DNA from: Falsiroseomonas oleicola
GTDB lineage: Bacteria; Pseudomonadota; Alphaproteobacteria; Acetobacterales; Acetobacteraceae
Direction: 5' to 3'
DNA length: 64,000 bases
Assembly: GCF_019029495.1 (NCBI RefSeq)
Contig: NZ_JAERQM010000001.1
Coordinates: forward strand, 558,001-622,000
The stretch's first letter is position 1; each line of letters starts with the position of its first letter. Shown here piece by piece: positions 1-64,000 of this stretch. The notes beneath the pieces are model-generated. The model saw only the letters and a list, made by a program, of their open reading frames with translations. It did no database searches and was not told the origin of the DNA. The position numbers and the translations under genes are program-made.

Positions 1-552
1 GTCGCCCTCGGCCTCATCGCCTTCCGGCACGGCCGGGCCGGTGCGGCGCTCGGTTTCGATCGCCATCGGCATGGCGGTGTCGCCGCGCTCCGATCCCTCA
101 TCCGGCGCGTCGGAGGAAGCTTCGGGGGCGGCAGCCGCCTCCTGCGCCTCACCCTCGATCTCCCGGGCCGTCCCGGCGACGGCGGATTCCAGCGCTTCGT
201 TCAGCGCCTCATCGACCTCGCGCGCGGCGTCCTCGGCCTCCTCGCGCTCCTGCTCCTCGCGCGCCTCGGCCTGCTGCATCTCGATCAGGCGCTGCCGGTC
301 GGCGACGGGAAGCTGGTAGTAGTCGGGGTGGATTTCGCCGAAGGCGAGGAAGCCGTGCCGGTTGCCGCCATATTCGACGAAGGCGGCCTGCAGGCTGGGT
401 TCGACCCGCACGACGCGGGCCAGGTAGATATTGCCCTTGAGGGGCATCTTGTTCGCCGACTCGATGTCGAAGGCTTCGAGGCGGTTGCCATCCAGCACCA
501 CCACCCGGGTTTCCTCGGGGTGGGATGCGTCGATCAGCATGCGCTTGGTCAT
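1..552 (-). CDS. rne: Ribonuclease E/G, N-terminal part (runs off the left edge)
   Basis: The first 184 codons of an RNase E/G family endoribonuclease, the mRNA-decay and rRNA-processing enzyme that scaffolds the degradosome. The start MTKRMLIDASHPEETRV and the following stretch with NKMPLKGNIYLARVVRVEPS are the hallmark amino end of RNase E and the beginning of its S1 RNA-binding domain (about residues 35 onward). After YGGNRHGFLAFGEIHPDYY (about residue 62) the S1 domain is interrupted by a long Glu/Ala/Gln-rich acidic segment that fills the rest of the visible sequence; such an insertion inside S1 is usual in alphaproteobacterial RNase E. ATG at 552 is chosen because it gives the canonical amino terminus; another in-frame ATG lies four codons later. 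No strong Shine-Dalgarno sequence precedes it. The catalytic DNase I-like domain, zinc link and C-terminal scaffold lie outside the window. The gene is divergent from amiC, as in several related genomes. Confidence 0.93.
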   Translation of the reverse strand, partial: MTKRMLIDASHPEETRVVVLDGNRLEAFDIESANKMPLKGNIYLARVVRVEPSLQAAFVEYGGNRHGFLAFGEIHPDYYQLPVADRQRLIEMQQAEAREEQEREEAEDAAREVDEALNEALESAVAGTAREIEGEAQEAAAAPEASSDAPDEGSERGDTAMPMAIETERRTGPAVPEGDEAEGD

Positions 553-1413
553 GGGGGAGAGGACTCCGCACCGCGCTGCCCAGGGGGATCACCGGTGGGC
601 CGGTCGCGGCGACAGGGGGTGGCGGGGCCCGAGACAGGACGGATCGGCGGCAGGAAATCGTCCATGCGGCGGCGATCCGGTCCTTGTCGCGGCGGGCCTT
701 GCACGGGGGTCCGTGGGCAGGCCCTGTTGGGTTCAGTGGGGCCGATGCACCTGGATCACTCCAGGCAAACCGGTCCCGGCGGGCGCGCCTCGCGCTGCCC
801 CGGAAACCCTTCAATCGGCGGCCCCAGGCGGGGCGCCGGTCGCAGGCGCAATCGGGCGGGCGGCAGGCCTGCGGGCCGGTTCCGTGCCGCCGGCGGATTT
901 CCATCGAAGGATTTCCGCCAGGGAAACGTGACGGCCACGCAGGCTCCACGCCGGCCGGGCAGGCACCGCTGTTCCTGGCGAAGCACGGAGAGGAACAAGG
1001 TCCCTCCCCCATGCCAGGATCTCGGCCATTGACCCGACACCCCCTGCGCCGCGACAAGGCGGGCAGATCTGGGGAGGGACGGCCGCGCGACACGCAAACC
1101 AGGCCGGCGGCGGATGCCACCGGGGCAGGTCACCATAGGCGGCAAGTCCGCGCTCCACAAGGCGCCGTCACGCCGCACCTGCAAAAGGGCCAGGGGCCAC
1201 GCCCGGCCACGCGAATCTCATCCCAGCTCTCAACCTTCCCTGGCAACCCACGGGCAGGATGTGGCATTCTGGGCCTTGAGGTCGGCACCGGGGGGTGGTC
1301 CGACCTTCCGCGTCCCTGGCCGTAGGACTGGCCATATCAGGGGCGTGGCGTGCCGGGCGGCATGGCCCAGACCGGGCCGCGATGCCGCCGGAAACTTAGG
1401 GGGGTCCAAACCC
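553..1413. other. Long rne/amiC intergenic region without a credible gene
   Basis: 861 bp between the divergent starts of rne and amiC. Open frames cross it on both strands but none has recognisable protein character; their residues are the Arg/Pro/Gly-rich output of GC-rich non-coding DNA. It probably holds both promoters and, on the minus strand, a long rne leader. One clear hairpin is listed separately at 892-919. A stretch near 802-818 is largely complementary to 899-915, so larger folding of the leader is possible. No promoter could be assigned with confidence. Confidence 0.6.
892..919 (-). promoter_or_regulatory. Symmetric hairpin in the putative rne leader
   Basis: Read on the minus strand, the 28 nt form two paired blocks: GGCGGA with TCCGCC (6 bp) and TCC with GGA (3 bp), separated by a symmetric AA/AA internal loop and closed by the hexaloop TTCGAT. 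It lies about 340-370 nt upstream of the rne start codon. In enterobacteria the rne leader carries hairpins through which RNase E autoregulates its mRNA. Whether this element does the same is inference. Confidence 0.4.
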
Positions 1414-2556
1414 ATGCTCGGACGTCGAGCCCTGGCGAGCCTCGTGCTCGGCCTTGCGGCGCTGCCCGCGCCGCGTGAAGTCCTGGCCGCCGTCACCGGC
1501 GCCACATTGCAAGGGGTGGGGCCGGGGGCGCGCCTCACCATTACCCTGCCGGCCGGGGCGTCCTGGCGGCTGATCGCCGCCCGCCGCCCGAACCGGCTGC
1601 TGCTGGAGGTGCCGGGCCAGGCCTGGCGCGCCGCCACCAGCCTGCGCGGCGCAGGGCCGGTGCGCGGGGCGCGGGTGGAGCGCGGCCGGCTGCGGCTCGA
1701 CCTCTCCGCCCCCGTGGCCCTGCAAAGGGCGGAGGCCAGCGGCACACGGCTGGTGATCGAGCTGGTGCCCGGCTCCGCCGCCGCCTTCGCCCGGCTGGCC
1801 GGCGGCAGCGGCACCATGGCCCAAGGCGGGGCCCAAGCGGCTGGACGCACCGCGCGGGCCGAAAGCCTGCCGCTGGTGGTGCTCGACCCGGGCCATGGCG
1901 GCCGCGACCCCGGCGCCATTGGCCGCGCCGGCACGCAGGAAAAGCGCATCGTGCTGGCCGCCGCCCTGCAGCTGAAGCGGGTGCTGGAGGCCGGCGGCCG
2001 CTGCCGGGTGGCGATGACCCGCGGCAATGACCGCTTCGTGCCGCTCGGCGACCGGGTGGAATTCGCCCGTCGCCGGCAGGCCGCCCTCTTCGTCTCGATC
2101 CATGCGGACAGCGCCCCGGGCGCGCGGGGCGCCAGCGTCTATACCCTGGGCGAATCCTCCGACTCCCTGGCCGGCGCCCTGGCGCGGCGGGAGAATCTGG
2201 CGGATCGCGCCGGCGGGCTGCGCCTGCCCGCCGTGCCGCCGGAGGTGCAGGCCATCCTGATGTCCCTGGTCCGCGCCGAGACCCGCACCGGCAGCGCCCT
2301 GATGGCGCGGCATGTGGTGTCGGAACTGGGGGAGGATGTGCCGATGCTGAACAATGCCCATCGCCAGGCCGGCTTCATGGTGCTGAAGGCGCCGGATGTG
2401 CCCTCCGTCCTGGTGGAGATGGGCTTTCTCTCGGACCCGCAGGATGAGGCCGCGCTGCGCCGCGCCGACCACCGCGCGAAGCTGGCCCGCGCCATGGGCC
2501 GCGCGATTCACGCCTGGCTGGCCCAAGGGCGGGCGACGGCGGCGGTGTTCGGCTAG
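1414..2556 (+). CDS. amiC: N-acetylmuramoyl-L-alanine amidase (AmiC type)
   Basis: A periplasmic zinc amidase that cleaves the bond between muramic acid and the peptide stem of peptidoglycan, mainly during daughter-cell separation. The 380-residue product has an export signal (residues 1-26, ending LAA), an AMIN domain that targets septal murein (about 27-130), and an Amidase_3 domain from about 155. Zinc ligands are visible as His161 in DPGHGGRDPG, Glu176 in TQEKRI and His230 in SIHADS. The catalytic Glu335 lies in VEMGFLSDP. ATG 1414 is preferred over in-frame upstream starts because it begins the signal peptide and follows a G-rich ribosome-binding site about 10 nt upstream. It is followed 123 bp later by mrcA on the same strand, so the two cell-wall genes may be cotranscribed. 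Confidence 0.93.
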   Translation: MLGRRALASLVLGLAALPAPREVLAAVTGATLQGVGPGARLTITLPAGASWRLIAARRPNRLLLEVPGQAWRAATSLRGAGPVRGARVERGRLRLDLSAPVALQRAEASGTRLVIELVPGSAAAFARLAGGSGTMAQGGAQAAGRTARAESLPLVVLDPGHGGRDPGAIGRAGTQEKRIVLAAALQLKRVLEAGGRCRVAMTRGNDRFVPLGDRVEFARRRQAALFVSIHADSAPGARGASVYTLGESSDSLAGALARRENLADRAGGLRLPAVPPEVQAILMSLVRAETRTGSALMARHVVSELGEDVPMLNNAHRQAGFMVLKAPDVPSVLVEMGFLSDPQDEAALRRADHRAKLARAMGRAIHAWLAQGRATAAVFG

Positions 2557-2679
2557 TCTCGCCGGCCCCTGGCGGCGGGCACCGCGCCACCCAAGATGCG
2601 GGACACGTCTCCGCGGGCGCAAGCCAGACGCGAAACTCCGGCATGGGCCGCGCCGCGCCCGACAGTGTATGAGTGAGCC

Positions 2680-5286
2680 ATGGATAGCCACGACCTCCGC
2701 GCTGAAGGCCCCATGGTGGGCCGCACCGCCGCCGCCGCAACCACCCCGGACCCCGCGCCGGACCAGGGTGGCGCTGGCGGCCGCCCGCCGCGCCGCCCCC
2801 GCACGCCCCGCACCCCGCGCCGCCGGTCCTGGCTGTTCGGCACCATGGGCTTCGTCGCCAAGTCGGTCGTCGTCCTGGGCATGGCCGCCGCCCTGGCCGG
2901 GGCGGGCGCGGGCTATGCGCTGTATCGCTCCGCCTCCGCCGATCTGCCGGACTATCGCTGGCTGGCCGACTACCAGGCGCCGCAGATGAGCCGCATCTAT
3001 GCCGGCGACAGCCGGCTGATGGCGGAGCTGGCGCAGGAACGCCGGGTCTTCGTGCCGATCGAGGCGATTCCCGCCCATGTGCAGCAGGCCTTCATCTCGG
3101 CCGAGGACCAGCGCTTCTGGTCGCATTACGGCGTCGACCCGATGGGCATCGCCCGCACGGTGGTGACCAACCTGGAACAGCTCGGCTCCGGCCGGCGCAT
3201 GGCCGGCGCCTCCACCATCACCCAGCAGGTCGCCAAGAACATGCTGGTCGGCAACGACCGCACCCTGATGCGCAAGGTGCGGGAGGCGATCCTGGCGCTG
3301 CGCATCGAGCAGGCGATGCCCAAGGCCCGCATCCTGGAGATCTACCTGAACGAGATCTTCCTGGGCCAGCAGGCCTATGGCGTGGCGGCGGCGGCGCAGA
3401 ACTACTTCAACAAGTCGCTGGACGACCTGACGGTGGCGGAGGCCGCCTTCCTGGCCGCCCTGCCCAAGGCGCCGAACAACTACAACCCTGCCCGCTTCCC
3501 CGAAGCCGCCGTCGGCCGGCGCGACTGGGTGATCGGCCGCATGGCGGAAGACGGCGCGATCACCACCGCCGACGCCACCCGCGCCCGCGCCGAGCCGCTG
3601 ATCCCCCGCCCGCAGCGGCGCCCGGATGTGGTCCCCGTCGGCCAGTACTTCACCGAGGAGGTGCGGCGCGAGCTGGTCGCCCGCTTCGGCGCCGACCAGA
3701 CCACCATGGGCGGCCTGGTGGTGCGCACCTCGCTCGACCCCGTGCTTCAGGGCGAGGCCGAAACGGCGCTGCGCAACGGCCTGCTGGCCTATGACCGCCG
3801 CCGTGGCGGCTGGCGCGGCCCGGTGGCGCGGATCTCCGCCAGCCCCACCGAATGGCTGCCGGCGCTGCAGGCGCAGACCCGCCCGCCCGGCGCCATGCCG
3901 GAATGGCGCCTCGCCGTGGCGCTGGAAGTCCGCGACCGGGAGGCGCGGATGGCCTGGCTGGAACGGCCGGATGGCCGCACCGCGCCGCAGCCCCGCACCG
4001 GCACGCTGAACTTTTCCGAGGTCTCCGGCTGGGCCCGCCCGGTGCGGGATGGCCGCGTCGGCGGCGCCCCGCGGCGCATGCAGGATGTGCTGTCGCCCGG
4101 CGACGTGGTGCTGGTCGAGACCCTGGCCGCCAGCCCGGCCCAGGGCCGCGCGGCCGCCCAGTCGGAACGCCTCGCCCTGCGCCAGATGCCGGAGGCCGAG
4201 GGCGCCGTGGTGGCGATGGACCCCAATACCGGCCGCGTCCTGGCCATGGTGGGTGGCTGGTCCTTCGAGCGGTCCTGGTTCAACCGCGCCAGCCAGGCGC
4301 TGCGCCAGCCCGGCTCCTCCTTCAAGCCCTATGTCTTCCTGGCGGGGCTGGAGGCCGGCATTCCGCCGAACCAGCTTCTGCTGGACGGGCCAGTGGAGAT
4401 CATGACGCCGCAGGGCATGTGGCGCCCGGGCAATTACGGCGGCGGCGCGCCGCAGGGCTGGGTGACCATGCGCAGCGCGCTGGAACGCAGCCTCAACCTG
4501 GTGACCATCCGGCTCGCCCAGCAGGTCGGCATGCCGGCGGTGGCGGAGGTGGCGGCGCGCTTCGGCGTCATCCCCAATATGCAGCGCGTGCTGGCCATGT
4601 CGCTCGGCGCCGGGGAGACCACGGTGGTGCGGCAGGCGGCCGGCTATGCCAGCTTCGTCAATGGCGGGCGGCAGGTGATCCCGACCCTGATCGACAGCGT
4701 GCAGGACCGCCAGGGCCGCCTGGTCTGGCGCACCGATGCCCGCGAATGCCGCGCCTGCGAATCCGAACCGGGCGGCCGCCCGCCGGAGCTGACGGAAACC
4801 CGCGCCCAGGTGACAGACCCGGTCTCGGCCTTCCAGATGACCAGCATGCTGCAGGGCGTGGTGCAGCGCGGCACGGGCGCCCGCGCCGGGGCCGGGCTGA
4901 ACCGCCCGGTGGCGGGCAAGACCGGCACCACGGACGACTTCAAGGACAACTGGTTCGTCGGCTTCACCCCGGACCTCGTCGTCGCCGTCTGGGTCGGCTT
5001 CGACGATCCGCGCAGCCTGGGCAATGGCGAGACCGGCGGCAGCAATGCCGCGCCGATCTTCCGCGACGTGATGGCCGCGGCGCTCGGCGACAGCCCGCCG
5101 ATTCCCTTCCGCGCCCCGCCGGGCGTGGCCCTGGTGCGGATGCAACTGCCGAACGGCCAGACGATCTTCGAGGCCTTCAAGCCCGGCACCGAGAACAGCG
5201 CCCGCCCGCCGGTCGACCCGCTGGCCGGCGAAGCCCCGACCACGGCGGCGGCCAGCGTCGACAGCAACCTGGGCGGCTTGTACTGA
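2680..5286 (+). CDS. mrcA: Penicillin-binding protein 1A (bifunctional glycosyltransferase/transpeptidase)
   Basis: Class A PBP that polymerises lipid II glycan strands and cross-links the peptides. The 868 residues comprise a Pro/Arg-rich cytoplasmic tail (1-48), one membrane anchor (about 55-80), a GT51 glycosyltransferase with Glu142 in SAEDQRFWSHYGVDP and the STITQQVAKN motif, and a transpeptidase domain. The transpeptidase has the serine nucleophile motif S546-S-F-K549, SLN in ERSLNLVTIRLA and the K747-T-G box. Between GT51 and the transpeptidase lies the OB-like insertion (about 385-480) expected in PBP1A of Gram-negative bacteria. A Cys-x-x-Cys pair (RECRACE) sits before the KTG box. 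ATG 2680 is the longest start that keeps a normal cytoplasmic tail; an ATG at 2713 is the alternative. Confidence 0.95.
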   Translation: MDSHDLRAEGPMVGRTAAAATTPDPAPDQGGAGGRPPRRPRTPRTPRRRSWLFGTMGFVAKSVVVLGMAAALAGAGAGYALYRSASADLPDYRWLADYQAPQMSRIYAGDSRLMAELAQERRVFVPIEAIPAHVQQAFISAEDQRFWSHYGVDPMGIARTVVTNLEQLGSGRRMAGASTITQQVAKNMLVGNDRTLMRKVREAILALRIEQAMPKARILEIYLNEIFLGQQAYGVAAAAQNYFNKSLDDLTVAEAAFLAALPKAPNNYNPARFPEAAVGRRDWVIGRMAEDGAITTADATRARAEPLIPRPQRRPDVVPVGQYFTEEVRRELVARFGADQTTMGGLVVRTSLDPVLQGEAETALRNGLLAYDRRRGGWRGPVARISASPTEWLPALQAQTRPPGAMPEWRLAVALEVRDREARMAWLERPDGRTAPQPRTGTLNFSEVSGWARPVRDGRVGGAPRRMQDVLSPGDVVLVETLAASPAQGRAAAQSERLALRQMPEAEGAVVAMDPNTGRVLAMVGGWSFERSWFNRASQALRQPGSSFKPYVFLAGLEAGIPPNQLLLDGPVEIMTPQGMWRPGNYGGGAPQGWVTMRSALERSLNLVTIRLAQQVGMPAVAEVAARFGVIPNMQRVLAMSLGAGETTVVRQAAGYASFVNGGRQVIPTLIDSVQDRQGRLVWRTDARECRACESEPGGRPPELTETRAQVTDPVSAFQMTSMLQGVVQRGTGARAGAGLNRPVAGKTGTTDDFKDNWFVGFTPDLVVAVWVGFDDPRSLGNGETGGSNAAPIFRDVMAAALGDSPPIPFRAPPGVALVRMQLPNGQTIFEAFKPGTENSARPPVDPLAGEAPTTAAASVDSNLGGLY

Positions 5287-5303
5287 CGGTTGCGCGGCAA
5301 AGC

Positions 5304-5329
5304 CCTCTCCATCCCCTGGGGTGGAGAGG
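5304..5329 (+). terminator. Hairpin after mrcA, terminator-like
   Basis: Perfect inverted repeat CCTCTCCA / TGGAGAGG with additional CCCC/GGGG pairing inside, 18 bp after the mrcA stop. There is no T-run, so it could act as a weak intrinsic terminator or an mRNA 3'-end stabiliser. The arm resembles the longer REP-like element at 29062. Confidence 0.5.
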
Positions 5330-5395
5330 CTGCATCTCCCGCCCGATCCGCCCGATGTCTCGACAGCCGCGCGGGCCGGCTCTAGGTAACCCGTC

Positions 5396-6526
5396 ATGCG
5401 CGCAGATGCCGAGAACCTCAAAACCCAGATCGCCGAGGGCCTCGCCCTGCTGCGCGCCCATCTCAACTGGGATGAGGCGCTGCGGCGGCTGGAGGAACTG
5501 AACGCCAAGTCCGAGGACCCGGACCTCTGGAACAAGGCGGATGCCGCCCAGGCGCTGATGCGCGAGCGCAACCGCCTGGCCGCGCAGATCGAGGGCGTCC
5601 AGGCGCTGGAGCGCAATGTCGCCGATGCGCTGGAGATGATCGAGCTGGCGGAGGCGGAGGGCGATGCCGCCATCGCCGATGCCGCGGTCGCCGACCTCAA
5701 GAGCTATGCGGCCGAGGTGAAGCATCGCGAGACGGAAAGCCTGCTCTCCGGCGAGGCCGACCAGAACGACGCCTATCTGGAAGTGAATGCCGGCGCCGGC
5801 GGCACGGAGGCCCAGGACTGGGCCGAGATGCTGCTGCGCATGTACAGCCGATGGGCGGAAAAGCGCGGCTACAAGCTGACCCTGACCGAGCAATCCGACG
5901 GCGAGCAGGCCGGCATCAAGTCCGCCACCATCCAGGTGACCGGCGACAACGCCTTCGGCTGGCTGAAGACGGAAACCGGTGTGCATCGCCTGGTCCGCAT
6001 CAGCCCCTTCGACGCCGCCGCCCGCCGCCAGACCAGCTTTGCCAGCGTCTATGTCTATCCGGTGATCGACGACCGGATCGAGATCGAGATCAACCCGGCC
6101 GACCTGAAGACCGACACCTTCCGGGCCTCCGGCGCCGGTGGGCAGCACGTCAACAAGACCGAGTCGGGCGTGCGCTTCACGCATATTCCGACGGGCGTGG
6201 TCGCGGCTTCCACCCAGGACCGCAGCCAGCACAAGAACCGCGCCATCGCCATGGAGATGCTGAAGGCGCGGCTGTATGAGCTGGAACTGCGCAAGCGGGA
6301 GGCGATCAGCGACGCCGTCGAGGCCGGCAAGACCGATATCGGCTGGGGCCACCAGATCCGCAGCTACGTCCTGCAGCCCTATCAGATGGTGAAGGACCTT
6401 CGGACCGGCGTGGAGAAGGGCAATCCCGCCGCGGTGCTGGATGGCGAAATCGACGACTTCATGGCCGCCGCCCTGGCGCTGCGCGTCGGCACCACCCGCT
6501 CCGAGGCCAGCGCCAAGGCCGATTGA
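5396..6526 (+). CDS. prfB: Peptide chain release factor 2
   Basis: RF2 reads UGA and UAA stop codons and triggers peptide release. The 376-residue product has an N-terminal coiled domain and the class-specific tripeptide S203-P204-F205 in [15 protein letters not shown]. The GGQ motif is at 248-250 in [15 protein letters not shown], and the codon-recognition and C-terminal domains are of usual length. The reading frame is continuous from ATG 5396; the region equivalent to the E. coli programmed +1 frameshift (around [12 protein letters not shown]) is read in one frame, so autoregulation by frameshifting is absent. The stop overlaps the next start by one base (TGATG), implying translational coupling to the APH-fold gene. 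Confidence 0.96.
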
Positions 6527-7398
6527 TGGCGGAGGCGGTGCCGGAGGCCCTGAGTGCCGTCATCCTCGCCGCCTTCCCGGACCTCGCAGACGCCCGATTC
6601 ACGCTGCTGACCGATGGCTGGGAAAGCCAGGCCATCGATGTGGACGACCGGCTGATCTTCCGCTTCCCACGCTTCGAACGCGGCGTGGCGGCCCTGGCGC
6701 GGGAAGCCCGGATGCTGGCGGTGATCGCGCCGGCAGTGCCGCTCGCCGTGCCGCGCACGCATTTTCATGCCGGCCCACCCTGCTTCGCCTGGCATGCCAA
6801 GCTGCCCGGCGGCACCCTGGTGCCGGCACAGTATGCCGCTTTGCCGGAGGCCGCCCGGCAGCGCCTGCCGGAGGATCTGGCCGGCTTTCAGGCAGCGCTG
6901 CATCGCCTGGACCCCGCGCTTCTGACGGAAGCCGGCGCCGGGCCGGTCTGGGACTGGCCGTCGCCGGAGGCGATCCTGCGCGAGGCCTGGCCACGCCTGC
7001 CGGAAGTCCTGCGCCCGGTGGCGACGCGGATCGCCACGGATTGCACGGCCCTGCCGCCGGACCCGGGCGGCATCGTCTTCGGGCATTTCGACACGCATGG
7101 CTGGAACCTCGCCTTCGACCACGCGGCGGGCCGGCTGCGCGGCGTCTTCGACTTCGGCAGCAGCGGCTTCGGCCCGCTGCATCGCGACTTCCTGGCACCG
7201 AGCTTCATCGCGCCGGATCTGACCGACCGGATGATGTCCCGCTACGAGGCGCTGACCGGCCTTCGCCTGGACCGCGCCCGCATCGCCCTGCTGACCGGAT
7301 TGCAGCGGCTGATGGAATTCGGCGAGTCGACCGAGGCACAGATCGCCGAGTTCGGGCTGCTGCGGAACCTGGAGGATTGGGTGTCGCGGCTGCCGTGA
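6526..7398 (+). CDS. Aminoglycoside phosphotransferase-fold kinase, substrate unknown
   Basis: A 290-residue member of the APH/choline-kinase fold. The Brenner-type catalytic loop is visible as GHFDTHGWNLAF (about residues 187-198), with the Asp and downstream Asn in place, followed by the metal-binding DFGSSGFG in place of DxD/DFG. The N-lobe begins FTLLTDGWESQAIDVDDRLIFRFPR, typical of the group annotated as aminoglycoside phosphotransferase or macrolide kinase-like. The ATG at 6526 shares a base with the prfB stop, so this start is strongly favoured over the TTG one codon earlier. Most such chromosomal proteins are small-molecule or protein kinases rather than resistance genes, and nothing nearby suggests an antibiotic target. 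Confidence 0.8.
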   Translation: MAEAVPEALSAVILAAFPDLADARFTLLTDGWESQAIDVDDRLIFRFPRFERGVAALAREARMLAVIAPAVPLAVPRTHFHAGPPCFAWHAKLPGGTLVPAQYAALPEAARQRLPEDLAGFQAALHRLDPALLTEAGAGPVWDWPSPEAILREAWPRLPEVLRPVATRIATDCTALPPDPGGIVFGHFDTHGWNLAFDHAAGRLRGVFDFGSSGFGPLHRDFLAPSFIAPDLTDRMMSRYEALTGLRLDRARIALLTGLQRLMEFGESTEAQIAEFGLLRNLEDWVSRLP

Positions 7399-7546
7399 CG
7401 ATCCACCCCTGTTCATCAGCCATAAGTCTGACCTATAAACCTTGATGTGGACGCCGCGCGGAGACGCGGCGCAGGATGGGTCGAGGAGGGTGGATGCGGA
7501 TTGGGAAAGCTGGCCTCGCGGCGGCGGGGACGGCATGGTGGTGAGC

Positions 7547-8830
7547 ATGGCTGCGCCCCAGACAATCGCCCAGAAGATCATCGCCGCGCATTGCGGGCGG
7601 GATCATGTCGAGGTCGGCGAATACGTCACCGTCACGCCCGACTACACCGCCTGCCAGGAGCTGTTCTGGCCGGGCCACAAGCGCAACCTGGAACGCATCG
7701 GCGTCGACCGCATCCCGCGCCCCGACAAGGCGGTGATGGTCATCGACCACTCCACCTCCGCCGCCATGGGCTCCCACCACCACGAGACGCATCGCACCCT
7801 GCGCGACTGGTGCGCCCGGCAGGGCATCGAGAACTTCTTCGGCCCGGGCAACGGGCTGCGCCACCTGGTACTGACGGAACGCGGCTTCGCCCGGCCGGGC
7901 ACGCTGATCTTCTCGGACGAGGGCAATATCGCCAGCATCGGCGCGCTGGGCGCGCTGAACCTGCCGATCTCGACGGAGGTAATCGTCGCCATCATCCAGG
8001 ATGGCAACTGGATCGCCGTGCCACCCTCCGCCCGCATCACCCTGACCGGGCGGCTGGGCTTCGGTGTGACGGCGCGGGACGTCATCCAGACCATCCTGCG
8101 AGATTGCAGCCCCGACGGGCGGCTGCTGCAGTGCTGCGTGGAATTCGACGGGCCGGGGCTCGCCACGCTCAGCCTGGACGACTGGCAGACCCTGCTCGCC
8201 TCGCTGTTCCATAGCGGTGCCTATACCGGGATCATGACGCCGGATGACCGCGTGCTGGACTATGTCCGTGCGCGGGATGCGGGACGGCCCTGGCAGGCGG
8301 TGCGGGCCGATCCCGGCGCCGTCTACATGACGGAGCTGACCTATGACCTGTCCGCCATCGCGCCGATGGTGACGGTGCCGCCGGATGCGCATGGCGCGGT
8401 GCCGGTGGAACAGGCGGCGGGGCTGCATATCGACCAGGCCACCATCGGCTTCTGCTCCAATGGAAGGCTGGACGACCTGCGGGAGGCGGCGCGGCTGCTG
8501 CGGGGCCGCAAGGTCGCACCGCATGTCACGCTCTATGTCACGCCGGGCAGCCGCGGCGTCTATGTGGAGGCCGCGAAGGAAGGCATCCTGGGCGATCTGG
8601 CGGAGGCCGGCGCCACCATCCTCGCCCCCGGCTGCACCACCTGCTGGGGCTACCAGGGCGTGCTGAACGCGAATGAGGTGCTGATCTCCACCCAGCAGTT
8701 CAACTACCAGGGCCGCAACGGCGACCGCACCTCCCGCGTCTTCCTGGCCGGCCCCGCGGTGGTCGCGGCCTCGGCCATCGCCGGGCAGATCGTCGATCCC
8801 CGGCCGATGCTGGCGGAGGCTGCGCGATGA
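7547..8830 (+). CDS. Aconitase-superfamily hydro-lyase, large subunit (LeuC/DmdA-like)
   Basis: Large subunit of a two-part [4Fe-4S] hydro-lyase related to isopropylmalate isomerase and 2,3-dimethylmalate dehydratase. All three cluster cysteines are present: one in GFCSNGRLDDL and two in APGCTTCWGYQG. The active-site DEGNIASIGALGA and VIDHSTS regions of the fold are also recognisable. The 427-residue length is near that of catabolic LeuC-like proteins. The start was placed at ATG 7547 (MAAPQTIAQKII) because homologues begin close to this motif and GGTGGTGA precedes it; ATG 7535 is possible. It overlaps the small-subunit gene by 4 bp (ATGA), and a Bug receptor follows. That arrangement suggests catabolism of an imported carboxylate rather than leucine synthesis. 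The substrate is not identifiable from sequence. Confidence 0.82.
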   Translation: MAAPQTIAQKIIAAHCGRDHVEVGEYVTVTPDYTACQELFWPGHKRNLERIGVDRIPRPDKAVMVIDHSTSAAMGSHHHETHRTLRDWCARQGIENFFGPGNGLRHLVLTERGFARPGTLIFSDEGNIASIGALGALNLPISTEVIVAIIQDGNWIAVPPSARITLTGRLGFGVTARDVIQTILRDCSPDGRLLQCCVEFDGPGLATLSLDDWQTLLASLFHSGAYTGIMTPDDRVLDYVRARDAGRPWQAVRADPGAVYMTELTYDLSAIAPMVTVPPDAHGAVPVEQAAGLHIDQATIGFCSNGRLDDLREAARLLRGRKVAPHVTLYVTPGSRGVYVEAAKEGILGDLAEAGATILAPGCTTCWGYQGVLNANEVLISTQQFNYQGRNGDRTSRVFLAGPAVVAASAIAGQIVDPRPMLAEAAR

Positions 8831-9363
8831 GCGTCCCCACCGGCCGCGTCTGGAAGTTCGGCGACGATGTGCATGGCGATGACGGCATCATCGAATTCGC
8901 CATCATCCGCGACAGCTTTGGCAAGGAATTCGACGAGGACGCCTTGCGCGCCATGTGCTTCCGCCGGCTGCGCCCAGAATTTCCGGCCGAGGTGCGGCCC
9001 GGGGACATCGTGGTCGGCGGGCGGAACTTCGCGCATCACAACCATGTCGAGGTCAGCGTCGCCATGCGCGCCTCCGGCATCGCCGTGGTGGTGGTGGAAT
9101 CCTGCGATTCCGGCTTCCTGCGCCGCGCATTGAATCATGGGTTGCCGGTGATGATCTGCCCCGGCATCCATGGCGGTGTCGAGGATGGGCAGGTGATCTC
9201 CGCCGATCCCGCGACGGGCCTGGTGACCCTGCCCGATGGGGGCGCGTTGCGGGCGCGCCCCTTCTCCGAGCGCATGGTGCAGATCTGGCAGGCGGGGGGA
9301 TCGATTCCGCTGCTGGAACGGGAATTCGCGGCGCGCCGCGCGACACAGGCTCAAGGAGGCTAG
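8827..9363 (+). CDS. Aconitase-superfamily hydro-lyase, small subunit (LeuD/DmdB-like, altered substrate loop)
   Basis: The swivel-domain partner of the preceding large subunit, 178 residues. The opening WKFGDDVHGDDGIIEF and the segment VRPGDIVVGGRNF match the LeuD fold. The usual substrate-binding loop GxNFGxGSSREHA is replaced by GGRNFAHHNHVEVSVAM, so the Ser-Ser-Arg-Glu-His cluster that contacts the substrate carboxylate in classical enzymes is missing. Later parts (DSGFLRRALNHGLPVMICP and the turn DGGALRARPFSERM) are conserved. The gene starts inside the stop of the large subunit and ends 6 bp before the Bug gene, so the three form one operon. The altered loop points to a non-classical substrate. 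Confidence 0.78.
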   Translation: MSVPTGRVWKFGDDVHGDDGIIEFAIIRDSFGKEFDEDALRAMCFRRLRPEFPAEVRPGDIVVGGRNFAHHNHVEVSVAMRASGIAVVVVESCDSGFLRRALNHGLPVMICPGIHGGVEDGQVISADPATGLVTLPDGGALRARPFSERMVQIWQAGGSIPLLEREFAARRATQAQGG

Positions 9364-9369
9364 AGAAAG

Positions 9370-10350
9370 ATGCTCACACGTCGCATGACGATCCTGGGTG
9401 GCGGCGCATTGATGGCGGCGGTCGGCCCGGCCCGGGCACAGACCTTCCCCGACCGGCCGGTGCGGCTTGTCGTCGGCTATCCGCCGGGCGGCAATGTCGA
9501 TTTCACCGCGCGCCTGCTTCAGCCGGCGATGAGCCAGGCGCTGGGGCAACAGGTGATGGTGGACAACCGCGCGGGCGCGGGCGGCATCGTCGGCACCGAC
9601 CTGGTCGCGAAGGCGCGGCCGGATGGCTACACCATGCTGCTGACCGGCACCGCGCCGGTTTCCATCTTCCCGGTGGCGATGGAACGCCTGCCCTATGATC
9701 CGCTGCGCGACCTGGCGCCGATCGGCATGGCCTATCGCGTGCCGATCGTGATGATGGTCTCGAAGGACATCACCACGACCACGCTGGCGGCCTTCGTCGA
9801 ACGCGCCAAGGCAACGCCGGGCGGCATGTCCGCCGGCACGGCCGGCATCGGCTCCGGCGCGCATCTGGCGATCGAGCTGTTCAACGCCGGCACCAATGCG
9901 GGGCTGGTGCATGTGCCCTATCGCGGCACCGGCCCGGCGCTGAACGACCTGATCGCCGGCAATATCCCGGTGGTCTTCGACCAGCTTTCCAGCGCGCTGC
10001 CGCTGCACATGGATGGCCGCGCACGCATCATCGGCATCGCCTCCGCCACCCGGTCGCCGCTGCTGCCGAATGTGGAGACGCTGCGCGAGGCCGGGCTGGT
10101 GCAGGCGGAACTCAGCACCACCCTCGGCCTGCTGGCGCCGGGCGGCACGCCGTCCGCCGTGGTGGAGAAGCTCGCCGCCGCGCTGGCCGCCGCGCTGGCG
10201 GACCCCGCGGTTAGGGACCGGCTGACCAGCCTGGGCGCGATGATCCCGCCCGCCGCCGACATCACCCCCGCCTATTACGGCCAGGTGGTCCGCGACGAGC
10301 TGGACATCTACCGGGAGGCGGTGCGCCTTGGGAATGTGAAGCTGGAGTAG
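9370..10350 (+). CDS. Bug/TctC-family periplasmic solute receptor
   Basis: A 326-residue extracytoplasmic receptor of the tripartite tricarboxylate transporter type. The Tat/Sec-like leader ends at PARAQ (residue 24). Family signatures follow: FPDRPVRLVVGYPPGG at the mature start, NRAGAGGIVGTDLVAKA, and the VHVPYRGTGPALNDL ligand loop. No TctA/TctB membrane genes are present, which is common for Bug receptors. A strong AAGGAGG lies 11 nt before ATG 9370. Coupling with the hydro-lyase pair upstream suggests that it binds the hydro-lyase substrate, probably a small di- or tricarboxylate. Confidence 0.92.
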   Translation: MLTRRMTILGGGALMAAVGPARAQTFPDRPVRLVVGYPPGGNVDFTARLLQPAMSQALGQQVMVDNRAGAGGIVGTDLVAKARPDGYTMLLTGTAPVSIFPVAMERLPYDPLRDLAPIGMAYRVPIVMMVSKDITTTTLAAFVERAKATPGGMSAGTAGIGSGAHLAIELFNAGTNAGLVHVPYRGTGPALNDLIAGNIPVVFDQLSSALPLHMDGRARIIGIASATRSPLLPNVETLREAGLVQAELSTTLGLLAPGGTPSAVVEKLAAALAAALADPAVRDRLTSLGAMIPPAADITPAYYGQVVRDELDIYREAVRLGNVKLE

Positions 10351-10392
10351 TTGGAGCGCCTGACCCCGACGCCCGTGGAGGCTGACCCATGC

Positions 10393-10411
10393 GGCCGGCG
10401 TCACGCCGGCC
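10393..10411. terminator. Hairpin between convergent genes
   Basis: Perfect 8-bp stem GGCCGGCG / CGCCGGCC with the triloop TCA, placed between the ends of the Bug operon and the DevBCA operon. It could terminate from both sides although no T-run follows. Confidence 0.45.
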
Positions 10412-10456
10412 GAGGCCGCGAATGCGGCCCGGCGCCTGAGGATCAGCAATACCCCT

Positions 10457-11176
10457 TCACGCCGCCGCGTTGTTCTGCGCGGTGGCGCTGACGATGCGGC
10501 CATCCTCCATCGCCACCACGCGGTCGGCGATGTCCAGGATGCGCGGGTCGTGCGTCACCAGCAGGATCGGCACGCCGCGCGACTTCGCCAGGCCGCGCAG
10601 AAGCTGCACCACCTCATGCCCGCTGGCCTTGTCGAGCGCCGCGGTGGGCTCGTCCGCCAGCACCAGCCCGGGGTCCACGGCCAAGGCGCGGGCGACGGAG
10701 ACGCGTTGGCGCTGGCCGCCGGAGAGTTGCGAGGGCGGCTTGTCCAGATGCTCGGCCAGGCCGACCTGGGCCAGAAGCTCCGCGGCGCGGGCCAGGCGCT
10801 GGCCTTCGGACAGGGCCGCATCCTGTTCCAGCGCCATCGCCACATTCTGCCGCGCGGTCAGGAAGCCCAGCAGGTTGTGGTTCTGGAAGATGAAGCCGAT
10901 GTTGCGGCGCAGGCGCACGCGGGCGGATTCATTGGCGCCGCGCAATTCCTGCCCCAGCACCCGGGCGCTGCCCTCCTGCATCGCGCGCAGCGCGCCGATC
11001 AGCGTCAGCAGCGTGGTCTTGCCGCTGCCGGAGGGGCCGGTCAGCAGCACGATCTCGCCCGGCGCCACCGTCAGGTCCACGTCACGCAGCACCGCCTTGC
11101 GCAGCTCACCCTCGCCATAGGCGAAGGTGATGCCCCGCAGCAGCACGGGAGCTTCCGCCTGCGTGGGGGCCACCAT
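10457..11176 (-). CDS. devA: DevA-type ABC transporter ATP-binding protein
   Basis: ATPase of a MacB/LolD-like exporter, 239 residues. Visible motifs are Walker A GPSGSGKTTL, the Q-loop in GFIFQNHNLL, signature LSGGQRQRVSVARAL, Walker B LVLADEPTAALD and switch histidine THD. ATG 11176 is chosen because it overlaps the last base of the devC stop; an upstream GTG at 11242 would run deep into devC. It is the last gene of the TetR-devB-devC-devA operon. DevBCA systems export glycolipids or other hydrophobic compounds across the envelope, usually with a TolC-type channel encoded elsewhere. Confidence 0.92.
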   Translation of the reverse strand: MVAPTQAEAPVLLRGITFAYGEGELRKAVLRDVDLTVAPGEIVLLTGPSGSGKTTLLTLIGALRAMQEGSARVLGQELRGANESARVRLRRNIGFIFQNHNLLGFLTARQNVAMALEQDAALSEGQRLARAAELLAQVGLAEHLDKPPSQLSGGQRQRVSVARALAVDPGLVLADEPTAALDKASGHEVVQLLRGLAKSRGVPILLVTHDPRILDIADRVVAMEDGRIVSATAQNNAAA

Positions 11177-12381
11177 CAGAACATGTCCGCCGGATTGGCG
11201 TCGCGCAGCTTGCGCATCGCCAGCAGCCCGGCCACCCCGCACATGGTGAAGATCATCAGGAAGACGGTTGTGGCGCGCGGCACGTCCATCGACAGCGGCA
11301 GGAAGGTGGCGCTGCCGATCACGTCATACAGCAGGGCGGAGACCACGAAGCCCGGGATGAAGCCCGCCACCGCCAGGATCAGCGCCGCGCCCAGCACCAC
11401 CTGGGCCAGGTAGAAATTGGAATAGCCCATGGCCTTCAGCGTCGCATATTCCTTCAGATGGCCGGCGATGTCGCTGAACAGGATCTGGTAGACAATGACC
11501 ATGCCGACGACGAGGCCCATCAGGCTGCCGAAGGAGAAGATGAAGCCGATGGGCGTCGTATCCTCCCAGTAGGAACGCTCATGCGCCGTCAGCTCCGCCT
11601 GGGTCAGCACCATCACATCCGGCGGCAGCAAGGCGCGCAGCCGCGCCTGGGCGGCGAGCACATCGGCGCCCGGCCGCAGGCGGATGGCGACCAGGTCGAT
11701 GGAGGAAAGCTGCCTTTCCTTCACCACGCGGCGGAAGTTCACGTCGGACAGCACGATATTGCCATCCGCGCCGAAGGACGGCCCGATCTCGATCAGGCCC
11801 ACCACCTCCATGTCCCGGTTGCCGACCTGCACCTCGAACGGCCCGCGTTCCGCCAGCATCTGGGCAACGGGGCCGAATTCGGGGCGGGATCGCTGGTCGA
11901 AGGCCATGGTGTCGGCGCGCTTCAGCCGGTCCAGCAGCGGTTCCAGGCCCGGGAAATCCACAACCCCCGCATCGGTATCGACGCCGACGAGCTGGATGGC
12001 CCGGCGCGTGCCGGTCTCGGGGTTCCGCCATGTGGCCTGGGCCAGGTAGATCGGCACGGTGCGCTCCACCTCCGGCAGTGCCAGCACCTGCCAGGCCCGC
12101 ACCCGCGGCAGTGGTTCGGACCGGAAGCTGGCGGTGGTCAGGGGGTGCATCAGGAACAGGTCGCCGCGCATGGCGGCGATCAGCGCGGTGGCGCTGTCGA
12201 ACAGCGCGGCACGGAAGCCGAGCTGCATGAAGACCAGCACGCAGGCGAACATGACGCCGGCGATGGCGGAGGCCAGCCGCGCCTTCTCCGACCACAATTG
12301 CCGCCAGGCCAGGCGCACCGCCAGCAGGGTGCTGGCGGCGAAGCCCGGTGACCGGCGCGCGGCGAGGACGGCGCCGCTCAC
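11176..12381 (-). CDS. devC: DevC-type ABC exporter permease
   Basis: Membrane subunit of 401 residues in the FtsX/MacB permease superfamily. There is one amino-proximal membrane helix (about 30-60), a long periplasmic domain (about 60-270), and three C-terminal helices starting near PIGFIFSFGSLMGLVVGMVIVYQ. The segment AGHLKEYATLKAMGYSN is the DevC coupling-helix signature. The start is GTG 12381, which overlaps the devB stop by 4 bp (GTGA). The gene is translationally coupled on both sides, indicating that subunits are made in fixed ratio. Confidence 0.92.
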   Translation of the reverse strand: MSGAVLAARRSPGFAASTLLAVRLAWRQLWSEKARLASAIAGVMFACVLVFMQLGFRAALFDSATALIAAMRGDLFLMHPLTTASFRSEPLPRVRAWQVLALPEVERTVPIYLAQATWRNPETGTRRAIQLVGVDTDAGVVDFPGLEPLLDRLKRADTMAFDQRSRPEFGPVAQMLAERGPFEVQVGNRDMEVVGLIEIGPSFGADGNIVLSDVNFRRVVKERQLSSIDLVAIRLRPGADVLAAQARLRALLPPDVMVLTQAELTAHERSYWEDTTPIGFIFSFGSLMGLVVGMVIVYQILFSDIAGHLKEYATLKAMGYSNFYLAQVVLGAALILAVAGFIPGFVVSALLYDVIGSATFLPLSMDVPRATTVFLMIFTMCGVAGLLAMRKLRDANPADMF

Positions 12382-13415
12382 GGCCGGATCGCCACCTGGA
12401 CCTGCATGTTGGATCGCCGCGCCAGCGCCGCCACGCCGGCCGCATCCAGCGCCAGCCGCACCTCCACCGTCCGCGCATCCACCGCGGCGACGGGGTCGGT
12501 GCCGGCCTGGGTGGTGCGGCGCACCTGCCAGCCGATCTCGCGCACCGTCGCGCCGAAGCGCTGCGGCACCCCCGGCACCACCACCTCGGCCGGCGCGCCC
12601 TGGCGCAGCCGCGGCAGGTCGGTCTCGAACACCTCCGCCACCACATCCATCGCCGTCAGGTCGGCCATTTCCAGCACGCCGTCGCTGGACACCGCCTCCC
12701 CCGCGCGCGCCAGAACCCGCAGCACGGTGCCGTCGATCGGGGCGCGCAGCCGGGCCAGCGCCGCCTCCACCCGGGCGCGGGTCAGGGCCGCCTCGGCGGC
12801 GGTGTATTCAGCCTCGGCCAAAGCAAGGTCCTCGGGGCGCGGACCGAGCAGGGACTCCAGCGCGGCTTCCGCCTCCGCCCGCTCGGCGCGGGCCTGGTTG
12901 GCGGCGAAGCGGTTGCGCTCCGCGGTCGCCTCGGCGCCGGCGCCGCTGCGTTGCAGGCGCTCCGCCCGCTCGGCCTCGCGCCGCGCGCTGGCCTCGGCGT
13001 TGCGCAGCGCCTCGACGCGGGCGCGCTGGGCCGTCACCTCCGATTCGCGGCCGCCGGCGCGGGTGCGGGCCAGCCTGGCGCGGGCCTGGGCGAGTTGCGC
13101 CTCGGCCTGGGCCAGCGCCGCATCCTTCAGCGCCGCATCCTGGAATTCCGCGACCACCTGGCCGGCGCGGACCTCGCTGCCCTCCTGCACCAGCAGCCGG
13201 GCGATGCGCGGGCTTTCCTGCGCATTGCCCGGGGCGAGACGGCGAATGCGCGAGGCCGGTTCCACCCGCCCCAGCGCGCCGACCCCGATGGGGCCAGTGG
13301 GTGCCACGGCGACGGGCGGCGGCGTGGCGGCGGTGCCGCCCAGCGCGACATAGGCGCCGCCGGCCGCCGCCAGCAGTACCACGGCAAGGGTCAGGAATTG
13401 GCCGCGGCGGGTCAT
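12378..13415 (-). CDS. devB: DevB-type membrane fusion (periplasmic adaptor) protein
   Basis: HlyD-family adaptor of 345 residues. One N-terminal membrane segment (about 7-30) is followed by a barrel/lipoyl half, a long Ala/Glu/Arg-rich coiled-coil hairpin (about 95-215) and the returning lipoyl half with RLRAPIDGTVLRVLARAGEAVSS. ATG 13415 overlaps the tetR stop by 4 bp, and the extra upstream codons to 13526 belong to the tetR coding region. It links the DevC/DevA pump to an outer-membrane channel. Confidence 0.9.
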   Translation of the reverse strand: MTRRGQFLTLAVVLLAAAGGAYVALGGTAATPPPVAVAPTGPIGVGALGRVEPASRIRRLAPGNAQESPRIARLLVQEGSEVRAGQVVAEFQDAALKDAALAQAEAQLAQARARLARTRAGGRESEVTAQRARVEALRNAEASARREAERAERLQRSGAGAEATAERNRFAANQARAERAEAEAALESLLGPRPEDLALAEAEYTAAEAALTRARVEAALARLRAPIDGTVLRVLARAGEAVSSDGVLEMADLTAMDVVAEVFETDLPRLRQGAPAEVVVPGVPQRFGATVREIGWQVRRTTQAGTDPVAAVDARTVEVRLALDAAGVAALARRSNMQVQVAIRP

Positions 13416-13972
13416 CGGGCAGGTTCCAGCAGCATGTCCAGGGCCTCGCGCACCTCTGCCAACTCCGCCTCCGTCAGACGATAGAGCCCAAAGACATGCG
13501 ACATGAACAGCCCATCCGTGGCGCACATGATGGCCTGGGCCGCGCCCGGCCGCAGCCCGTCCTGGGCGAGTGCCGCCCGCATCCGGGCGAAGACGGCGCG
13601 GATCGGGTCGAGCAGGGCCGGGTCGTGGTGGAAGGCGGCAAGGAAGACCGCCGCCGCGCGGTCCTGCAACTCGCAGCCCGGCACCGCCGCGCCGAAGGCC
13701 CAGGCGAGCATGGCGCGGGCGGTGCGGCCGGAGCCTTCCGGCTGGCTGGTGACCGCCTTGTCGAAATCCACCGCCATGGCCTCCGCCAACCGGCCGAGCA
13801 GGCCGGTCAGCAGCGCCTCCTTGGAGGCAAAATGGTACAGCAACCCACCCTTGGAGATGCCGGCATCCCGCGCCGCGGCCTCCAGCGTCAGGGCCGGCAC
13901 GCCCCGCGCCTGCACGATCGCCTCGGCGGCGTCGAGGATGCGGGTGCGGGAATCGGTTTGGGAGTCGACCAT
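13412..13972 (-). CDS. TetR/AcrR-family repressor of the devBCA operon
   Basis: 186-residue regulator with the N-terminal helix-turn-helix at about residues 10-55 (RILDAAEAIVQARG, then DAGISKGGLLYHFASKEALL). The ligand-binding domain resembles the TetR C-terminal domain found in efflux regulators. It is the first gene of the exporter operon and overlaps devB by 4 bp. Two copies of a palindromic site lie just upstream of its start (13986-14021), so autorepression and control of the whole operon by an exported compound are likely. Confidence 0.9.
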   Translation of the reverse strand: MVDSQTDSRTRILDAAEAIVQARGVPALTLEAAARDAGISKGGLLYHFASKEALLTGLLGRLAEAMAVDFDKAVTSQPEGSGRTARAMLAWAFGAAVPGCELQDRAAAVFLAAFHHDPALLDPIRAVFARMRAALAQDGLRPGAAQAIMCATDGLFMSHVFGLYRLTEAELAEVREALDMLLEPAR

Positions 13973-13985
13973 ATCCCGTTAGATG

Positions 13986-14021
13986 TACCGGCCGGACGGT
14001 AAGTCAACCGGCCGGACGGTA
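13986..14021. promoter_or_regulatory. Doubled TetR-family operator upstream of tetR-devBCA
   Basis: Two near-identical palindromic copies: TACCGGCCGGACGGTA at 13986-14001, and the same word from its second base at 14007-14021. They repeat with a 20-bp period, about two helical turns. Each has TACCG/CGGTA-type arms, the pattern expected for a TetR-family dimer. They fill most of the 56-bp gap between tetR and the antiporter stop, where the operon promoter must lie. Confidence 0.8.
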
Positions 14022-14028
14022 TAGCGGA

Positions 14029-15753
14029 TCAGACGCCCTCGGCCGGCCGCCGCCGCAGCACATCCACCGTCGCCTGCGCCGTGCTGGCGGCCAGGCCCAG
14101 GCGCTGCATGGCGAAATCGGCCATGCCGAGCGCGATCTCCCGCTCCCCCATCATCACCAGCCCGACGCCGGCCTCGGCCTCCAGCCAGATGGTCTCGGTC
14201 TCGGAATGGCTGCGCACGACGGTCTGGATATTGGGATTGGCCTGGCGCACCAGGCGCAGCACCTCCCGCGCCTCCAGCGCGCCGGGCAGGGCCAGAACCA
14301 GGATGCGGGCGCGTTCGGGATGCGCGGCCTCCATCACCTCCGGCCGGGTCGCATCGCCCCAGATGGCGGGCACGCCTTCCGCCGCCAGCCGCTCCACCGC
14401 CGCGCGATCCTCCTCCATGACGATCAGCGGCAGGTGGTGGCGGCGCAGGGCGCCGATGATGGTGGACCCGACCCGGCCGGCGCCGACAACGATGGCGTGG
14501 TCGGTCAGCACCGGCCAGGGGATCGGCGGCGGGCGCGGGGCCGTGGCGGGCTTGCGGCCGGCCAGCCGCCGTTCCAAGCCCGGTGCCAGCGCCTCCGCCG
14601 CCTTCAGCAGCAGGGGCGTGGCGATGATGCTGCCGATGGCGGCCATCAGCACCGGGCCGCGCACCGTGTCCGGCAGCAGGCCCTGGCCGATCGAGACCTC
14701 GGTCAGCAGGAAGGAGAATTCGCCGATCTGCGCCAGGCCGGCGGCAACCAGCAGGGCAATGCGTGGCGGCACCCGGAAGGCCAGCAGCAGCGCCAGCACC
14801 GACCCGCCAATGGTCAGGATGACGCTGACCGTGGCCGCCAGCGCCGCCAAAGGCTGGTCCGCCACCTGGGTCAGGTCCAGCAGCAGCCCGACCGAGACGA
14901 AGAAGATCGCGGAGAAGATGCGGGTCAGCGGCGTGGCTTCCGCCGCCGCCTGATGGCCGACATCACTCTCCCCCAGCAGCACACCGGCGAAGAAGGCACC
15001 CAGCGCGAAGGACACGCCGAACAGGGAGGAGGCGAGCACCGCCACCCCCAGCGCCGCCGCCAGCACCGCCAGGGTGAACAACTCCCGCGACCCGGTACGC
15101 GCTACCCATTGCAGCGCCCAGGGCAGCACCCGCCGCCCGACCAGCGCCATCAGCAGCACGAAGGCGGCCAGCGACAGCGCCGCCTTGCCGAGCCCCAGCA
15201 GCATCGGCCCGGCCCCCGCCCCCGCGCCGCCGGCCAGCGCCGGCAGCAGCACCAGGGCGAAGACCACCACCAGGTCCTGCATCACCAGCCAGCCGAGTGC
15301 CAGCCGCCCGACAGGCCCGCCGAGCTTGCCGCGTTCCTCCAGCGACTTGGTGGCGACGGCGGTGGAGGAAATCGCCAGCGCCAGGCCGAAGGCGAGCGAT
15401 GGCGCCGCGGGCAGGCCGAGCAGCCCGATGCCCACCAGCGCGCCGGCGCCGAGCGCGATGCCGATCTGCACCACGGCCCCCGGCACCGCCACCCGCCACA
15501 CCGCCAGCAGGTCGGCGGGGCGGAAATGCAGGCCGATGCTGAACAGCAGCAGCGCCACGCCGACCTCCGCCATGGCGGTGACCATGCCGCGCTCCGCCAC
15601 CGCGCCGGGCAGGTAGGGGGCGATCAGCACGCCCGCGGCGATATAGCCGATCAGCGCCGGCAGCCGCAGCATGCGGGCGCCGGTACCGAAGATGAAGGCA
15701 AGCAGGATGCAGGCGACGATCGTCGCCAGCATGGGATCGGGTCCGTGCGGCAT
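14029..15753 (-). CDS. CPA2-family cation:proton antiporter with RCK/TrkA-N domain (YbaL/KefB type)
   Basis: Membrane antiporter of 574 residues. The first 390 or so form about 12 membrane helices, including the ion-path helix with LAISSTAVATKSLEERG and the LVMQDLVVV segment typical of CPA2 exchangers. The C-terminus (about 415-560) is a nucleotide-binding RCK domain beginning DHAIVVGAGRVGSTIIGAL. Family members exchange K+ or Na+ for protons; the cation is not clear. Start ATG 15753 precedes the first membrane helix (an ATG at 15732 is the alternative). The gene ends 14 bp before the tetR operator. Confidence 0.88.
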   Translation of the reverse strand: MPHGPDPMLATIVACILLAFIFGTGARMLRLPALIGYIAAGVLIAPYLPGAVAERGMVTAMAEVGVALLLFSIGLHFRPADLLAVWRVAVPGAVVQIGIALGAGALVGIGLLGLPAAPSLAFGLALAISSTAVATKSLEERGKLGGPVGRLALGWLVMQDLVVVFALVLLPALAGGAGAGAGPMLLGLGKAALSLAAFVLLMALVGRRVLPWALQWVARTGSRELFTLAVLAAALGVAVLASSLFGVSFALGAFFAGVLLGESDVGHQAAAEATPLTRIFSAIFFVSVGLLLDLTQVADQPLAALAATVSVILTIGGSVLALLLAFRVPPRIALLVAAGLAQIGEFSFLLTEVSIGQGLLPDTVRGPVLMAAIGSIIATPLLLKAAEALAPGLERRLAGRKPATAPRPPPIPWPVLTDHAIVVGAGRVGSTIIGALRRHHLPLIVMEEDRAAVERLAAEGVPAIWGDATRPEVMEAAHPERARILVLALPGALEAREVLRLVRQANPNIQTVVRSHSETETIWLEAEAGVGLVMMGEREIALGMADFAMQRLGLAASTAQATVDVLRRRPAEGV

Positions 15754-15856
15754 GGCAACAGCATGCCGTGTCGGCGGGACGGCGGATAGGGTGGGGAACG
15801 GGAGGCCTGCCACGCGTTTGGTGCTAGAAGGGCCGTCCCCTGGGAGAGTCCCGCCC

Positions 15857-16927
15857 TTGATCGAACATTATGGCTGGTCCGACACATGGCGGCAGGCCTT
15901 CGAGCCGCATGACCGCGCCGGCCATATCCCCGGACGCATCATCGTCCAGCAGCGCGAGGCGCATATGGTGCTCACCGATAAGGGCACCCTGAGCGCCAGG
16001 ATCTCCGGACGCCTGCGCCACGAGGCGCGGGAGGCGGGCCTTCCCACCGCCGGCGACTGGGTGGCCCTGTCTGCCAAGGCCAATGACGGCACCGCCACCA
16101 TCCATGCCATCCTGCCGCGCCGCACCGCCTTCGTGCGCCGGGCCGCCGACAGCCTGCAGACGCTTCAGGTCATCGCCGCCAATATCGACGTGGTCTTCGT
16201 CGTCACCTCGATGAATGCCGACCTCAATCCGCGCCGGCTGGAGCGTTTTCTCGCCGCCGCCTGGCAGAGCGGTGCCCGGCCGGTCGTGGTCCTGACCAAG
16301 GCCGATCTCTGCGCAGAGCCCGAGGCCCAGGCCGCCGAGATCGCCGCCCTGGCCGCGGGCTGCCCGGTGCTGGTGGTCTCGGTGCGCCAGGGCCTGGGCA
16401 TGGACGGCCTGATGGCGCAGATCGCGCCGGGCGAGACCTGCGCGCTGATCGGCTCCTCGGGCGTCGGCAAATCCACCCTGGTGAACGCGCTGCTGGGCGA
16501 GGAGCGGATGGCGACGCAGGAGATCCGCGCGGCGGATGCCCGGGGTCGTCACACCACGAGCAACCGCCAGCTCATCCTGCTGCCCGGTGGCGGGCTGATC
16601 CTCGACACGCCCGGCATCCGCGAGGTGGGGCTGATCGACGCGGATGAGGGGCTCAGCACGGTCTTCGACGACATCGAGGCGCTGGCGCGGAACTGCCGGT
16701 TCAGCGACTGCGGGCACGGCAACGAACCCGGCTGCGCGGTGCGCGCCGCGCTGGAGGATGGCCGACTCGACGCCCAGCGCTGGGCGCATTTCCAGAAGCT
16801 GAGCGCTGAGCTGGCGGCCCTGGGCGTGACGAGGGACCGGATGGCGCAGGAGATGGAACACCGGCGCCAGGCCGCGCAGCAGAGGGCGTATCGGTCCACC
16901 AAGCGGGATCTGCGGGACCCGTCCTGA
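15857..16927 (+). CDS. rsgA: Ribosome small-subunit-dependent GTPase A
   Basis: RsgA (YjeQ) is a circularly permuted GTPase that checks and matures the 30S subunit. The 356 residues show an N-terminal OB fold and then G4 TKADL before G1 GSSGVGKSTL and G3 DTPGIRE. The C-terminal zinc site is CRFSDCGHGNEPGC. The start is TTG 15857, the codon that begins the family-typical IEHYGW amino end and has GGGAGAG about 9 nt upstream. The in-frame ATG far upstream would run into the antisense antiporter gene. Confidence 0.92.
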   Translation: MIEHYGWSDTWRQAFEPHDRAGHIPGRIIVQQREAHMVLTDKGTLSARISGRLRHEAREAGLPTAGDWVALSAKANDGTATIHAILPRRTAFVRRAADSLQTLQVIAANIDVVFVVTSMNADLNPRRLERFLAAAWQSGARPVVVLTKADLCAEPEAQAAEIAALAAGCPVLVVSVRQGLGMDGLMAQIAPGETCALIGSSGVGKSTLVNALLGEERMATQEIRAADARGRHTTSNRQLILLPGGGLILDTPGIREVGLIDADEGLSTVFDDIEALARNCRFSDCGHGNEPGCAVRAALEDGRLDAQRWAHFQKLSAELAALGVTRDRMAQEMEHRRQAAQQRAYRSTKRDLRDPS

Positions 16928-17022
16928 GGAACAGGCGCGAAACACCCGCGATCACCCGAGGGCCTGATCCCCTGCCCCATCGCGGGGTCGCCCGCGTGCC
17001 GAAGGCGACCCTGCTGGAGCCA

Positions 17023-17044
17023 GGGGGGGCTCAAATGCCCCCCC
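17023..17044. terminator. Bidirectional terminator between rsgA and the autotransporter
   Basis: Perfect 8-bp stem GGGGGGGC / GCCCCCCC with loop TCAAAT, sitting 10 bp from the autotransporter stop and about 95 bp after rsgA. Its position between convergent genes fits shared termination. Confidence 0.55.
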
Positions 17045-17053
17045 GCCACCGGT

Positions 17054-20000
17054 TCAGAAGGCGAGGGACAGCGTGCCCCGCACCCCGTTGCTCTGCGCAT
17101 CCTGCGCGAACTGCCCCCGGTAGGAGAGGTTGAGCGAGAGGCCAGGCGCCATGTCGTAGCTGAGCCCCGCGCCGATGATCGCGGCATCCCGCGCGATCGG
17201 CACGCCACCCACCTGGAAGCCCGCGCCGCCATTGTCGAAGGCGAGCCTCGCCGTGCCGGCAACATCGCCGATCGCGTGCTGCCAGCCGATATTCGCCTGC
17301 GGCCGGAAGGTCCTGCCGCCGAGGGTGACCTCGGCCTCGGAGCGCAGGCCAAGCGTGCTGTAGGCGGTGTCCAGCGAACCGATCCGGCCCGAAAGCGCGG
17401 CATTGGAGCCGGTTTCGGTGAAGCTCTCGCCGCCGGTATTGACATAGGCCAGGCCGAGATAGGGCGTCAGCCGGACCGGGTCGAGGTCGATGCGGAAGCT
17501 GGCCTCGCCGAAGACCTGCGCGGTATTGGCGCCATAGCCGGCACGCGCCGTGCTGTTGGCATTCGGGAAGACGATGTGCCGCTTGGTGTCGACGTCGTGC
17601 CAGGCATAGGAGGCGCCGAGCTGCAGGTTGAGCGCGCCAAACTGGCCGCCGAGATAGGTGCCAAGCTCCATATTGTCGGCGTTGCCGGAGGAGTTGCGGG
17701 TATTGGCGTGGAAGCCGGTGCGGCTGACGCCCAGCACGACGCCCGCCTTCCAGTTCTCATCCAGCCGCTGGTCGATGCCGATGAAGACGCCGCCGACATT
17801 GCTGGTGACGGAGCCGGCATTGCCGTTCCCGCCCAGATGCGACCAGTCGCCGAAGCCCTGGATCCAGGCGGTGGCCCGGCCGTCCAGCGCCGACTGCGTG
17901 CCCGCCAGGGCCAGCCGGTCATCCCGCAACCTGGCGCTCACCGCCTCACGCAGGAAGCGCGACTGCTGCGAAAGCATGCCCGGCATCGCCGCATGCAGCT
18001 CGCCCGAGAGGGCGTCGAGGGCGGCGGGCACGGAACCCGTTGTCAGGTCGAGCACGGATTCATAGACCGAATTGCCGAGGCCGAGCGCCTGGATGGCATC
18101 CGCCGCCGCCGTCTGGTTGCGCGTCGTCGCATAGTCGCGGAAGGCGATATCGTTGCGCGCCAGCGTCAGCACCACGGCATCGGCCTCATAGCCGAGCACG
18201 GGCGTGAGATAGGCGAGATTGCTGGTCGCCGCGTCGAAGGCGCCGCTGACGCCGCCATCCGCCGTCAGGATCTCGTAGCGGGCGAGGTGCCGCATATAGC
18301 CCGACTGTGCGACCACGGCCACGGTGCCGCCATTGATGGTGGCGGTGCCGGTCGCGGCGATGCGGTCATGCGTGCCGTCGCCCCAGACTTCCGCCTCATA
18401 GGTCGAGCCGGCATTGAAGGTGACGTTGCCGGCGACGGAGAGCGTGCCGGGCGAATAGCCGGGCGCGGCCCTGCCGCCGCTGTTGACCATCAGGCCCGCG
18501 ATCGTGCCGCTGCCCGAAATCGTCCCCTCCGCGCCGATGGTATAGGTTGATCCCGAGGTGGAACCATTGGCGAGGACGAAGCTCGTCGCGCCGACGGTGA
18601 CCGGCCCGCTATAGGCATCCGCCTGCTCGAAGAACACGGTGCCGCCGCCGGCGAAGCTGACCGCGCCATTGCCTGTGATGGTGCCGGGGAAGAGGTAGTT
18701 GTCCGAGCGGTTGAAGACGAGATTGGCGTTGTTGTGGATGGTGCCGATCAGGCTGCCGGTGGTGCCGCCATTGCCGATCTGCAGCGTGCCCTCGTTGATA
18801 TAGGTGCCGCCGGTATAGGTGTTGGTGCCGATCAGGATCAGCGTGCCGAGCCCTGCCTTGTTGAGCGTGACGGCGCCACTGATATCACCGCTCAGCGTGG
18901 TGTTGCCGCTCAGGACATTGATCTGGCCCGCGGTATTCACCGGCGCCGTGATATTGGCACCGAGCGTGTAGTTCGTGCCCGTGTGGTTGATGACAAGCCT
19001 GCCATTGCCGGCGCCGAAGACGATACCGTTCGTCCCGGCATGGATGCTGCCCGCAGCGGCCGCCGCGGCCTCACCCTCCAGCGCACCGATGGCGAAGACG
19101 CCGGTAGAGCCGGCATTGGAGGCAATCTGGATCATGTTCGCGGCGGAGACAGAGGCGCCATCGCGGGCCACCAGGGTCCCGTTGCCGTTGAAGCCGACGC
19201 GGAGATTGCCCGCATAGCCGCTGCGCGTGTCGACGGTGAAGCCGGTGCCTTCGCCGGAGAGCAGTACGGCGCCGACCGAATTCGCATCGACGCCGATCGC
19301 GGCGGTGTAGGAGGTGACGATGGCGCCATCGGTGACGCTGAGCTGGCCACGGCCGGATGTGCCGTTGCCAGTGCCGCCGATATACAGGTTGAGATCATTG
19401 GCGAAGGTGGTGCCTGCGCCGCTGACGTTCATGGTGGCGAGGGCCGTGGTATCCGCGCCGATATAGCCGCCATCGACGCGCAGATGGGCGCCGCCCGAGA
19501 CGGAAATGGTACCGCCATCCGCGCTCAGCCAGCCGTCGGAGCTGTTCCAGTCCGCCGCAAGCCCCCGATTGGCCGAACCGATGAAGGCGGAGCTGCCCTG
19601 GCCGGAGACCGTGAAGGTGCCGCCGGCGCCGATATAGAAGCCGTTCTGCGTCTCGAAGCTCGCGCGATCGCTGATCGTGACGCTGCCCGTGGAGTCGGCG
19701 TTGCGGCCGAGCTGCACGGACCCCGACACCCAGCTCGCCCCGTCGCCGGAGACCTGCACGGTGCTGGCATGGTTGGCGGCGGCTTCGATCGAGGCCGAGC
19801 TTGTTGTCAGCACGCCATTCACGGTGAGCTGCGCGTCCTGCGCCCCGGTCATCGTCAGCGCATTGGCATTCGTGGTGCCGGTGATGCCAAGCCCGCCGCC
19901 GGTGATGGTGATGTCGCCGGCGAAGCCGCTGTTGTCACCGCTGAGGACGGTATTGCCCTGAATCTGGCGGATCTGGCCACCGCCGCTGATATTGGGAGCC

Positions 20001-22423
20001 AGTTCGAAACCGGCGCTGTCGGTGTGGTTGAAGACAAGCCTGCCGTTGCCGGCACCGAGGAAGATGTCGTTCGTCACGATGCTGCCGGGTGCGACCGCCA
20101 AGTCGCCTTCCGCCGCGCCGATGTTCAGCGTGCCGGTCGAGCCACTGAGGTAGGCGACGTTGATCCGATCCGCCGTCACATTCGCGCCCTCGGAGACGGT
20201 CAGCGTGCCGGTGCCGTAGGTGCCAACATACAGGCGATGCTCGGTGGCGATCGAGGAGTCCTGGCCCGAGACCGCGACGGTGCCGGTCGATCCCGCTTCA
20301 GTGCCGATGTAGAGACGATAGGCCGTGACCGCGCCACCATCGGCGACGGTCAGCGTGCCGGTGCCCAGACGGCCGACATTCATGAACCCGGCATAGTCCG
20401 TGCTGTCGTTATAGGCTTCCCAGCTGGAGCCGGCGCCGGTGACGGTCAGCGTGCCCTCGGAACCCGCCAGGTCACCCAGGGTGCCGATCACCGACCGCAG
20501 CTGCCCACCATTGCTGATGGTGACATTCGCGTTCGTGCCGCTTTCGTAGCCGGCGATGAAGGCGCCGGTCATCCGCCAGGCGGAATTGGTGCCGTCGATC
20601 GCCAGCGTTCCCTGCGAGCCGGACACCGTGCCCACATAGCCACTGGCACTGGTGACAACACCGCCATCGGTGATGTTGAGCGTGCCGTTGCCCTCGTTTC
20701 CGACATAGAGGTTGCCGGTATTGGTCCATTGGCTTCCAGCGCCGGTCACGGTCGCCGTCGCGTCATCACCGGTCATCCAGCCGATGACGCTGTGCTGGCT
20801 GCCCACGGAGCCGCCATTGGCGATGGTGAAGCCGCCATCGCGGAGATAGGTGTTGCCGGTATAGGCGCTGGCGCCCGTCATGGTCAGCGTGCCGGCGCCA
20901 TTCACGTAGAGGTTGCCGGTGCCGCCGATGCTGCCGGCGAAAGTGCCGTTGCTGGCCTGGTCGAAGACGAGCGAGGCATTGTTCGTGATGGTCGAGCCCC
21001 GCAGCGTTGTCGTGTCGCCGACCAGGGTGCCTTCCGAAATCACCCAGTTCTGGTCCGCGAGGCCGGCACCGCTGCCATAGGTCAGCTGCCAGGTGCCGCT
21101 GCCAGTCTTGGTGAAGTTGCTGAAGCCCTGATACTGGCCGCCATCAGGGGTCCCGCTGCCCGTGTGGACGCCGCCCGAGAGCACGAGGCCGCGCTGGGTG
21201 GGTGTGCGGCCAATCTCGCTCACGTCGAAGCTGGCGCTGCCGGTGCCGCCAAGCGTCAGGGTGTTGACGCCGATCGTCTCGACACCGCCGCTGACACTGC
21301 CATTGGTCACGAGGCCGGTGATGGTCGAGCCGGGCATGATGACGAGCGTGTTGTCGCCGGTGCCGAAGGCGATGGCGGTGCCGCCAGGCGTCGTCGTCTC
21401 GATCGTTCCGGAGTTCGTCACCGTCGCGTTCGTGTTGCCGGTCTCGATCGCATGGCCGGTCGCGGTGATGGTGCCGGCGTTGTCGATGCTGACCGTGCCG
21501 CTGTCCGTCGCCGCCACCACGCCACGCTGGCCCTGGATGCGACCCGTGCTGGTATTCGTGATGGAGATATTACCTGAGCCAGCCGCACCCTGGACACCGA
21601 TATGGGCATCCGCCGTGACATTGCCCGAGTTGACAATCTCAACAGTGCCGTTCGGAGTCCAGGCAATGAGACCCTGCAGCGTGGTCGATGTCACGTCGCC
21701 GGAATTGTCGATCGATGCCAGGCCGTTATACCCGATGACACGGATGCCCGCAGCATGGGCCTGGATGGTCCCGCTGTTGCTCACGCTGACAACGACAGGA
21801 TCGGTGCTGTTGTAGCCGCCATCGGCATAGATGCCGCGGCCACCGTTGGAGGTGATCGTGGCGCTATTGGTGATGCGGACCCCACCGTCATTGGTCGTCG
21901 CCGTGATGGCGGGGCTGTCGCTGCCGGACGCCGTGATCACGCCGCTCGCGGTCAGCACGATGTTGCCGCCGATCTCGTTGCGGACCCAGACCCCGCCGGG
22001 GTTGTCACCCGAGACCAGCGTCACCTGGTCGAGCGTGATGTCGATGTCGGTATCCGCGAAGCCCGAATAGACCGTCACGGCGCTGTAGTCGGGTGAGTTG
22101 ATCGAGGTGTTGCTGATCGTCAGCGTGATATCGAGCGGGCTGTTCTGGGTCGGCCGGGTGCTGACGTTGAGGAAGCCGCTGGTGATGACATGGTCCGTGA
22201 CCTCGATGACCGGGCTGCCGCCGAGCAGACGCAGGTCGGCACCCGTGGTGTCGCAGGTAAGGAAGCCACCGGTGTAGAGATCACCGCCCGTGACGTTGCA
22301 GGCCGCCATCGCAACGGACGGCAAAAACATCAGCCCGGCAGCAGTCGCGGCCGTGACCGTCGCGGCCGCGTAGTTTCCCGATCCATGCGATATTGGTGGC
22401 CGATTTTTAATATTAATAATCAC
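17054..22423 (-). CDS. Large autotransporter (type Va) with T5SS-type passenger repeats
   Basis: A self-exporting surface protein of 1789 residues. GTG 22423 is the preferred start: AAGGGGAAG lies 8 nt upstream and the product then opens with a normal signal peptide (basic NIKNRPP, hydrophobic core, cut after SVAMA near residue 41). The passenger (about 42-1510) is a Gly/Thr/Asn/Ser-rich beta helix. It contains runs of the autotransporter/PEP-CTERM-associated repeat (pattern like LYVGNEGNGTLNITDGG) and strand repeats such as KTGSGTWQLTYG. Two early cysteines, in ACNVTGG and FLTCDTTG, could form a disulfide. The last 270 or so residues are the 12-strand beta domain, starting near TAWIQGFGDWSHLGG and ending in Phe. 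An in-frame ATG at 22537 would add an unlikely pre-signal tail. Adhesion or biofilm functions are usual for the family, but no binding domain is recognisable. Confidence 0.88.
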   Translation of the reverse strand: MIINIKNRPPISHGSGNYAAATVTAATAAGLMFLPSVAMAACNVTGGDLYTGGFLTCDTTGADLRLLGGSPVIEVTDHVITSGFLNVSTRPTQNSPLDITLTISNTSINSPDYSAVTVYSGFADTDIDITLDQVTLVSGDNPGGVWVRNEIGGNIVLTASGVITASGSDSPAITATTNDGGVRITNSATITSNGGRGIYADGGYNSTDPVVVSVSNSGTIQAHAAGIRVIGYNGLASIDNSGDVTSTTLQGLIAWTPNGTVEIVNSGNVTADAHIGVQGAAGSGNISITNTSTGRIQGQRGVVAATDSGTVSIDNAGTITATGHAIETGNTNATVTNSGTIETTTPGGTAIAFGTGDNTLVIMPGSTITGLVTNGSVSGGVETIGVNTLTLGGTGSASFDVSEIGRTPTQRGLVLSGGVHTGSGTPDGGQYQGFSNFTKTGSGTWQLTYGSGAGLADQNWVISEGTLVGDTTTLRGSTITNNASLVFDQASNGTFAGSIGGTGNLYVNGAGTLTMTGASAYTGNTYLRDGGFTIANGGSVGSQHSVIGWMTGDDATATVTGAGSQWTNTGNLYVGNEGNGTLNITDGGVVTSASGYVGTVSGSQGTLAIDGTNSAWRMTGAFIAGYESGTNANVTISNGGQLRSVIGTLGDLAGSEGTLTVTGAGSSWEAYNDSTDYAGFMNVGRLGTGTLTVADGGAVTAYRLYIGTEAGSTGTVAVSGQDSSIATEHRLYVGTYGTGTLTVSEGANVTADRINVAYLSGSTGTLNIGAAEGDLAVAPGSIVTNDIFLGAGNGRLVFNHTDSAGFELAPNISGGGQIRQIQGNTVLSGDNSGFAGDITITGGGLGITGTTNANALTMTGAQDAQLTVNGVLTTSSASIEAAANHASTVQVSGDGASWVSGSVQLGRNADSTGSVTISDRASFETQNGFYIGAGGTFTVSGQGSSAFIGSANRGLAADWNSSDGWLSADGGTISVSGGAHLRVDGGYIGADTTALATMNVSGAGTTFANDLNLYIGGTGNGTSGRGQLSVTDGAIVTSYTAAIGVDANSVGAVLLSGEGTGFTVDTRSGYAGNLRVGFNGNGTLVARDGASVSAANMIQIASNAGSTGVFAIGALEGEAAAAAAGSIHAGTNGIVFGAGNGRLVINHTGTNYTLGANITAPVNTAGQINVLSGNTTLSGDISGAVTLNKAGLGTLILIGTNTYTGGTYINEGTLQIGNGGTTGSLIGTIHNNANLVFNRSDNYLFPGTITGNGAVSFAGGGTVFFEQADAYSGPVTVGATSFVLANGSTSGSTYTIGAEGTISGSGTIAGLMVNSGGRAAPGYSPGTLSVAGNVTFNAGSTYEAEVWGDGTHDRIAATGTATINGGTVAVVAQSGYMRHLARYEILTADGGVSGAFDAATSNLAYLTPVLGYEADAVVLTLARNDIAFRDYATTRNQTAAADAIQALGLGNSVYESVLDLTTGSVPAALDALSGELHAAMPGMLSQQSRFLREAVSARLRDDRLALAGTQSALDGRATAWIQGFGDWSHLGGNGNAGSVTSNVGGVFIGIDQRLDENWKAGVVLGVSRTGFHANTRNSSGNADNMELGTYLGGQFGALNLQLGASYAWHDVDTKRHIVFPNANSTARAGYGANTAQVFGEASFRIDLDPVRLTPYLGLAYVNTGGESFTETGSNAALSGRIGSLDTAYSTLGLRSEAEVTLGGRTFRPQANIGWQHAIGDVAGTARLAFDNGGAGFQVGGVPIARDAAIIGAGLSYDMAPGLSLNLSYRGQFAQDAQSNGVRGTLSLAF

Positions 22424-22867
22424 GACAATAACTTCCCCTTGTCGAACGCTTGGCAAATCCGCAAGCGCTGTCGTTGCAGACTGCGATGCAGATGATTTAT
22501 GCAAACTTAACAGCCCGACTGTAAAGGGGGCCTCCATTGGATGAATGCCCGTTGCGGCGGTCCCGATCGAACCGGGCATACGGCTGGTTGCCGGGGCAAC
22601 GAACTCCCGCGGCGCGCTTGCGCAAGCCGGGGTGAGGTGGATGGTGGTGTGCTTGAACCGGGGCACGCTCTCGTCGAGCGCCCCCAGGCGCTGTCGGCAG
22701 CGCAAACGCCGCGCCGCTTTACGCGCGGAGGCCGCCCGACGTCGGGTTCAGGGTGGCCGGAGCGTCCGGTTTGGAGCCGTCTTCGCACAGGTCCGATCAG
22801 CCCGCGCAGGCGACCCGGACGCCAATCCGTGGCAGCCTGCGAACTGCTGATCTTTAGGGGGGGGTGT
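22424..22867. other. Upstream region of the autotransporter
   Basis: 444 bp between the autotransporter start and the tRNA-Met 3' end. The 120 bp next to the gene are clearly more AT-rich than the surroundings and hold a candidate promoter (22496-22525) and ribosome-binding site. The rest shows several short palindromes, for example GCGCGCTTGCGC near 22613, but no gene. Confidence 0.55.
22496..22525 (-). promoter_or_regulatory. Candidate promoter of the autotransporter gene
   Basis: On the minus strand TTTACA (22525-22520) and CATAAA (22501-22496) are separated by 18 bp. This is a fair match to a sigma-70 promoter inside an AT-rich island of a GC-rich genome. It would give a leader of about 65 nt before GTG 22423. 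Confidence 0.4.
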
Positions 22868-22944
22868 TGGTAGCGGCGAGCGGACTTGAACCGCTGACCC
22901 CGGCATTATGAGTGCCGTGCTCTAACCAGCTGAGCTACGCCGCC
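22868..22944 (-). tRNA. tRNA-Met (CAT), elongator type, CCA encoded
   Basis: 77 nt fold into a complete cloverleaf. The acceptor GGCGGCG pairs with CGCCGCT (one G-U), the D stem is GCTC/GAGC, and the anticodon stem CGGCA/TGCCG carries loop CTCATAA. The T arm AGCGG/CCGCT has loop TTCAAGT. A73 is followed by an encoded CCA. The anticodon is CAT. The first base pair and the loop resemble elongator tRNA-Met of alphaproteobacteria rather than initiator or tRNA-Ile2, but lysidine-modified Ile2 cannot be fully excluded by eye. Confidence 0.93.
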
Positions 22945-22968
22945 CCGTAGCCTGAGGCGGGGCCGCGA

Positions 22969-24066
22969 TTACGCCGCCGCCTCGCCGCTGTCAATCTTCG
23001 CCGCGCGAAGGAAGCCGCCACCGAGCACGCGATCGCCGTCATAGACCACGCAGGCCTGGCCGGCGGCGACGATATTCGGCTCGGCGAGGGCCAGGTGCAG
23101 CAGGCCGGCATCGGCATCCCAGGCGACCGTGGCCGCGCGCGGCGCCTCTCGCCCGCGCAGCTTCACCTGCACCGGGCGCGGCGTGGCGGGCGGGTCGATC
23201 AGCCAGTTCACCTCGCCAGCCACGGCCGCCTGCTGCGCCAGGGCGGCGCGCGGGGCCACCACGATGCGGCGGCGGCCGGGCTCGATGGCGGAGACGAACA
23301 GCCGCTCCCCGGCGCCACCGCCCAGGCCGAGGCCCCGCCCCTGTCCCACCGTGTAGCGGCCGATGCCCTGGTGCTGGCCGAGCACGCGGCCCTCGGTATC
23401 GACGATCTCACCCGGCTCGGCGGTTTCCGGGCGCAGCTTCGCCACAAGCCGGTCGTAGCTGCCTTCCGGCACGAAGCAGATGTCCTGGCTGTCCGGCTTG
23501 GCGGCCACCGCCAGGCCCAGGCGCTCCGCCACCGCGCGCACCGCCGCCTTGTCCGGCATGTCGCCCAGCGGGAAGCGGCAGAAATCGAGCTGGTCGCGGG
23601 TGGTGGCGAACAGGAAGTAGGACTGGTCGCGCACCGGGTCGGCGGCGCGGTGCAGCTCCGCGCCCTCGGCGCCTTCCACGCGGCGGGCGTAGTGGCCGGT
23701 GGCCAGTGCCTCGCAGCCCAGGTCGCGGGCCAGCTCCACCAGATCCTGGAACTTCACCGTCTGGTTGCAGCGGATGCAGGGGATGGGGGTTTCGCCACGG
23801 GCGTAGGTCGCCGCGAAATCGTCGATGACGGCGGCCCGGAAGCGGCTTTCGCGGTCGAGCACGTAATGCGGGATGCCCAGCGTCTCCGCCACGCGGCGCG
23901 CGTCGTGGATGTCCTGCCCGGCGCAGCAGGCGCCCTTCTTCTGGATGGCGGCGCCGTGGTCGTAGAGCTGGAGGGTGGCGCCCACCACCTCATGCCCCTG
24001 CTCCACCAGCAGCGCCGCGACGACGCTGCTGTCCACGCCGCCGGACATTGCGACCAGAATTCTCAT
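22969..24066 (-). CDS. mnmA: tRNA-specific 2-thiouridylase
   Basis: MnmA installs sulfur at position 2 of U34 in tRNA-Lys, -Glu and -Gln, using sulfur from cysteine desulfurase. The 365 residues show the PP-loop SGGVDSSVV near the start, the first catalytic cysteine in [10 protein letters not shown] and the second in [10 protein letters not shown]. The C-terminal beta-barrel includes [17 protein letters not shown] 24066 overlaps the tenA stop by 4 bp. It is the last gene of the iscR operon, which puts sulfur donor and acceptor enzymes under common control. Confidence 0.95.
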
Positions 24067-24758
24067 CCCGCCGCGTCCAGCCCCTGCTGCCAGAAGCGCT
24101 GCTCCAGCCGCGCCGCCTCGCCGAAGGTGGCGGCCAGCATGGGGAAGCGGGCCTCGCCGCCATGGGTCACGCCCAGCGCGTCGATGCGGGCTGCGGCAGC
24201 GCGGGCCAGGGCCTGGTAGCCGTCCGACGAATAGGATTCGATCCAGCTCTGGTAGGGGTTGCCCTGCACCTTCCGCGCCGGGTCGGCCAGGATGCGCAGC
24301 GCAACCTCCGCATAGCCCACCGTGCAGGGGGCCAGCGCCACTTCCAGGTCCAGGATGTCGCCGGCCAGGCCGCGATCGATGACGTAGCGCGTATAGCTGA
24401 CGGTCTCCGCCGATTCCGGCGTGGCGCGGACCGTGGCTTCCGGGATGCCCCATTCGGCGCAATAGGTCAGGTGCATCGTCGTCTCGGCGAGGATCGCCTG
24501 GATGGACGCCGTCTTCTCCCGCATCGCCTCCAGGCTCTCGGCCTTGAACACGGCGAGCGCCTTGGCGCGGGCGAACTGGATCAGGAACAGATAGTCCTGG
24601 ATCAGGAAGTCCTGGAAGGCGGCCAGCGGCAGGCTGCCGTCGGACAGGCGGCGGCAGAAGTCATGCCAGGTATAGGCCTGCCAATCCGCCGCGCAGCCGG
24701 CCCGCAGCCGGCGGAACAGCCCACCCTCGGCGCCAAAATCCTCCCAGGGCTGCATCAT
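24063..24758 (-). CDS. tenA: TenA-family thiaminase II / aminopyrimidine aminohydrolase-like protein
   Basis: 231-residue all-helical protein of the TenA family, which recovers the pyrimidine of degraded thiamine. The catalytic cysteine region is visible as [12 protein letters not shown], and the C-terminal glutamate-containing helix is present in [11 protein letters not shown]. The conserved aromatic residues of [16 protein letters not shown] are also there. The start ATG 24758 overlaps the ferredoxin stop (TGATG); ATG 24755 is equally possible. Its place between fdx and mnmA is unusual and may tie vitamin salvage to iron-sulfur status. Confidence 0.85.
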
Positions 24759-25087
24759 CAGCCGCCGGCGTTGCGCGTGCCGGCCGGCAGCTTCACCACC
24801 AGCCCGTCCAGCGCGTCCGTCATGATGATCTGGCAGCCGAGGCGCGACGTCTCCTGCAGGTCGAAGGCGAGGTCGAGCATATCCTCCTCATCCTCCGTCG
24901 CATCGGCCAGCTTGCCGTACCAGCCGGCATCCACCACCACATGGCAGGTGGAGCAGGCGAGCGAACCCTCACACGCACCCTCGATATCGACGCCGTGCTT
25001 ATGCGCGATCTCGAGCACCGAAAGGCCCAGCGGCGCATCGACTTCCTTGTGCGTCCCGTTCCGCTCGATGAAGGTCATCTTCGGCAT
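24758..25087 (-). CDS. fdx: [2Fe-2S] ferredoxin of the ISC type
   Basis: A 109-residue adrenodoxin-like ferredoxin. The four cluster cysteines are the first three in [16 protein letters not shown] and the last in RLGCQIIM. Preceding acidic loops ([13 protein letters not shown]) resemble those that dock to ISC partners. It supplies electrons for cluster assembly. It sits 8 bp downstream of iscS and overlaps tenA by one base. Confidence 0.93.
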
Positions 25088-25095
25088 GTCAGCCT

Positions 25096-26289
25096 CTACT
25101 CCGCCGCGCTGTTGTCTGAGGACTCCATGGCCCGGCGCCAGGCGGCGGCCAGGGCCGCGGCCGCTCGATCCACATCCATGGGCGACGTAAAGCGACCCAT
25201 GCCGATGCGCAAGGTTGCACGTGCCTGGGCGGGCGGCAGGCCCAGCGCCTGCAACACATAGGAGGGCTCGACCTCGGCCGAGGAACAGGCCGAGCCGGTG
25301 GAGACGCAGATCTCCGGCGCCGCCGCCATGATGTCCTGGGCGGAGACGCCGCCGGGGAAGGAGAGCGACAGGTTGCCGGCCACCCGCGCCTCCGTGCTGC
25401 CATTGACGACAAGGCCCGGCACCGCCTGCGCCAGCGCGGCCTGGAAACGGGCGCGCTGCCCGGCGATGCGGCCGGCATCCAGCGGGCCTTCCAGCGCCGC
25501 GATCCGGCAGGCCTCGCCGAAGCCGACGATCAGCGGCGCCGGCAGCGTGCCGGAGCGGAGCCCCCGCTCCTGCCCGCCGCCCGAAAACAGCGGCGCCAGC
25601 CGCACCCGAGGCCGCCGGCGGACATAGAGCGCGCCGATACCCTTCGGCCCGTAGAGCTTATGCGCCGACAGCGAGAGCAGATCGGCCTGGATCTCCGCCA
25701 CATCCAGCGGAATCCGCCCCGCCGCCTGCGCCGCATCCGTATGGAACAGCGCGCCATGCGCCTTCGCCAGCGCGCCAATGCCGGAAAGGTCCTGCACCAC
25801 GCCGATCTCATTGTTCACCGCCATGACCGAGACCAGCAGCGTCGGCGCCTCGCCCAGGGCCGCCTCCAACGCGGACAGATCGAGCAGCCCATCCGGCCGC
25901 ACCGGCAGGATCAGCGGGCCGAAACCCTCGGCGGCCAGGTCCTTGACGCTTTCCAGGACGCATTTGTGCTCGGTCGCCAGGGTGATGACCCGGCGGCGCT
26001 CGCTGCCCTGGCTGGCGGCGAAGCGCGCGGCGCCCTTGATGGCGAGGTTGTTGGATTCGGTGGCGCCGGAGGTGAACAGGATTTCGTTCGGCTCCGCCCC
26101 GATCAGCTCGGCCACATGGCCGCGCGCCTCGGCCACCGCCGCCTCCGCCTCCCGCCCCATCACATGCTCGACCGAGCCGGGATTGGCGAAATTCGCCTCC
26201 CACCAGGGCCGCATCGCCGCCAGCACGCGCGGGTCGGCCGGGGTGGTGGCGTGGTTGTCGAGGTAGATGGGCTGGTTCGCGCGGGTCAT
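25096..26289 (-). CDS. iscS: Cysteine desulfurase, IscS type
   Basis: PLP enzyme of 397 residues that removes sulfur from cysteine for iron-sulfur clusters and tRNA thiolation. The start [17 protein letters not shown] and the PLP lysine in [20 protein letters not shown] are characteristic. The mobile catalytic loop has the persulfide cysteine in [17 protein letters not shown], which matches group I (IscS) enzymes. The gene lies 6 bp downstream of a second desulfurase gene. Confidence 0.93.
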
Positions 26290-26295
26290 GGCCGA

Positions 26296-27387
26296 TTATC
26301 TGGCCCCGACCAGGGCGCGGCGGGAGAGGCGATCGCGCATGGCCGACCAAGCCTGGATGAAAAGCTCCGCCGCATCTTCCGGCGCGTTCCAGGGCAGGGA
26401 GACGCGGATGCCGCCCTCCACCTCCCCCATCGCCGCCAGCACATGGCTGCGCCCGACCTTGCCGGAGGAGCAGGCGGCGCCCGCCGAGACCTGCATGCCG
26501 GCGAGATCCAGCGCGATGACCTGCGTCTCCGCCGCCGCGCCGGGAAGGATCAGGCAGGTGGTATTGGGCAGGCGCGGCGCGCCCTGCCCCGCCACCCGGG
26601 CACCCATGGCAAGGCAGGCGGCCTCGATCGCATCGCGCAGCGCGGCCAGCCGCGCGGCGGCGTCAGGCTCCGCCGCCTGCGCCGCCGCGCCGAGGCCGGC
26701 GATGGCAGGCAGCGCCTCCGTCCCGCCGCGCCGGCCGCGTTCCTGGCCGCCGCCCGCGATCAGCGGGGCGAGGGCCAGCCCCGGCCGCAGCAGCAGCGCC
26801 CCCGCGCCCTTGGGCCCGCCCAGCTTGTGGCCCGAAATGGCCAGGCTATCCGCACCCAGCCCGGCGAGCGACAGCGGCAGCCGCCCCGCCGCCTGCACCG
26901 CATCCACATGCAGCAGCGCGCCATGCGCCCGCGCCAGCGCCGCGACCTGCGCCATCGGGTGCAGCACGCCGGTCTCGTTATTGGCCGCCATCACGCAGAG
27001 CAGCGCCGGCGGGCCATCCAGCGCCGCCGCCAGCGCATCGAGGTCCAGCGTTCCATACGCCCGCACCGGCAGCAGGGTGGCGCCGGGCGCGGCGGCGAGC
27101 ACCGCCGGATGTTCCGTGGCACCGACCAGCACCCGGCGCCCGGCGGACAGGCCGTGGATGGCCAGCGCATTGGCCTCCGTCCCGCCTGCCGTGAAGACCA
27201 CATCCCCCGGCGCCGCGCCGAACCGCGCTGCCACCTGGTCCCGTGCCACCTCCAGCACCCGCCTTGCCGCGCGGCCGGCGGCATGGACGGAGGAGGGATT
27301 GCCCGGCAGGTCCAGCGCCGCCAGCACCGCCGCCCGCGCCTCCGGCCGCAATGGCTCCGTGGCATTGGCGTCCAGGTAGAGCGCCAC
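26296..27387 (-). CDS. Second cysteine desulfurase (NifS/IscS family paralogue)
   Basis: A 363-residue paralogue of iscS, about one third identical by eye. It starts YLDANATEPLRPEA, has the PLP lysine in AISGHKLGGPKGAGALLLRP and the catalytic cysteine in SAGAACSSGKVGRSHVL. GTG 27387 is preferred: it lies 4 bp after the iscR stop with GAGG about 10 nt upstream and gives a family-typical amino end; ATG 27408 would overlap iscR by 17 bp. Tandem desulfurase genes after iscR occur in some alphaproteobacteria. Which of the two feeds MnmA cannot be told from sequence. Confidence 0.88.
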   Translation of the reverse strand: MALYLDANATEPLRPEARAAVLAALDLPGNPSSVHAAGRAARRVLEVARDQVAARFGAAPGDVVFTAGGTEANALAIHGLSAGRRVLVGATEHPAVLAAAPGATLLPVRAYGTLDLDALAAALDGPPALLCVMAANNETGVLHPMAQVAALARAHGALLHVDAVQAAGRLPLSLAGLGADSLAISGHKLGGPKGAGALLLRPGLALAPLIAGGGQERGRRGGTEALPAIAGLGAAAQAAEPDAAARLAALRDAIEAACLAMGARVAGQGAPRLPNTTCLILPGAAAETQVIALDLAGMQVSAGAACSSGKVGRSHVLAAMGEVEGGIRVSLPWNAPEDAAELFIQAWSAMRDRLSRRALVGAR

Positions 27388-27391
27388 GCGG

Positions 27392-27871
27392 TCAGGCCTC
27401 GGCCACATCCGCCAGCAGCGGCGGGATGGCACGGCCGCAGATCCGGCCGGCGACCACATCGGCCAGCGTCACCCCATCCAGGAACAGCCGGATCTGGTTG
27501 CCCAGCTCCGCCCAGAGGTCATGGGTCAGGCAGCGTTCCCCGGCCAGGCAGCCGGCGCTGCCTTCCTCGCAGCGGGTGGCGTGGATCGGCTCATCCACCG
27601 CTTCGACGATCGCCGCGATGGAAATCTCCGCCGCCGGCCGCGCCAGGCGATAGCCGCCGCCGGGACCCCGGGTGGAGACCACCAGGCCGCCACGGCGCAG
27701 CGGACCGAAAAGCTGTTCGAGATAGGCGAGCGACAGGCGCTGGGCCTGGGCGATCTCCGCCAGGCTGACCTGGCCGCGCGCGCCGCAGCGACCTTCGGCA
27801 TCGTCACCGTCGCGGGCGGCCAGCTCCACCATGGCCATCACGGCATATCGACCGCGGGTGGAAAGCCTCAT
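27392..27871 (-). CDS. iscR: Rrf2-family iron-sulfur regulator IscR
   Basis: 159-residue winged-helix repressor. It begins MRLSTRGRYAVMAMVELA (start ATG 27871), has the DNA-reading segment RGPGGGYRLARPA and the cluster-binding cysteines in RCEEGSAGCLAGERCLTHDLW. The latter also contains the histidine equivalent to E. coli His107, the unusual fourth ligand. As first gene of the operon it probably senses cluster supply and represses its own unit. Confidence 0.93.
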   Translation of the reverse strand: MRLSTRGRYAVMAMVELAARDGDDAEGRCGARGQVSLAEIAQAQRLSLAYLEQLFGPLRRGGLVVSTRGPGGGYRLARPAAEISIAAIVEAVDEPIHATRCEEGSAGCLAGERCLTHDLWAELGNQIRLFLDGVTLADVVAGRICGRAIPPLLADVAEA

Positions 27872-28007
27872 CCGGCACTCCCGTCCTGATTGTTTTCCCG
27901 CCCAAAGACGGGCCGGCACGGTGAAGCGGAGGCACGAACGTCCGCACAATAGCGGGCCTACACGCGATCAAGTCGCAAGAACATGCTCGCCATGCCGTGA
28001 ATCCGAT

Positions 28008-28036
28008 ATGAAACCTGCCCCTGCCTCACCTATATT
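28008..28036 (+). promoter_or_regulatory. Sigma-70-like promoter in front of the putative structured RNA
   Basis: ATGAAA (28008-28013, 4 of 6 to TTGACA) and TATATT (28031-28036, 5 of 6 to TATAAT) are separated by exactly 17 bp. The expected start site, about 28043, coincides with the first base of the foldable segment. Confidence 0.5.
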
Positions 28037-28042
28037 GGGTGA

Positions 28043-28275
28043 ACCCCAGGGCTTGGGAACCTGCCCGGGGGTGTCCGAAGGGCGCGGGCGTGCCGCACCC
28101 ACCAGAACCACGACCTAGGCCGAAGGCTGGCGACCCCCGTCGTCGGTTCGAAGCTATTGTTCCCGACTGCCGGAGTCAACAATCGGCAGACGGGTCCACC
28201 AGGATGTCGGTGGTGGTTCGGGATCGGCCCAGGACAGGCCGCGGTCGCGGCGCGTGGGTTCCCCAAACGGCCTGG
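28043..28275 (+). ncRNA. Putative structured RNA of about 230 nt, family unknown
   Basis: The two ends pair: CCAGG (28046-28050) with CCTGG (28271-28275) and GGGAACC (28055-28061) with GGTTCCC (28257-28263), enclosing a further stem in which 12 of 14 positions of 28102-28115 pair with 28209-28222. The apical part offers two mutually exclusive hairpins. One is 28156-28161 with 28178-28183 plus GACT/AGTC inside. The other is 28163-28172 with 28184-28193 (9 of 10 pairs). A promoter sits directly upstream. The shape, a long closing stem with internal bubbles, loosely recalls 6S RNA, but the conserved bases of 6S, tmRNA, SRP RNA and RNase P were not found. It could also be a leader of the hydrolase gene, whose start is 107 nt away. 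Confidence 0.4.
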
Positions 28276-28382
28276 AGGCTGGCGCCCTGCGCTCGCTTGC
28301 CTTCGGCCATGGCCCATGTCGGGCGGATGCCAGGCGGCACCCGCTTCGATCTGGGCCCAACATGGACTGGATCGACAGAACG

Positions 28383-29051
28383 ATGCCTGAAGTCATGTTC
28401 GCCGGGCCCGATGGCCGGCTTGAGGGTCGCTACAACCACGCGAAGCAGGCCAATGCGCCGGTCGCGCTGATCCTGCACCCGCATCCGCTGCATGGCGGCA
28501 CCATGAACAACCGCGTCGTTCACGCGCTGTACCAGCGCTTCCAGACGATGGGTTTCTCCACCCTTCGCTTCAATTTCCGCGGCGTCGGCCGCAGCCAGGG
28601 CCGCTATGATGGCGGCATCGGCGAGATTTCGGACGCCGCGGCGGCGCTGGACTTCCTCCAGGCGGTGAATCCCAACGCCTCCTCGCTCTGGGTCGCGGGC
28701 TATTCCTTCGGCTCCTATGTCGGGATGCAGTTGCTGATGCGGCGGCCGGAGATGGGCGGCTTCGTCTCCATCTCCGCCCCGGCCAGCCATTACGACTTCG
28801 GCTTCCTGGCCCCCTGCCCCTGCAACGGGCTGATCCTGCACGGCGCGGATGACGAGCTGGTGCCGGAAGGCAGCGTGCGGAAGCTGGTGGACAAGCTGAA
28901 CACGCAGAAGGGCATCGCCATCGACTACCGTGTGATGCCCGGCGCCGGCCATATCTACACCCCGCCCCAGGCCGAGCAGGTGGCCGCGGCGGCGGAAGAC
29001 CATGTGATGGGCGCGCTGAACCGCAACCGCATGGCGCTGGCTGCGGATTGA
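28383..29051 (+). CDS. Alpha/beta hydrolase (COG2945-like), substrate unknown
   Basis: A compact 222-residue hydrolase. Fold marks are LILHPHPLHGGTMNNRVVHAL (oxyanion region), the nucleophile elbow GYSFGS with Ser, Asp in HGADDELVPEG and His in GAGHIYTPP. This small cytoplasmic group is widespread and mostly uncharacterised. ATG 28383 is chosen because homologues begin near MPEVMFAGPDG; ATG 28362 is an alternative and neither has a strong ribosome-binding site. The gene is convergent with anmK across a REP-like hairpin. Confidence 0.82.
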   Translation: MPEVMFAGPDGRLEGRYNHAKQANAPVALILHPHPLHGGTMNNRVVHALYQRFQTMGFSTLRFNFRGVGRSQGRYDGGIGEISDAAAALDFLQAVNPNASSLWVAGYSFGSYVGMQLLMRRPEMGGFVSISAPASHYDFGFLAPCPCNGLILHGADDELVPEGSVRKLVDKLNTQKGIAIDYRVMPGAGHIYTPPQAEQVAAAAEDHVMGALNRNRMALAAD

Positions 29052-29061
29052 TCCGGCTAAG

Positions 29062-29102
29062 CCCTCTCCCCCCTGACAGGGGGAGAGGGTTGGGTGAGGG
29101 GG
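29062..29102. repeat. REP-like palindromic intergenic element
   Basis: CCCTCTCCCCC and GGGGGAGAGGG form a long hairpin around CTGACA, followed by TTGGGTGAGGGGG. This word is familiar as a dispersed intergenic repeat in many proteobacterial genomes. It lies between the convergent ends of the hydrolase gene and anmK and may stop transcription from both. Confidence 0.65.
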
Positions 29103-29122
29103 GCCGCGCCGTAATCCCCCGC

Positions 29123-30220
29123 CTACAACAACGGCCCCACCAGCCGCCCACCCAGGGTCGGCCCCGGCGCCCCGGTCGTCCCCGGAAAGGTCAGCGGCAG
29201 ACCCCGCCACACCCGGGCCGCCAGCACCCCAAAGGCCTGGGCCTCCAGCGCATCCCCGTTCCAGCCCACCACCTCCACCGCCCGCACCGGCTCGGCCAAT
29301 GCGGCGCCCAAGGCGCGCATCATCGCCGGATTGCGCCGCCCACCGCCGGCCACCAGCCATTGCACCGGCGGTTCCGGGAAGTGCCGGGCCGCCGCCGCAA
29401 CGCAGATGGCGCAGAAGGCCACCAGGGTCGCCGCGCCATCGGCCGGTGACAGGCCCGCCGCGCCGGCTTCCTTCAGCGCCCGGTCGAAATCCAGCCGGTC
29501 CAGGGACTTGGGCGGCGGCGCCGCCAGCCAGGGATGCGCCAGCAGCGGCGCCAGCACCCCGCCATCCGCCTGCCCGGCCAGCGCCAGGCGCCCGTCGCGG
29601 TCATAGGATTCGCCCGTCGCGCGCCGCGCCCAGTCGTCCAGCGGGCCGTTGGCCGGGCCGGTGTCGAAGGCCAGCAGCGTGCCATCCGCGCCGATCCAGG
29701 TCACATTGGCGACCCCGCCGAGGTTCAGGATGGCGAGCGGCTTCGGCAGGTCCCGCGCCATGACCGCATGCACCACCGGCACCAGCGGCGCCCCCTGCCC
29801 GCCCACCACCACATCGGCCGAGCGGAAATCATGCGCGACGGTCATCCCCGTCTCCCGCGCCAGCCGCGCCGCGTCGCCCACCTGCCAGGTGAAGCCCTTC
29901 GCATTCAGCCCGGGCCGGAAGGGCCGGTGCAGGATGGTCTGGCCGTGGAAGCCCACCACATCGGCCGGCCAGCCCACGGCGCGCACCGCCTCCACATGCC
30001 GCTCCGTCAGCCGGTCCACGCAACTCGCCAGGAAGGGATCGTCCGGCCCGATCTCCGCCGCGCGGTCCAGCAATTCGCGCAGGTCGCGCCGCAGCGCGGG
30101 GGCGTAGGGCAGGGTCAGCACCGGGCCGAGGCGGCCGATCGCCTCCCCATCCGTTTCCACCCAGGCGGCATCCACCCCGTCGAGGGAGGTTCCGCTCATC
30201 AGACCAATGGTTCGCAGCAT
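29123..30220 (-). CDS. anmK: Anhydro-N-acetylmuramic acid kinase
   Basis: AnmK phosphorylates and opens 1,6-anhydroMurNAc released by lytic transglycosylases, feeding it to cell-wall recycling. The 365 residues begin [19 protein letters not shown], the family signature. They contain the HGQTILHRP motif, the [18 protein letters not shown] active-site segment and the ATP-binding [16 protein letters not shown] 30220 matches this amino end. It is divergent from tyrS, as in many alphaproteobacteria. Confidence 0.95.
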
Positions 30221-30280
30221 CCCCCCAACGTGCTACGCCGCCGTCACTTCCGAAAGCCCCAGGGACCACCAAGACCCGCC

Positions 30281-31498
30281 ATGACCGCCACCCAGGACTT
30301 CCTGCACGCCGCCCGCGAGCGCGGTTTCGTTCATCAGGTGACGGATGCGGAGGGTCTCGCGGCCCAGGGCCGGGTGACCGCCTATGTCGGCTTCGACTGC
30401 ACGGCGGACAGCCTGCATGTCGGCCATCTGATGTCGATCATGCTGCTGCGCCTGTTGCAGCAGACCGGCAATCGCCCGGTGGCGCTGATGGGCGGCGGCA
30501 CGACCAAGATCGGCGACCCCTCCTTCCGCGACGAGGCCCGCCCGCTGCTGACGGATGCGCAGATCGAGGTGAACAAGGCCGGCATCCGCCGCAGCTTCGA
30601 CAGCTTCCTGCGGTTCGGCCCCGATGACGCCGTCATGCTCGACAATGCCGAGTGGCTCGATGAGTTGAAGTACATCCCCTTCCTGCGGGAAGTCGGGCGG
30701 CATTTCAGCGTCAACCGCATGCTGACCATGGACAGCGTGAAGCTGCGGCTGGACCGCGACCAGCCGCTCAGCTTCCTCGAATTCAACTACATGCTGCTGC
30801 AGTCCTACGATTTTCTCGAACTGCACCGGCGGCTGGGCGTGACGCTGCAGATGGGCGGGTCCGACCAGTGGGGCAATATCATCATGGGTGCCGACCTGGT
30901 GCGCCGGATGGCCAGCGCGGAGGCTTTCGGGCTGACCACGCCGCTGCTGACCACCGCCTCCGGCACCAAGATGGGCAAGACGGCCTCGGGCGCGGTCTGG
31001 CTGAATCCCGATCGCCTGGCGCCCTATGACTACTGGCAGTTCTGGCGCAATGCCGAGGATGCCGATGTCGGCCGCTTCCTGGCCCTGTTCACCGACCTGC
31101 CGATGACGGAGGTGGCGCGCCTCGGCGCGCTGGCCGGCGCCGAGATCAATGAGGCGAAGAAGGTGCTGGCCACCGAGGCCACCGCTCTGCTGCACGGCCG
31201 CCCCGCCGCCGAAACCGCCGCCGAGACCGCCCGCCGCGCCTTCGAACAGGGCGAGGCGGCCGAGACCCTGCCGAGCCATGCCACCGCTTTGCCCGCCGCC
31301 GTGGTGGATATCCTGGCGGAAGCGAAATTCGTCGCCAGCAAGGGGGAGGCGCGGCGGCTGATCGCCCAGGGCGGCATCCGCCTGAACGACACCGCCGTGG
31401 CCGATCCGGCACAGGCGGTGACCGTTGCGGATCTGCGCGACGGCGCCGCGAAACTTTCGCTCGGCCGGAAGCGTCACCTGCTGGTGCGCCCCGCCTGA
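30281..31498 (+). CDS. tyrS: Tyrosyl-tRNA synthetase
   Basis: Class I synthetase of 405 residues charging tRNA-Tyr. HIGH appears as HVGHL in [15 protein letters not shown], the tyrosine pocket as [12 protein letters not shown] and GGSDQWGNI, and KMSKS as KMGKT. The C-terminal S4 domain (about 340-405) binds the tRNA. ATG 30281 gives the usual short amino end. It is divergent from anmK with 60 bp between the starts. Confidence 0.96.
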
Positions 31499-31504
31499 CC
31501 GAAG

Positions 31505-31527
31505 GGGACCGGCCGCCGGCCGGTTCC
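31505..31527 (+). terminator. Intrinsic terminator of tyrS
   Basis: A 10-bp stem (GGGACCGGCC with GGCCGGTTCC, one G-U pair) and a GCC loop, followed by the pyrimidine run TTCTTCC, begins 6 bp after the tyrS stop. Confidence 0.65.
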
Positions 31528-31642
31528 TTCTTCCGCCCCGCGGTCGTCGCGGGGGTGTGAATATTCGGTCATGAATTCGCCATGTTCCGCGCCGATCCTG
31601 CCCCTTGGGCCGGTCTCCCCACCGGCTGAGGCGGAGGTTGCC

Positions 31643-33370
31643 ATGCGGCGCATGCGCATTTCGGCCTGGGTCGGCGCCCTGGCGGCCCTTGCCATCGGCA
31701 TGGGCCTCGTCGCCGCCATCTATGGCTGGCAGATCCTGCCCGCCCATAACACCGGCTGGATGCTGGAAGGCACGATCGGGCCGGACCCGGTGCAGTACTG
31801 GCTCGGCTGGACCTACTTTGGCCGCGCCCCCTGGATGTGGCCGCCCGGCGCCAATCCGGATTGGGGGCTCGAGGTCGGCTCCTCCATCTTCTATTCGGAT
31901 TCCATCCCGCTGCTGGCCTTCGCCTTCAAGGCGCTGCGCGGGCTGGTGGAAGTGCCGCAATACTGGGGGATGTGGCTGTTCGCCTGCGGCGCGCTGCAGG
32001 CCCTGCTCGCCTGGCGGCTGATCGGGCTGTTCACGCCGGACCCTCTGGCCCGGCTGGCCGGGGCCGCGCTGTTCGTGCTTCAGCCGATCCTGCTGCAGCG
32101 CATGGGCGGGCATTTCGCACTCGCCGGACAGTTTCTGCTGCTGGCGGCGCTGTATCTGTGCCTGACGCCAGCGGCGCCCTGGCGACGACTGCTGGCCTGG
32201 GCGGGGCTGATGCTCGCGGCGTCGCTCATCCATGCCTATCTGCTGCCGATGGTGGCCGGGCTATGGGCAACGGATTGGCTCGCCCGCGCCTGGCCCGCGG
32301 ATCGTCGCAAGCTGCCTTTGGCGGTGGAGGCGCTGGCCGTGCCCGGCGCGGGGGTGGCGGGGCTCTGGGCGGCGGGGTTCTTCCTGCTCGGCGGCGGCAT
32401 GGGCGGCACCTGGGGCGGCTATGGGCAGATGCAGCTCGACCTGCTGGCGCCCTTTGATCCCAGCCATTGGGGTGGGCTGCTGCCGCAACTGCCGCGGCCG
32501 GACCATCTGGAGACGGCAGACAGCTATCTTGGCCTCGGCACGCTGCTGCTGCTGGCGGGCGGGGCGCTGGCCTTCCTGCTGCGGCCACGGCCGGGGCTCT
32601 GGCGTCACTGGCCGCTGCTGGCCGGGCTCGCCGCGCTGCTGGCGCTGGCCATCACCCACCGGATCAGCCTTGGTGGGCAGGTGGTCGCGGTGCTGGCCGA
32701 GCCATCGGACAGGTTGCAGGACATCGCCGATGCGCTGCGCGCCTCCGTCCGCTTCTTCTGGCCGGTCGCCTATGCGCTGATCCTCGGCGCCATCGCCGCC
32801 CTGGCCCATGCGCTGGGTGGGCGGTGGACGGGGCTGGTGCTGGCCGCGGCGCTGGCGGTGCAGGTGATCGACCTGCGGCCGGGCTTCGACCGGCTCGCCC
32901 ACTTCTTCCGCCCGGCGCCTGCCACCGCGGCGCTGCGCCTGGACGATCCCTTCTGGCTGAAGGCCAGCCTGCAGTACACGCGCATCCGCCTGGCCCCCAC
33001 CGGCATGCAGGCAAGGCATTGGGAGGAGGTGGCGGTGCTGGCGGCGACTCGTGGCCTGCCCACCGATGCGGTCTATCTCGCCCGCATCGATCCCGAGGCG
33101 GTCGCCGCGCTGAACGCCGCCACCGCCCGGCGGCTGGCCGCCGGCGATCATGAGCCCGGCAGCCTTTATGTGCTGGGTAACGAGGTCATGCTGGCGGCGG
33201 CCCGCGCCGGCCTCAACCCGGCGTTGGACCTGCTGGCGCGCTTCGATGACATCTGGGTGCTGGCGCCGGGCTGGCGCGGGCCGGTGCCGGTCATGGCCGC
33301 CCCGGCACCGGCTGACCGATCCCGAACAACCCCCGCAGGAAGCCCGGCGTCAATGCCGCCAGAGGGTTGA
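31643..33370 (+). CDS. Polytopic membrane protein, DUF6311/glycosyltransferase-like
   Basis: A 575-residue protein with about 11 membrane helices over residues 8-440 and a soluble C-terminal part. The luminal loop after the first helix (NTGWMLEGTIGPDPVQYWLGW, then SIFYSDSIPLLAFAFKAL) has the acidic residues and spacing of GT-C-like integral membrane proteins of the DUF6311 group, thought to be lipid-linked sugar transferases. ATG 31643 is chosen because GGAGG lies 5 nt upstream; ATG 31571 has none. Its 3' end overlaps the AsmA-like gene on the other strand by 80 bp. The transferase activity is inferred from the fold only. Confidence 0.7.
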   Translation: MRRMRISAWVGALAALAIGMGLVAAIYGWQILPAHNTGWMLEGTIGPDPVQYWLGWTYFGRAPWMWPPGANPDWGLEVGSSIFYSDSIPLLAFAFKALRGLVEVPQYWGMWLFACGALQALLAWRLIGLFTPDPLARLAGAALFVLQPILLQRMGGHFALAGQFLLLAALYLCLTPAAPWRRLLAWAGLMLAASLIHAYLLPMVAGLWATDWLARAWPADRRKLPLAVEALAVPGAGVAGLWAAGFFLLGGGMGGTWGGYGQMQLDLLAPFDPSHWGGLLPQLPRPDHLETADSYLGLGTLLLLAGGALAFLLRPRPGLWRHWPLLAGLAALLALAITHRISLGGQVVAVLAEPSDRLQDIADALRASVRFFWPVAYALILGAIAALAHALGGRWTGLVLAAALAVQVIDLRPGFDRLAHFFRPAPATAALRLDDPFWLKASLQYTRIRLAPTGMQARHWEEVAVLAATRGLPTDAVYLARIDPEAVAALNAATARRLAAGDHEPGSLYVLGNEVMLAAARAGLNPALDLLARFDDIWVLAPGWRGPVPVMAAPAPADRSRTTPAGSPASMPPEG

Positions 33371-36300
33371 CGCTGACCTGCGGGTCCTCCGCCGGCCCGG
33401 TGACGCGGAAGGTGGCCGCGAACAGCCCGCCCCCGGCCTCCGGCGCGAACAGCCGGCCGAGGATGGGGATATTGCCCAGCAGCGAATTGAAGAAATAGGC
33501 TGGCACAATGGTGCCCGTCATGTTCAGCCGCTGCCGCCGGCGGTCCAGCGTGCCGGTCGCGGTCAGGCCGAGGGAGGCGGAAAAGGCCCGTGCCTCCCCC
33601 AGCGTCAGCACCTCCGGCGTCAGGGAGAAGGGTGCGACGAGGCGGGAGAAGCCCAGGCCGGGGCCGGAGACCGCCTCCACCAGCCCATACAGGGTCATCG
33701 CCTGCAGCAGCTTGGCGACCGCAGGCGCGTCGCGCACCGCGAAATCGGTCATCTCCGCGCTGCCTTGCAGCGGGGCGCCAGGATGGTTGCCGGCATAGCG
33801 CGCCCGCACCGAGAGCCGGCCGCCTTCCAGCTTGCGCAGCACGTCGAAGCTGCCGAGCAGCGCCCCGGCATCCTCCGCCTCCAGTTGCAGGCTGCGGCCA
33901 TTGCCGGCGGGCTGGATCACCGCCTCGAACCGCCCGCGCGGCCCGGCGCGGCCGGCGAGCGTCCCGGCACGCAGCACGCCCCGACCATCGATGCGCGCCT
34001 GCGCCACCACAGCCGCCAGTTCACGCCCCTCACCCAGCAGCACGCGCTCGAACCGCGCATCGGCGGCGAAGGCGGGACCCTGATCGCCGGCCGCCTCCGA
34101 CGCCGGGTCCGGAGCAGGGCCATCTTCCGCCAGCGCGCGGCGCAGATCGAGCACGGCGCCGCGCAGCGCCACCGACCACTGGGCGCCGGGGCTGGCGGGG
34201 GGCCGCGCCTCGCCGCTGAAACGGCTGCCATCCACCACCCCCTCGGTGATGGTGATACGTTCCAGCCGGGTGGCGCCGGTGAAGCTGGCCGCGCCGCGCA
34301 GGCGCAGATCGGCCGCCTCCACCCGGAAGCTCTCGATCGCCTCCAGCCGGTCGCCGGCCAGACGCAGCACCATCTCGCCGCCGGCATGCTGGCCCGGTGG
34401 CTTGGCATAGGCGAGCGGATCGATCATCAGCCGCGCATGGCGCAGTTCCGCGCGGACATGCGCGCGGCCCTGGCCGTTGCGCCGGCGTTCGCTGCGGACA
34501 TCCAGGCCGATGGCGCCCTCCACCAGCTCCGGCAGGGCCAGGCCGAGCGCCACCAGCCGGCTGGCATCGGTCTCCGCCCGCACCGTCTCCCGCATCACCA
34601 CCTGGCTGGCGGGCCCGTCGCGGAAATCCATCTCCACCGTCAGCCGGGCCGCGATCTCCGCCAGGGTCGCGGTGCCGCTGGCACGCAGGCCGTTATTGTC
34701 CACGGTGAGGTCCACCGTGCCGCGTTCCAGCGGCCGGCCGAGCAGCACATCGGCCATCCGCACATCCCGCAGCCGCGCCTGGGCGCGCAGTTGCAGCAGG
34801 GCCACCGGCAGGTCTGCCAGCAGCGGGAAGCCGATGGTCAGCCTGCCTTCCATGCTGCCGCGCGGATCCTTGATCGGCAGCGGACGACGCTCGAACAGGC
34901 GCAGCCTCGGGTGCTGCACCACCGCCAGCGCATCGGGGATCGGCCCGGCGAGGTTGATCTCCATCGCCGCGGTTTCCTGCGCGCCGGGCGGCAGCAGGAA
35001 GCGAACGCTGCTGTCGCGCAGCGTCACCTGGCCGCCGGATTGCCGGCCGCCGGTGACGCGCATGGAAATCTCCTCCAGCCCGAAGGTCACCCGGCCGGCG
35101 GCGCGTTCGGCGGGGGGGATCGGGCGCAGCCAATGGACCGTGGCCTCCGCCACTTCCAGCGTCCCGGTCAGGCTGGTGACGCGCGGCGCTTCCAGCCCGG
35201 CCCCCGCCTCCGCCTCGATCCGCCATTGCCCGTCGCGGGCGATGCCGGCGGTCAGGTTCTGGGTGATCCAGCTTCGCACGCTGGTGCCCAGCCCTTCCGG
35301 CCAGTGGCGGCCGAGATCGGCGATGGCGACGCGGTCGAGCCCGAGGGTCGCGGCGCCGCGCCACCGCCCCTCCCGCAGCAGCGCCTCCCCCCCCAGGGTC
35401 AGGACGGGCGGCGTCGGACCATCCAGACGCAGCCGCCCCTGGGTGAGGGTGATGCGGTCCCGGGTCCCCACCAGCGCCACCTCCAGCCCCCCCATAGGGA
35501 GGCGCCGGCCCTCCCCCAGATCCAGCACGCCCGCTTCCGTGGCCAGCCGCGCGCTGGCATCGCGCAGCGTGCCATCCGAGCCCATCCGGACCTCCGCCTC
35601 GACCCGCACGGTCGCATCCAGCCGGGACAGCGGCGCCAGCCCGGGCGCCGCCGCGGCAAGCTGCGCCGGGCGCAGCTCCGGCAGGCGCAGCCGCAGCGCA
35701 AGCTCCGCCGGGCCGTCGGTGGAGGATGTGGTCATTTCCGCGCCGATCCAGACCGGCACCCGTTCCGCCCCGAGCAGAAGCGTCGCCTCGGCATCGCCCA
35801 GCAACCCCCCGCCCAGCCGCCGGCGCAACGTCACATCCGCCGCATCCAGCACCCAGGTCTTGCCGAGCGCCGCATCCTCCACCGTGATTCGCCCGCCCAG
35901 GATCCGCAGCGATTGCAGGGCGGAGAGCGGTGTGGCGTCGGAGGGCGCGCGCATCAGCTCCGCCACCAACTCATCCAGCCCGGCGCCACCCTCCTGCCCA
36001 CCCGCCTGCGCCTCGCCGGGGGTCCCCGAACCGACCAGCAGGGCCACCTGCCCCGCCGCATCGCGCCGCAAGGTCAGTTCCGGCCGCAGCAATTCCAGCC
36101 GTCGCGGTGCCAATTCGCCGCGCAGCAGCCAGGGCAGGGACAGGGTCACGGCGGCATCCGGCAATTCGGCGGCCACCACGCCCTCCGGCTGTCGCAGGCG
36201 GACGTCGCTCAGCCGCAGTTCCAGCGGTGTCAGATGCCCGTCACGCCAGCCCTGCCAGCCAATGCTGACCCGCCCCACCTCCAGCCGCGCATCGGGCGCG

Positions 36301-36488
36301 GTGCCAGGGACTACATAGGCATTGGCCCTTTCGGCGATGGCCTCGGCCAGGAAGGGCAGTTCGATCGGCCCCTGGGCGAGCCGCCAGGCAGCGCCGCCGG
36401 CGGCCAGCAGCAGCAGCAGCGCCAGGCCGAACAGCAGGTGCAGGGCGCGATGCGCCTCCCGCGCCACTTGACCGGCGGCTTGCCTCAT
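33291..36488 (-). CDS. AsmA/YhdP-like large envelope protein
   Basis: 1065 residues with one N-terminal membrane anchor (about 15-38) and a very long periplasmic part of repeated beta-strand segments. It ends in an AsmA-like C-terminal region (LQAMTLYGLVEAVSGPGLGFSRLVAPF, then IVPAYFFNSLLGNIPILGRLF). These are the marks of the YhdP/TamB-like bridge proteins that carry phospholipids between inner and outer membranes. The start ATG 36488 precedes the anchor. Only 17 bp separate it from the divergent glnE start, so its promoter must lie within the glnE coding region or overlap it. The 3' end overlaps the DUF6311-like gene. Confidence 0.85.
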   Translation of the reverse strand: MRQAAGQVAREAHRALHLLFGLALLLLLAAGGAAWRLAQGPIELPFLAEAIAERANAYVVPGTAPDARLEVGRVSIGWQGWRDGHLTPLELRLSDVRLRQPEGVVAAELPDAAVTLSLPWLLRGELAPRRLELLRPELTLRRDAAGQVALLVGSGTPGEAQAGGQEGGAGLDELVAELMRAPSDATPLSALQSLRILGGRITVEDAALGKTWVLDAADVTLRRRLGGGLLGDAEATLLLGAERVPVWIGAEMTTSSTDGPAELALRLRLPELRPAQLAAAAPGLAPLSRLDATVRVEAEVRMGSDGTLRDASARLATEAGVLDLGEGRRLPMGGLEVALVGTRDRITLTQGRLRLDGPTPPVLTLGGEALLREGRWRGAATLGLDRVAIADLGRHWPEGLGTSVRSWITQNLTAGIARDGQWRIEAEAGAGLEAPRVTSLTGTLEVAEATVHWLRPIPPAERAAGRVTFGLEEISMRVTGGRQSGGQVTLRDSSVRFLLPPGAQETAAMEINLAGPIPDALAVVQHPRLRLFERRPLPIKDPRGSMEGRLTIGFPLLADLPVALLQLRAQARLRDVRMADVLLGRPLERGTVDLTVDNNGLRASGTATLAEIAARLTVEMDFRDGPASQVVMRETVRAETDASRLVALGLALPELVEGAIGLDVRSERRRNGQGRAHVRAELRHARLMIDPLAYAKPPGQHAGGEMVLRLAGDRLEAIESFRVEAADLRLRGAASFTGATRLERITITEGVVDGSRFSGEARPPASPGAQWSVALRGAVLDLRRALAEDGPAPDPASEAAGDQGPAFAADARFERVLLGEGRELAAVVAQARIDGRGVLRAGTLAGRAGPRGRFEAVIQPAGNGRSLQLEAEDAGALLGSFDVLRKLEGGRLSVRARYAGNHPGAPLQGSAEMTDFAVRDAPAVAKLLQAMTLYGLVEAVSGPGLGFSRLVAPFSLTPEVLTLGEARAFSASLGLTATGTLDRRRQRLNMTGTIVPAYFFNSLLGNIPILGRLFAPEAGGGLFAATFRVTGPAEDPQVSVNPLAALTPGFLRGLFGIGQPVPGRP

Positions 36489-36505
36489 CGCCACCCTGGA
36501 CCTCC

Positions 36506-39496
36506 ATGCCCAGAACACGCCCCCCGGACCCCGCAACGCCGCGCCCGGCCAGGGCCGCCGAAACCCTGCCGCGGCCGCATGACCCGGAGGCCGCCGCCCG
36601 GCTCGCCACCCGCTTCGCCGAGCGCGGGGCCGCCGAGCGTGGCTACGCCACCACGGCGGAAGGCGCCGCGCTGCTGGCCGCGCTGGGCGGGCACAGCGCC
36701 TATCTGGCCGATCTGGCGCTGCGCGAATCGGCCACGCTGCTGCGGCTGGCGGAGCGCGGCCCCGATGCGGCCTTCGCCCTGGCACTGGACCCGCTGGGCC
36801 GCGCCGACCCCACGGCGACGCGCGCCGGCGTCGCCAGCCTGCTGCGCCAGGCCAAGCGGCAGGCCGCGCTGATCGCGGCGGTGGCGGATATCACCGGCCT
36901 CTGGGCGCTGGACCGGGTGACGGGCGCGCTCTCCGACCTCGCCGATGCCTGCACCGACTATGCCTGCGCCCATCTGCTGCGGGAGGCGCAGTTGCGGGGC
37001 GAGTTGAAGCTGGCCGGCGGCGCCGCGAAGCATGACCCGCGCGCGACCTGCCGCGGCTCCGGGCTGATCGTGCTCGGCATGGGCAAGCTCGGGGGGCGGG
37101 AGTTGAACTACTCCTCGGATATCGACCTCATGCTTCTGTATGACCCGGAGGCGGCAACCTACGACAGCGACCGGGCCGGCGCCATCTATGTCCGGCTCGC
37201 CCGCGACCTTGTGCGGCTGCTGGAGGAGCGGACGGAGGATGGCTACGCCTTCCGCACCGACCTGCGCCTGCGCCCCGACCCGGCGGCGACGCCGCTCGCC
37301 GTCAGCCTGCCGGCGGCCATCACCTATTACGAGAGCATGGGCCAGAACTGGGAACGCGCCGCCATGATCAAGGCGCGGCCGGTGGCCGGGGACCGCGCGC
37401 TGGGCGAGCATTTCCTGCGCGAGATCCGGCCCTTCGTCTGGCGCCGCCACCTGGATTTCGCCGCCGTCGCCGATATCCATTCCATCAAGCGCCAGATCCA
37501 CGCCCATAAGGGCCATAAGGGCGCGCATGCGGAGGTGCAGGTCGCCGGCCATGACGTGAAGCTCGGCCGCGGCGGCATCCGGGAGATCGAGTTCACCGTC
37601 CAGGTGCTGCAATTGATCTGGGGCGGCCGCGACCCCGCCTTGCGCGACCCGACCACGCTCGGCGCCCTGGCGGCGCTGGCCGCCGCCGGCAAGATCGACC
37701 GGCGCGCGGCGGCGGACCTCGCCGACGCCTATGGCTTCCTGCGCCAGGTGGAACACCGCCTGCAGATGGTGGCGGACCGGCAGACGCACAGGCTGCCGGA
37801 GGATGCGCCTGGCCTGTCCAATATCGCCTCCTTCATGGGCTATCCCACGACGGAGGCCTTCAGCACGGCCCTCACCGGCCATCTGAAGCGGGTCGAGCGG
37901 CGCTATGCGGGGCTGTTCGAGGCCTCGCCCGAGCTGAGCTCTGCCGATGGCGCCCAGGGCGACCTGGTCTTCACCGGGGTGGAGGACGACCCGGCGACGC
38001 TGGCCACCCTGCGCGCGCTGGGCTTCCAGAACCCCCCCGCGGTCGCCACGACGGTGCGCGGCTGGCACCATGGCCGCACCCGCGGCACCCGCAGCGAAAG
38101 GGCGCGGGAACTGCTGACGGCGCTGATGCCGGCCCTGCTGGCCGCCCTGGCCCGCCAGCCGCAACCGGATGCGGCGCTGATGCGCTTCGACGCGGCCCTG
38201 GCGCGGATGAGCACCGGGGTGCAGGTCCTGTCGCTGCTGGCGCGCAACCCGGCGCTGCTGGATCGCCTGGCCTTCGTGCTGGGGGCCGCGCCGCAACTGG
38301 CGGATCATTTCGCCCGCAACGCGGCGGCGCTGGACGGGCTGCTGGCCGGCCACGCCGCCCCCGGCACCGACCCCGCCATTTCCCTGCCCGCTTTGGTCAA
38401 GGACGCCCGCTTCCTGGAGGAGGCGCTGGAGGCCGCCCGGCGCATGGTGACGGAGGGCAAGTTCGAGATCGACGCCGCCGCGCTGGAAGGCCGGCTGGAT
38501 ACCGATGCGGCGGGCCTCGCCCGCAGCGCCCTGGCGGATGCCGCGATCGGCGCGCTGCTGCCGCGCATCACCCAGGACTTCGCGAAGCGCCATGGCAAGG
38601 TGCAGGGCGGCGCGCTGGGGGTGGTGGCGCTGGGCAAGCTCGGCGGGCGGGACATGCTGCCGGGCTCCGACCTCGACCTGATCCTGGTCTATGACCATGC
38701 GGCGGAGGCGGCCGAGAGCACGGGGGGCGCCAAATCGCTCGCGCCCTCCCAGTACTTCGCGCGGCTGGCCAACCAGATGGTCGGCGCCATGACGGCGCCG
38801 GGGGCGGAGGGGCGGTTGTATGAGGTGGATATGCGCCTCAGACCCTCCGGCTCGAAGGGGCCGGTCGCCGTCTCGCTTTCCGCCTTCGCCCGCTACCACG
38901 CGGAATCGGCCTGGACCTGGGAACGCATGGCGCTGACCCGCGCCCGCTTCGTGGCCGGCGCGCCATCGCTGAAACGCAAGGTGGAGGCGGCGATCCGCCA
39001 GGCCCAGGCGCGCGCCGCCGATGCGGCCCAGGTGCTGGAGGATGCCCGGGCCATGCGCGCCCGGCTGCGGCGCGACCTGCCGGCGGACGGCCCCTGGGAT
39101 GTGAAGCACATGCCGGGCGGGCTGATGGAGGTGGAATTCATCGCCCAGGCGCTTCAGGTGGCCCATGCCCAGCGCCTGCCCGCCATCATCTCCCCCACCA
39201 CCCGCCTCGCCTTCGCCGCCTTGGCCAAGGCCGGTATCCTGCCGGCGGCGGAGGCGGAGGCGCTGGTGGAGGCCGACCGGCTGTGGCGCGCCATCACCGC
39301 GCATCTGCGCCTGACCGTCGGAAGATGGCCGGAGGAATCGTTGCCCGAGCCGGTTGCCCTCGCCTTGCTCTCGGCCACCGCGAAGCTGCTGCCGGAGCCG
39401 GCGGTTGACCAACCGGCGTTCCGCGCACAGATGCGCCGCGTCGCGCAGCAGGTGCGCGCCAGCTTCACCCGCCATATCGGCGACCCCGAAACGTAA
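36506..39496 (+). CDS. glnE: Bifunctional glutamine synthetase adenylyltransferase/adenylyl-removing enzyme
   Basis: GlnE adds and removes AMP on glutamine synthetase in response to PII proteins. The 996 residues hold the two nucleotidyltransferase modules. The N-terminal removing domain has GMGKLGGRELNYSSDIDLML, the C-terminal adding domain has ALGKLGGRDMLPGSDLDLIL, each with the G-S-x-D-x-D metal site. Linker and helical regions are of normal size. ATG 36506 is the first in-frame start. It is followed 12 bp later by bcp. Confidence 0.95.
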   Translation: MPRTRPPDPATPRPARAAETLPRPHDPEAAARLATRFAERGAAERGYATTAEGAALLAALGGHSAYLADLALRESATLLRLAERGPDAAFALALDPLGRADPTATRAGVASLLRQAKRQAALIAAVADITGLWALDRVTGALSDLADACTDYACAHLLREAQLRGELKLAGGAAKHDPRATCRGSGLIVLGMGKLGGRELNYSSDIDLMLLYDPEAATYDSDRAGAIYVRLARDLVRLLEERTEDGYAFRTDLRLRPDPAATPLAVSLPAAITYYESMGQNWERAAMIKARPVAGDRALGEHFLREIRPFVWRRHLDFAAVADIHSIKRQIHAHKGHKGAHAEVQVAGHDVKLGRGGIREIEFTVQVLQLIWGGRDPALRDPTTLGALAALAAAGKIDRRAAADLADAYGFLRQVEHRLQMVADRQTHRLPEDAPGLSNIASFMGYPTTEAFSTALTGHLKRVERRYAGLFEASPELSSADGAQGDLVFTGVEDDPATLATLRALGFQNPPAVATTVRGWHHGRTRGTRSERARELLTALMPALLAALARQPQPDAALMRFDAALARMSTGVQVLSLLARNPALLDRLAFVLGAAPQLADHFARNAAALDGLLAGHAAPGTDPAISLPALVKDARFLEEALEAARRMVTEGKFEIDAAALEGRLDTDAAGLARSALADAAIGALLPRITQDFAKRHGKVQGGALGVVALGKLGGRDMLPGSDLDLILVYDHAAEAAESTGGAKSLAPSQYFARLANQMVGAMTAPGAEGRLYEVDMRLRPSGSKGPVAVSLSAFARYHAESAWTWERMALTRARFVAGAPSLKRKVEAAIRQAQARAADAAQVLEDARAMRARLRRDLPADGPWDVKHMPGGLMEVEFIAQALQVAHAQRLPAIISPTTRLAFAALAKAGILPAAEAEALVEADRLWRAITAHLRLTVGRWPEESLPEPVALALLSATAKLLPEPAVDQPAFRAQMRRVAQQVRASFTRHIGDPET

Positions 39497-39508
39497 CCGG
39501 AGACACGC

Positions 39509-39976
39509 ATGTCCGCAGCCACCGAGGGCGCGCCCGCGCCGGATTTCGCCATGCCCGCATCCGGCGACCGCCAGGTCAGCCTGGCGGAGCTGAAGGGCAA
39601 GCCCTTCCTGCTGTACTTCTACCCGAAGGCCGACACCCCCGGCTGCACCAAGCAGGCCTGCGGGGTGCAGGAGGCGCTGCCCCAGCTCGGCAAGCTCGGC
39701 CTGACCGTGATTGGCGTCTCCCCGGACGCGATGAAGCCGATCGAGAAATTCGCCCAGAAGTTCAACCTGACCTTCCCGCTGGCCTCGGATGCCGACCACA
39801 AGGTGGCGGAGGCCTATGGGGTCTGGGTCGAGAAGTCGATGTATGGCAAGACCTACATGGGCATGGAGCGCAGCAGCTTCCTGGTCGACGCCGAGGGCCG
39901 CATCGCCAAGGTGTGGCGCAAGGTGAAGCCGGAGGCGCATGCCGCCCAGGTTCTGGAAGCCGCGAAGGGATTGTGA
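39509..39976 (+). CDS. bcp: Thioredoxin-dependent peroxiredoxin (BCP/PrxQ)
   Basis: 155-residue thiol peroxidase reducing hydrogen peroxide and organic peroxides. The peroxidatic and resolving cysteines sit five apart in TPGCTKQACGVQEAL, the atypical 2-Cys arrangement. The phrase FLLYFYPKADTPGCT is diagnostic. GGAG lies 8 nt before ATG 39509. The stop overlaps the next gene (TGATG). Confidence 0.94.
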   Translation: MSAATEGAPAPDFAMPASGDRQVSLAELKGKPFLLYFYPKADTPGCTKQACGVQEALPQLGKLGLTVIGVSPDAMKPIEKFAQKFNLTFPLASDADHKVAEAYGVWVEKSMYGKTYMGMERSSFLVDAEGRIAKVWRKVKPEAHAAQVLEAAKGL

Positions 39977-41052
39977 TGCAGCAGCAGGTCGGACAGGGGC
40001 AGGTTTCCGGGACGCCGGAAAAGCCGTTGAGCGCCGAGGCGGTGACCTGGGCCTTCCGCCTGCTGATCGGCCGCGACCCCTTCTCGCCGGAGGAGGTGGA
40101 GGCGCATCGTGGCCTGCGGGACATGGCAACCCTGCGCCGCGCCTTTTCCAATACCTGGGAGTTCTACGAGTTCTTCGACGCCGGCGTGGATGGCGTGCCG
40201 AGCTACGGCATGCCCAACTTCCTGCTGCGCCCCCCCGCCGACCCCGCCTTCCCGTTTCGCTTCGCCCCGCCGAGCCTGGAAGAGCCGGTCGGCCAGATGT
40301 GCACCGCCGCGCAATTCGACGATCCGTCCTTCACCGAGATCGCGGAAGCGATGGGCATGCAGCCCACCCGCAGCCGGCGTAGCTGGGAACAGACCTGGAT
40401 CGTGTCCCTGCTCGCCACGCATGGCATGATCGCGCCGGGCAAGCTCGGCCTCGGCCTCGGCGTCGGGCGGGAACGCATCCCGTCGCTGCTCGCCTCCCGC
40501 GGGGTGAAGGTGCTGGCGACGGACAAGGGCGATCAGCCCGAAGACGCTGCCCTGCCACCCGGCGCCCAGCACATGGCGCTGTTCCACCCCGATATCCTGC
40601 ACCTGACGGATTTCGAGGAGATGGTGGGCTATCGGCACGTCGACATGAACCACCTGCCCGCCGATCTCGACGGGCAGTTCGACTTCTGCTGGTCGGCCTC
40701 CGCGCTCGATCGCATCGGCTCCCTCGCCGCCGCCACGACCTTCCTGGAGGAGAGTCTTCGCCTGCTGCGCCCCGGCGGGCTGTCCGTGCACACCTTCAGC
40801 TTCAACATCCGCTCCGACACCGCCACGGTGGACCACCCCACCCTGGCCGCCCTGCGCCGGCGGGACCTGGAGGCCCTGGCCGCCCAGATCCAGGCACAGG
40901 GGCATGAGATGCTGCCGGTGAACCTGCATCCCGGCCTCGATCCGCTGGATGCCGAGGTCTCGGTGCGCCCGGATGGGCCGCCTCGGCCGAAATACCGTCA
41001 TGGCGCGCTGATCCTGACCTCCTTCGGCCTTGCCCTGCGCAAAGCGGGGTGA
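39976..41052 (+). CDS. SAM-dependent methyltransferase-like protein with DUF4214-like amino domain
   Basis: 358 residues in two parts. Residues 15-60 (VTWAFRLLIGRDPFSPEEV, then TWEFYEFF) resemble the DUF4214/phycobilisome-linker-like helices often attached to glycan-modifying enzymes. The rest is a Rossmann methyltransferase: glycine-rich LGLGLGVGRERIPSLLASRG, then VLATDKGD, and the late DFCWSASALDRIGS and LLRPGGLSVHTF. ATG 39976 overlaps the bcp stop by one base. With the FkbM gene downstream it may act on a surface saccharide; this is inference. Confidence 0.65.
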   Translation: MQQQVGQGQVSGTPEKPLSAEAVTWAFRLLIGRDPFSPEEVEAHRGLRDMATLRRAFSNTWEFYEFFDAGVDGVPSYGMPNFLLRPPADPAFPFRFAPPSLEEPVGQMCTAAQFDDPSFTEIAEAMGMQPTRSRRSWEQTWIVSLLATHGMIAPGKLGLGLGVGRERIPSLLASRGVKVLATDKGDQPEDAALPPGAQHMALFHPDILHLTDFEEMVGYRHVDMNHLPADLDGQFDFCWSASALDRIGSLAAATTFLEESLRLLRPGGLSVHTFSFNIRSDTATVDHPTLAALRRRDLEALAAQIQAQGHEMLPVNLHPGLDPLDAEVSVRPDGPPRPKYRHGALILTSFGLALRKAG

Positions 41053-41221
41053 TCGGCCATTCCCGCTGCGTCTCCGAACCTTCTTTTTTTTGAGCGCTTC
41101 GGCTACAGGGGCCGGGTGCCGGGCGGAGATGCCATCCCCCGCCTTGTCCTCGCCCGCGGGGCCGCATGCCCGTCCGGGCAGCGGCCGCCTGCGCCGCGCC
41201 CGATCGGAGACCGCTTGCCGG

Positions 41222-42124
41222 ATGCTGCGTGACCTGATGTCGTTGCCCAGCCGGCTGCTGCGCCTGCAGCAGCGGATGGAACATATTGTTGCCTATTTCG
41301 CGGCCCGCACACATCCGCTGCACTACACGCCCACCGCCTATCTGGGCGATCACACGGCGCTGACGGTCCTCCAGGGCCGGCTCAAGATGTTCGTCGACAC
41401 CCGCGGCAACGACCTGGCGCCCCATCTGCTGATCGACGGCACCTGGGAGACCAACTACACGACTCTGTTCGAGAAGCTGATCCGCCCCGGCGATACGGTG
41501 CTCGATCTCGGCGCGCATCTCGGCGTCTATACGCTGCTGGGTGCCCTGGCGACGGGGCCGACCGGGCGGGTCGAGGCCTTCGAGCCCAATCCGCGCTTCG
41601 CCGCCCTGCTCGCGCGGTCGCTGGCGGTGAACGGGCTGTCGGGCCATGCCCGGGTGAACAACATGGCGGTCGGCGCCGGGGAAGGCGTGGCGGAGCTGGT
41701 GTTTTCCTGGGCCTGGGGCGGCGGCGGCCATATCACCGTCACGCCGGGGCATGTGCCGGAGGGCGGCCAGACCGTGGCCTGCCGGGTGGTGGCGCCGGAC
41801 GAATTCTTCCCCGACCCCGACTTCCGCGTCGATGTGGTGAAGATGGATGTGGAGGGTACGGAGGCCCGCGCCATCTCCGGCATGCGCAAGCTGCTCGCCC
41901 GCTCCCCCAATGCCAAGGTGATGTTCGAATTCGCGCCGGGCATGCTGGCGGCGCAGGGCAGCAGCGCGAGCGAACTGGTTCAGCTTTTCAGCCAGTTGGG
42001 CTTTCGTTTCTGGAATATCGGAAACCGTTCCGAGTTGGAGGCGGTGGAACCCGCCACACTCGGCGCCATGACCGACGGTGTGCGCAACATCCTGGCGGCG
42101 CGGGAGCTTCCCGCCCTGGCCTGA
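41222..42124 (+). CDS. FkbM-family methyltransferase
   Basis: 300-residue SAM-dependent O-methyltransferase. The SAM site is VLDLGAHLGVYTLLGALA, with EAFEPNPRFAALL binding the ribose. The FkbM mark is DVVKMDVEGTEARAISGM. FkbM enzymes methylate sugars or other hydroxyls in secondary metabolites and surface glycans. ATG 41222 gives a normal amino helix; longer in-frame starts run into non-coding GC-rich sequence that includes an 8-T run at 41084-41091. Confidence 0.88.
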   Translation: MLRDLMSLPSRLLRLQQRMEHIVAYFAARTHPLHYTPTAYLGDHTALTVLQGRLKMFVDTRGNDLAPHLLIDGTWETNYTTLFEKLIRPGDTVLDLGAHLGVYTLLGALATGPTGRVEAFEPNPRFAALLARSLAVNGLSGHARVNNMAVGAGEGVAELVFSWAWGGGGHITVTPGHVPEGGQTVACRVVAPDEFFPDPDFRVDVVKMDVEGTEARAISGMRKLLARSPNAKVMFEFAPGMLAAQGSSASELVQLFSQLGFRFWNIGNRSELEAVEPATLGAMTDGVRNILAARELPALA

Positions 42125-42141
42125 CCACCGAGGAGGCCCCC

Positions 42142-43353
42142 ATGACCGCCCGCCCCGCCACCACCGCCGCCGTGCTCATCACCTGCGGCGTCTTGTGTGC
42201 GGCGCTGGCCATGGGGCTGCGCAATTCCTTCGGCCTGTTCCTGGCGCCGATGACGGAGGCCAATGTCTGGACCGCCTCCGGCTTCTCCTTCGCCATCGCG
42301 CTTCAGGTGCTGCTGAACGGCGTCAGCCAGCCGATCTGCGGCCAGTTGGCGGACCGCTATGGCGGGCGGGCGGTGGTGATGGGCGGGGCGGTGCTCTACG
42401 CCATCGGCATCCTGGGCATGCTGATGGCCTCGGCGCTCGGGGTCTTCACCTTCTTCGCGGGCGTGGTGATGGGGGTGGCGGTTTCCGCCGCCGGCATGCC
42501 GGTGATCATCGCCACGCTCACCCGGCTGCTGCCGGAATCGCATCGCGGCCGGGCGGTGGGGCTCGGCACCGCCGGTTCCTCCTTCGGCCAGTTCCTGGTG
42601 GTGCCGCTGGCCGGCATCGGGCTGGGCACGCTGGGCTGGGAGGTGACGCTGGCGCTGATGGCCGCCACCGCCCTGATGATGATCCCCCTCGCCTTGCCCC
42701 TGGCCGAGCCGCCGCGGCCGAAGGTGGCGCCCAAGGATGAGGAAACGGCGCGCCAGGCGCTGTCCCGCGCGCTGCGCACGCCGAGCTTCTGGTACCTGTT
42801 CTTCGGCTTCTTCGTCTGCGGCCTGCACATCTCCTTCCTGACCACCCACCTGCCCGGCTTCGTGCATTACTGCGGCCTGCCGGTGGCGGTGGGCGCCGGC
42901 GCCATCGGGCTGATCGGGTTGTTCAACATCGGGGGATCGCTGGCGGCCGGGGAGCTGACGCAGCGCTGGAAGCGGCGGGAACTGCTGGTCATCATCTATG
43001 CCGCACGGGGCGTGCTGATCACCGGCTTCATGCTGGTGCCGAAGACGACGACGACGGTGATGATCTTCTCCGCCCTGATGGGGCTGCTGTACCTGTCCAC
43101 CGTGCCGCCGACCGTGGCGCTGGTGGCGCGGAATTTCGGCACGCGCTGGCTGGCGACCATTTTTGGGCTGGTCTTCCTGGGGCACCAGCTCGGCGGCTTC
43201 ACGGGCGCCTTCATGGGCGGCGTGGTGCTGGATATGACCGGGTCCTACGACATGATGTGGTGGATCGGCGTGGGGGCCTCGGCCTTCGCGGCGCTGGTGC
43301 ATCTGCCGGTGAAGGACCCGCCGTTGCCGAAGCCGGCGGGGGCGACGGCTTAG
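42142..43353 (+). CDS. Major facilitator superfamily transporter (OFA/monocarboxylate-like)
   Basis: 403 residues with 12 predicted membrane helices and the MFS loop signatures GQLADRYGGRAVVMGGAVLY (between helices 2 and 3) and TRLLPESHRGRAVGLGTAGSS (between helices 4 and 5). The central loop EPPRPKVAPKDEE separates two six-helix halves. Similarity in arrangement is to oxalate/formate and monocarboxylate porters. GAGGAGG precedes ATG 42142. Substrate unknown. Confidence 0.85.
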   Translation: MTARPATTAAVLITCGVLCAALAMGLRNSFGLFLAPMTEANVWTASGFSFAIALQVLLNGVSQPICGQLADRYGGRAVVMGGAVLYAIGILGMLMASALGVFTFFAGVVMGVAVSAAGMPVIIATLTRLLPESHRGRAVGLGTAGSSFGQFLVVPLAGIGLGTLGWEVTLALMAATALMMIPLALPLAEPPRPKVAPKDEETARQALSRALRTPSFWYLFFGFFVCGLHISFLTTHLPGFVHYCGLPVAVGAGAIGLIGLFNIGGSLAAGELTQRWKRRELLVIIYAARGVLITGFMLVPKTTTTVMIFSALMGLLYLSTVPPTVALVARNFGTRWLATIFGLVFLGHQLGGFTGAFMGGVVLDMTGSYDMMWWIGVGASAFAALVHLPVKDPPLPKPAGATA

Positions 43354-43417
43354 AGTCCCTCGCGGGGCGGCGGCTCGGAGGCGGCCCTTCCGAGCAATGC
43401 CACCCGCAGGCGGGGCT

Positions 43418-44509
43418 TCAGGCCATATGCTGCCGGAAGAACGACGCCAGCTTTTCGAACGGGATGAGATCCACCCTGTCGTACAGGTCCACATGTCCTG
43501 CACCCGGCACGTAGTGAAGCTCCTTCGGCTCCGCTGCGCGCCTGTAGGCGTCTTCGCTGAACTCTCGCGAGTGCGCCTGGTCCCCCGTGATGAACAGCAT
43601 CGGACGCGGCGAGATCGTCTCGATGTCGTTGAACGGATAGAAGTTCATGAACCCGACGTTGCTGGTCAGCGTGGGATGCGTCGTGCGCAGCGGCGACCCG
43701 CCCGCGGGCGTGAACTCACCCCGCGGTGTGCGGTAGAAGTCGTAGAACTCGCGCTGGACCGGGTGGGTGTCCGCCGCCAGCGCATGCACCGTCCCGCCGG
43801 TATAATGCGTCTCGCCACCGGCGAATTCCGCATAGCGCTGCTGGGCGGCCACCGCGATGATCTGCTTGCGCTGCTCCACCGTCTGCGACTTGTTGAGCGC
43901 ATCGCGGGTGGCAGCACCCATGTCGTACATGCTGACGGTCGCGATGGCGCGCATGCGGGGGTCGATCTTGGCGGCGCTGACGACGAAGCTGCCACTGCCG
44001 CAGACCCCGATCGCGCCGATCCGGTTCCGGTCGATGAAGGGCCGGGTGCCGAGAAAGTCCACCGCGGCGCTGAAGGCCTCGGCATAGGCATCGGGCGCCA
44101 CCAGATTGCGGGGTTGGCCCTCGCTCTCGCCCCAGAAAGGGAGGTCGATGGACATCGCCACAAAACCCTGCTCCGCCATCTTGGTGGCGTAGAGATTGGC
44201 GCTCTGCTCCTTCACCGCGCCCATCGGATGCCCCACCACGATCGCCGGAGTCGCCGCGTTTCGGTCGAGGCCGTTGGGCGTGAAGAGGTTGCCTGCGACG
44301 TTCATCTGGTACTGGTTCTTGAAGACGACTTTCTGCGTGGTCACCCGGTCGCTGGTGTAGAAGTTGTTGGCGCCGTTCGACATGTCCTGGGCCTTTGCGG
44401 AGGGGAGGTTGAGCATCGACAGGGCGGCGGTCAGGTGCAGCAGGCCGCGGCGGCTGAGATCGCCAGCCGGGTTGCGGGCCTGCTCCGGACCTTCGAGGGT
44501 GTCATTCAT
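43418..44509 (-). CDS. Exported alpha/beta hydrolase of the dienelactone-hydrolase type with Cys nucleophile
   Basis: 363 residues starting with a twin-arginine-like leader (SRRGLLHLTAALSMLNLPSAKAQ, cleaved near residue 41). The nucleophile elbow is GVCGSGSF, so the nucleophile is cysteine as in dienelactone hydrolase. Asp is in LFITGDQAHSREF and His in PGAGHVDLYD. AAGGAGATA precedes ATG 44509. It follows the cyclophilin-like gene by 148 bp on the same strand, and a divergent LysR gene probably controls both. Confidence 0.8.
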   Translation of the reverse strand: MNDTLEGPEQARNPAGDLSRRGLLHLTAALSMLNLPSAKAQDMSNGANNFYTSDRVTTQKVVFKNQYQMNVAGNLFTPNGLDRNAATPAIVVGHPMGAVKEQSANLYATKMAEQGFVAMSIDLPFWGESEGQPRNLVAPDAYAEAFSAAVDFLGTRPFIDRNRIGAIGVCGSGSFVVSAAKIDPRMRAIATVSMYDMGAATRDALNKSQTVEQRKQIIAVAAQQRYAEFAGGETHYTGGTVHALAADTHPVQREFYDFYRTPRGEFTPAGGSPLRTTHPTLTSNVGFMNFYPFNDIETISPRPMLFITGDQAHSREFSEDAYRRAAEPKELHYVPGAGHVDLYDRVDLIPFEKLASFFRQHMA

Positions 44510-44657
44510 CGGCGTATCTCCTTGCGGTGCATGGGGTTTGAATCCATCAGCGCGCCTGCGCGCAGCTTCATGGCGGGGACCGCACCAGACATCGGGGCGT
44601 CGGATGCGATGCCGTGGGCACGGTCATCACGCGCCAGGCCCGGCGCAGCCATGGCCG

Positions 44658-45071
44658 TCACCGGCCGCGCTCGACACGGATGGTGACGGCGCCCGGTCGG
44701 TCGAAGATCGAGACATCGCCGGTGACGCGGCCGAGCACGATGATGCCGGGTGATGGAACGCGGCCGCTTCGGGTGTAGACTACGAAGTCGCTCGCGCCCC
44801 ACAAACCCAGGGTTCCGGCCGCGAAGTCCACCTGCCGTTCTGCCGAGGGCAGGGCCTCGGGCAGCCGGCCGGTCTTCTCCTGCCGAAGGTGGTCGCGCAT
44901 CGGGATCGACAGCGGCAGCATCTGAACGAGCCGGCGCGTCGCGGCGTTGTCGGCAAGCTCGGCGACGACCTCGCCCCACTCGGACGATATCCGGATGCGC
45001 TCCTGGGCCGTGGCGGGTCCCGCCGAGAGGGAGGCGGTCAGGACCGCCGCCCCGATGATGGATTTCAGCAT
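44658..45071 (-). CDS. Exported cyclophilin-like fold protein
   Basis: A 137-residue protein with a signal peptide (residues 1-23, MLKSIIGAAVLTASLSAGPA). The mature part matches the small cyclophilin-like domain: ELADNAATRRLVQMLPLSIPM, then EKTGRLPEALPSAE and PSPGIIVLGRVTGDVSIF. The function of these domains is unknown; isomerase residues are not evident. ATG 45071 has GGAGAAG about 7 nt upstream; longer in-frame starts would cross the operator of the divergent LysR gene. Confidence 0.75.
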   Translation of the reverse strand: MLKSIIGAAVLTASLSAGPATAQERIRISSEWGEVVAELADNAATRRLVQMLPLSIPMRDHLRQEKTGRLPEALPSAERQVDFAAGTLGLWGASDFVVYTRSGRVPSPGIIVLGRVTGDVSIFDRPGAVTIRVERGR

Positions 45072-45169
45072 GTGGTCTTCTCCAGGATGGAGCCGCGTCG
45101 TGGCGGCGGCCGGCCACGGCCCGATGCCTGTTGCAGGTGGCGGAACAGATGACAGGTGCGGTCCGGCGC

Positions 45170-45186
45170 GATTAGCCGGTAGAATC
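45170..45186. promoter_or_regulatory. LysR-type box between the cyclophilin-like gene and lysR
   Basis: ATTAGCCGGTAGAAT (45171-45185) has ATT/AAT arms, extended to GATT/AATC, and fits the T-N11-A rule. It lies 29 bp upstream of the lysR start in the only divergent gap of the locus. Confidence 0.55.
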
Positions 45187-45214
45187 CGCATGGACCTTGA
45201 AGCAGGACTTCATA

Positions 45215-46108
45215 ATGCCGCAGGCCGACCTGAATGACCTCCAGGCCTTCCGCGCCGTGGCCCAGGAGCGGAGTTTTACGCGCGCCGCGGCGCAGCTCGG
45301 CGTTTCACCCTCGGCGCTGAGCCAAACGCTCCGCGGGCTGGAGGCGCGGCTTGGGCTCCGACTGCTGAACCGCACGACACGCAGCGTCGCCCCCACCGAG
45401 GCCGGTGAGCGCCTGCTGAGAGCGCTGGGCCCGGCCTTCGACGGGATCGAGGCGGCACTCGCCGCGCTCGGCGACCTGCGGGAGAAGCCGTCCGGCACCA
45501 TCCGCATCACCGCGGGGGAGCACGCGACCGAGACGGTGCTGTGGCCGGCGCTTGAGCGGCTGCTCCCAGCCTATCCGGACATCACGGTCGAGGTGCATGT
45601 GGACAATACGCTCGCCGATCTCGCGGCCGGGCGCTTCGACGCCGGCATCCGCATCGGGGAACTGGTGGGCAAGGACATGGTCGCGGTGCGCATCGGGCCG
45701 GAGCTGCGCATGGCGGTGGTCGGTGCGCCTGCCTATTTCGAGCGGAGGCCGCCACCGAAGACGCCACAGGATCTGATCGGCCACGCCTGCATCAACATCC
45801 GCCTGCCGACGCATGGCGGCGTTTACGCCTGGGAGTTTGAAAAGGACGGGCGCGAACTCCGCGTGCGCGCCGAAGGACCGCTGGTGTTCAACGTGGCACC
45901 CCCGCTGCTGAGGGCGGCCCTCGCGGGGCTGGGTCTGGCCTACGTGTTCGAGGACCAGGCGCGCGCGCACCTCGCAAAGGGTCGACTGGTGCGCGTGCTT
46001 GCCGATTGGTGCCCGCCCTTTGCGGGCTACCATCTCTACTATCCGAGCCGACGTCAGCCCACGCCGGCTTTCGCCCTGCTGGCGAAGGCGCTGCGTTTCA
46101 GGGAGTGA
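45215..46108 (+). CDS. LysR-family regulator of the cyclophilin-like/hydrolase locus
   Basis: 297 residues. The winged helix spans about 1-65 (DLNDLQAFRAVAQERSFTRAA, SPSALSQTLRGLEARLG, LLNRTTRSVAPTEAGERLL), followed by the periplasmic-binding-like effector domain. ATG 45215 is preferred, with AGGA 8 nt upstream; a TTG six codons earlier is possible. It is divergent from the cyclophilin-like gene with an intervening T-N11-A box, so it probably activates that gene and the hydrolase. Confidence 0.9.
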   Translation: MPQADLNDLQAFRAVAQERSFTRAAAQLGVSPSALSQTLRGLEARLGLRLLNRTTRSVAPTEAGERLLRALGPAFDGIEAALAALGDLREKPSGTIRITAGEHATETVLWPALERLLPAYPDITVEVHVDNTLADLAAGRFDAGIRIGELVGKDMVAVRIGPELRMAVVGAPAYFERRPPPKTPQDLIGHACINIRLPTHGGVYAWEFEKDGRELRVRAEGPLVFNVAPPLLRAALAGLGLAYVFEDQARAHLAKGRLVRVLADWCPPFAGYHLYYPSRRQPTPAFALLAKALRFRE

Positions 46109-46307
46109 GGCGGACGAACCGCATCGCCGCCTGAAAGAGTTGTGTCGCCTGAAGGTCCACCCCGGATCATATCGAAACGTTCCTGGCCTGCTCTGAAACA
46201 GCCCCCTCCCCACCCCCGAGCAACACCGCGCCACCCCCACCCCCACACCGATAGCCGCACCCCCCTCCCCCGCGCTATGCTGCCACCAACTGATGAAGGA
46301 GCGCGGC

Positions 46308-46757
46308 ATGCGACAGTGGGTCCTGGTGGCGGCGGCGGCGATGGTCCTGGGCGGAAGCGCCGGGGCGCAGCAGCAGGGCGATCCGCCGCATGCCTGGGTG
46401 TTCGGGTCCTGGACCGGCGGCATCTACCCGCCCGGCGCGACCAGCGGGCCGAGTTGCACCGGCCAGCCCGCGGTGATCTTCACCAAGGATGTGGTGCTGC
46501 GCGCCTCCGTCTTCGACGTCGCCTATCGCCAGCGGATCATCGAGACGGTCCAGGCCAGCCCGGATGTGCTGGAATTCCGCTTCGTCCCGGCGCAGGGGCC
46601 GACCGGGCCGCTCGCCTCCCGCCTGCCGGCCGATCTCGGCTTCGGTTGCGCCACGGGGCCGAACACGCTGCGGGTGGAGCGGCGCGGGCCGAATGAGATC
46701 GCCTTCCCGAACTGCACCGAATTCCCCTCCCCGCTCCAGCGCTGCGTCGGGAACTGA
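46308..46757 (+). CDS. Small exported protein of unknown function
   Basis: 149 residues with a signal peptide (1-21, MRQWVLVAAAAMVLGGSAGA). The mature part has four cysteines (SCTGQPAV, FGCATGP, NCTEF, RCVGN at the end), which could form two disulfides. I recognise no family. ATG 46308 directly follows AAGGAGC; ATG 46293 lies upstream of that site. It ends 8 bp before the racemase-like gene and may be cotranscribed with it. Confidence 0.65.
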   Translation: MRQWVLVAAAAMVLGGSAGAQQQGDPPHAWVFGSWTGGIYPPGATSGPSCTGQPAVIFTKDVVLRASVFDVAYRQRIIETVQASPDVLEFRFVPAQGPTGPLASRLPADLGFGCATGPNTLRVERRGPNEIAFPNCTEFPSPLQRCVGN

Positions 46758-46765
46758 ACGCCGCC

Positions 46766-47398
46766 ATGCGCATCGCGCTGATCCATGCCCTGCGGCACTC
46801 GCCGCCGCCGATCGAGGCCGCCTTCGCCGAATTCTGGCCCGAGGCGCGGCTGATGAACCTGCTGGATGACAGCCTCTCGGCCGATCTGGCGCGGGATGGC
46901 GCGCTGACGCCGGCGATGACGGAGCGGTTTCTCACCCTCGGCCGCTATGCGCGCGGCACCGGGGCCGATGGCGTGCTGTTCTCCTGCTCCGCCTTCGGCC
47001 CCTGCATCGCGGCGGTGGCCGCGGACCTGGCCCCGATCCCGGTGCTGAAGCCGAATGAGGCGGCAATCGAGGAGGCGGTAGCGATGGGCCGGCGCATCGG
47101 CCTGCTGGCCACCTTCCCCGGCACGCTTGCCTCCATGCCGCCGGAATTCCCGCCGGGCGTGGAGGTGGTGCCCTGCCTGGCGGAAGGCGCGCTGGCCGCG
47201 CTCGATGCCGGCGATGCGGAGGCGCATGACCGGCTGGCGGCGGAGGCGGCCCGGAAGCTCGCGGGCTGCAACGTGATCCTGCTCGGCCAGTTCAGCCTGG
47301 CCCGGGCGGCCCAGGCCGTATCCGCCACCACGGGATTGCCGGTGGTGACGACGCCGGGAAGTGCGGTGCGTCGGCTGCGGGCGCTGCTGGGGGCGTGA
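46766..47398 (+). CDS. Asp/Glu racemase-superfamily protein lacking the second catalytic cysteine
   Basis: 210 residues of the aspartate/glutamate/hydantoin racemase fold. The first cysteine motif is present as LFSCSAFGPCIAAV (about residues 71-84). The position where two-base racemases carry the second cysteine reads LLGQFSLARAA, without Cys. Related one-cysteine proteins include arylmalonate decarboxylase-like and maleate isomerase-like enzymes, so a racemase function should not be assumed. Its 3' end overlaps the protease gene on the opposite strand by 107 bp. Confidence 0.72.
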   Translation: MRIALIHALRHSPPPIEAAFAEFWPEARLMNLLDDSLSADLARDGALTPAMTERFLTLGRYARGTGADGVLFSCSAFGPCIAAVAADLAPIPVLKPNEAAIEEAVAMGRRIGLLATFPGTLASMPPEFPPGVEVVPCLAEGALAALDAGDAEAHDRLAAEAARKLAGCNVILLGQFSLARAAQAVSATTGLPVVTTPGSAVRRLRALLGA

Positions 47399-48464
47399 CC
47401 CAGGGCGCCCTGGTGGCGTCCGGGTCTTCCATCGCAACCGCCTGGGGCGGCGCCTCGGGCGGCGGAATCTCGGGCGGCGGTGGGCGCGCGCCGGCATGGC
47501 GCACCAGGGCCTCGATCCGCGCCTCGATCGGCGGATGGGTGGCGAACCAGCGCGGGCCGAGGCTGTTGGCGCCGTCATGCAGCAGCAAAGCGCGGACCTG
47601 GCCGGGCATGCCCTCCATCGCCTCCCGCCCCCCCGCCAGTTTCTGAAGCGCGCTGGCCATGGCGTCGGGGTCCGCCGTCATCTCCACCGCCCCGGCATCG
47701 GCCAGGTATTCCCGGTTGCGCGACAGCGCCATGCGCAGAACCACGGACAGCACCCAGGCCAGCGCCGCCACGGCCAGCGCCAGCAGCACCAGCAGCATGG
47801 CGCCGCCCTTGCCCTTGCCGTTGCCGGAGGAGCTGCGCGGCAGGCGGCGCGCCATCCGGAAGCCGCCGCGCCCGACGCCGCGCCACATCACCTCCCCCAC
47901 CATGGAGATGACGCCGGCGAAGACCGCCGCGACCACGCCGAGCCGCGCATCGCCGTTGCGGATATGGGTCAGCTCATGCGCCACCACGGCGCGCAATTCG
48001 CGGGGCGTGAGGGCCTGCATCAGCCCGCGCGTCACCGTCACCGCGCCCTTGTCGCGCGTCAGGCCGCTGGCGAAGGCGTTGCGCGCCTCCGTCTCGATCA
48101 CCGCGAGGCGCGGCATGCGCATGCCGCGGCTGACGGCCAGCGCCTCCGTCATGTCCCACAGCGCGGGTTCCTGCGCCCGTGTCACGGGGCGGGCGCCGGA
48201 GACCATGTCCAGGATCCATTGGTTGGAGAACCAGGCGATGGCGAACCAGATGGCGGAGATCAGCAGCGCGATGGGGAAGGCCGCCGGCAGCAGCCGGAAG
48301 GATTGCGCCAGCCCCTGATTGAAATCCTCCGCCTCCGACGCCGACAGCAGCAGGGCGACGGACCAGGTGATCATCGCCAGCAGCACCGGGAAGCCGGCCA
48401 GCAGCAGCAGCGTGCGCAGGCCGGTGTTCCAGATATGCGTCCGCAAGCCCAGCGTGGGCAGCAT
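47292..48464 (-). CDS. M48-family membrane zinc protease (HtpX-like)
   Basis: 390 residues. Two N-terminal membrane segments (about 15-40 and 60-85) precede the metalloprotease domain with the zinc motif HELTH in AVVAHELTHIRNGDARLG and the third ligand in NREYLADAGAVEMT. Another hydrophobic region lies near 220-250. A Pro/Ala-rich tail of about 60 residues follows the catalytic domain. HtpX-type proteases degrade misfolded membrane proteins. LemA lies upstream on the same strand; LemA/HtpX neighbours are common. Confidence 0.9.
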   Translation of the reverse strand: MLPTLGLRTHIWNTGLRTLLLLAGFPVLLAMITWSVALLLSASEAEDFNQGLAQSFRLLPAAFPIALLISAIWFAIAWFSNQWILDMVSGARPVTRAQEPALWDMTEALAVSRGMRMPRLAVIETEARNAFASGLTRDKGAVTVTRGLMQALTPRELRAVVAHELTHIRNGDARLGVVAAVFAGVISMVGEVMWRGVGRGGFRMARRLPRSSSGNGKGKGGAMLLVLLALAVAALAWVLSVVLRMALSRNREYLADAGAVEMTADPDAMASALQKLAGGREAMEGMPGQVRALLLHDGANSLGPRWFATHPPIEARIEALVRHAGARPPPPEIPPPEAPPQAVAMEDPDATRAPWVTPPAAPAADAPHFPASSPPAIPWWRIRPGPPGPG

Positions 48465-48603
48465 GGCCTCATTCCCCTGGTATCAACCTGCCTATCCGGC
48501 GCGTCTGGCGGGGCGACGCCGCGAGCACGGCTCGCCAAGCGGCCGGGGGCCGGACCCGGCGCAGGAATGCCGCAACATCCCCGCGCGGCGATTTCAGACT
48601 ATT

Positions 48604-49161
48604 TCAGAACTTCACCTGGGGGGCGTTCTTGGTCGCTGCCCGCTCATTCTCATCCAGCTCGAAGAAGCCGCGCGGGCCGAAGCCCAGCGAGCCGGCGAAG
48701 AACACCGCCGGGATGGATTGGATGGAGGCGTTGTATTCCGCGACGCTGTTGTTGAAGAAGCGCCGGGCGGCCGCCAGCAGGTTCTCCACATTGGAAAGCT
48801 CGCCCTGAAGCGACAGGAAGTTGGTATTGGCCTTGAGGTCCGGATAGGCCTCCGACAGCGCGAAAAGCCGGCTGAGCGCGGCGCCGAGCTGGCCTTCCGC
48901 CGCGCTGGCCTGTTCCGGCCCCTGGGCGCGGACGGCGGTGTTGCGGGCGGCGATCACCGCCTCCAGCGTGCTGCGTTCATGCGCGGCATAGCCCTTCACC
49001 GTCTCCACCAGGTTGGGGATCAGGTCGTGGCGCTGCTTGAGCTGCACCTCGATATCCGCCCAGGCCTGGGCGACGGCCTGCCGCAGCGAGACCAGGCGGT
49101 TGTAGATGACGACCAGCCACAGCAGCAGCAGGACGACAATCCCGAGCAGCACCCATTCCAT
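48604..49161 (-). CDS. lemA: LemA-family membrane protein
   Basis: 185 residues with a single N-terminal membrane helix (MEWVLLGIVVLLLLWLVVIY) and then a helical domain. Diagnostic segments are YNRLVSLRQAVAQAWADIEV, the QLKQRHDLIPNLVETVKGYA signature and FFNNSVAEYNA. ATG 49161 has AAGGGGG 9 nt upstream and is preferred over the TTG at 49170. Its exact role is unknown; it often accompanies HtpX-like proteases, as here. Confidence 0.92.
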   Translation of the reverse strand: MEWVLLGIVVLLLLWLVVIYNRLVSLRQAVAQAWADIEVQLKQRHDLIPNLVETVKGYAAHERSTLEAVIAARNTAVRAQGPEQASAAEGQLGAALSRLFALSEAYPDLKANTNFLSLQGELSNVENLLAAARRFFNNSVAEYNASIQSIPAVFFAGSLGFGPRGFFELDENERAATKNAPQVKF

Positions 49162-49191
49162 GCGCGGCAACCCCCTTGATGGCCTGGCAGG

Positions 49192-49851
49192 CTACGCCGC
49201 CGAGGCGCGTTCCGAAAGGATGGTATCCGCCTGCCGGAAGGCATCGGCCATGCGCTCGGCCGGCATGGCGCCGCTGAACAGCAGATGGCGGTCCATCAGG
49301 AAGGAGGGCACGCCGGAAATGCCGCCGCGCCGCGCCGCCATATCCTCCGCCAGCACCTCCGCCCGATGCGCCTCGCCGGCCAGCATCCCGGCCACCGCCG
49401 CGGCGTCCATCCCCGCGCCGCCGGCGAGTTTGGCCAGCGTCGCGGCATCGCCGACATCGCGGCCTTCCTGGAAATAACCGCGGAACAGCGCCTCCACCAC
49501 GGCGTGCTGCAGGCCGCTCGCCTCCGCCATGCGGATCACCCGATGGGCGGCGACGGTATTGGGGGTGCGCAGCATCAGCTCGTGCCGAAAATCCAGCCCG
49601 ACGGCGCGGCCGGCCTGCGCCACATTGCCGTCCAGCTCCCGCCCCCGGCTTTCCGAGCCGAACTTTTGGGCGCGGTATTCGGCCCGGGCCACGCCCTCCG
49701 CCGGCATTTCGGGGTTGAGCTGGAAGGGCCGCCAGCGGATCTCGAAGCGCAGCCCGTCTGCCGCCAGCAGTTCCAGCGCCGCATCCAGGTTGCGCTTGCC
49801 GATCCAGCACCAGGGGCAGATGGCGTCGGAAATGATGTCGAGCTTGCGCAT
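49192..49851 (-). CDS. FrnE-type DsbA-family oxidoreductase
   Basis: 219-residue cytoplasmic thioredoxin-fold protein with the redox motif C-P-W-C in ISDAICPWCWIGKRNLD. The cis-proline region is GISGVPSFLMDRHLLFSGA, and an alpha-helical insertion lies between them. It belongs to the FrnE/2-hydroxychromene-2-carboxylate isomerase-like group implicated in oxidative-stress and disulfide chemistry. ATG 49851 has GGGAGG close upstream; earlier in-frame starts would remove the upstream region of the divergent repeat-protein gene. Confidence 0.87.
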   Translation of the reverse strand: MRKLDIISDAICPWCWIGKRNLDAALELLAADGLRFEIRWRPFQLNPEMPAEGVARAEYRAQKFGSESRGRELDGNVAQAGRAVGLDFRHELMLRTPNTVAAHRVIRMAEASGLQHAVVEALFRGYFQEGRDVGDAATLAKLAGGAGMDAAAVAGMLAGEAHRAEVLAEDMAARRGGISGVPSFLMDRHLLFSGAMPAERMADAFRQADTILSERASAA

Positions 49852-49976
49852 GCCGGCCTCCCTGGTTGCGGGCTGACCTCGCACCATGCCCGCCCCATGG
49901 TCAAGGCCGCCGGGCTTCACAGGCCGTTAGCCAATGCCCCCGCAAGATAGGCTGGGACAAAAGGCCGAGACTTCCT

Positions 49977-52900
49977 TTGCAGATCACCGCCACGACCAGC
50001 GCGGCCAATGCCCGTCACCTGGCCGGCGTGCTGGCCAACCTGTCCACGACCCAGATCGGGATGCTGGAGCCGGAGGTGATCGGCCGGCTGCCCGGGCTCG
50101 CCTTGGCCGGGCTGGCCAGCACCCAGCTGGCAGCCCTGGCGACCACCCAGCTCGCGGCGCTGAAATCGACGCAGGTCGCGGCGCTCGCCACCACCCAGAT
50201 CGCCGCCCTGGCCAGCACCCAGCTTGGCGCGCTGGGCACTTCGGCTGCCAGCGGAATGGGCGCCACGCAGGTGGCGGCGCTCGGCACAGCGGGGCTGGCG
50301 GCGCTCGCCTCCACGCAACTGGCCGCGCTGAAGCCGGCGGCGCTGACCGCCTTGCCCACGGACACCCTGGCGGCACTGGGCACCACGCAGACCTCGGCGC
50401 TGACGCGCGGCCAGATGGCGGCGCTGCGGCCGACCCAGATGGCGGCCCTGGCCACGGAGACCATCGCGGCGCTGACCACGACGCAGCTCGCCGGCGTCAG
50501 CAATGCCGGCATCGCCGCCCTCGGCACGGCGCAGCTCGCCGCCCTGGCGAGCACGCAGATCGGCGCGCTGAGCCGCAGCCAGGCCACCGCCCTGACCGCC
50601 AGCCAGATCACCGCCCTGGCCCCCAGCCAGCTCGTCGCGCTGGATGCCAAGCAGCTCGCCACCTTCTCCGGCGCCGAGGTCGCCGGCCTGTCCAGCACGG
50701 CGCTGAGTGCCCTGTCCGGCACCCAGATCGCCGGCTTCACCGCGCGCCAGGTGGCGGCGATGCAGCCGGAGGGGCTGGCGGCGCTGGACCAGTCCCAGCT
50801 CGCCGCCATCTCCGCCTCCGCCATGGCGATGCTGAGCCTGGGCCAGGTGCAGGCGCTGGGCACCACCCAGGCGGCGGCGCTGACCACGGCGCAGATGCGC
50901 GCGCTCGGCGCCGTGCAGGCGAAGGCCATGACGGCGGAGCAGATGGCCGCGCTGTCCACCACCCAGATCGCCGCGCTGACGCCGCTGGCGCTCGCGGCGG
51001 TGGATGGGTCGGATTTCGACGCGCTCTCCACCGCGCAATGGGCTGCCTTCAGCACTGCGCAACTGGCCGCGCTGAAGCCGGCGCAGATCGCCGGCATGGG
51101 CACGGCGACGCTGACCGGGCTGGCGCCGGACCGCATGGCCGGCCTGTCCCGCGCCGCCATTGGCGGGCTGACCACCACCCAGCTTGGCGCGCTCGGCAGC
51201 AGCCGGATCGCGGCACTGACGACGACGCAGATGGGCGGGCTGACCTCCGCGCAACTGGCCGGGCTCGGCACGGCGGATGTCGCGGCGCTGGGCACCACCC
51301 AGATCGCGGCGCTGGCGCGCGGCGCCCTGCCAGGGCTTGGCACCGCCGGGCTGCTGGCGCTGGGCGATACCGGGTTGGCGGCGCTGACCACGGGCCAGGT
51401 CAGCGCCCTGACCGCGACGCAGATCGGCGCCCTGCCGACCGCCAGCCTGGCGGCGCTGGGCACGCGCCAGGTCGCGGCGCTCAGCAGCGCGGCGCTGGCC
51501 GGGTTGGGTAGCGGCCAGTTGGCGGCGCTCGGAACCAGCCAGATGGCGGCGCTGGGCACGGCGCAGCTCGGCGCGCTGGGCAGCACGCAGCTTGCCGCGC
51601 TCGCCGCGACGCAGATCGCCGCCCTGTCGACCACCCAGGTCGCGGGCCTCGCCGGCGCGGCGCTGGGCGGCCTGCAGGGGGAGGCGATGCAGGCCCTCGC
51701 GGTGCAGGGTCTGGGCAAGCTGCAATTGATGGGCCTCGGCAGCGCCCAGCTCAGCGCCTTCGCCACCAGCCAGGTGGCGGCGCTGACCAGCACCCAGGTC
51801 GCGGCGCTGGACCGCTACCAGGTGCAGGCGCTGCCGGATGGCGCGCCGGCGCTCTGGGGCACGGCGCAGATCGGCGCGCTGACGGCGGCCGGCATCATGG
51901 GGCTGGAGGCGGCGGACCTCGCCGTGCTCTCCACCGACCAGGCGGCGGTGCTGAAGCGCGCGCAATTGGCGGCGCTGAGCAGCAGCCAGATCGGCCAACT
52001 CGGCGCGACACAGATCGCCGCCCTGGCCACCAGCGCGCTGCAGGGGCTGGTCTCCACCCAGGTGGCGGCGCTGACCAGCACCGCTTTGGCCGGGCTGGCC
52101 AGCGGGCAATGGGCGGCGCTGTCGCCCGCCGCGCTGCCGGGGCTGGAGAGCGCGGCGCTGTCCGGTATCGGCAGTGCGAACCTCGCCGCGCTGACCGGGG
52201 CGCAGGTGGCGGCCCTCGGCACGGCGCAACTGCTGGCCGCGGCCTCGGACCAGCTCACCAGCCTCGGCACCACCCAGCTCGCCGCCCTGACCGCGACGCA
52301 GCTGGGCGCGTTGGACGGCGCGCGCGTCGCGGCGCTGGGGACGGAGGCGCTGGCCGCGCTGTCCACCGCCGGCATCGCCGCGCTCGGCACCGCGACGGCC
52401 GGCGCCTGGGGCACGACGCAGGTCGCGGCGCTGGGCACGGCACAGGTGGCGGCCCTGTCCGGCACCGCGCTGGCCGGGCTGTCCAGCACCGCCTTCGACG
52501 CGCTCGGCAGCACGCAACTCGTGGCGCTGGGCTCGGCGCAGCTTGGCGCGCTGTCCAGCAGCAGCGTGGCCGCGCTGGCCACCACGCAGCTCGCGGCGCT
52601 GAGCGCCTCGGGCCTCGCCGGGCTCGGCGTGGCGGCGCTGGACTCGGCGCAATTCGCGGCGCTGGCGACCAGCCAGGTGGCCGGGCTGGGCTCCGCCCAG
52701 ATCGCCAGCCTTTCCGCCACCCAGATCGGCTTCCTGGCGACCACGCAACTCGCCGCGCTGACCCCTGCCGCCACCGCCGGGCTGGCCCTGCCGGGGCTGG
52801 GCACCACGGGGCTGGCGGTTCTCGGCACGGCACAGATGGCGGCGCTGGGCTCGGCGCAGGTGGCTTCGCTGGATTCCACGCAGCTCGCGGCGCTGGCCAG

Positions 52901-53705
52901 CACACAGCTCGCCGCGCTTTCCGCCACCGGCATCGCCGGGCTGGATATGGGCCTGGCGGCGGGACGGCTGGGGGAGCTGTCCTCCCGCCAGATCGGCGGG
53001 CTGGTCTCCAGCCAGATCGCGGCCCTGGCCGCCACCGACCTCGCGGCGCTGACCAGCACGCAGATCGGCGGCTTGGCGGCGCCCGCCTTGGCCGGGCTGA
53101 CCACGGTGCAGATCGACCTGCTCGGCACCCGCATGCAGGGGCTGAGCGTGACGCAGATCGGCGGGCTGGGCGCGTCACAGGTCGCCGCTTTGTCCACCAC
53201 CGTGCTGGCCGGGATGGGCACGGGCCAGGTGGCGGGGCTGTCCTATTCCGGCACATCGGGCCTCGGCACGGCGCAGGTGGCGGCGCTCGGCGCGACGCAG
53301 ATCGCGGCGCTGCGGCCGCAGCAGTTCCTGGCCCTCGGCACCAGCCAGATCGCCGCCCTGGCGACGACGCAGGTGGCGGCGCTGACCGCGACGCAGCTCG
53401 GCGGCATGGGGCCGGCGCAGGTCGGCGCGCTGGACACGGCGCAGATGGCGGCGCTGACCGGGGCCGCGCTGGCGGCGATGGATGCGACTCAGGTCGCCGC
53501 GCTATCCACCGCCGATGTCGCGGCGATCGCGCCCGACTCCTTCCTCGGCCTGACCACCACGGCGGTGCAGGCGCTGTCCACAGCCCAGGTGGCGGCGGTG
53601 ACCACGGCGCAGCTTTCGGCGCTGCGCGCGCGGCAGGAAACCCCCTTCAGCCGCGACCAGCTTTTCAGCATGACGCCGGAGCAGCTTTCCGCGCTGTATG
53701 GCTGA
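49977..53705 (+). CDS. Giant octapeptide-repeat protein, function unknown
   Basis: About 1242 residues. After a short unique head (QITATTSAANARHLAGVLAN) almost the whole protein is an eight-residue repeat, consensus L-x-[ST]-[TAS]-Q-[ILVM]-[AG]-A, roughly 150 copies. Examples are LASTQLAA, LATTQIAA and LGTAQVAA. The register slips a few times by a five-residue unit. The repeats contain no cysteine and very few charged or aromatic residues. The end, PFSRDQLFSMTPEQLSALYG, keeps the pattern. There is no signal peptide, membrane helix or known domain. S/T-x-x-Q is a helix N-cap box, so each unit could be one short helical turn of a solenoid. TTG 49977 is favoured over ATG 49866, which lies 14 bp from the divergent frnE-like start; no start has a strong ribosome-binding site. 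It is bounded by a hairpin downstream. Confidence 0.75.
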   Translation: MQITATTSAANARHLAGVLANLSTTQIGMLEPEVIGRLPGLALAGLASTQLAALATTQLAALKSTQVAALATTQIAALASTQLGALGTSAASGMGATQVAALGTAGLAALASTQLAALKPAALTALPTDTLAALGTTQTSALTRGQMAALRPTQMAALATETIAALTTTQLAGVSNAGIAALGTAQLAALASTQIGALSRSQATALTASQITALAPSQLVALDAKQLATFSGAEVAGLSSTALSALSGTQIAGFTARQVAAMQPEGLAALDQSQLAAISASAMAMLSLGQVQALGTTQAAALTTAQMRALGAVQAKAMTAEQMAALSTTQIAALTPLALAAVDGSDFDALSTAQWAAFSTAQLAALKPAQIAGMGTATLTGLAPDRMAGLSRAAIGGLTTTQLGALGSSRIAALTTTQMGGLTSAQLAGLGTADVAALGTTQIAALARGALPGLGTAGLLALGDTGLAALTTGQVSALTATQIGALPTASLAALGTRQVAALSSAALAGLGSGQLAALGTSQMAALGTAQLGALGSTQLAALAATQIAALSTTQVAGLAGAALGGLQGEAMQALAVQGLGKLQLMGLGSAQLSAFATSQVAALTSTQVAALDRYQVQALPDGAPALWGTAQIGALTAAGIMGLEAADLAVLSTDQAAVLKRAQLAALSSSQIGQLGATQIAALATSALQGLVSTQVAALTSTALAGLASGQWAALSPAALPGLESAALSGIGSANLAALTGAQVAALGTAQLLAAASDQLTSLGTTQLAALTATQLGALDGARVAALGTEALAALSTAGIAALGTATAGAWGTTQVAALGTAQVAALSGTALAGLSSTAFDALGSTQLVALGSAQLGALSSSSVAALATTQLAALSASGLAGLGVAALDSAQFAALATSQVAGLGSAQIASLSATQIGFLATTQLAALTPAATAGLALPGLGTTGLAVLGTAQMAALGSAQVASLDSTQLAALASTQLAALSATGIAGLDMGLAAGRLGELSSRQIGGLVSSQIAALAATDLAALTSTQIGGLAAPALAGLTTVQIDLLGTRMQGLSVTQIGGLGASQVAALSTTVLAGMGTGQVAGLSYSGTSGLGTAQVAALGATQIAALRPQQFLALGTSQIAALATTQVAALTATQLGGMGPAQVGALDTAQMAALTGAALAAMDATQVAALSTADVAAIAPDSFLGLTTTAVQALSTAQVAAVTTAQLSALRARQETPFSRDQLFSMTPEQLSALYG
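50040..53640 (+). repeat. 24-bp coding tandem repeat array
   Basis: The octapeptides are encoded by degenerate 24-bp units dominated by words such as GCGGCGCTG and ACCACCCAG. Because of the period all six frames stay largely open. Units differ at third positions and in the variable residues, so this is an old, diversified array rather than a recent expansion. Confidence 0.85.
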
Positions 53706-53707
53706 TC

Positions 53708-53740
53708 GGCCCCGGGTTGCGCCGCAGGCGCGGCCCGGCC
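53708..53740 (+). terminator. Hairpin after the repeat-protein gene
   Basis: GGCC, CGGG and GCGCC pair in turn with GGCGC, CCCG and GGCC around the GCA loop, giving an imperfect 13-bp stem 2 bp after the stop. No T-run follows. Confidence 0.5.
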
Positions 53741-53839
53741 AAGCTGCCACGAAGCGCCAGAACAATCCGACGGCAAACCCCCCGCAGCTCGTGGAGGTTG
53801 CATGCTTCGTGACGTCGCCTTTTCGGGCGCCTCCGCACC

Positions 53840-55144
53840 ATGACAGGGCGGCGGATGCACCTGGTCGCCTATCTGAAGACCGGGCCGACCGCGAACCATC
53901 CGGGCGCGTGGCGACACCCCGAATCAGACCTGCACGACATCCTCGCGCCCGAACGCTACGAGCATATCGCGCGCGTGCTGGAAGCCGCCTGCTTCGATGC
54001 CTGCTTCTTCGCCGACACCTTCGGCCTGCCCGACATCCATGGCGGCAATTTCGACGCCTATCTGCGCAAGGGCGGGCAGATCAGCTACCTCGACCCGATG
54101 ACGGTCCTGCCGGTGATGGGCCGGGTCACGCGGCATCTCGGCCTCGGTGCCACGCTGTCCACCACCTTCCAGCACCCCTACCACCTGGCCCGCAGCCTGG
54201 CCTCGCTCGACATCCTGACCGGCGGGCGCGCGGCCTGGAATGTCGTGACCTCCGCCACCGACCTGGAGGCGCGCAACTTCGGCATGGAGAGCATCCCGCC
54301 GAAGGAGCAGCGCTACGACCGCGCGGATGAGGTGCTGGAAGCCTGCGACGCGCTTTGGAACTGCTGGGACCCGGACCCTTTCGTCATGGACCGGGAGAAG
54401 GGCGTCTTCATCGACCCCGCCAAGGTGCGCTACGCCGATTTCAAGGGCCGCTGGGTCAGCACCCGTGGCCCGCTGAGCCTGCCGCGCATGCCGCAGGGCC
54501 GGCCGGTGCTGCTCCAGGCCGGGGCCTCCGATCGCGGTCGGGATTTCGCCGCGCGCTGGGCGGAGGCGGTGTTCTGCACGCCGCACAGCCAGGCCGATGC
54601 GCTGGCCTTCCGCGACGACATCCGGGCGCGGATGGCGAACCACGACCGCGCGCCGGACGGCTGCAAGGTGCTGCCCGGCTGCGCCATGGTGCTGGGCGAG
54701 ACGATGGCGATCGCGTGGGAGAAGGCCGCCTACCTGCAATCGCTGATCGAGCCGGAGGCGCAGACCATGCTGCATTCCGCGCTGCTCGGCGCCGACCTGT
54801 CGCAACACCGGACGGCGGAGGCGGTGGCGGCGGCGCAGGGCCACCAGGGCATCACCGGATCGCAGGACCGCGTGCTGCAACTGATGCAGAAGGAAAAGAT
54901 CAGCTTCGCCGAGGCCGCCGCGCGACCGCGCAACCTGCTGGTCGGCACCGCGCAGAGCATCGCCGATGAGATGGAGGCCTGGTTCACCGCCGGCGCCTGC
55001 GACGGCTTCGTCATCTTCCCCACGGTCTTCCCGCGCATGTTCGAGGATGTCTGCCGCCTGGTGGTGCCCGAACTGCAACGCCGGGGCCTGTTCCGCGGCG
55101 CCTATGCCGGGCGCACCCTGCGCGAGAACCTGGCCGCGGCCTGA
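53840..55144 (+). CDS. FMN-dependent monooxygenase, NtaA/SnaA/DszA type (first copy)
   Basis: 434-residue luciferase-like flavin monooxygenase. It opens MHLVAYLKTGPTANHPGAWR and shows the family segments FFADTFGLPDIHGG, LGLGATLSTTFQHPYHLARS and DILTGGRAAWNVVTS. The late RPVLLQAGASDRGRDFAARW lines the flavin site. Such enzymes use FMNH2 from a separate reductase to oxidise chelators, sulfur heterocycles or related compounds. No reductase gene is adjacent. ATG 53840 is used; ATG 53855 is possible. A paralogue follows 31 bp later. Confidence 0.87.
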   Translation: MTGRRMHLVAYLKTGPTANHPGAWRHPESDLHDILAPERYEHIARVLEAACFDACFFADTFGLPDIHGGNFDAYLRKGGQISYLDPMTVLPVMGRVTRHLGLGATLSTTFQHPYHLARSLASLDILTGGRAAWNVVTSATDLEARNFGMESIPPKEQRYDRADEVLEACDALWNCWDPDPFVMDREKGVFIDPAKVRYADFKGRWVSTRGPLSLPRMPQGRPVLLQAGASDRGRDFAARWAEAVFCTPHSQADALAFRDDIRARMANHDRAPDGCKVLPGCAMVLGETMAIAWEKAAYLQSLIEPEAQTMLHSALLGADLSQHRTAEAVAAAQGHQGITGSQDRVLQLMQKEKISFAEAAARPRNLLVGTAQSIADEMEAWFTAGACDGFVIFPTVFPRMFEDVCRLVVPELQRRGLFRGAYAGRTLRENLAAA

Positions 55145-55175
55145 CCCCTTCCCTTCACAGACGAGACCCCTTGCC

Positions 55176-56492
55176 ATGACGCGACCGTTCCACCTCGGCT
55201 GGTTCCTCCAGGGCTCCTCCGTCCAGGCCTGGGGTGAGCCCTGGACCGGCGCGATCGGCCGCGACTGGATGGTGCCGGACCTGTTCTGCGACATCGCCCG
55301 CGCGCTGGAACGCGCCTGCTTCGACTATGTGCTGATCGAGGACAGCTCCTATGTCGGGGAAAGCTATGGCGGATCGCGGGAGATCTACCTGGCCAATGGC
55401 CTGTCCGTGCCGCGCCAGGACCCCAGCGTGGTGGCCACGCTGCTGGCCGCCGCGACGAAGCGCATCGGCATCGTGCCGACGCTGTCCACCTTCGCCTATC
55501 CGCCCTATCTGCTGGCGCGGCTGGTGGCCACGCTGGACCAGGTTTCCTCCGGCCGCATCGGCTGGAACATGGTGACCGGCAGCAGCGATTTCGCCGCCAT
55601 GAACTACGGCATGCCGGGGATGCCCGAACATGACCTGCGCTACGACATGGCCGATGAATACATGGCCGCCGTCAATGCGCTGTGGGACAGCTGGGAGCCG
55701 GGCGCGATCCTGGCCGATACCGCCAGCGGCGTGCTGGTGGACCACACGAAGGTCCATGCGGCGAACTTCGAGGGGCAGTGGTTCAAGACGCGCGGCCCGC
55801 TGAATTCCGGACCCTGCCTCCAGGGCCGCCCCGTCATCGCCCAGGCCGGCGGCAGCCCGCGCGGCAAGCGCTTCGCGGCGCTGCATGCGGATACGGTGGT
55901 GGCCGGCGTGAAGGGGGCGGCCGCCATGAAGTCCTATCGTGACGATGTGCGCGCCCATGCCGTGGCGCAGGGCCGCAACCCCGACCATGTGAAGATCCTG
56001 TTCCTGGTCTCCCCCACGCTCGGCGAGACGATGGAGGAAGCGCAGCTTCGCCGCAGCCAGCGCAAGGCGCGGGCGGAGGCGCAGGTGCCGCTGATGCTGG
56101 CGCATTTCGGCAAGATCACGAATATCGACTTCGGCCGCTACGACCTGGACACGCCGGTGAACCAGCTGGAGCTGCACACCAATGGCCACCAGCAATCCCT
56201 TGATGAGTTCAAGCGCGTCGCCGGCAAGCGCAGCCTGCGGGAGGCGATGCTGGCCTATCGCGGCAATGCCGGATCGGTGGAGCTGACCGGCACGCCGGAT
56301 GCGGTGGCATCCCAGATGGCGGAGGCGATGCAGGAAGCCGGCGGCGATGGCTTCCTGCTCTCCCTCGGCGATGTCAGCCGGCGCAGCGTGGCGGAGATCG
56401 CCGATGGGCTGGTGCCGGCCCTGCAGGCGCGCGGCCTGGTGCGCCGCGCCTATGCGCATGAACAGTTCCGCGACAACCTGCTGGAGTTCTGA
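55176..56492 (+). CDS. FMN-dependent monooxygenase, NtaA/SnaA/DszA type (second copy)
   Basis: 438 residues, distantly similar to its neighbour. Shared marks are FDYVLIEDSSYVGESYGG, RIGIVPTLSTFAYPPYLLAR, GRIGWNMVTGSSDFAAMNYG and RPVIAQAGGSPRGKRFAAL. The amino end (FHLGWFLQGSSVQAWGEPW) differs from the first copy and suggests a different substrate. ATG 55176 follows the first gene by 31 bp, so the two are probably one transcript. It is convergent with the CitE-type gene, 12 bp apart. Confidence 0.87.
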   Translation: MTRPFHLGWFLQGSSVQAWGEPWTGAIGRDWMVPDLFCDIARALERACFDYVLIEDSSYVGESYGGSREIYLANGLSVPRQDPSVVATLLAAATKRIGIVPTLSTFAYPPYLLARLVATLDQVSSGRIGWNMVTGSSDFAAMNYGMPGMPEHDLRYDMADEYMAAVNALWDSWEPGAILADTASGVLVDHTKVHAANFEGQWFKTRGPLNSGPCLQGRPVIAQAGGSPRGKRFAALHADTVVAGVKGAAAMKSYRDDVRAHAVAQGRNPDHVKILFLVSPTLGETMEEAQLRRSQRKARAEAQVPLMLAHFGKITNIDFGRYDLDTPVNQLELHTNGHQQSLDEFKRVAGKRSLREAMLAYRGNAGSVELTGTPDAVASQMAEAMQEAGGDGFLLSLGDVSRRSVAEIADGLVPALQARGLVRRAYAHEQFRDNLLEF

Positions 56493-56504
56493 AGGGGCGC
56501 GCCT

Positions 56505-57368
56505 TCAGCGCGCCGCGGCCAGGATGCGCCGGGCGCGACGCAGGATGGGCTCATCCACCATGCGCCCATCCACCTCGAAGGAGCCGCGCCCCTCCGCCTC
56601 CGCCGCCTCGGCCGCCGCGATCTGGCGGCGGGCGAGATCCAGCTCCTTCTCGCTGGGTGCGAAGCCCTCGTTGAGGATCGGGATCACCGCCGGGTGGATG
56701 CAGCTTCCGCCCGTGAAGCCGGCGCGGCGGGACCGCGCGACGGTGTCGCGCAGCTTCTCCAGGTCGCGGAAATCCGCGATGGAGCCCAGCGTGCCCATCG
56801 CCGCCACCCCCGCCTGCGCGGCGGCCACGGCCATGCGGCGCTTGATCGCCACCATCACCTCGTCGTCGGAGGTGCAGCCGATCTCGGCCGCCAGATCCTC
56901 CGCCCCCACCAGCAAGGCGGTGACGCGCGGGGAGGCCGCGCCGATCTCCGCCATGCGCTCCACCGCCGCCGCGCTTTCGATCAGCGGCAGCAGCCGGCAG
57001 CGCGGCGTGGCGCCTTCCAGATCATCGAGGATCTCGGCGATCAGGCGGACATGCCCGCCATCCATCGCCTTGGTCACCAGGATGCCATCCGCGCCGCAGG
57101 CGACCGCGGCCTCGATGTCCCGCACCGCCAGGCGCAGCGGGCGGTTGATGCGGACCAGCACGGCGGCGGGGCCGGTGCGGCAGGTGGCCACCGCCTCCGC
57201 CAGCCCCTCCCGCGCCGCCGCCTTCTGCGCCACCGGCACGCTGTCCTCCAGGTCGAGAATGATGGCATCAGCGCCGGAGGCCGGCGCCTTGGCGACGAAG
57301 CGCGGCACATTGGCCGGCACATAGAGCATGGACCGCCAGATGGCGGCGCGGGGGGTCTGGTGCATCAT
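56505..57368 (-). CDS. CitE/HpcH-family acyl-CoA lyase
   Basis: 287-residue TIM-barrel lyase of the citrate-lyase beta/malyl-CoA lyase family. Visible are RSMLYVPANVPRFVAKAP at the start and the metal/substrate acids in DAIILDLEDSVP. RINRP carries the conserved arginine, followed by LPLIESAAAVERMAEI, GAEDLAAEIG and the late GGSCIHPAVIPILNEGF. It probably cleaves a beta-hydroxyacyl-CoA such as citramalyl-CoA. ATG 57368 overlaps the Bug stop by one base; ATG 57365 follows directly. It is the last gene of the Meh-CaiB-Bug-CitE operon. Confidence 0.87.
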   Translation of the reverse strand: MMHQTPRAAIWRSMLYVPANVPRFVAKAPASGADAIILDLEDSVPVAQKAAAREGLAEAVATCRTGPAAVLVRINRPLRLAVRDIEAAVACGADGILVTKAMDGGHVRLIAEILDDLEGATPRCRLLPLIESAAAVERMAEIGAASPRVTALLVGAEDLAAEIGCTSDDEVMVAIKRRMAVAAAQAGVAAMGTLGSIADFRDLEKLRDTVARSRRAGFTGGSCIHPAVIPILNEGFAPSEKELDLARRQIAAAEAAEAEGRGSFEVDGRMVDEPILRRARRILAAAR

Positions 57369-58333
57369 CAGTTCGCCGTGACGCCGGCGGCCCGGATCAG
57401 CTCGCTCCAGCGCGCGACTTCGCGCTGGATCAACTGGCCGAAGGCCTCCGGCGTGGTGGGGGAGGGTTCCGCGCCATCCTGTCGCAGCCGGGCCGAGACC
57501 TCGGGCGTGTTCAGGCTCGCATTGATCTCGGCATTGAGCCGGTTGACGATGGCGGCCGGCGTGCCGGTGGGCGCCGCGATGCCATACCAGGGCACCGCGT
57601 CGAAGCCGGGGGCCACGGTCTCCGCCGCCGTCGGCAGATCCGGCAGGCTCGGCACGCGCTGGCCGCTGGAGACGCCCAGCGCCCGCAGCAGGCCCTGGCG
57701 GGCGAGCGGCATCACCGTGGGCGCGCCGCCCCAGCTCAGATCCACATGCCCCGCCACCAGGTCGTTCAGCGCCGGGCCGAGGCCGCGATAGGGCACATGC
57801 TCCATCTCCAGCTTCGTCTCATGCAGGAAGGCGAGCATCACCGTATGGCCGGCGCTGCCATTGCCCGCCGTGCAGTAGCGCAGCCTGCCCGGATTGGCCT
57901 TCGCATAGTCGAACATGCCGCGCATGTCCTGATAGGGCTGGCGCGGATGCACGACGAGGACGTTGGGCGTGGTGGCGATCATCGCCACCGGCGCGAAATC
58001 CCGCACCGGGCTGTAGGTCAGGTTCGGATACATGGCGACATTCACCGCCAGCGTGCCGATATGGCCGAGCAGCAGCGTGTAGCCATCGGCCGCGGCGCGT
58101 GCGACCGCCTCCGACCCGATGGTGCCGCCGGCGCCGCCGCGATTTTCCACCACCACGGGCTGGCCGAGGCGGGGCGAGAGCTGGTCGGCCATGGCGCGGC
58201 CGAGCGTGTCATTCGCCGCGCCGGGGGGGAAGGGCACGATCAGGCGGATCGGGCGGCTCGGCCAGGGGGCCTGCGCCAGGGCCGGCGTCGCCAGCGTGCC
58301 GGCGGCGGCCAGCAGAAGGTCACGCCGGTTCAT
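57368..58333 (-). CDS. Bug/TctC-family solute receptor of the CoA-lyase operon
   Basis: 321 residues with a leader ending PALAQ (residue 21). Family signatures are WPSRPIRLIVPFPPGAANDTLGR, ENRGGAGGTIGSEAVARA and EHVPYRGLGPALNDL. It is embedded in the catabolic operon (4-bp overlap with the CaiB gene, 1-bp with CitE), so it most likely captures the acid that the operon activates with CoA. A second Bug protein at 9370 has its own hydro-lyase partners. Confidence 0.92.
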   Translation of the reverse strand: MNRRDLLLAAAGTLATPALAQAPWPSRPIRLIVPFPPGAANDTLGRAMADQLSPRLGQPVVVENRGGAGGTIGSEAVARAAADGYTLLLGHIGTLAVNVAMYPNLTYSPVRDFAPVAMIATTPNVLVVHPRQPYQDMRGMFDYAKANPGRLRYCTAGNGSAGHTVMLAFLHETKLEMEHVPYRGLGPALNDLVAGHVDLSWGGAPTVMPLARQGLLRALGVSSGQRVPSLPDLPTAAETVAPGFDAVPWYGIAAPTGTPAAIVNRLNAEINASLNTPEVSARLRQDGAEPSPTTPEAFGQLIQREVARWSELIRAAGVTAN

Positions 58334-59535
58334 GCCACGATCTCCTTGCCCTGAAGCCGCGCACGATCGGCGGCGTCGTAGCCCAGTTCCGACAGAATGG
58401 CCTCGGCATGTTCGCCCTGGCGCGGTGCCAGTCGCGACTCCGGCAGTCCGGAGCCCGAGAAGCGGTTTGCGTGTCGCAATCCCAGCATGTGTTCCTCCCC
58501 TTCTTCTTGTGTCAGCACCCCTGATCCGCGCAGTTGCGGATCGTCCAGCAGGCTCGCCAGCGTGTGGTAGGGCATGGCGGGCACGTCATGCTGGCGCAGC
58601 AGTTCCACCCATTCGGCGGTGTCGCGTTCCAGCATCACCTCGGCACGCAGCGCGAAATAGTCGGCGACATTGGCCAGCCGCGCGGCGACGTTGCGAAAGC
58701 GCGGATCGTCCTTCAATTCCGGCCGCCCGATGGCGTCGAAGAATCCGCGCGCCTGCGGATCGGTATTGGCGGAGACGCAGATATAGCCGTCCTTCGTCTT
58801 CATCGGCCGCGCATCGGGCGTCATGATGCGCGGGTCGCCGAAGCTGCCCTCGGGGTCGAAGGTGCGCTGGCCGAGATGTTCGGACAGCACGAAGGCCGCC
58901 GCATTCTCGAACATCGGCACCTCGATCGCCTGGCCCTCCCCGGTCGTCGCGCGCGCCACCAGCGCGGCGCAGATGGATTGCGCGGCGATGATGCCGACGA
59001 TGTGGTCCGTGAGGACGAACGGGGCGAAACGCGGCTCGCCGATCACCGCCTCCAGGCAGGCGGCGACGCCGGACAGGCCCTGTATGATGGTGTCGTAGGC
59101 CGGCGCGCCGTCATAGGGGCCGCCGCTGGAAAAGCCCGCGATGGTGCAATGCACCAGGCGGGGGTTCAGCGCCGACAGCACCTCCCAGGTCAGGCCCAGC
59201 GAGGCCAAAGCGCGCGGCCGCATGTTGCTGACGAAGACATCGCTGGTGGCGGCCAGGCGGCGGATCACCTCCTGCCCCTCCGGCGCCTTCAGGTCGAGCA
59301 CGATGGACCGCTTGTTGCGGTTGAAATGCATGAACTTGGGCGACATGCCGGGCGCGCCGGGCGGCGCCTTGCCACCGAGCCGCCGCATCAGGTCGCCCTC
59401 CGGCGGCTCCACCTTGATGACCTCGGCGCCCTGCACGGCGAGCAGCAGCGTCGAGGTTGGGCCAACGATCACGCCGGTGCAGTCCAGAACGCGAATGCCC
59501 GCCAGCGGGCCGCGCTTCGCCGGGGCGTCGCTCAC
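58330..59535 (-). CDS. CaiB/BaiF-family (class III) CoA-transferase
   Basis: 401 residues. The family opening LAGIRVLDCTGVIVGP and VIKVEPPEGDLMRRLGG is present, followed by NRNKRSIVLDLKAPEG. The catalytic aspartate is in GAPAYDTIIQGLSG (about residue 165). It moves CoA between carboxylic acids. The start is GTG 59535, overlapping the upstream stop by 4 bp; the stop overlaps the Bug start in the same way. In the context of a MaoC-type hydratase and a CitE lyase it probably makes the CoA ester of an unsaturated C5 dicarboxylate. Confidence 0.9.
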   Translation of the reverse strand: MSDAPAKRGPLAGIRVLDCTGVIVGPTSTLLLAVQGAEVIKVEPPEGDLMRRLGGKAPPGAPGMSPKFMHFNRNKRSIVLDLKAPEGQEVIRRLAATSDVFVSNMRPRALASLGLTWEVLSALNPRLVHCTIAGFSSGGPYDGAPAYDTIIQGLSGVAACLEAVIGEPRFAPFVLTDHIVGIIAAQSICAALVARATTGEGQAIEVPMFENAAAFVLSEHLGQRTFDPEGSFGDPRIMTPDARPMKTKDGYICVSANTDPQARGFFDAIGRPELKDDPRFRNVAARLANVADYFALRAEVMLERDTAEWVELLRQHDVPAMPYHTLASLLDDPQLRGSGVLTQEEGEEHMLGLRHANRFSGSGLPESRLAPRQGEHAEAILSELGYDAADRARLQGKEIVA

Positions 59536-60416
59536 ACCATCTCGCCCGGTTCGGCGGCCGCTTCGGCCTGGGCGACGATCTTGCCCTGCTCGTTCACCGC
59601 CCAGAGCGAAAGGCTGCCATCCGCCGCACGGCTGCAGCGCAACTCGCCCTCACGGCCGACGAAGAAGGGATTCACATTGCGCACGGAGAAGCGGCCCAGC
59701 TTGCCGTCGGGCAGGTTCCGCCGCGCCATCTCATGCAGATACAGCGCATGCAGCCCGCCATTCACGACGAGGCCGGGATAGCCCTCCTCCTGCGTCGTAT
59801 AGGGCTGGTCGTAATGGATGCGGTGGCCGTTATAGGTCAGCGCGGAATAGCGGAACAGCGTGACCGTCTGCGGCGCATAGACCTGGCTGTCATCGGCCGG
59901 CGGCAGTTCCACCTTCGCCTCCGCCTTGGGTGGCGCGCCGGCGCCGGGCTTGGCTTCCTCCCGGTACACGATGTCATGCGCCTCGGTCAGCACCGGCTTG
60001 CCGTCCATCTCCACCACATGGTCGACACGGACAAAGATCATCTGGCCGGTGCGGCCGGTCTTCGGCGTGATGGAGGCGATGGTGGAGGTGCGGCGGATTT
60101 CCGCGCCGATGGTGACCGGCGCCAGGTAGCGCAGGCGACGGCCGGCGAACATGCGGCGCGGCAGCGGCACTGGCGGCAGGAAGTCGCCCTTGCGGGGGTG
60201 GCCATCCGGGCCGAGCTGGGACTGCCGCGCGACCGGGGCGAAGAACACCGAATGCCACCCCTCCGGCAGCGCGTCGCCACGGCGATAGCTCAGCGGGTCG
60301 AGGTCGAGCAGGGCGGCCAGGCGGCGGACGATGGGCAGCGCCACCTCATCCTCCAGCACTTCCTGGCGGCCGATCCAACCGGCCATGGCGCTGGTGTCGA
60401 CATGCGTATCGGGCAT
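59532..60416 (-). CDS. Double hot-dog MaoC-type enoyl-CoA hydratase (mesaconyl-C4-CoA hydratase-like)
   Basis: 294 residues: an N-terminal FAS1-like/MaoC_N hot-dog half (about 1-150) and a C-terminal half with the hydratase motif. The latter is in YNGHRIHYDQPYTTQEEGYPG, which provides the Asp/His pair. LPPVPLPRRMFAGRRLRYLAPV is typical of Meh-like proteins that act on mesaconyl-C4-CoA and of related itaconyl-CoA hydratases. ATG 60416 has GGAGG 7 nt upstream. It is the first gene of the operon, facing a LysR gene across a perfect T-N11-A palindrome. Confidence 0.85.
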   Translation of the reverse strand: MPDTHVDTSAMAGWIGRQEVLEDEVALPIVRRLAALLDLDPLSYRRGDALPEGWHSVFFAPVARQSQLGPDGHPRKGDFLPPVPLPRRMFAGRRLRYLAPVTIGAEIRRTSTIASITPKTGRTGQMIFVRVDHVVEMDGKPVLTEAHDIVYREEAKPGAGAPPKAEAKVELPPADDSQVYAPQTVTLFRYSALTYNGHRIHYDQPYTTQEEGYPGLVVNGGLHALYLHEMARRNLPDGKLGRFSVRNVNPFFVGREGELRCSRAADGSLSLWAVNEQGKIVAQAEAAAEPGEMV

Positions 60417-60483
60417 CTTGTTTCCTCCAGCCCCGACTCTCGCCCCGCCAGCGCGCCACGTCCAATGCAATATGGTGACCACG

Positions 60484-60502
60484 TGATGCGTCTGGTGCAT
60501 CA
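60484..60502. promoter_or_regulatory. LysR-type operator between the catabolic operon and lysR
   Basis: TGATGCGTCTGGTGCATCA is a palindrome with perfect 6-bp arms (TGATGC/GCATCA) around a 7-bp centre and contains T-N11-A. It ends 8 bp before the lysR ATG and 68 bp from the start of the divergent operon, a normal site for autorepression and activation of the operon. Confidence 0.72.
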
Positions 60503-60510
60503 TCCCGGCC

Positions 60511-61461
60511 ATGTATCTGGACCTGCCCGGGCTGGAAGCCTTCATCGCCGTGGCGGAGCTCGGCTCCTTCCGCCATGCCGCCAGCCGCCTCGGCCTCAGC
60601 CAGCCCGCCCTCACCCGCCGCCTGCAGCGGCTGGAGGCGGTGACGGGGGCGGAGCTGCTGGACCGCCGTGCCCAGCCGATCCGCCTGACTGCCGCCGGCA
60701 CCTCCCTGCTGCCCGAGGCGCAGGAGGCGATCGCCAGGCTGCGGGAGGCGATTCGCCGCGCGGTGGACCCGGACCAGGGCCAGCGCATTGAAATCGGCTG
60801 CCTGCCGACCCTGGCGCTGCGCCATCTCGGCCCGCTGCTGGCCGCCCATGGCGCGCGCTGGCCGCAGTCGGAGGTCGTGGTGCATGAAAGCTCCGCCACC
60901 GAAATCCGCACCATGCTGGAGCAGAACCGTATCGACTTCGCCCTGGCCGCGATCGGCGCGGAGCGCTGGAATGTGGAGCGCGTGCCGCTGTTCGAGGAAC
61001 CCTTCTTCCTGGTGCTGCCGAAGGACCACCGGCTGGCGGAGCGCGGCGCCGTCGCCTGGGCGGAGCTGCGGGACGAGAAGATGGTCTCCACCCATGCCAT
61101 CAGCGAGAATCGCCGCCTGGTCGATGCCGCGCTGGACCAGGCGCGGGTGCACACCACCTGGCGGGTGGAGGTGCGGCACCTGGCCACTGCGCTCGCCATG
61201 GTCGCCGCCGGCTGCGGCATCATCGCTTTGCCCGCCTCCGCCCTGCCGGAGCCGATGCCGCCCAACCTCACCACGCTGCGCCTGCTGCGCCCGGCGCTGA
61301 CGCGGCGGGTCGGCCTGCTGAGCCCCCGCGCGCGGCAGCTTTCGCCCGCGGCGCGCAGCCTGATGACGGAGATCGTGGCGCGGCTGGGCGGCGAAAGCGC
61401 GGCGGCCAGGCCTTCCCGCGCCGGGCGCGGGGCTTTACGGGTCGCCGCGCCGCGGGGATGA
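60511..61461 (+). CDS. LysR-family regulator of the CoA-lyase operon
   Basis: 316 residues. The helix-turn-helix is at 1-65 (DLPGLEAFIAVAELGSFRHAA, LSQPALTRRLQRLEAVTGAE, RRAQPIRLTAAGTSLL). The effector domain includes GAERWNVERVPLFEEPFFLV. It is divergent from the Meh-CaiB-Bug-CitE operon with a palindromic box in between, and its stop shares bases with an in-frame ATG of the next gene, so the aldolase-like gene may be cotranscribed. Confidence 0.92.
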   Translation: MYLDLPGLEAFIAVAELGSFRHAASRLGLSQPALTRRLQRLEAVTGAELLDRRAQPIRLTAAGTSLLPEAQEAIARLREAIRRAVDPDQGQRIEIGCLPTLALRHLGPLLAAHGARWPQSEVVVHESSATEIRTMLEQNRIDFALAAIGAERWNVERVPLFEEPFFLVLPKDHRLAERGAVAWAELRDEKMVSTHAISENRRLVDAALDQARVHTTWRVEVRHLATALAMVAAGCGIIALPASALPEPMPPNLTTLRLLRPALTRRVGLLSPRARQLSPAARSLMTEIVARLGGESAAARPSRAGRGALRVAAPRG

Positions 61462-61490
61462 TCCGCGCCTTCTCGGAGGATAACCGGTCC

Positions 61491-62435
61491 ATGCCACTCG
61501 ATGTCACCGCCAAGGGCGTCTACGTCATCGCGCCCACGCCCTTCCATCCGGATGGGCGGCTGGATGAGCCGAGCCTGGACCGGATGACCGATTTCTACCT
61601 CGGCACCGCGGGCGCCGATGGCATGACCATCCTCGGCGTGATGGGTGAGGCGCCGAAGCTCGATGGCGCGGAATCCCTCGCCGTCAGCCGCCGCATCATC
61701 AGCCGCGCCGGCAAGGCCGGCATCATCGTCGGCGTCACCGCGCCGGGCTTCGCCGCGATGCGCGCCCTGGCGCGCGGCGTGATGGAGGCCGGCGCCGCCG
61801 GGGTGATGATCGCGCCACCGAACCATCTGCGGAACGACGATGCCGTGGTGGCCTATTTCCACCAGGCGGTGGAGGCGATCGGCAGCGACATCCCCTGGGT
61901 GCTGCAGGACTATCCGCAGCTGTTCCAGGTGCAGATGACGCCCACGGTGATCCGCCGCATCGTCATGGACCTGCCCTCCTGCGTCATGCTGAAGCATGAG
62001 GACTGGCCGGGGCTGGAGAAGATCACCGCGCTGCGCCGCTTCCAGGCGGAAGGCTCGATGCGGCCGCTGAGCATCCTCTGCGGCAATGGCGGCATCTTCC
62101 TGGATTTCGAAATGGCGCGCGGCGCCGATGGCGCCATGACCGGCTATGCCTTCCCCGACATGCTGGTGGACATCGTGCGCCTGTCCCGGGAAGGGAAGCG
62201 CGACGCGGCGCAGGACCTGTTCGACGCGCATCTGCCGATGATCCGCTACGAGTTGCAGCCGGGCGTCGGCCTCGCCGTGCGGAAATACGTGCTGATGCGC
62301 CGCGGCATCATCGCCTCCGACGCGCAGCGCCGCCCCGGCGCGGCGATGTCGGCGACCGCGCGGGATGAGGTGGAGTATCTGCTGTCCCGGCTCGGCCGGC
62401 ACGATGCGCGGGCGAAGTTGCCCGCGCTGGGCTGA
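61491..62435 (+). CDS. DapA/NanA-superfamily class I aldolase or dehydratase
   Basis: 314 residues of the dihydrodipicolinate synthase superfamily. It opens TAKGVYVIAPTPFHPDGRLD. The usual GTTGE segment reads GVMGEAPKLD, the tyrosine is in VLQDYPQ and the Schiff-base lysine is in SCVMLKHEDWPG. The early specificity loop and the lysine context differ from true DapA, so a sugar-acid or keto-acid lyase is more likely. ATG 61491 matches the family start and has GGAGGA upstream; ATG 61458 overlaps the lysR stop (ATGA) and is a real alternative. Confidence 0.82.
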   Translation: MPLDVTAKGVYVIAPTPFHPDGRLDEPSLDRMTDFYLGTAGADGMTILGVMGEAPKLDGAESLAVSRRIISRAGKAGIIVGVTAPGFAAMRALARGVMEAGAAGVMIAPPNHLRNDDAVVAYFHQAVEAIGSDIPWVLQDYPQLFQVQMTPTVIRRIVMDLPSCVMLKHEDWPGLEKITALRRFQAEGSMRPLSILCGNGGIFLDFEMARGADGAMTGYAFPDMLVDIVRLSREGKRDAAQDLFDAHLPMIRYELQPGVGLAVRKYVLMRRGIIASDAQRRPGAAMSATARDEVEYLLSRLGRHDARAKLPALG

Positions 62436-62443
62436 TTGCATGC

Positions 62444-62597
62444 GGACCGGTCTCCTGACCGGTCCGAGCGTCCCGGTCGGGGCACTGCCCCGACGCGCCG
62501 CCGCTTATGCGTCACGCCGCAGGCGTGCCTTCGGCACGACGAAGCCAAGCGGCCGGAGGCCGCGCCCGTCACGCCTCTGGCGTGCCTGCGGCACGAC
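62444..62597. repeat. Cluster of intergenic hairpins between convergent genes
   Basis: At least four stems in 154 bp. GGACCGGTC/GACCGGTCC (62444-62465) and GTCGGGGC/GCCCCGAC (62476-62494) are perfect. Two copies of an approximately 30-bp unit of nested palindromes follow (62511-62540 and 62568-62597, sharing GTCACGCC, GGCGTGCC and GGCACGAC), with GCGGCC/GGCCGC between them. The layout resembles clustered REP elements. Confidence 0.65.
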
Positions 62598-62613
62598 TGA
62601 GGGTTGTGAAAGC

Positions 62614-63879
62614 TCACGCCCCGGCGAAACGCTCCGCCGCATAGGGCGCGAGGTCGTGGTTGCTTGGGCGGCCGAGCACGGCGGGGGCCAGCATCTCCGC
62701 CGTGGGCGCCGAACCGGTCAGGCCGAGATGGCCATGGCCGAAGGCGAAGAACAGGCCCGGCACCCGCTGCGCCGGGCCGATCACCGGCACCGAATCCGGC
62801 AGGCAGGGCCGATGGCCCATCCAGAAGCCCTCGGCACGCTTCACCCGCGCATCCGGGAAGACGGCGGCGAGGTCGTCATAGAGCAGATTGGCGCGGGTGG
62901 CGTCCGGCACGCGGTCCAGCCCGCCGAATTCCACCGTGCCGGCGACGCGCAGGGCACCTTCCATCGGCGTGATGAAGACCTTGCGGTCGGCCGGGATCAC
63001 CGGCCGGGTCAGGGCGATGCCCGATTCCGTCAGGTCCACATGGTAGCCGCGCTGCGATTCCAGCGGGATGCGGTAGCCGAGCGGCGCCGCCAGCCGCGCC
63101 GACCAGGCGCCTGCCGCCAGCACCACCGCTTCCGCCGCATGCAGCCCGCTCTGCCCCTGGGCACCGCTGATGCGGCCGTCGCGGGTGGTCAATGCAGTGA
63201 TGCGGTCGCGCAGGATGGTGCCGCCGGCGGCCTGGAAGGCCTGCGCCAGCGCCCGCACATAGCGCAGCGGAGAGGCGCAATGGGCGTGGTCCGGCAGGAA
63301 GATGGCGCGCTGATAGGCGGCGCCGACCGAGGGTTCCAGCGCCTCGATCCCGGCGCGGTCCAGCCGTTCCAGCCGCGCCCCATGCGCCTGGCGGATGTCC
63401 CAGCTCGCCTTGTCCTTCGCGAGCTGCGTCTCGTTCCGATACAGGTAGAGCTGGCCATGCGGCCGCAACAGCTCCGGCGCGCCGATCTCCCGCGCCAGGG
63501 CCTGATGCTGCTCCGTCGCCAGATGCAGCAGCGCGTCCAGCGCGGCGGTGGCGCGGGTGACGGCGGCGGGGCGGGCGGCGGCGACGAAGCGCGCCAGCCA
63601 GGGCGCGGCGCGCAGCCAGTAGCCGGCCGGGACATGCAGCGGCGCCCGGCGGTCGAACAGCATGCGCGGCACCTGGCGCAGCAGCCCCGGCATGGCCAGC
63701 GGCGCGACGGAGCTGGCGCTGATCGCCCCGGCATTGCCGAAGCTGGCCCCACCCTCCCCCGGCAGGTCCGCGTCCACGACGGTGACGCTGGCGCCGGATT
63801 GCCGCAGCCGCCAGGCGAGCGCCATGCCGACAATGCCGGCGCCGATCACGAGCACGCTGGCGGGGGCTGTCTCCGGCAT
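62614..63879 (-). CDS. FAD-dependent D-amino-acid dehydrogenase-like oxidoreductase (DadA family)
   Basis: 421 residues of the DAO/DadA superfamily. The FAD Rossmann motif is SVLVIGAGIVGMALAWRLRQ (about 8-27). The ADP acid follows as VTVVDADLP, then GGASFGNAGAIS as in DadA, and late RPCLPDSVPVIGPA and FAFGHGHLGLTGS close the flavin site. DadA oxidises D-amino acids to keto acids at the membrane. ATG 63879, with AGGAC 7 nt upstream, is preferred to the GTG at 63906. Its substrate in this locus is unknown. Confidence 0.85.
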   Translation of the reverse strand: MPETAPASVLVIGAGIVGMALAWRLRQSGASVTVVDADLPGEGGASFGNAGAISASSVAPLAMPGLLRQVPRMLFDRRAPLHVPAGYWLRAAPWLARFVAAARPAAVTRATAALDALLHLATEQHQALAREIGAPELLRPHGQLYLYRNETQLAKDKASWDIRQAHGARLERLDRAGIEALEPSVGAAYQRAIFLPDHAHCASPLRYVRALAQAFQAAGGTILRDRITALTTRDGRISGAQGQSGLHAAEAVVLAAGAWSARLAAPLGYRIPLESQRGYHVDLTESGIALTRPVIPADRKVFITPMEGALRVAGTVEFGGLDRVPDATRANLLYDDLAAVFPDARVKRAEGFWMGHRPCLPDSVPVIGPAQRVPGLFFAFGHGHLGLTGSAPTAEMLAPAVLGRPSNHDLAPYAAERFAGA

Positions 63880-63964
63880 GGGCAGGTCCTGTGGCTGTGC
63901 CGGCACGACGGCCGGCGGCGCTCCATCCCTTGCGACTGCGGGGACGGAGCGTCAAGCCGCGCGC

Positions 63965-64000
63965 CTATCCCGCCAGCGCCCGCATCTCCGCCAGCGCCTT
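63965..64000 (-). CDS. C-terminal end of an upstream gene (partial)
   Basis: The last 36 bp read on the minus strand as KALAEMRALAG followed by TAG. The Ala/Leu/Glu-rich helix-like end and good codon use suggest the tail of a real protein that starts beyond the right edge, 85 bp upstream of the DadA-like gene. Nothing more can be said. Confidence 0.4.
   Translation of the reverse strand, partial: KALAEMRALAG

Follow-up and report, generated by a model that had tools for sequence, protein, structure and literature searches.

Among type I secreted repeat proteins, the RTX proteins carry a C-terminal signal that is not cleaved, as stated in a section of one article (PMC6891781). FlmG, a Caulobacter protein that combines TPRs with a glycosyltransferase, is reported in part of a second article (PMC7591256) to modify flagellins, and a portion of a third (PMC10035497) describes how 24 short helices of mesothelin form a right-handed solenoid with nine layers. 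For octad repeats, Pfam holds a named family, PF20080 ('ALTTAQ repeat'). We found no open-licence PMC paper that mentions PF20080, ALTTAQ, HeliScrew or any of six octad strings, none that combines at least four of five T1SS/GT41 terms, and no described function for the family. Here we analyzed a window of 64,000 nucleotides, a stretch of the Falsiroseomonas oleicola genome, which encodes a long octad-repeat protein, P0001 (Table 1).

The octad protein and its family

Translation of the P0001 frame gave 1242 residues followed by a stop, with 151 full octads, in agreement with the frame, coordinates and roughly 150 octads given in a preliminary description of this DNA. The ORF is real: the GC contents of the three codon positions (0.72/0.61/0.93, in the frame taken from 49866) are similar to those of neighbouring genes, and position 1 is aligned with the ATG of the homologues L053 and L054, both of which begin MQVTS. 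A tblastn search against 50,697 phage records returned no match, and a phage origin was rejected. The preliminary description had also given the gene hairpin-bounded ends. This was not borne out, since no terminator-like site was found within 49600-54000 and the flanks, with a 12-pair hairpin 3' of the stop, folded no better than shuffles (z of -0.59 and +0.85); we therefore rejected a hairpin-bounded transcription unit.

Table 1. Features of P0001 in the window, and a secretion gene elsewhere in the same genome
Feature	Position	Strand	Details
P0001 CDS, octad-repeat protein, 1242 aa	49977..53705	+	TTG start 49977, stop 53703-53705
AlphaFold2 model, residues 1-600	49977..51776	+	mean pLDDT 90.2, pTM 0.69; first 10 and last 40 residues 58-70 per ten-block
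AlphaFold2 model, residues 943-1242	52803..53702	+	mean pLDDT 88.4, pTM 0.78; first 70 residues 61-79 per ten-block
Octad array, residue 22 to end, nearly all of 151 full octads	50040..53702	+	circular profile, lag-8 autocorrelation, AlphaFold2 helices
Phase slip 1, residue 576, 5-residue unit	51702	+	circular profile
Phase slip 2, residue 885, 5-residue unit	52629	+	circular profile
Phase slip 3, residue 938, 5-residue unit	52788	+	circular profile
Phase slip 4, residue 991, 252 residues before end	52947	+	L053 has a similar slip, 248 before end
Phase slip 5, residue 1053 (or 1051, zero-based), 191 residues before end	53133	+	same distance in L053
C-terminal signature [AGSPT]F[TSN]xxQxxxMxxx[QH], last 20 residues, here PFSRDQLFSMTPEQLSALYG	53643..53702	+	also in 11 other array loci
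T1SS ABC gene of own genome	C1:765525-767657

The eight-residue period is clear. Residue identity at lag 8 was 0.357, whereas composition alone would give 0.139, and it remained at 0.352, 0.343, 0.336 and 0.315 at lags 16, 24, 32 and 40. The strict motif L-x-[ST]-x-Q-[ILVM]-A-A, by which the array had been described at first, fared less well: just 27 exact matches were found (shuffle mean 0.065), so that the motif is a loose consensus, its strict reading was dropped and the array was scored by a circular profile. This profile, which was self-trained on P0001, scored above zero in 147 of the 151 octads. Gln occupies position 5 in 95/151 octads and Ser or Thr occupies position 3 in 87/151. The array is also more diverged than that of the giant L009, with 145 distinct octads out of 151 compared with 153 out of 327. 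As described before, the protein has no Cys and hardly any charge (5.5% charged residues; pI 4.73). It has no 19-residue window with a mean hydropathy of at least 1.6.

PF20080 matched P0001 in 44 stretches (E-value 4.3e-155; 503.6 bits, the cut-off being 26.4) and was the sole Pfam family at E-values up to 1, whereas NCBIfam gave no match. Thus, the earlier statement that the protein has no known domain must be withdrawn: P0001 is an additional member of an already-named repeat family, for which, as noted above, no described function was found. P0001 also had phmmer matches to leucine-rich repeat chains (best 5.4e-08), and LRR_EndoS, which is not among its Pfam matches, matched L009 above its cut-off (85.2 bits); in our judgement these are compositional, and leucine-rich repeats were set aside. 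A pattern scan of the genome contigs gave 117 matching stretches, of which two loci, L077 and L078, are named relatives.

Predicted helices and a hidden period

AlphaFold2 predicted mostly one helix of 4-6 residues per octad in residues 1-600 and 943-1242, in support of the earlier proposal of a regular solenoid of one-turn helices. Longer helices are predicted near the C-terminus, at residues 268-276 and 292-299 of the 943-1242 model. The helix capping box that had been suggested is also compatible with the model: in octad 22-29, a predicted helix at positions 3-7 would make position 2 the N-cap residue and Q5 the N3 residue.

We also found a hidden period in the array. The best period in P0001 was 3.448 octads (z of 6.1, where 95% of the null maxima lie below 3.7), and a period near 3.4 octads was the strongest not only in P0001 but also in 18 of the 31 further arrays that we tested. 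We infer that this period corresponds to one turn of a screw; each octad would then form a one-turn helix, and with about 3.4 octads per turn the whole protein would form one long screw of roughly 44 turns. Four of the nine features tested in P0001 tracked the period (basic residues, net charge, Thr3 and Ala/Gly8), and five did not, namely acidic residues (0.15), Q5 (0.40), Ser/Thr (0.13), Pro3 (0.97) and a bulky position 1 (0.11), all values being uncorrected for multiple tests. In our own reading, the variation of helix length in the AlphaFold2 models does not follow the 3.4 period, and we rejected it as a trace of that period. Charge antiphase was likewise rejected as a general rule. Acidic and basic signals were strong and roughly opposite in five of nine arrays (L009, L057, L067, L068 and L077) plus L097; they were opposite with one signal weak in L061 and L053, and not opposite in L055, L096, L102 and L103. 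P0001 itself has the basic periodic signal and lacks the acidic one.

Homologues, neighbourhoods and a possible export route

Three syntenic homologues occur in the genus. They align with each other over 1136-1137 codons without internal gaps, with dN/dS of 0.27-0.32, which shows that these homologues are under selection. P0001 aligns with them from end to end at 42-43% identity, with dN/dS of 0.77-0.85, a value that is unreliable at such a distance with a repeat alignment. The in-register identity of P0001 with L053 or L054 exceeded that of all other octad offsets in five of five blocks, barely so in the middle block (0.422 versus 0.419). P0001 was described as standing alone between unrelated genes and does so: by Pfam, DSBA, LemA and M48 genes lie on one side and two luciferase-like monooxygenase genes on the other. 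DSBA, LemA and M48 occur together in 9/10 relatives, and the monooxygenase adjoins them in none of the nine whose contig reaches that side. P0001 sits at a synteny break.

These data bear on two rival explanations. Overlapping long ORFs exist, such as a minus-strand frame of 943 aa (49917-52748), which would fit an artefact arising from the composition of a high-GC repeat, the true coding lying in another frame or on the opposite strand. However, the P0001 frame, the only one scanned, has the Pfam score given above, and it is conserved among the homologues at the low dN/dS that they show; we regard such an artefact as extremely improbable. The second explanation, that P0001 is a relocated orphan copy whose function is being lost, would account for the synteny break, the limited identity to the homologues, five slips as against two, and the higher dN/dS. 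The last is weakened by its unreliability, and all 1242 codons are open with coding-like codon-position GC, the start and the end signature are retained, and confident helical prediction persists in most modelled octads. This explanation is therefore unlikely in our view.

The neighbourhoods of relatives provide a different kind of information. Longer arrays of the family often adjoin genes for a T1SS, GT41 glycosyltransferases, a methyltransferase and a UDP-xylose-synthase-like (UXS-like) protein, and the GT41 enzymes encoded beside arrays bear TPRs. Of 39 array loci, eight of which are from this genus, 23 had GT41 or T1SS genes in the fetched stretches, and neither was present in those of the other 16. 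A linked module of array, ABC, HlyD, GT41 and methyltransferase genes also lies on plasmid pRSKD131B of Cereibacter sphaeroides KD131. This tally was typed by hand and includes nine loci from a phylum scan with neither gene (L094, L095, L100, L101 and L104-L108); it excludes class A (the window, L046, L053 and L054), the DUF1217 class (L010, L051, L073, L074 and L075), L060, L072 and the contig fragments L048, L063 and L064. ABC matches of 28-36% identity were not scored as T1SS, and since several fetched stretches stop within the array or close to it, neighbours were possibly unseen. Stretches were fetched for five of the 55 matching plasmid records and, apart from the genome studied here, for 13 of 28 matching phylum-sample genomes (18 loci). 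Before the nine loci were added, 20 loci were linked to GT41, and 13 of these also had T1SS genes. Within the genus, an HlyD orthologue was found in all eight genomes with a long array of the T1SS/GT41 type and in none of seven without (p = 1.6e-4).

The preliminary description saw no obvious export system, which holds for the neighbourhood but not for the genome. On contig C1, a region of about 9 kb contains UXS-like, ABC, HlyD and methyltransferase genes; the T1SS genes lie about 154 kb from P0001 on the same contig, and the ABC (74% identity) and HlyD (56%) genes are orthologous to those beside a Pseudoroseomonas plasmid array. GT41 is represented in the genome by two genes (four matched stretches), which both adjoin a giant array paralogue on C12. 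Furthermore, the end signature lies exactly 20 residues from the end in P0001 and 11 other array loci, some beside T1SS or GT41 genes; it is absent from 7 of 26 arrays. Outside this signature the ends of P0001 and L009 are not specifically alike, with in-register identities of 0.288 (250 residues) and 0.325 (40 residues) that are no better than at other offsets. Ser or Thr at octad position 3 reaches a fraction of 0.58 in P0001, compared with 0.92-0.98 in four GT41-linked arrays; it is 0.80, 0.37 and 0.29 in the GT41-linked L068, L078 and L071.

We propose, with about as much confidence as doubt, that P0001 is a surface fibre, exported by a T1SS and possibly glycosylated, for which the machinery acts in trans; of the scaffold and the surface filament offered in the preliminary description, the neighbourhoods of relatives favour the filament. 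The translated, Cys-free, acidic PF20080 protein would probably form a surface or extracellular fibre, leaving the cell without a signal peptide through the T1SS encoded elsewhere in the genome. Its conserved C-terminal end may serve as a type I secretion signal, and the Thr/Ser-rich octads would perhaps receive sugars in the cytoplasm from the two GT41 enzymes encoded next to the giant paralogue.

Several observations count against this export model: the 154 kb between P0001 and the T1SS genes, the ends of P0001 and L009 that are not specifically alike outside the signature, the arrays from which the signature is absent, the fraction of Ser or Thr at position 3 in P0001 and the 16 loci with neither gene. 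Moreover, module genes adjoin neither P0001 nor its three homologues (0/4), which agrees with a rigid cytoplasmic scaffold or spacer whose end motif caps the screw C-terminally and is no secretion signal. The total Ser/Thr content of P0001 (0.20), below that of the giants L009, L050 and L057 (0.32-0.35), and the longer, cap-like C-terminal helices also suit a cytoplasmic role. However, the end motif is common to arrays encoded beside T1SS genes, the composition is Cys-free and acidic, and class A arrays were found, among the matches listed, in four of eight module-bearing genus genomes and none of seven without the module (p = 0.05), so that we consider this role rather unlikely. A further point against the model is the presence of octad arrays in flagellar-cluster proteins, those of the DUF1217 class. 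In the smallest paralogue of this genome (C28), encoded after flagellin and FlbT, a DUF1217 protein contains an octad insert; a DUF1217 protein also appears in a Brucella flagellar locus in part of a published account (PMC7410920), and the L078 array and a GT41 gene adjoin FliP, FliM and FliL. Together with the modification of flagellins by FlmG, this could mean that octad screws serve the flagellum, that the GT41 neighbours are flagellin-type glycosyltransferases and that P0001 is flagellum-associated. Given that the five scanned neighbours of P0001 are non-flagellar, that DUF1217 is absent from its Pfam matches at E-values up to 1, and that T1SS genes accompany most GT41-linked arrays, such an association seems quite improbable.

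Returning to the exported fibre, a wider proposal can be made only tentatively, as we doubt it more than we believe it: arrays with the 3.4 period would be general bacterial surface fibres, screws with a fixed symmetry of about 24 octads per seven turns. After synthesis in the cytoplasm they would be O-glycosylated by dedicated GT41 enzymes (perhaps with xylose, a sugar suggested by the UXS-like neighbour) and methylated, and a T1SS of their own would export them through a shared C-terminal signal. P0001 would be a stand-alone client with charge-banded faces packing side by side. If this is true, PF20080, named but unexplained, gains a testable job, and the module of array, GT41, methyltransferase, UXS-like and T1SS genes could be removed piece by piece. 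An all-helical glycosylated screw, with a geometry readable from sequence alone, would then join the known secreted fibres, and plasmid arrays whose current annotation is 'heme utilization' or 'ICE nucleation' protein would be accounted for.

Comparison with known systems

P0001 resembles type I secreted repeat proteins (RTX and other adhesins) in being large, Cys-free and acidic, in having no hydrophobic N-terminal segment, and in its conserved C-terminal end and the HlyD/ABC genes beside its relatives. It differs from them in its predicted all-alpha fold, in having no linked T1SS and, as regards RTX, in having no match to the motif GGxGxD (searched as GG.G.D). The likeness to FlmG-type O-glycosylation lies in the TPR-bearing GT41 enzymes encoded beside arrays; the known FlmG substrates, according to the same portion of PMC7591256, are flagellins, whereas glycosylation of octad arrays is putative here. 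Among alpha solenoids of the mesothelin, ARM and HEAT type, mesothelin chains were the best PDB matches of the P0001 model in Foldseek (E-value 1.8e-4). HeliScrew4 (PDB 9zem), a designed protein to judge from its name, was not among the 50 Foldseek matches listed, but it matched residues 115-222 by phmmer (6.3e-13), and it is a solved structure with an octad chain like that of P0001, although short (120 residues). PF20080 is a named repeat only, and P0001 is likewise spanned by tandem octads, with 151 in register and five slips.

Octad protein P0001 and its relatives

We analyzed the octad-repeat protein P0001 at the level of its frame, repeat and family. Its frame has coding-like GC by codon position, and a circular profile of the product gave 151 full octads with a consensus close to L-[GSAT]-[TS]-[TA]-Q-[LIV]-A-[AG] and five phase slips, all in-frame. 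Identity at lag 8 was 0.357 versus 0.139 expected from composition, and that at lag 40 was 0.315. The protein has no Cys, 5.5% charged residues, a pI of 4.73 and no hydrophobic segment along its whole sequence. The preliminary description reported no known domain; this was wrong, because Pfam assigns P0001 to PF20080 (ALTTAQ repeat, E 4.3e-155). An NCBIfam search gave no match.

Coordinates of array genes and associated features
Feature	Sequence	Positions	Strand	Remarks
P0001 CDS	window	49977-53705	+	1242 codons, uninterrupted frame
Hairpin	window	53712-53738		12 pairs, GC-rich, just 3' of P0001 stop; without T run
Decarboxylase gene	L065	852-1826		annotated UDP-glucuronic acid decarboxylase; Pfam: Epimerase-type only
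Decarboxylase-type gene	L087	7456-8427		L065 type or 72-77% identical
Decarboxylase-type gene	L081	3658-4623		L065 type or 72-77% identical
Plasmid array	L065	6053-11176		several ORFs, frames differing
Plasmid array	L066	10186-17630		several ORFs, frames differing
DUF1217-octad gene	L010 (own C28)	4376-5737		array splits DUF1217-matching parts; in flagellin/FlbT/FlgL cluster
Divergent GT41 match	G009, C36	154053-155078		adjoins DUF1217-octad gene, flagellar cluster
Divergent GT41 match	G014, C185	1479-2498		adjoins DUF1217-octad gene, flagellar cluster
1225-aa array and GT41 gene	L078 (Burkholderiaceae MAG)	5188-15377		adjoin FliP, FliM, FliL
Cadherin-like protein gene	L060	6559-9990		bacterial protein, carrying a short octad array, another surface-type context

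In the genome, PF20080 matches at three loci: P0001, the giant L009 on contig C12 (2671 aa counted from the first ATG, the true length likely being shorter) and, in a flagellar cluster on C28, a DUF1217 protein that carries an octad insert. With this genome counted each time, the family occurs in 14 of 39 relatives (among the matches listed), in 6 of the 385 genomes from the class and in 28 of the 398 from the phylum. In the C28 gene, an octad stretch is inserted into a flagellar-cluster protein, and L051, L073, L074 and L075 are likewise split. The divergent GT41 matches in G009 and G014 have E about 1e-22 to 1e-15 in frames of >900 aa.

Homologues of P0001 in three same-genus genomes (L046, L053 and L054; class A with P0001) have 1136-1137 codons each, are mutually syntenic and align with one another without internal gaps, with pairwise dN/dS of 0.27, 0.32 and 0.27. 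P0001 can be aligned with them over its full length, start and end included, at 42-43% identity; they share the beginning MQ[IV]T, with a TTG start codon in P0001 versus ATG in the homologues. When P0001 was compared with L053 or L054, in-register identity exceeded that of all other octad offsets in five of five blocks (N-terminal, middle and 250-residue C-terminal), by a narrow margin in the middle block (0.422 in register versus 0.419). Therefore, the likeness reflects homology rather than periodicity alone. Against the giant L009, this test gave no in-register excess. The dN/dS between P0001 and these homologues is 0.77-0.85, which is unreliable because it depends on repeat alignment at such distance; the low 0.27-0.32 values concern the homologues only. 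P0001 also lies at a different location from the three. The DSBA, LemA and M48 cluster on one side of P0001 is kept in 9 of 10 relatives, and the monooxygenase gene from the other side of P0001 adjoins it in none of the nine whose contig covers that side.

Octad period and higher-order repeats

Next, we searched for periods with the octad as one step, testing octad content against shuffled octad order. In the first set, 12 of 14 arrays had a best period of 3.39-3.45 octads, four of them being class A, including P0001 (3.448, z 6.1). L068 had its best period at 2.445, with 3.390 nearly equal (z 29.2), and L071 (58 octads) showed no overall significance. In the second set, the best period was 3.39-3.48 in 7 of 18 ORFs, 2.0 in seven, 4.0 in one, and 2.42 and 8.475 in two, and L100 had no period peak. 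We take 2.42 and 8.475 to be compatible with aliased harmonics of 3.4. Both sets together gave the 3.4 period in 19 of 32 arrays. Octad arrays come in at least two types; P0001 belongs with those of period 3.4. The period-2.0 arrays (16 residues) are L094, L095, L101, L104, L107, L108 and one ORF of L105; no GT41 or T1SS genes were found near them in the fetched stretches, some of which end within the array.

Higher-order repeats of 48 octads (14 turns) were found in L009, L047, L050 and L052, and of 24 octads (7 turns) in L057, L059 and L065, with further peaks at 31 (L056), 34 (L067) and 27 octads (L068). Duplication length in giant arrays seems to be set by whole turns of a 3.43 screw. Net charge per octad (p 0.002), basic residues (p 0.004), Thr at position 3 (p 0.004) and Ala/Gly at position 8 (p 0.006) follow the period in P0001, whereas no such dependence was seen for acidic residues, Q5, S/T, Pro3 or bulky position 1. 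For the class A profile, the periodic features are acidic residues, net charge and Thr3 (p 0.001 each). The two faces of the screw seem to be unlike each other.

Export and glycosylation genes near arrays

Apart from class A and the DUF1217 class, GT41 or T1SS genes lay in the fetched stretch at 23 of 39 array loci and neither at 16, although the loci are not independent because eight come from the genus of P0001. Neither occurred near the four class A loci. Both GT41 genes of the genome, its only two, adjoin the C12 giant; the expected chance of a GT41 gene within 10 kb is about 0.7% (two genes, 5.5 Mb). GT41 was present in five of the six PF20080-positive class genomes, versus 147 of all 385, and within 10 kb of the array in four of the six. 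An HlyD orthologue (55-59% identity, E up to 1e-40) occurred in exactly the 8 of 15 genus genomes with such an array (p 1.6e-4), and the strong GT41 matches (E no higher than 1e-29) fall in these eight genomes as well; the array extends past contig ends in G003, G007, G010 and G012. G002 has the order UXS-like, ABC, HlyD, methyltransferase, GT41b, GT41a, array in about 20 kb, genes that are split between two places in the genome of P0001. The methyltransferase is a single family in this genome, G002 and three plasmids (about 53-77% identity). Five plasmid loci were fetched: three had T1SS and GT41, one GT41 alone, and one, unannotated, neither.

Decarboxylase-type genes (table) were also found in L056 and L071. 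Given that they adjoin GT41, T1SS or array genes in these loci, UDP-xylose is hinted at as the sugar donor. The arrays of L065 and L066 look frameshift-interrupted because their ORFs occupy different frames. The annotations given to plasmid arrays, 'heme utilization protein', 'ICE nucleation protein' and 'large exoprotein', look like automatic mislabels.

Relation of P0001 to the export genes

The end signature [AGSPT]F[TSN]xxQxxxMxxx[QH] lies exactly 20 residues before the C-terminus in P0001 and 11 other loci, and at 21-23 residues in four further loci. With the pattern relaxed, 18 of 26 arrays (or 19 if L048 is counted) have it at their end, and 17 matches lay inside arrays, in about 5621 octads; it was not at the array end in L056, L068, L069, L070, L076, L077 and L078. 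F replaces M in the three class A homologues. The genome's T1SS ABC protein is 74% identical to a plasmid-borne one adjoining an array, and class A was present in at least four of eight module-positive versus none of seven module-negative genomes among the matches listed (p 0.05).

Judging from genome context and the shared end, we consider the chances about equal that P0001 is exported by the array-linked T1SS, the main rival being that it is a cytoplasmic scaffold. The least secure part is the glycosylation of P0001: it has no linked GT41 gene, and most GT41-linked giants are richer in Thr. We found no mention of the family name, the octad strings or the T1SS-GT41 pairing in the open-licence papers searched. 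We are nearly certain that P0001 is a translated PF20080 octad protein with a helical-solenoid prediction. Its sequence matches that of HeliScrew4 (PDB 9zem) at 6.3e-13.
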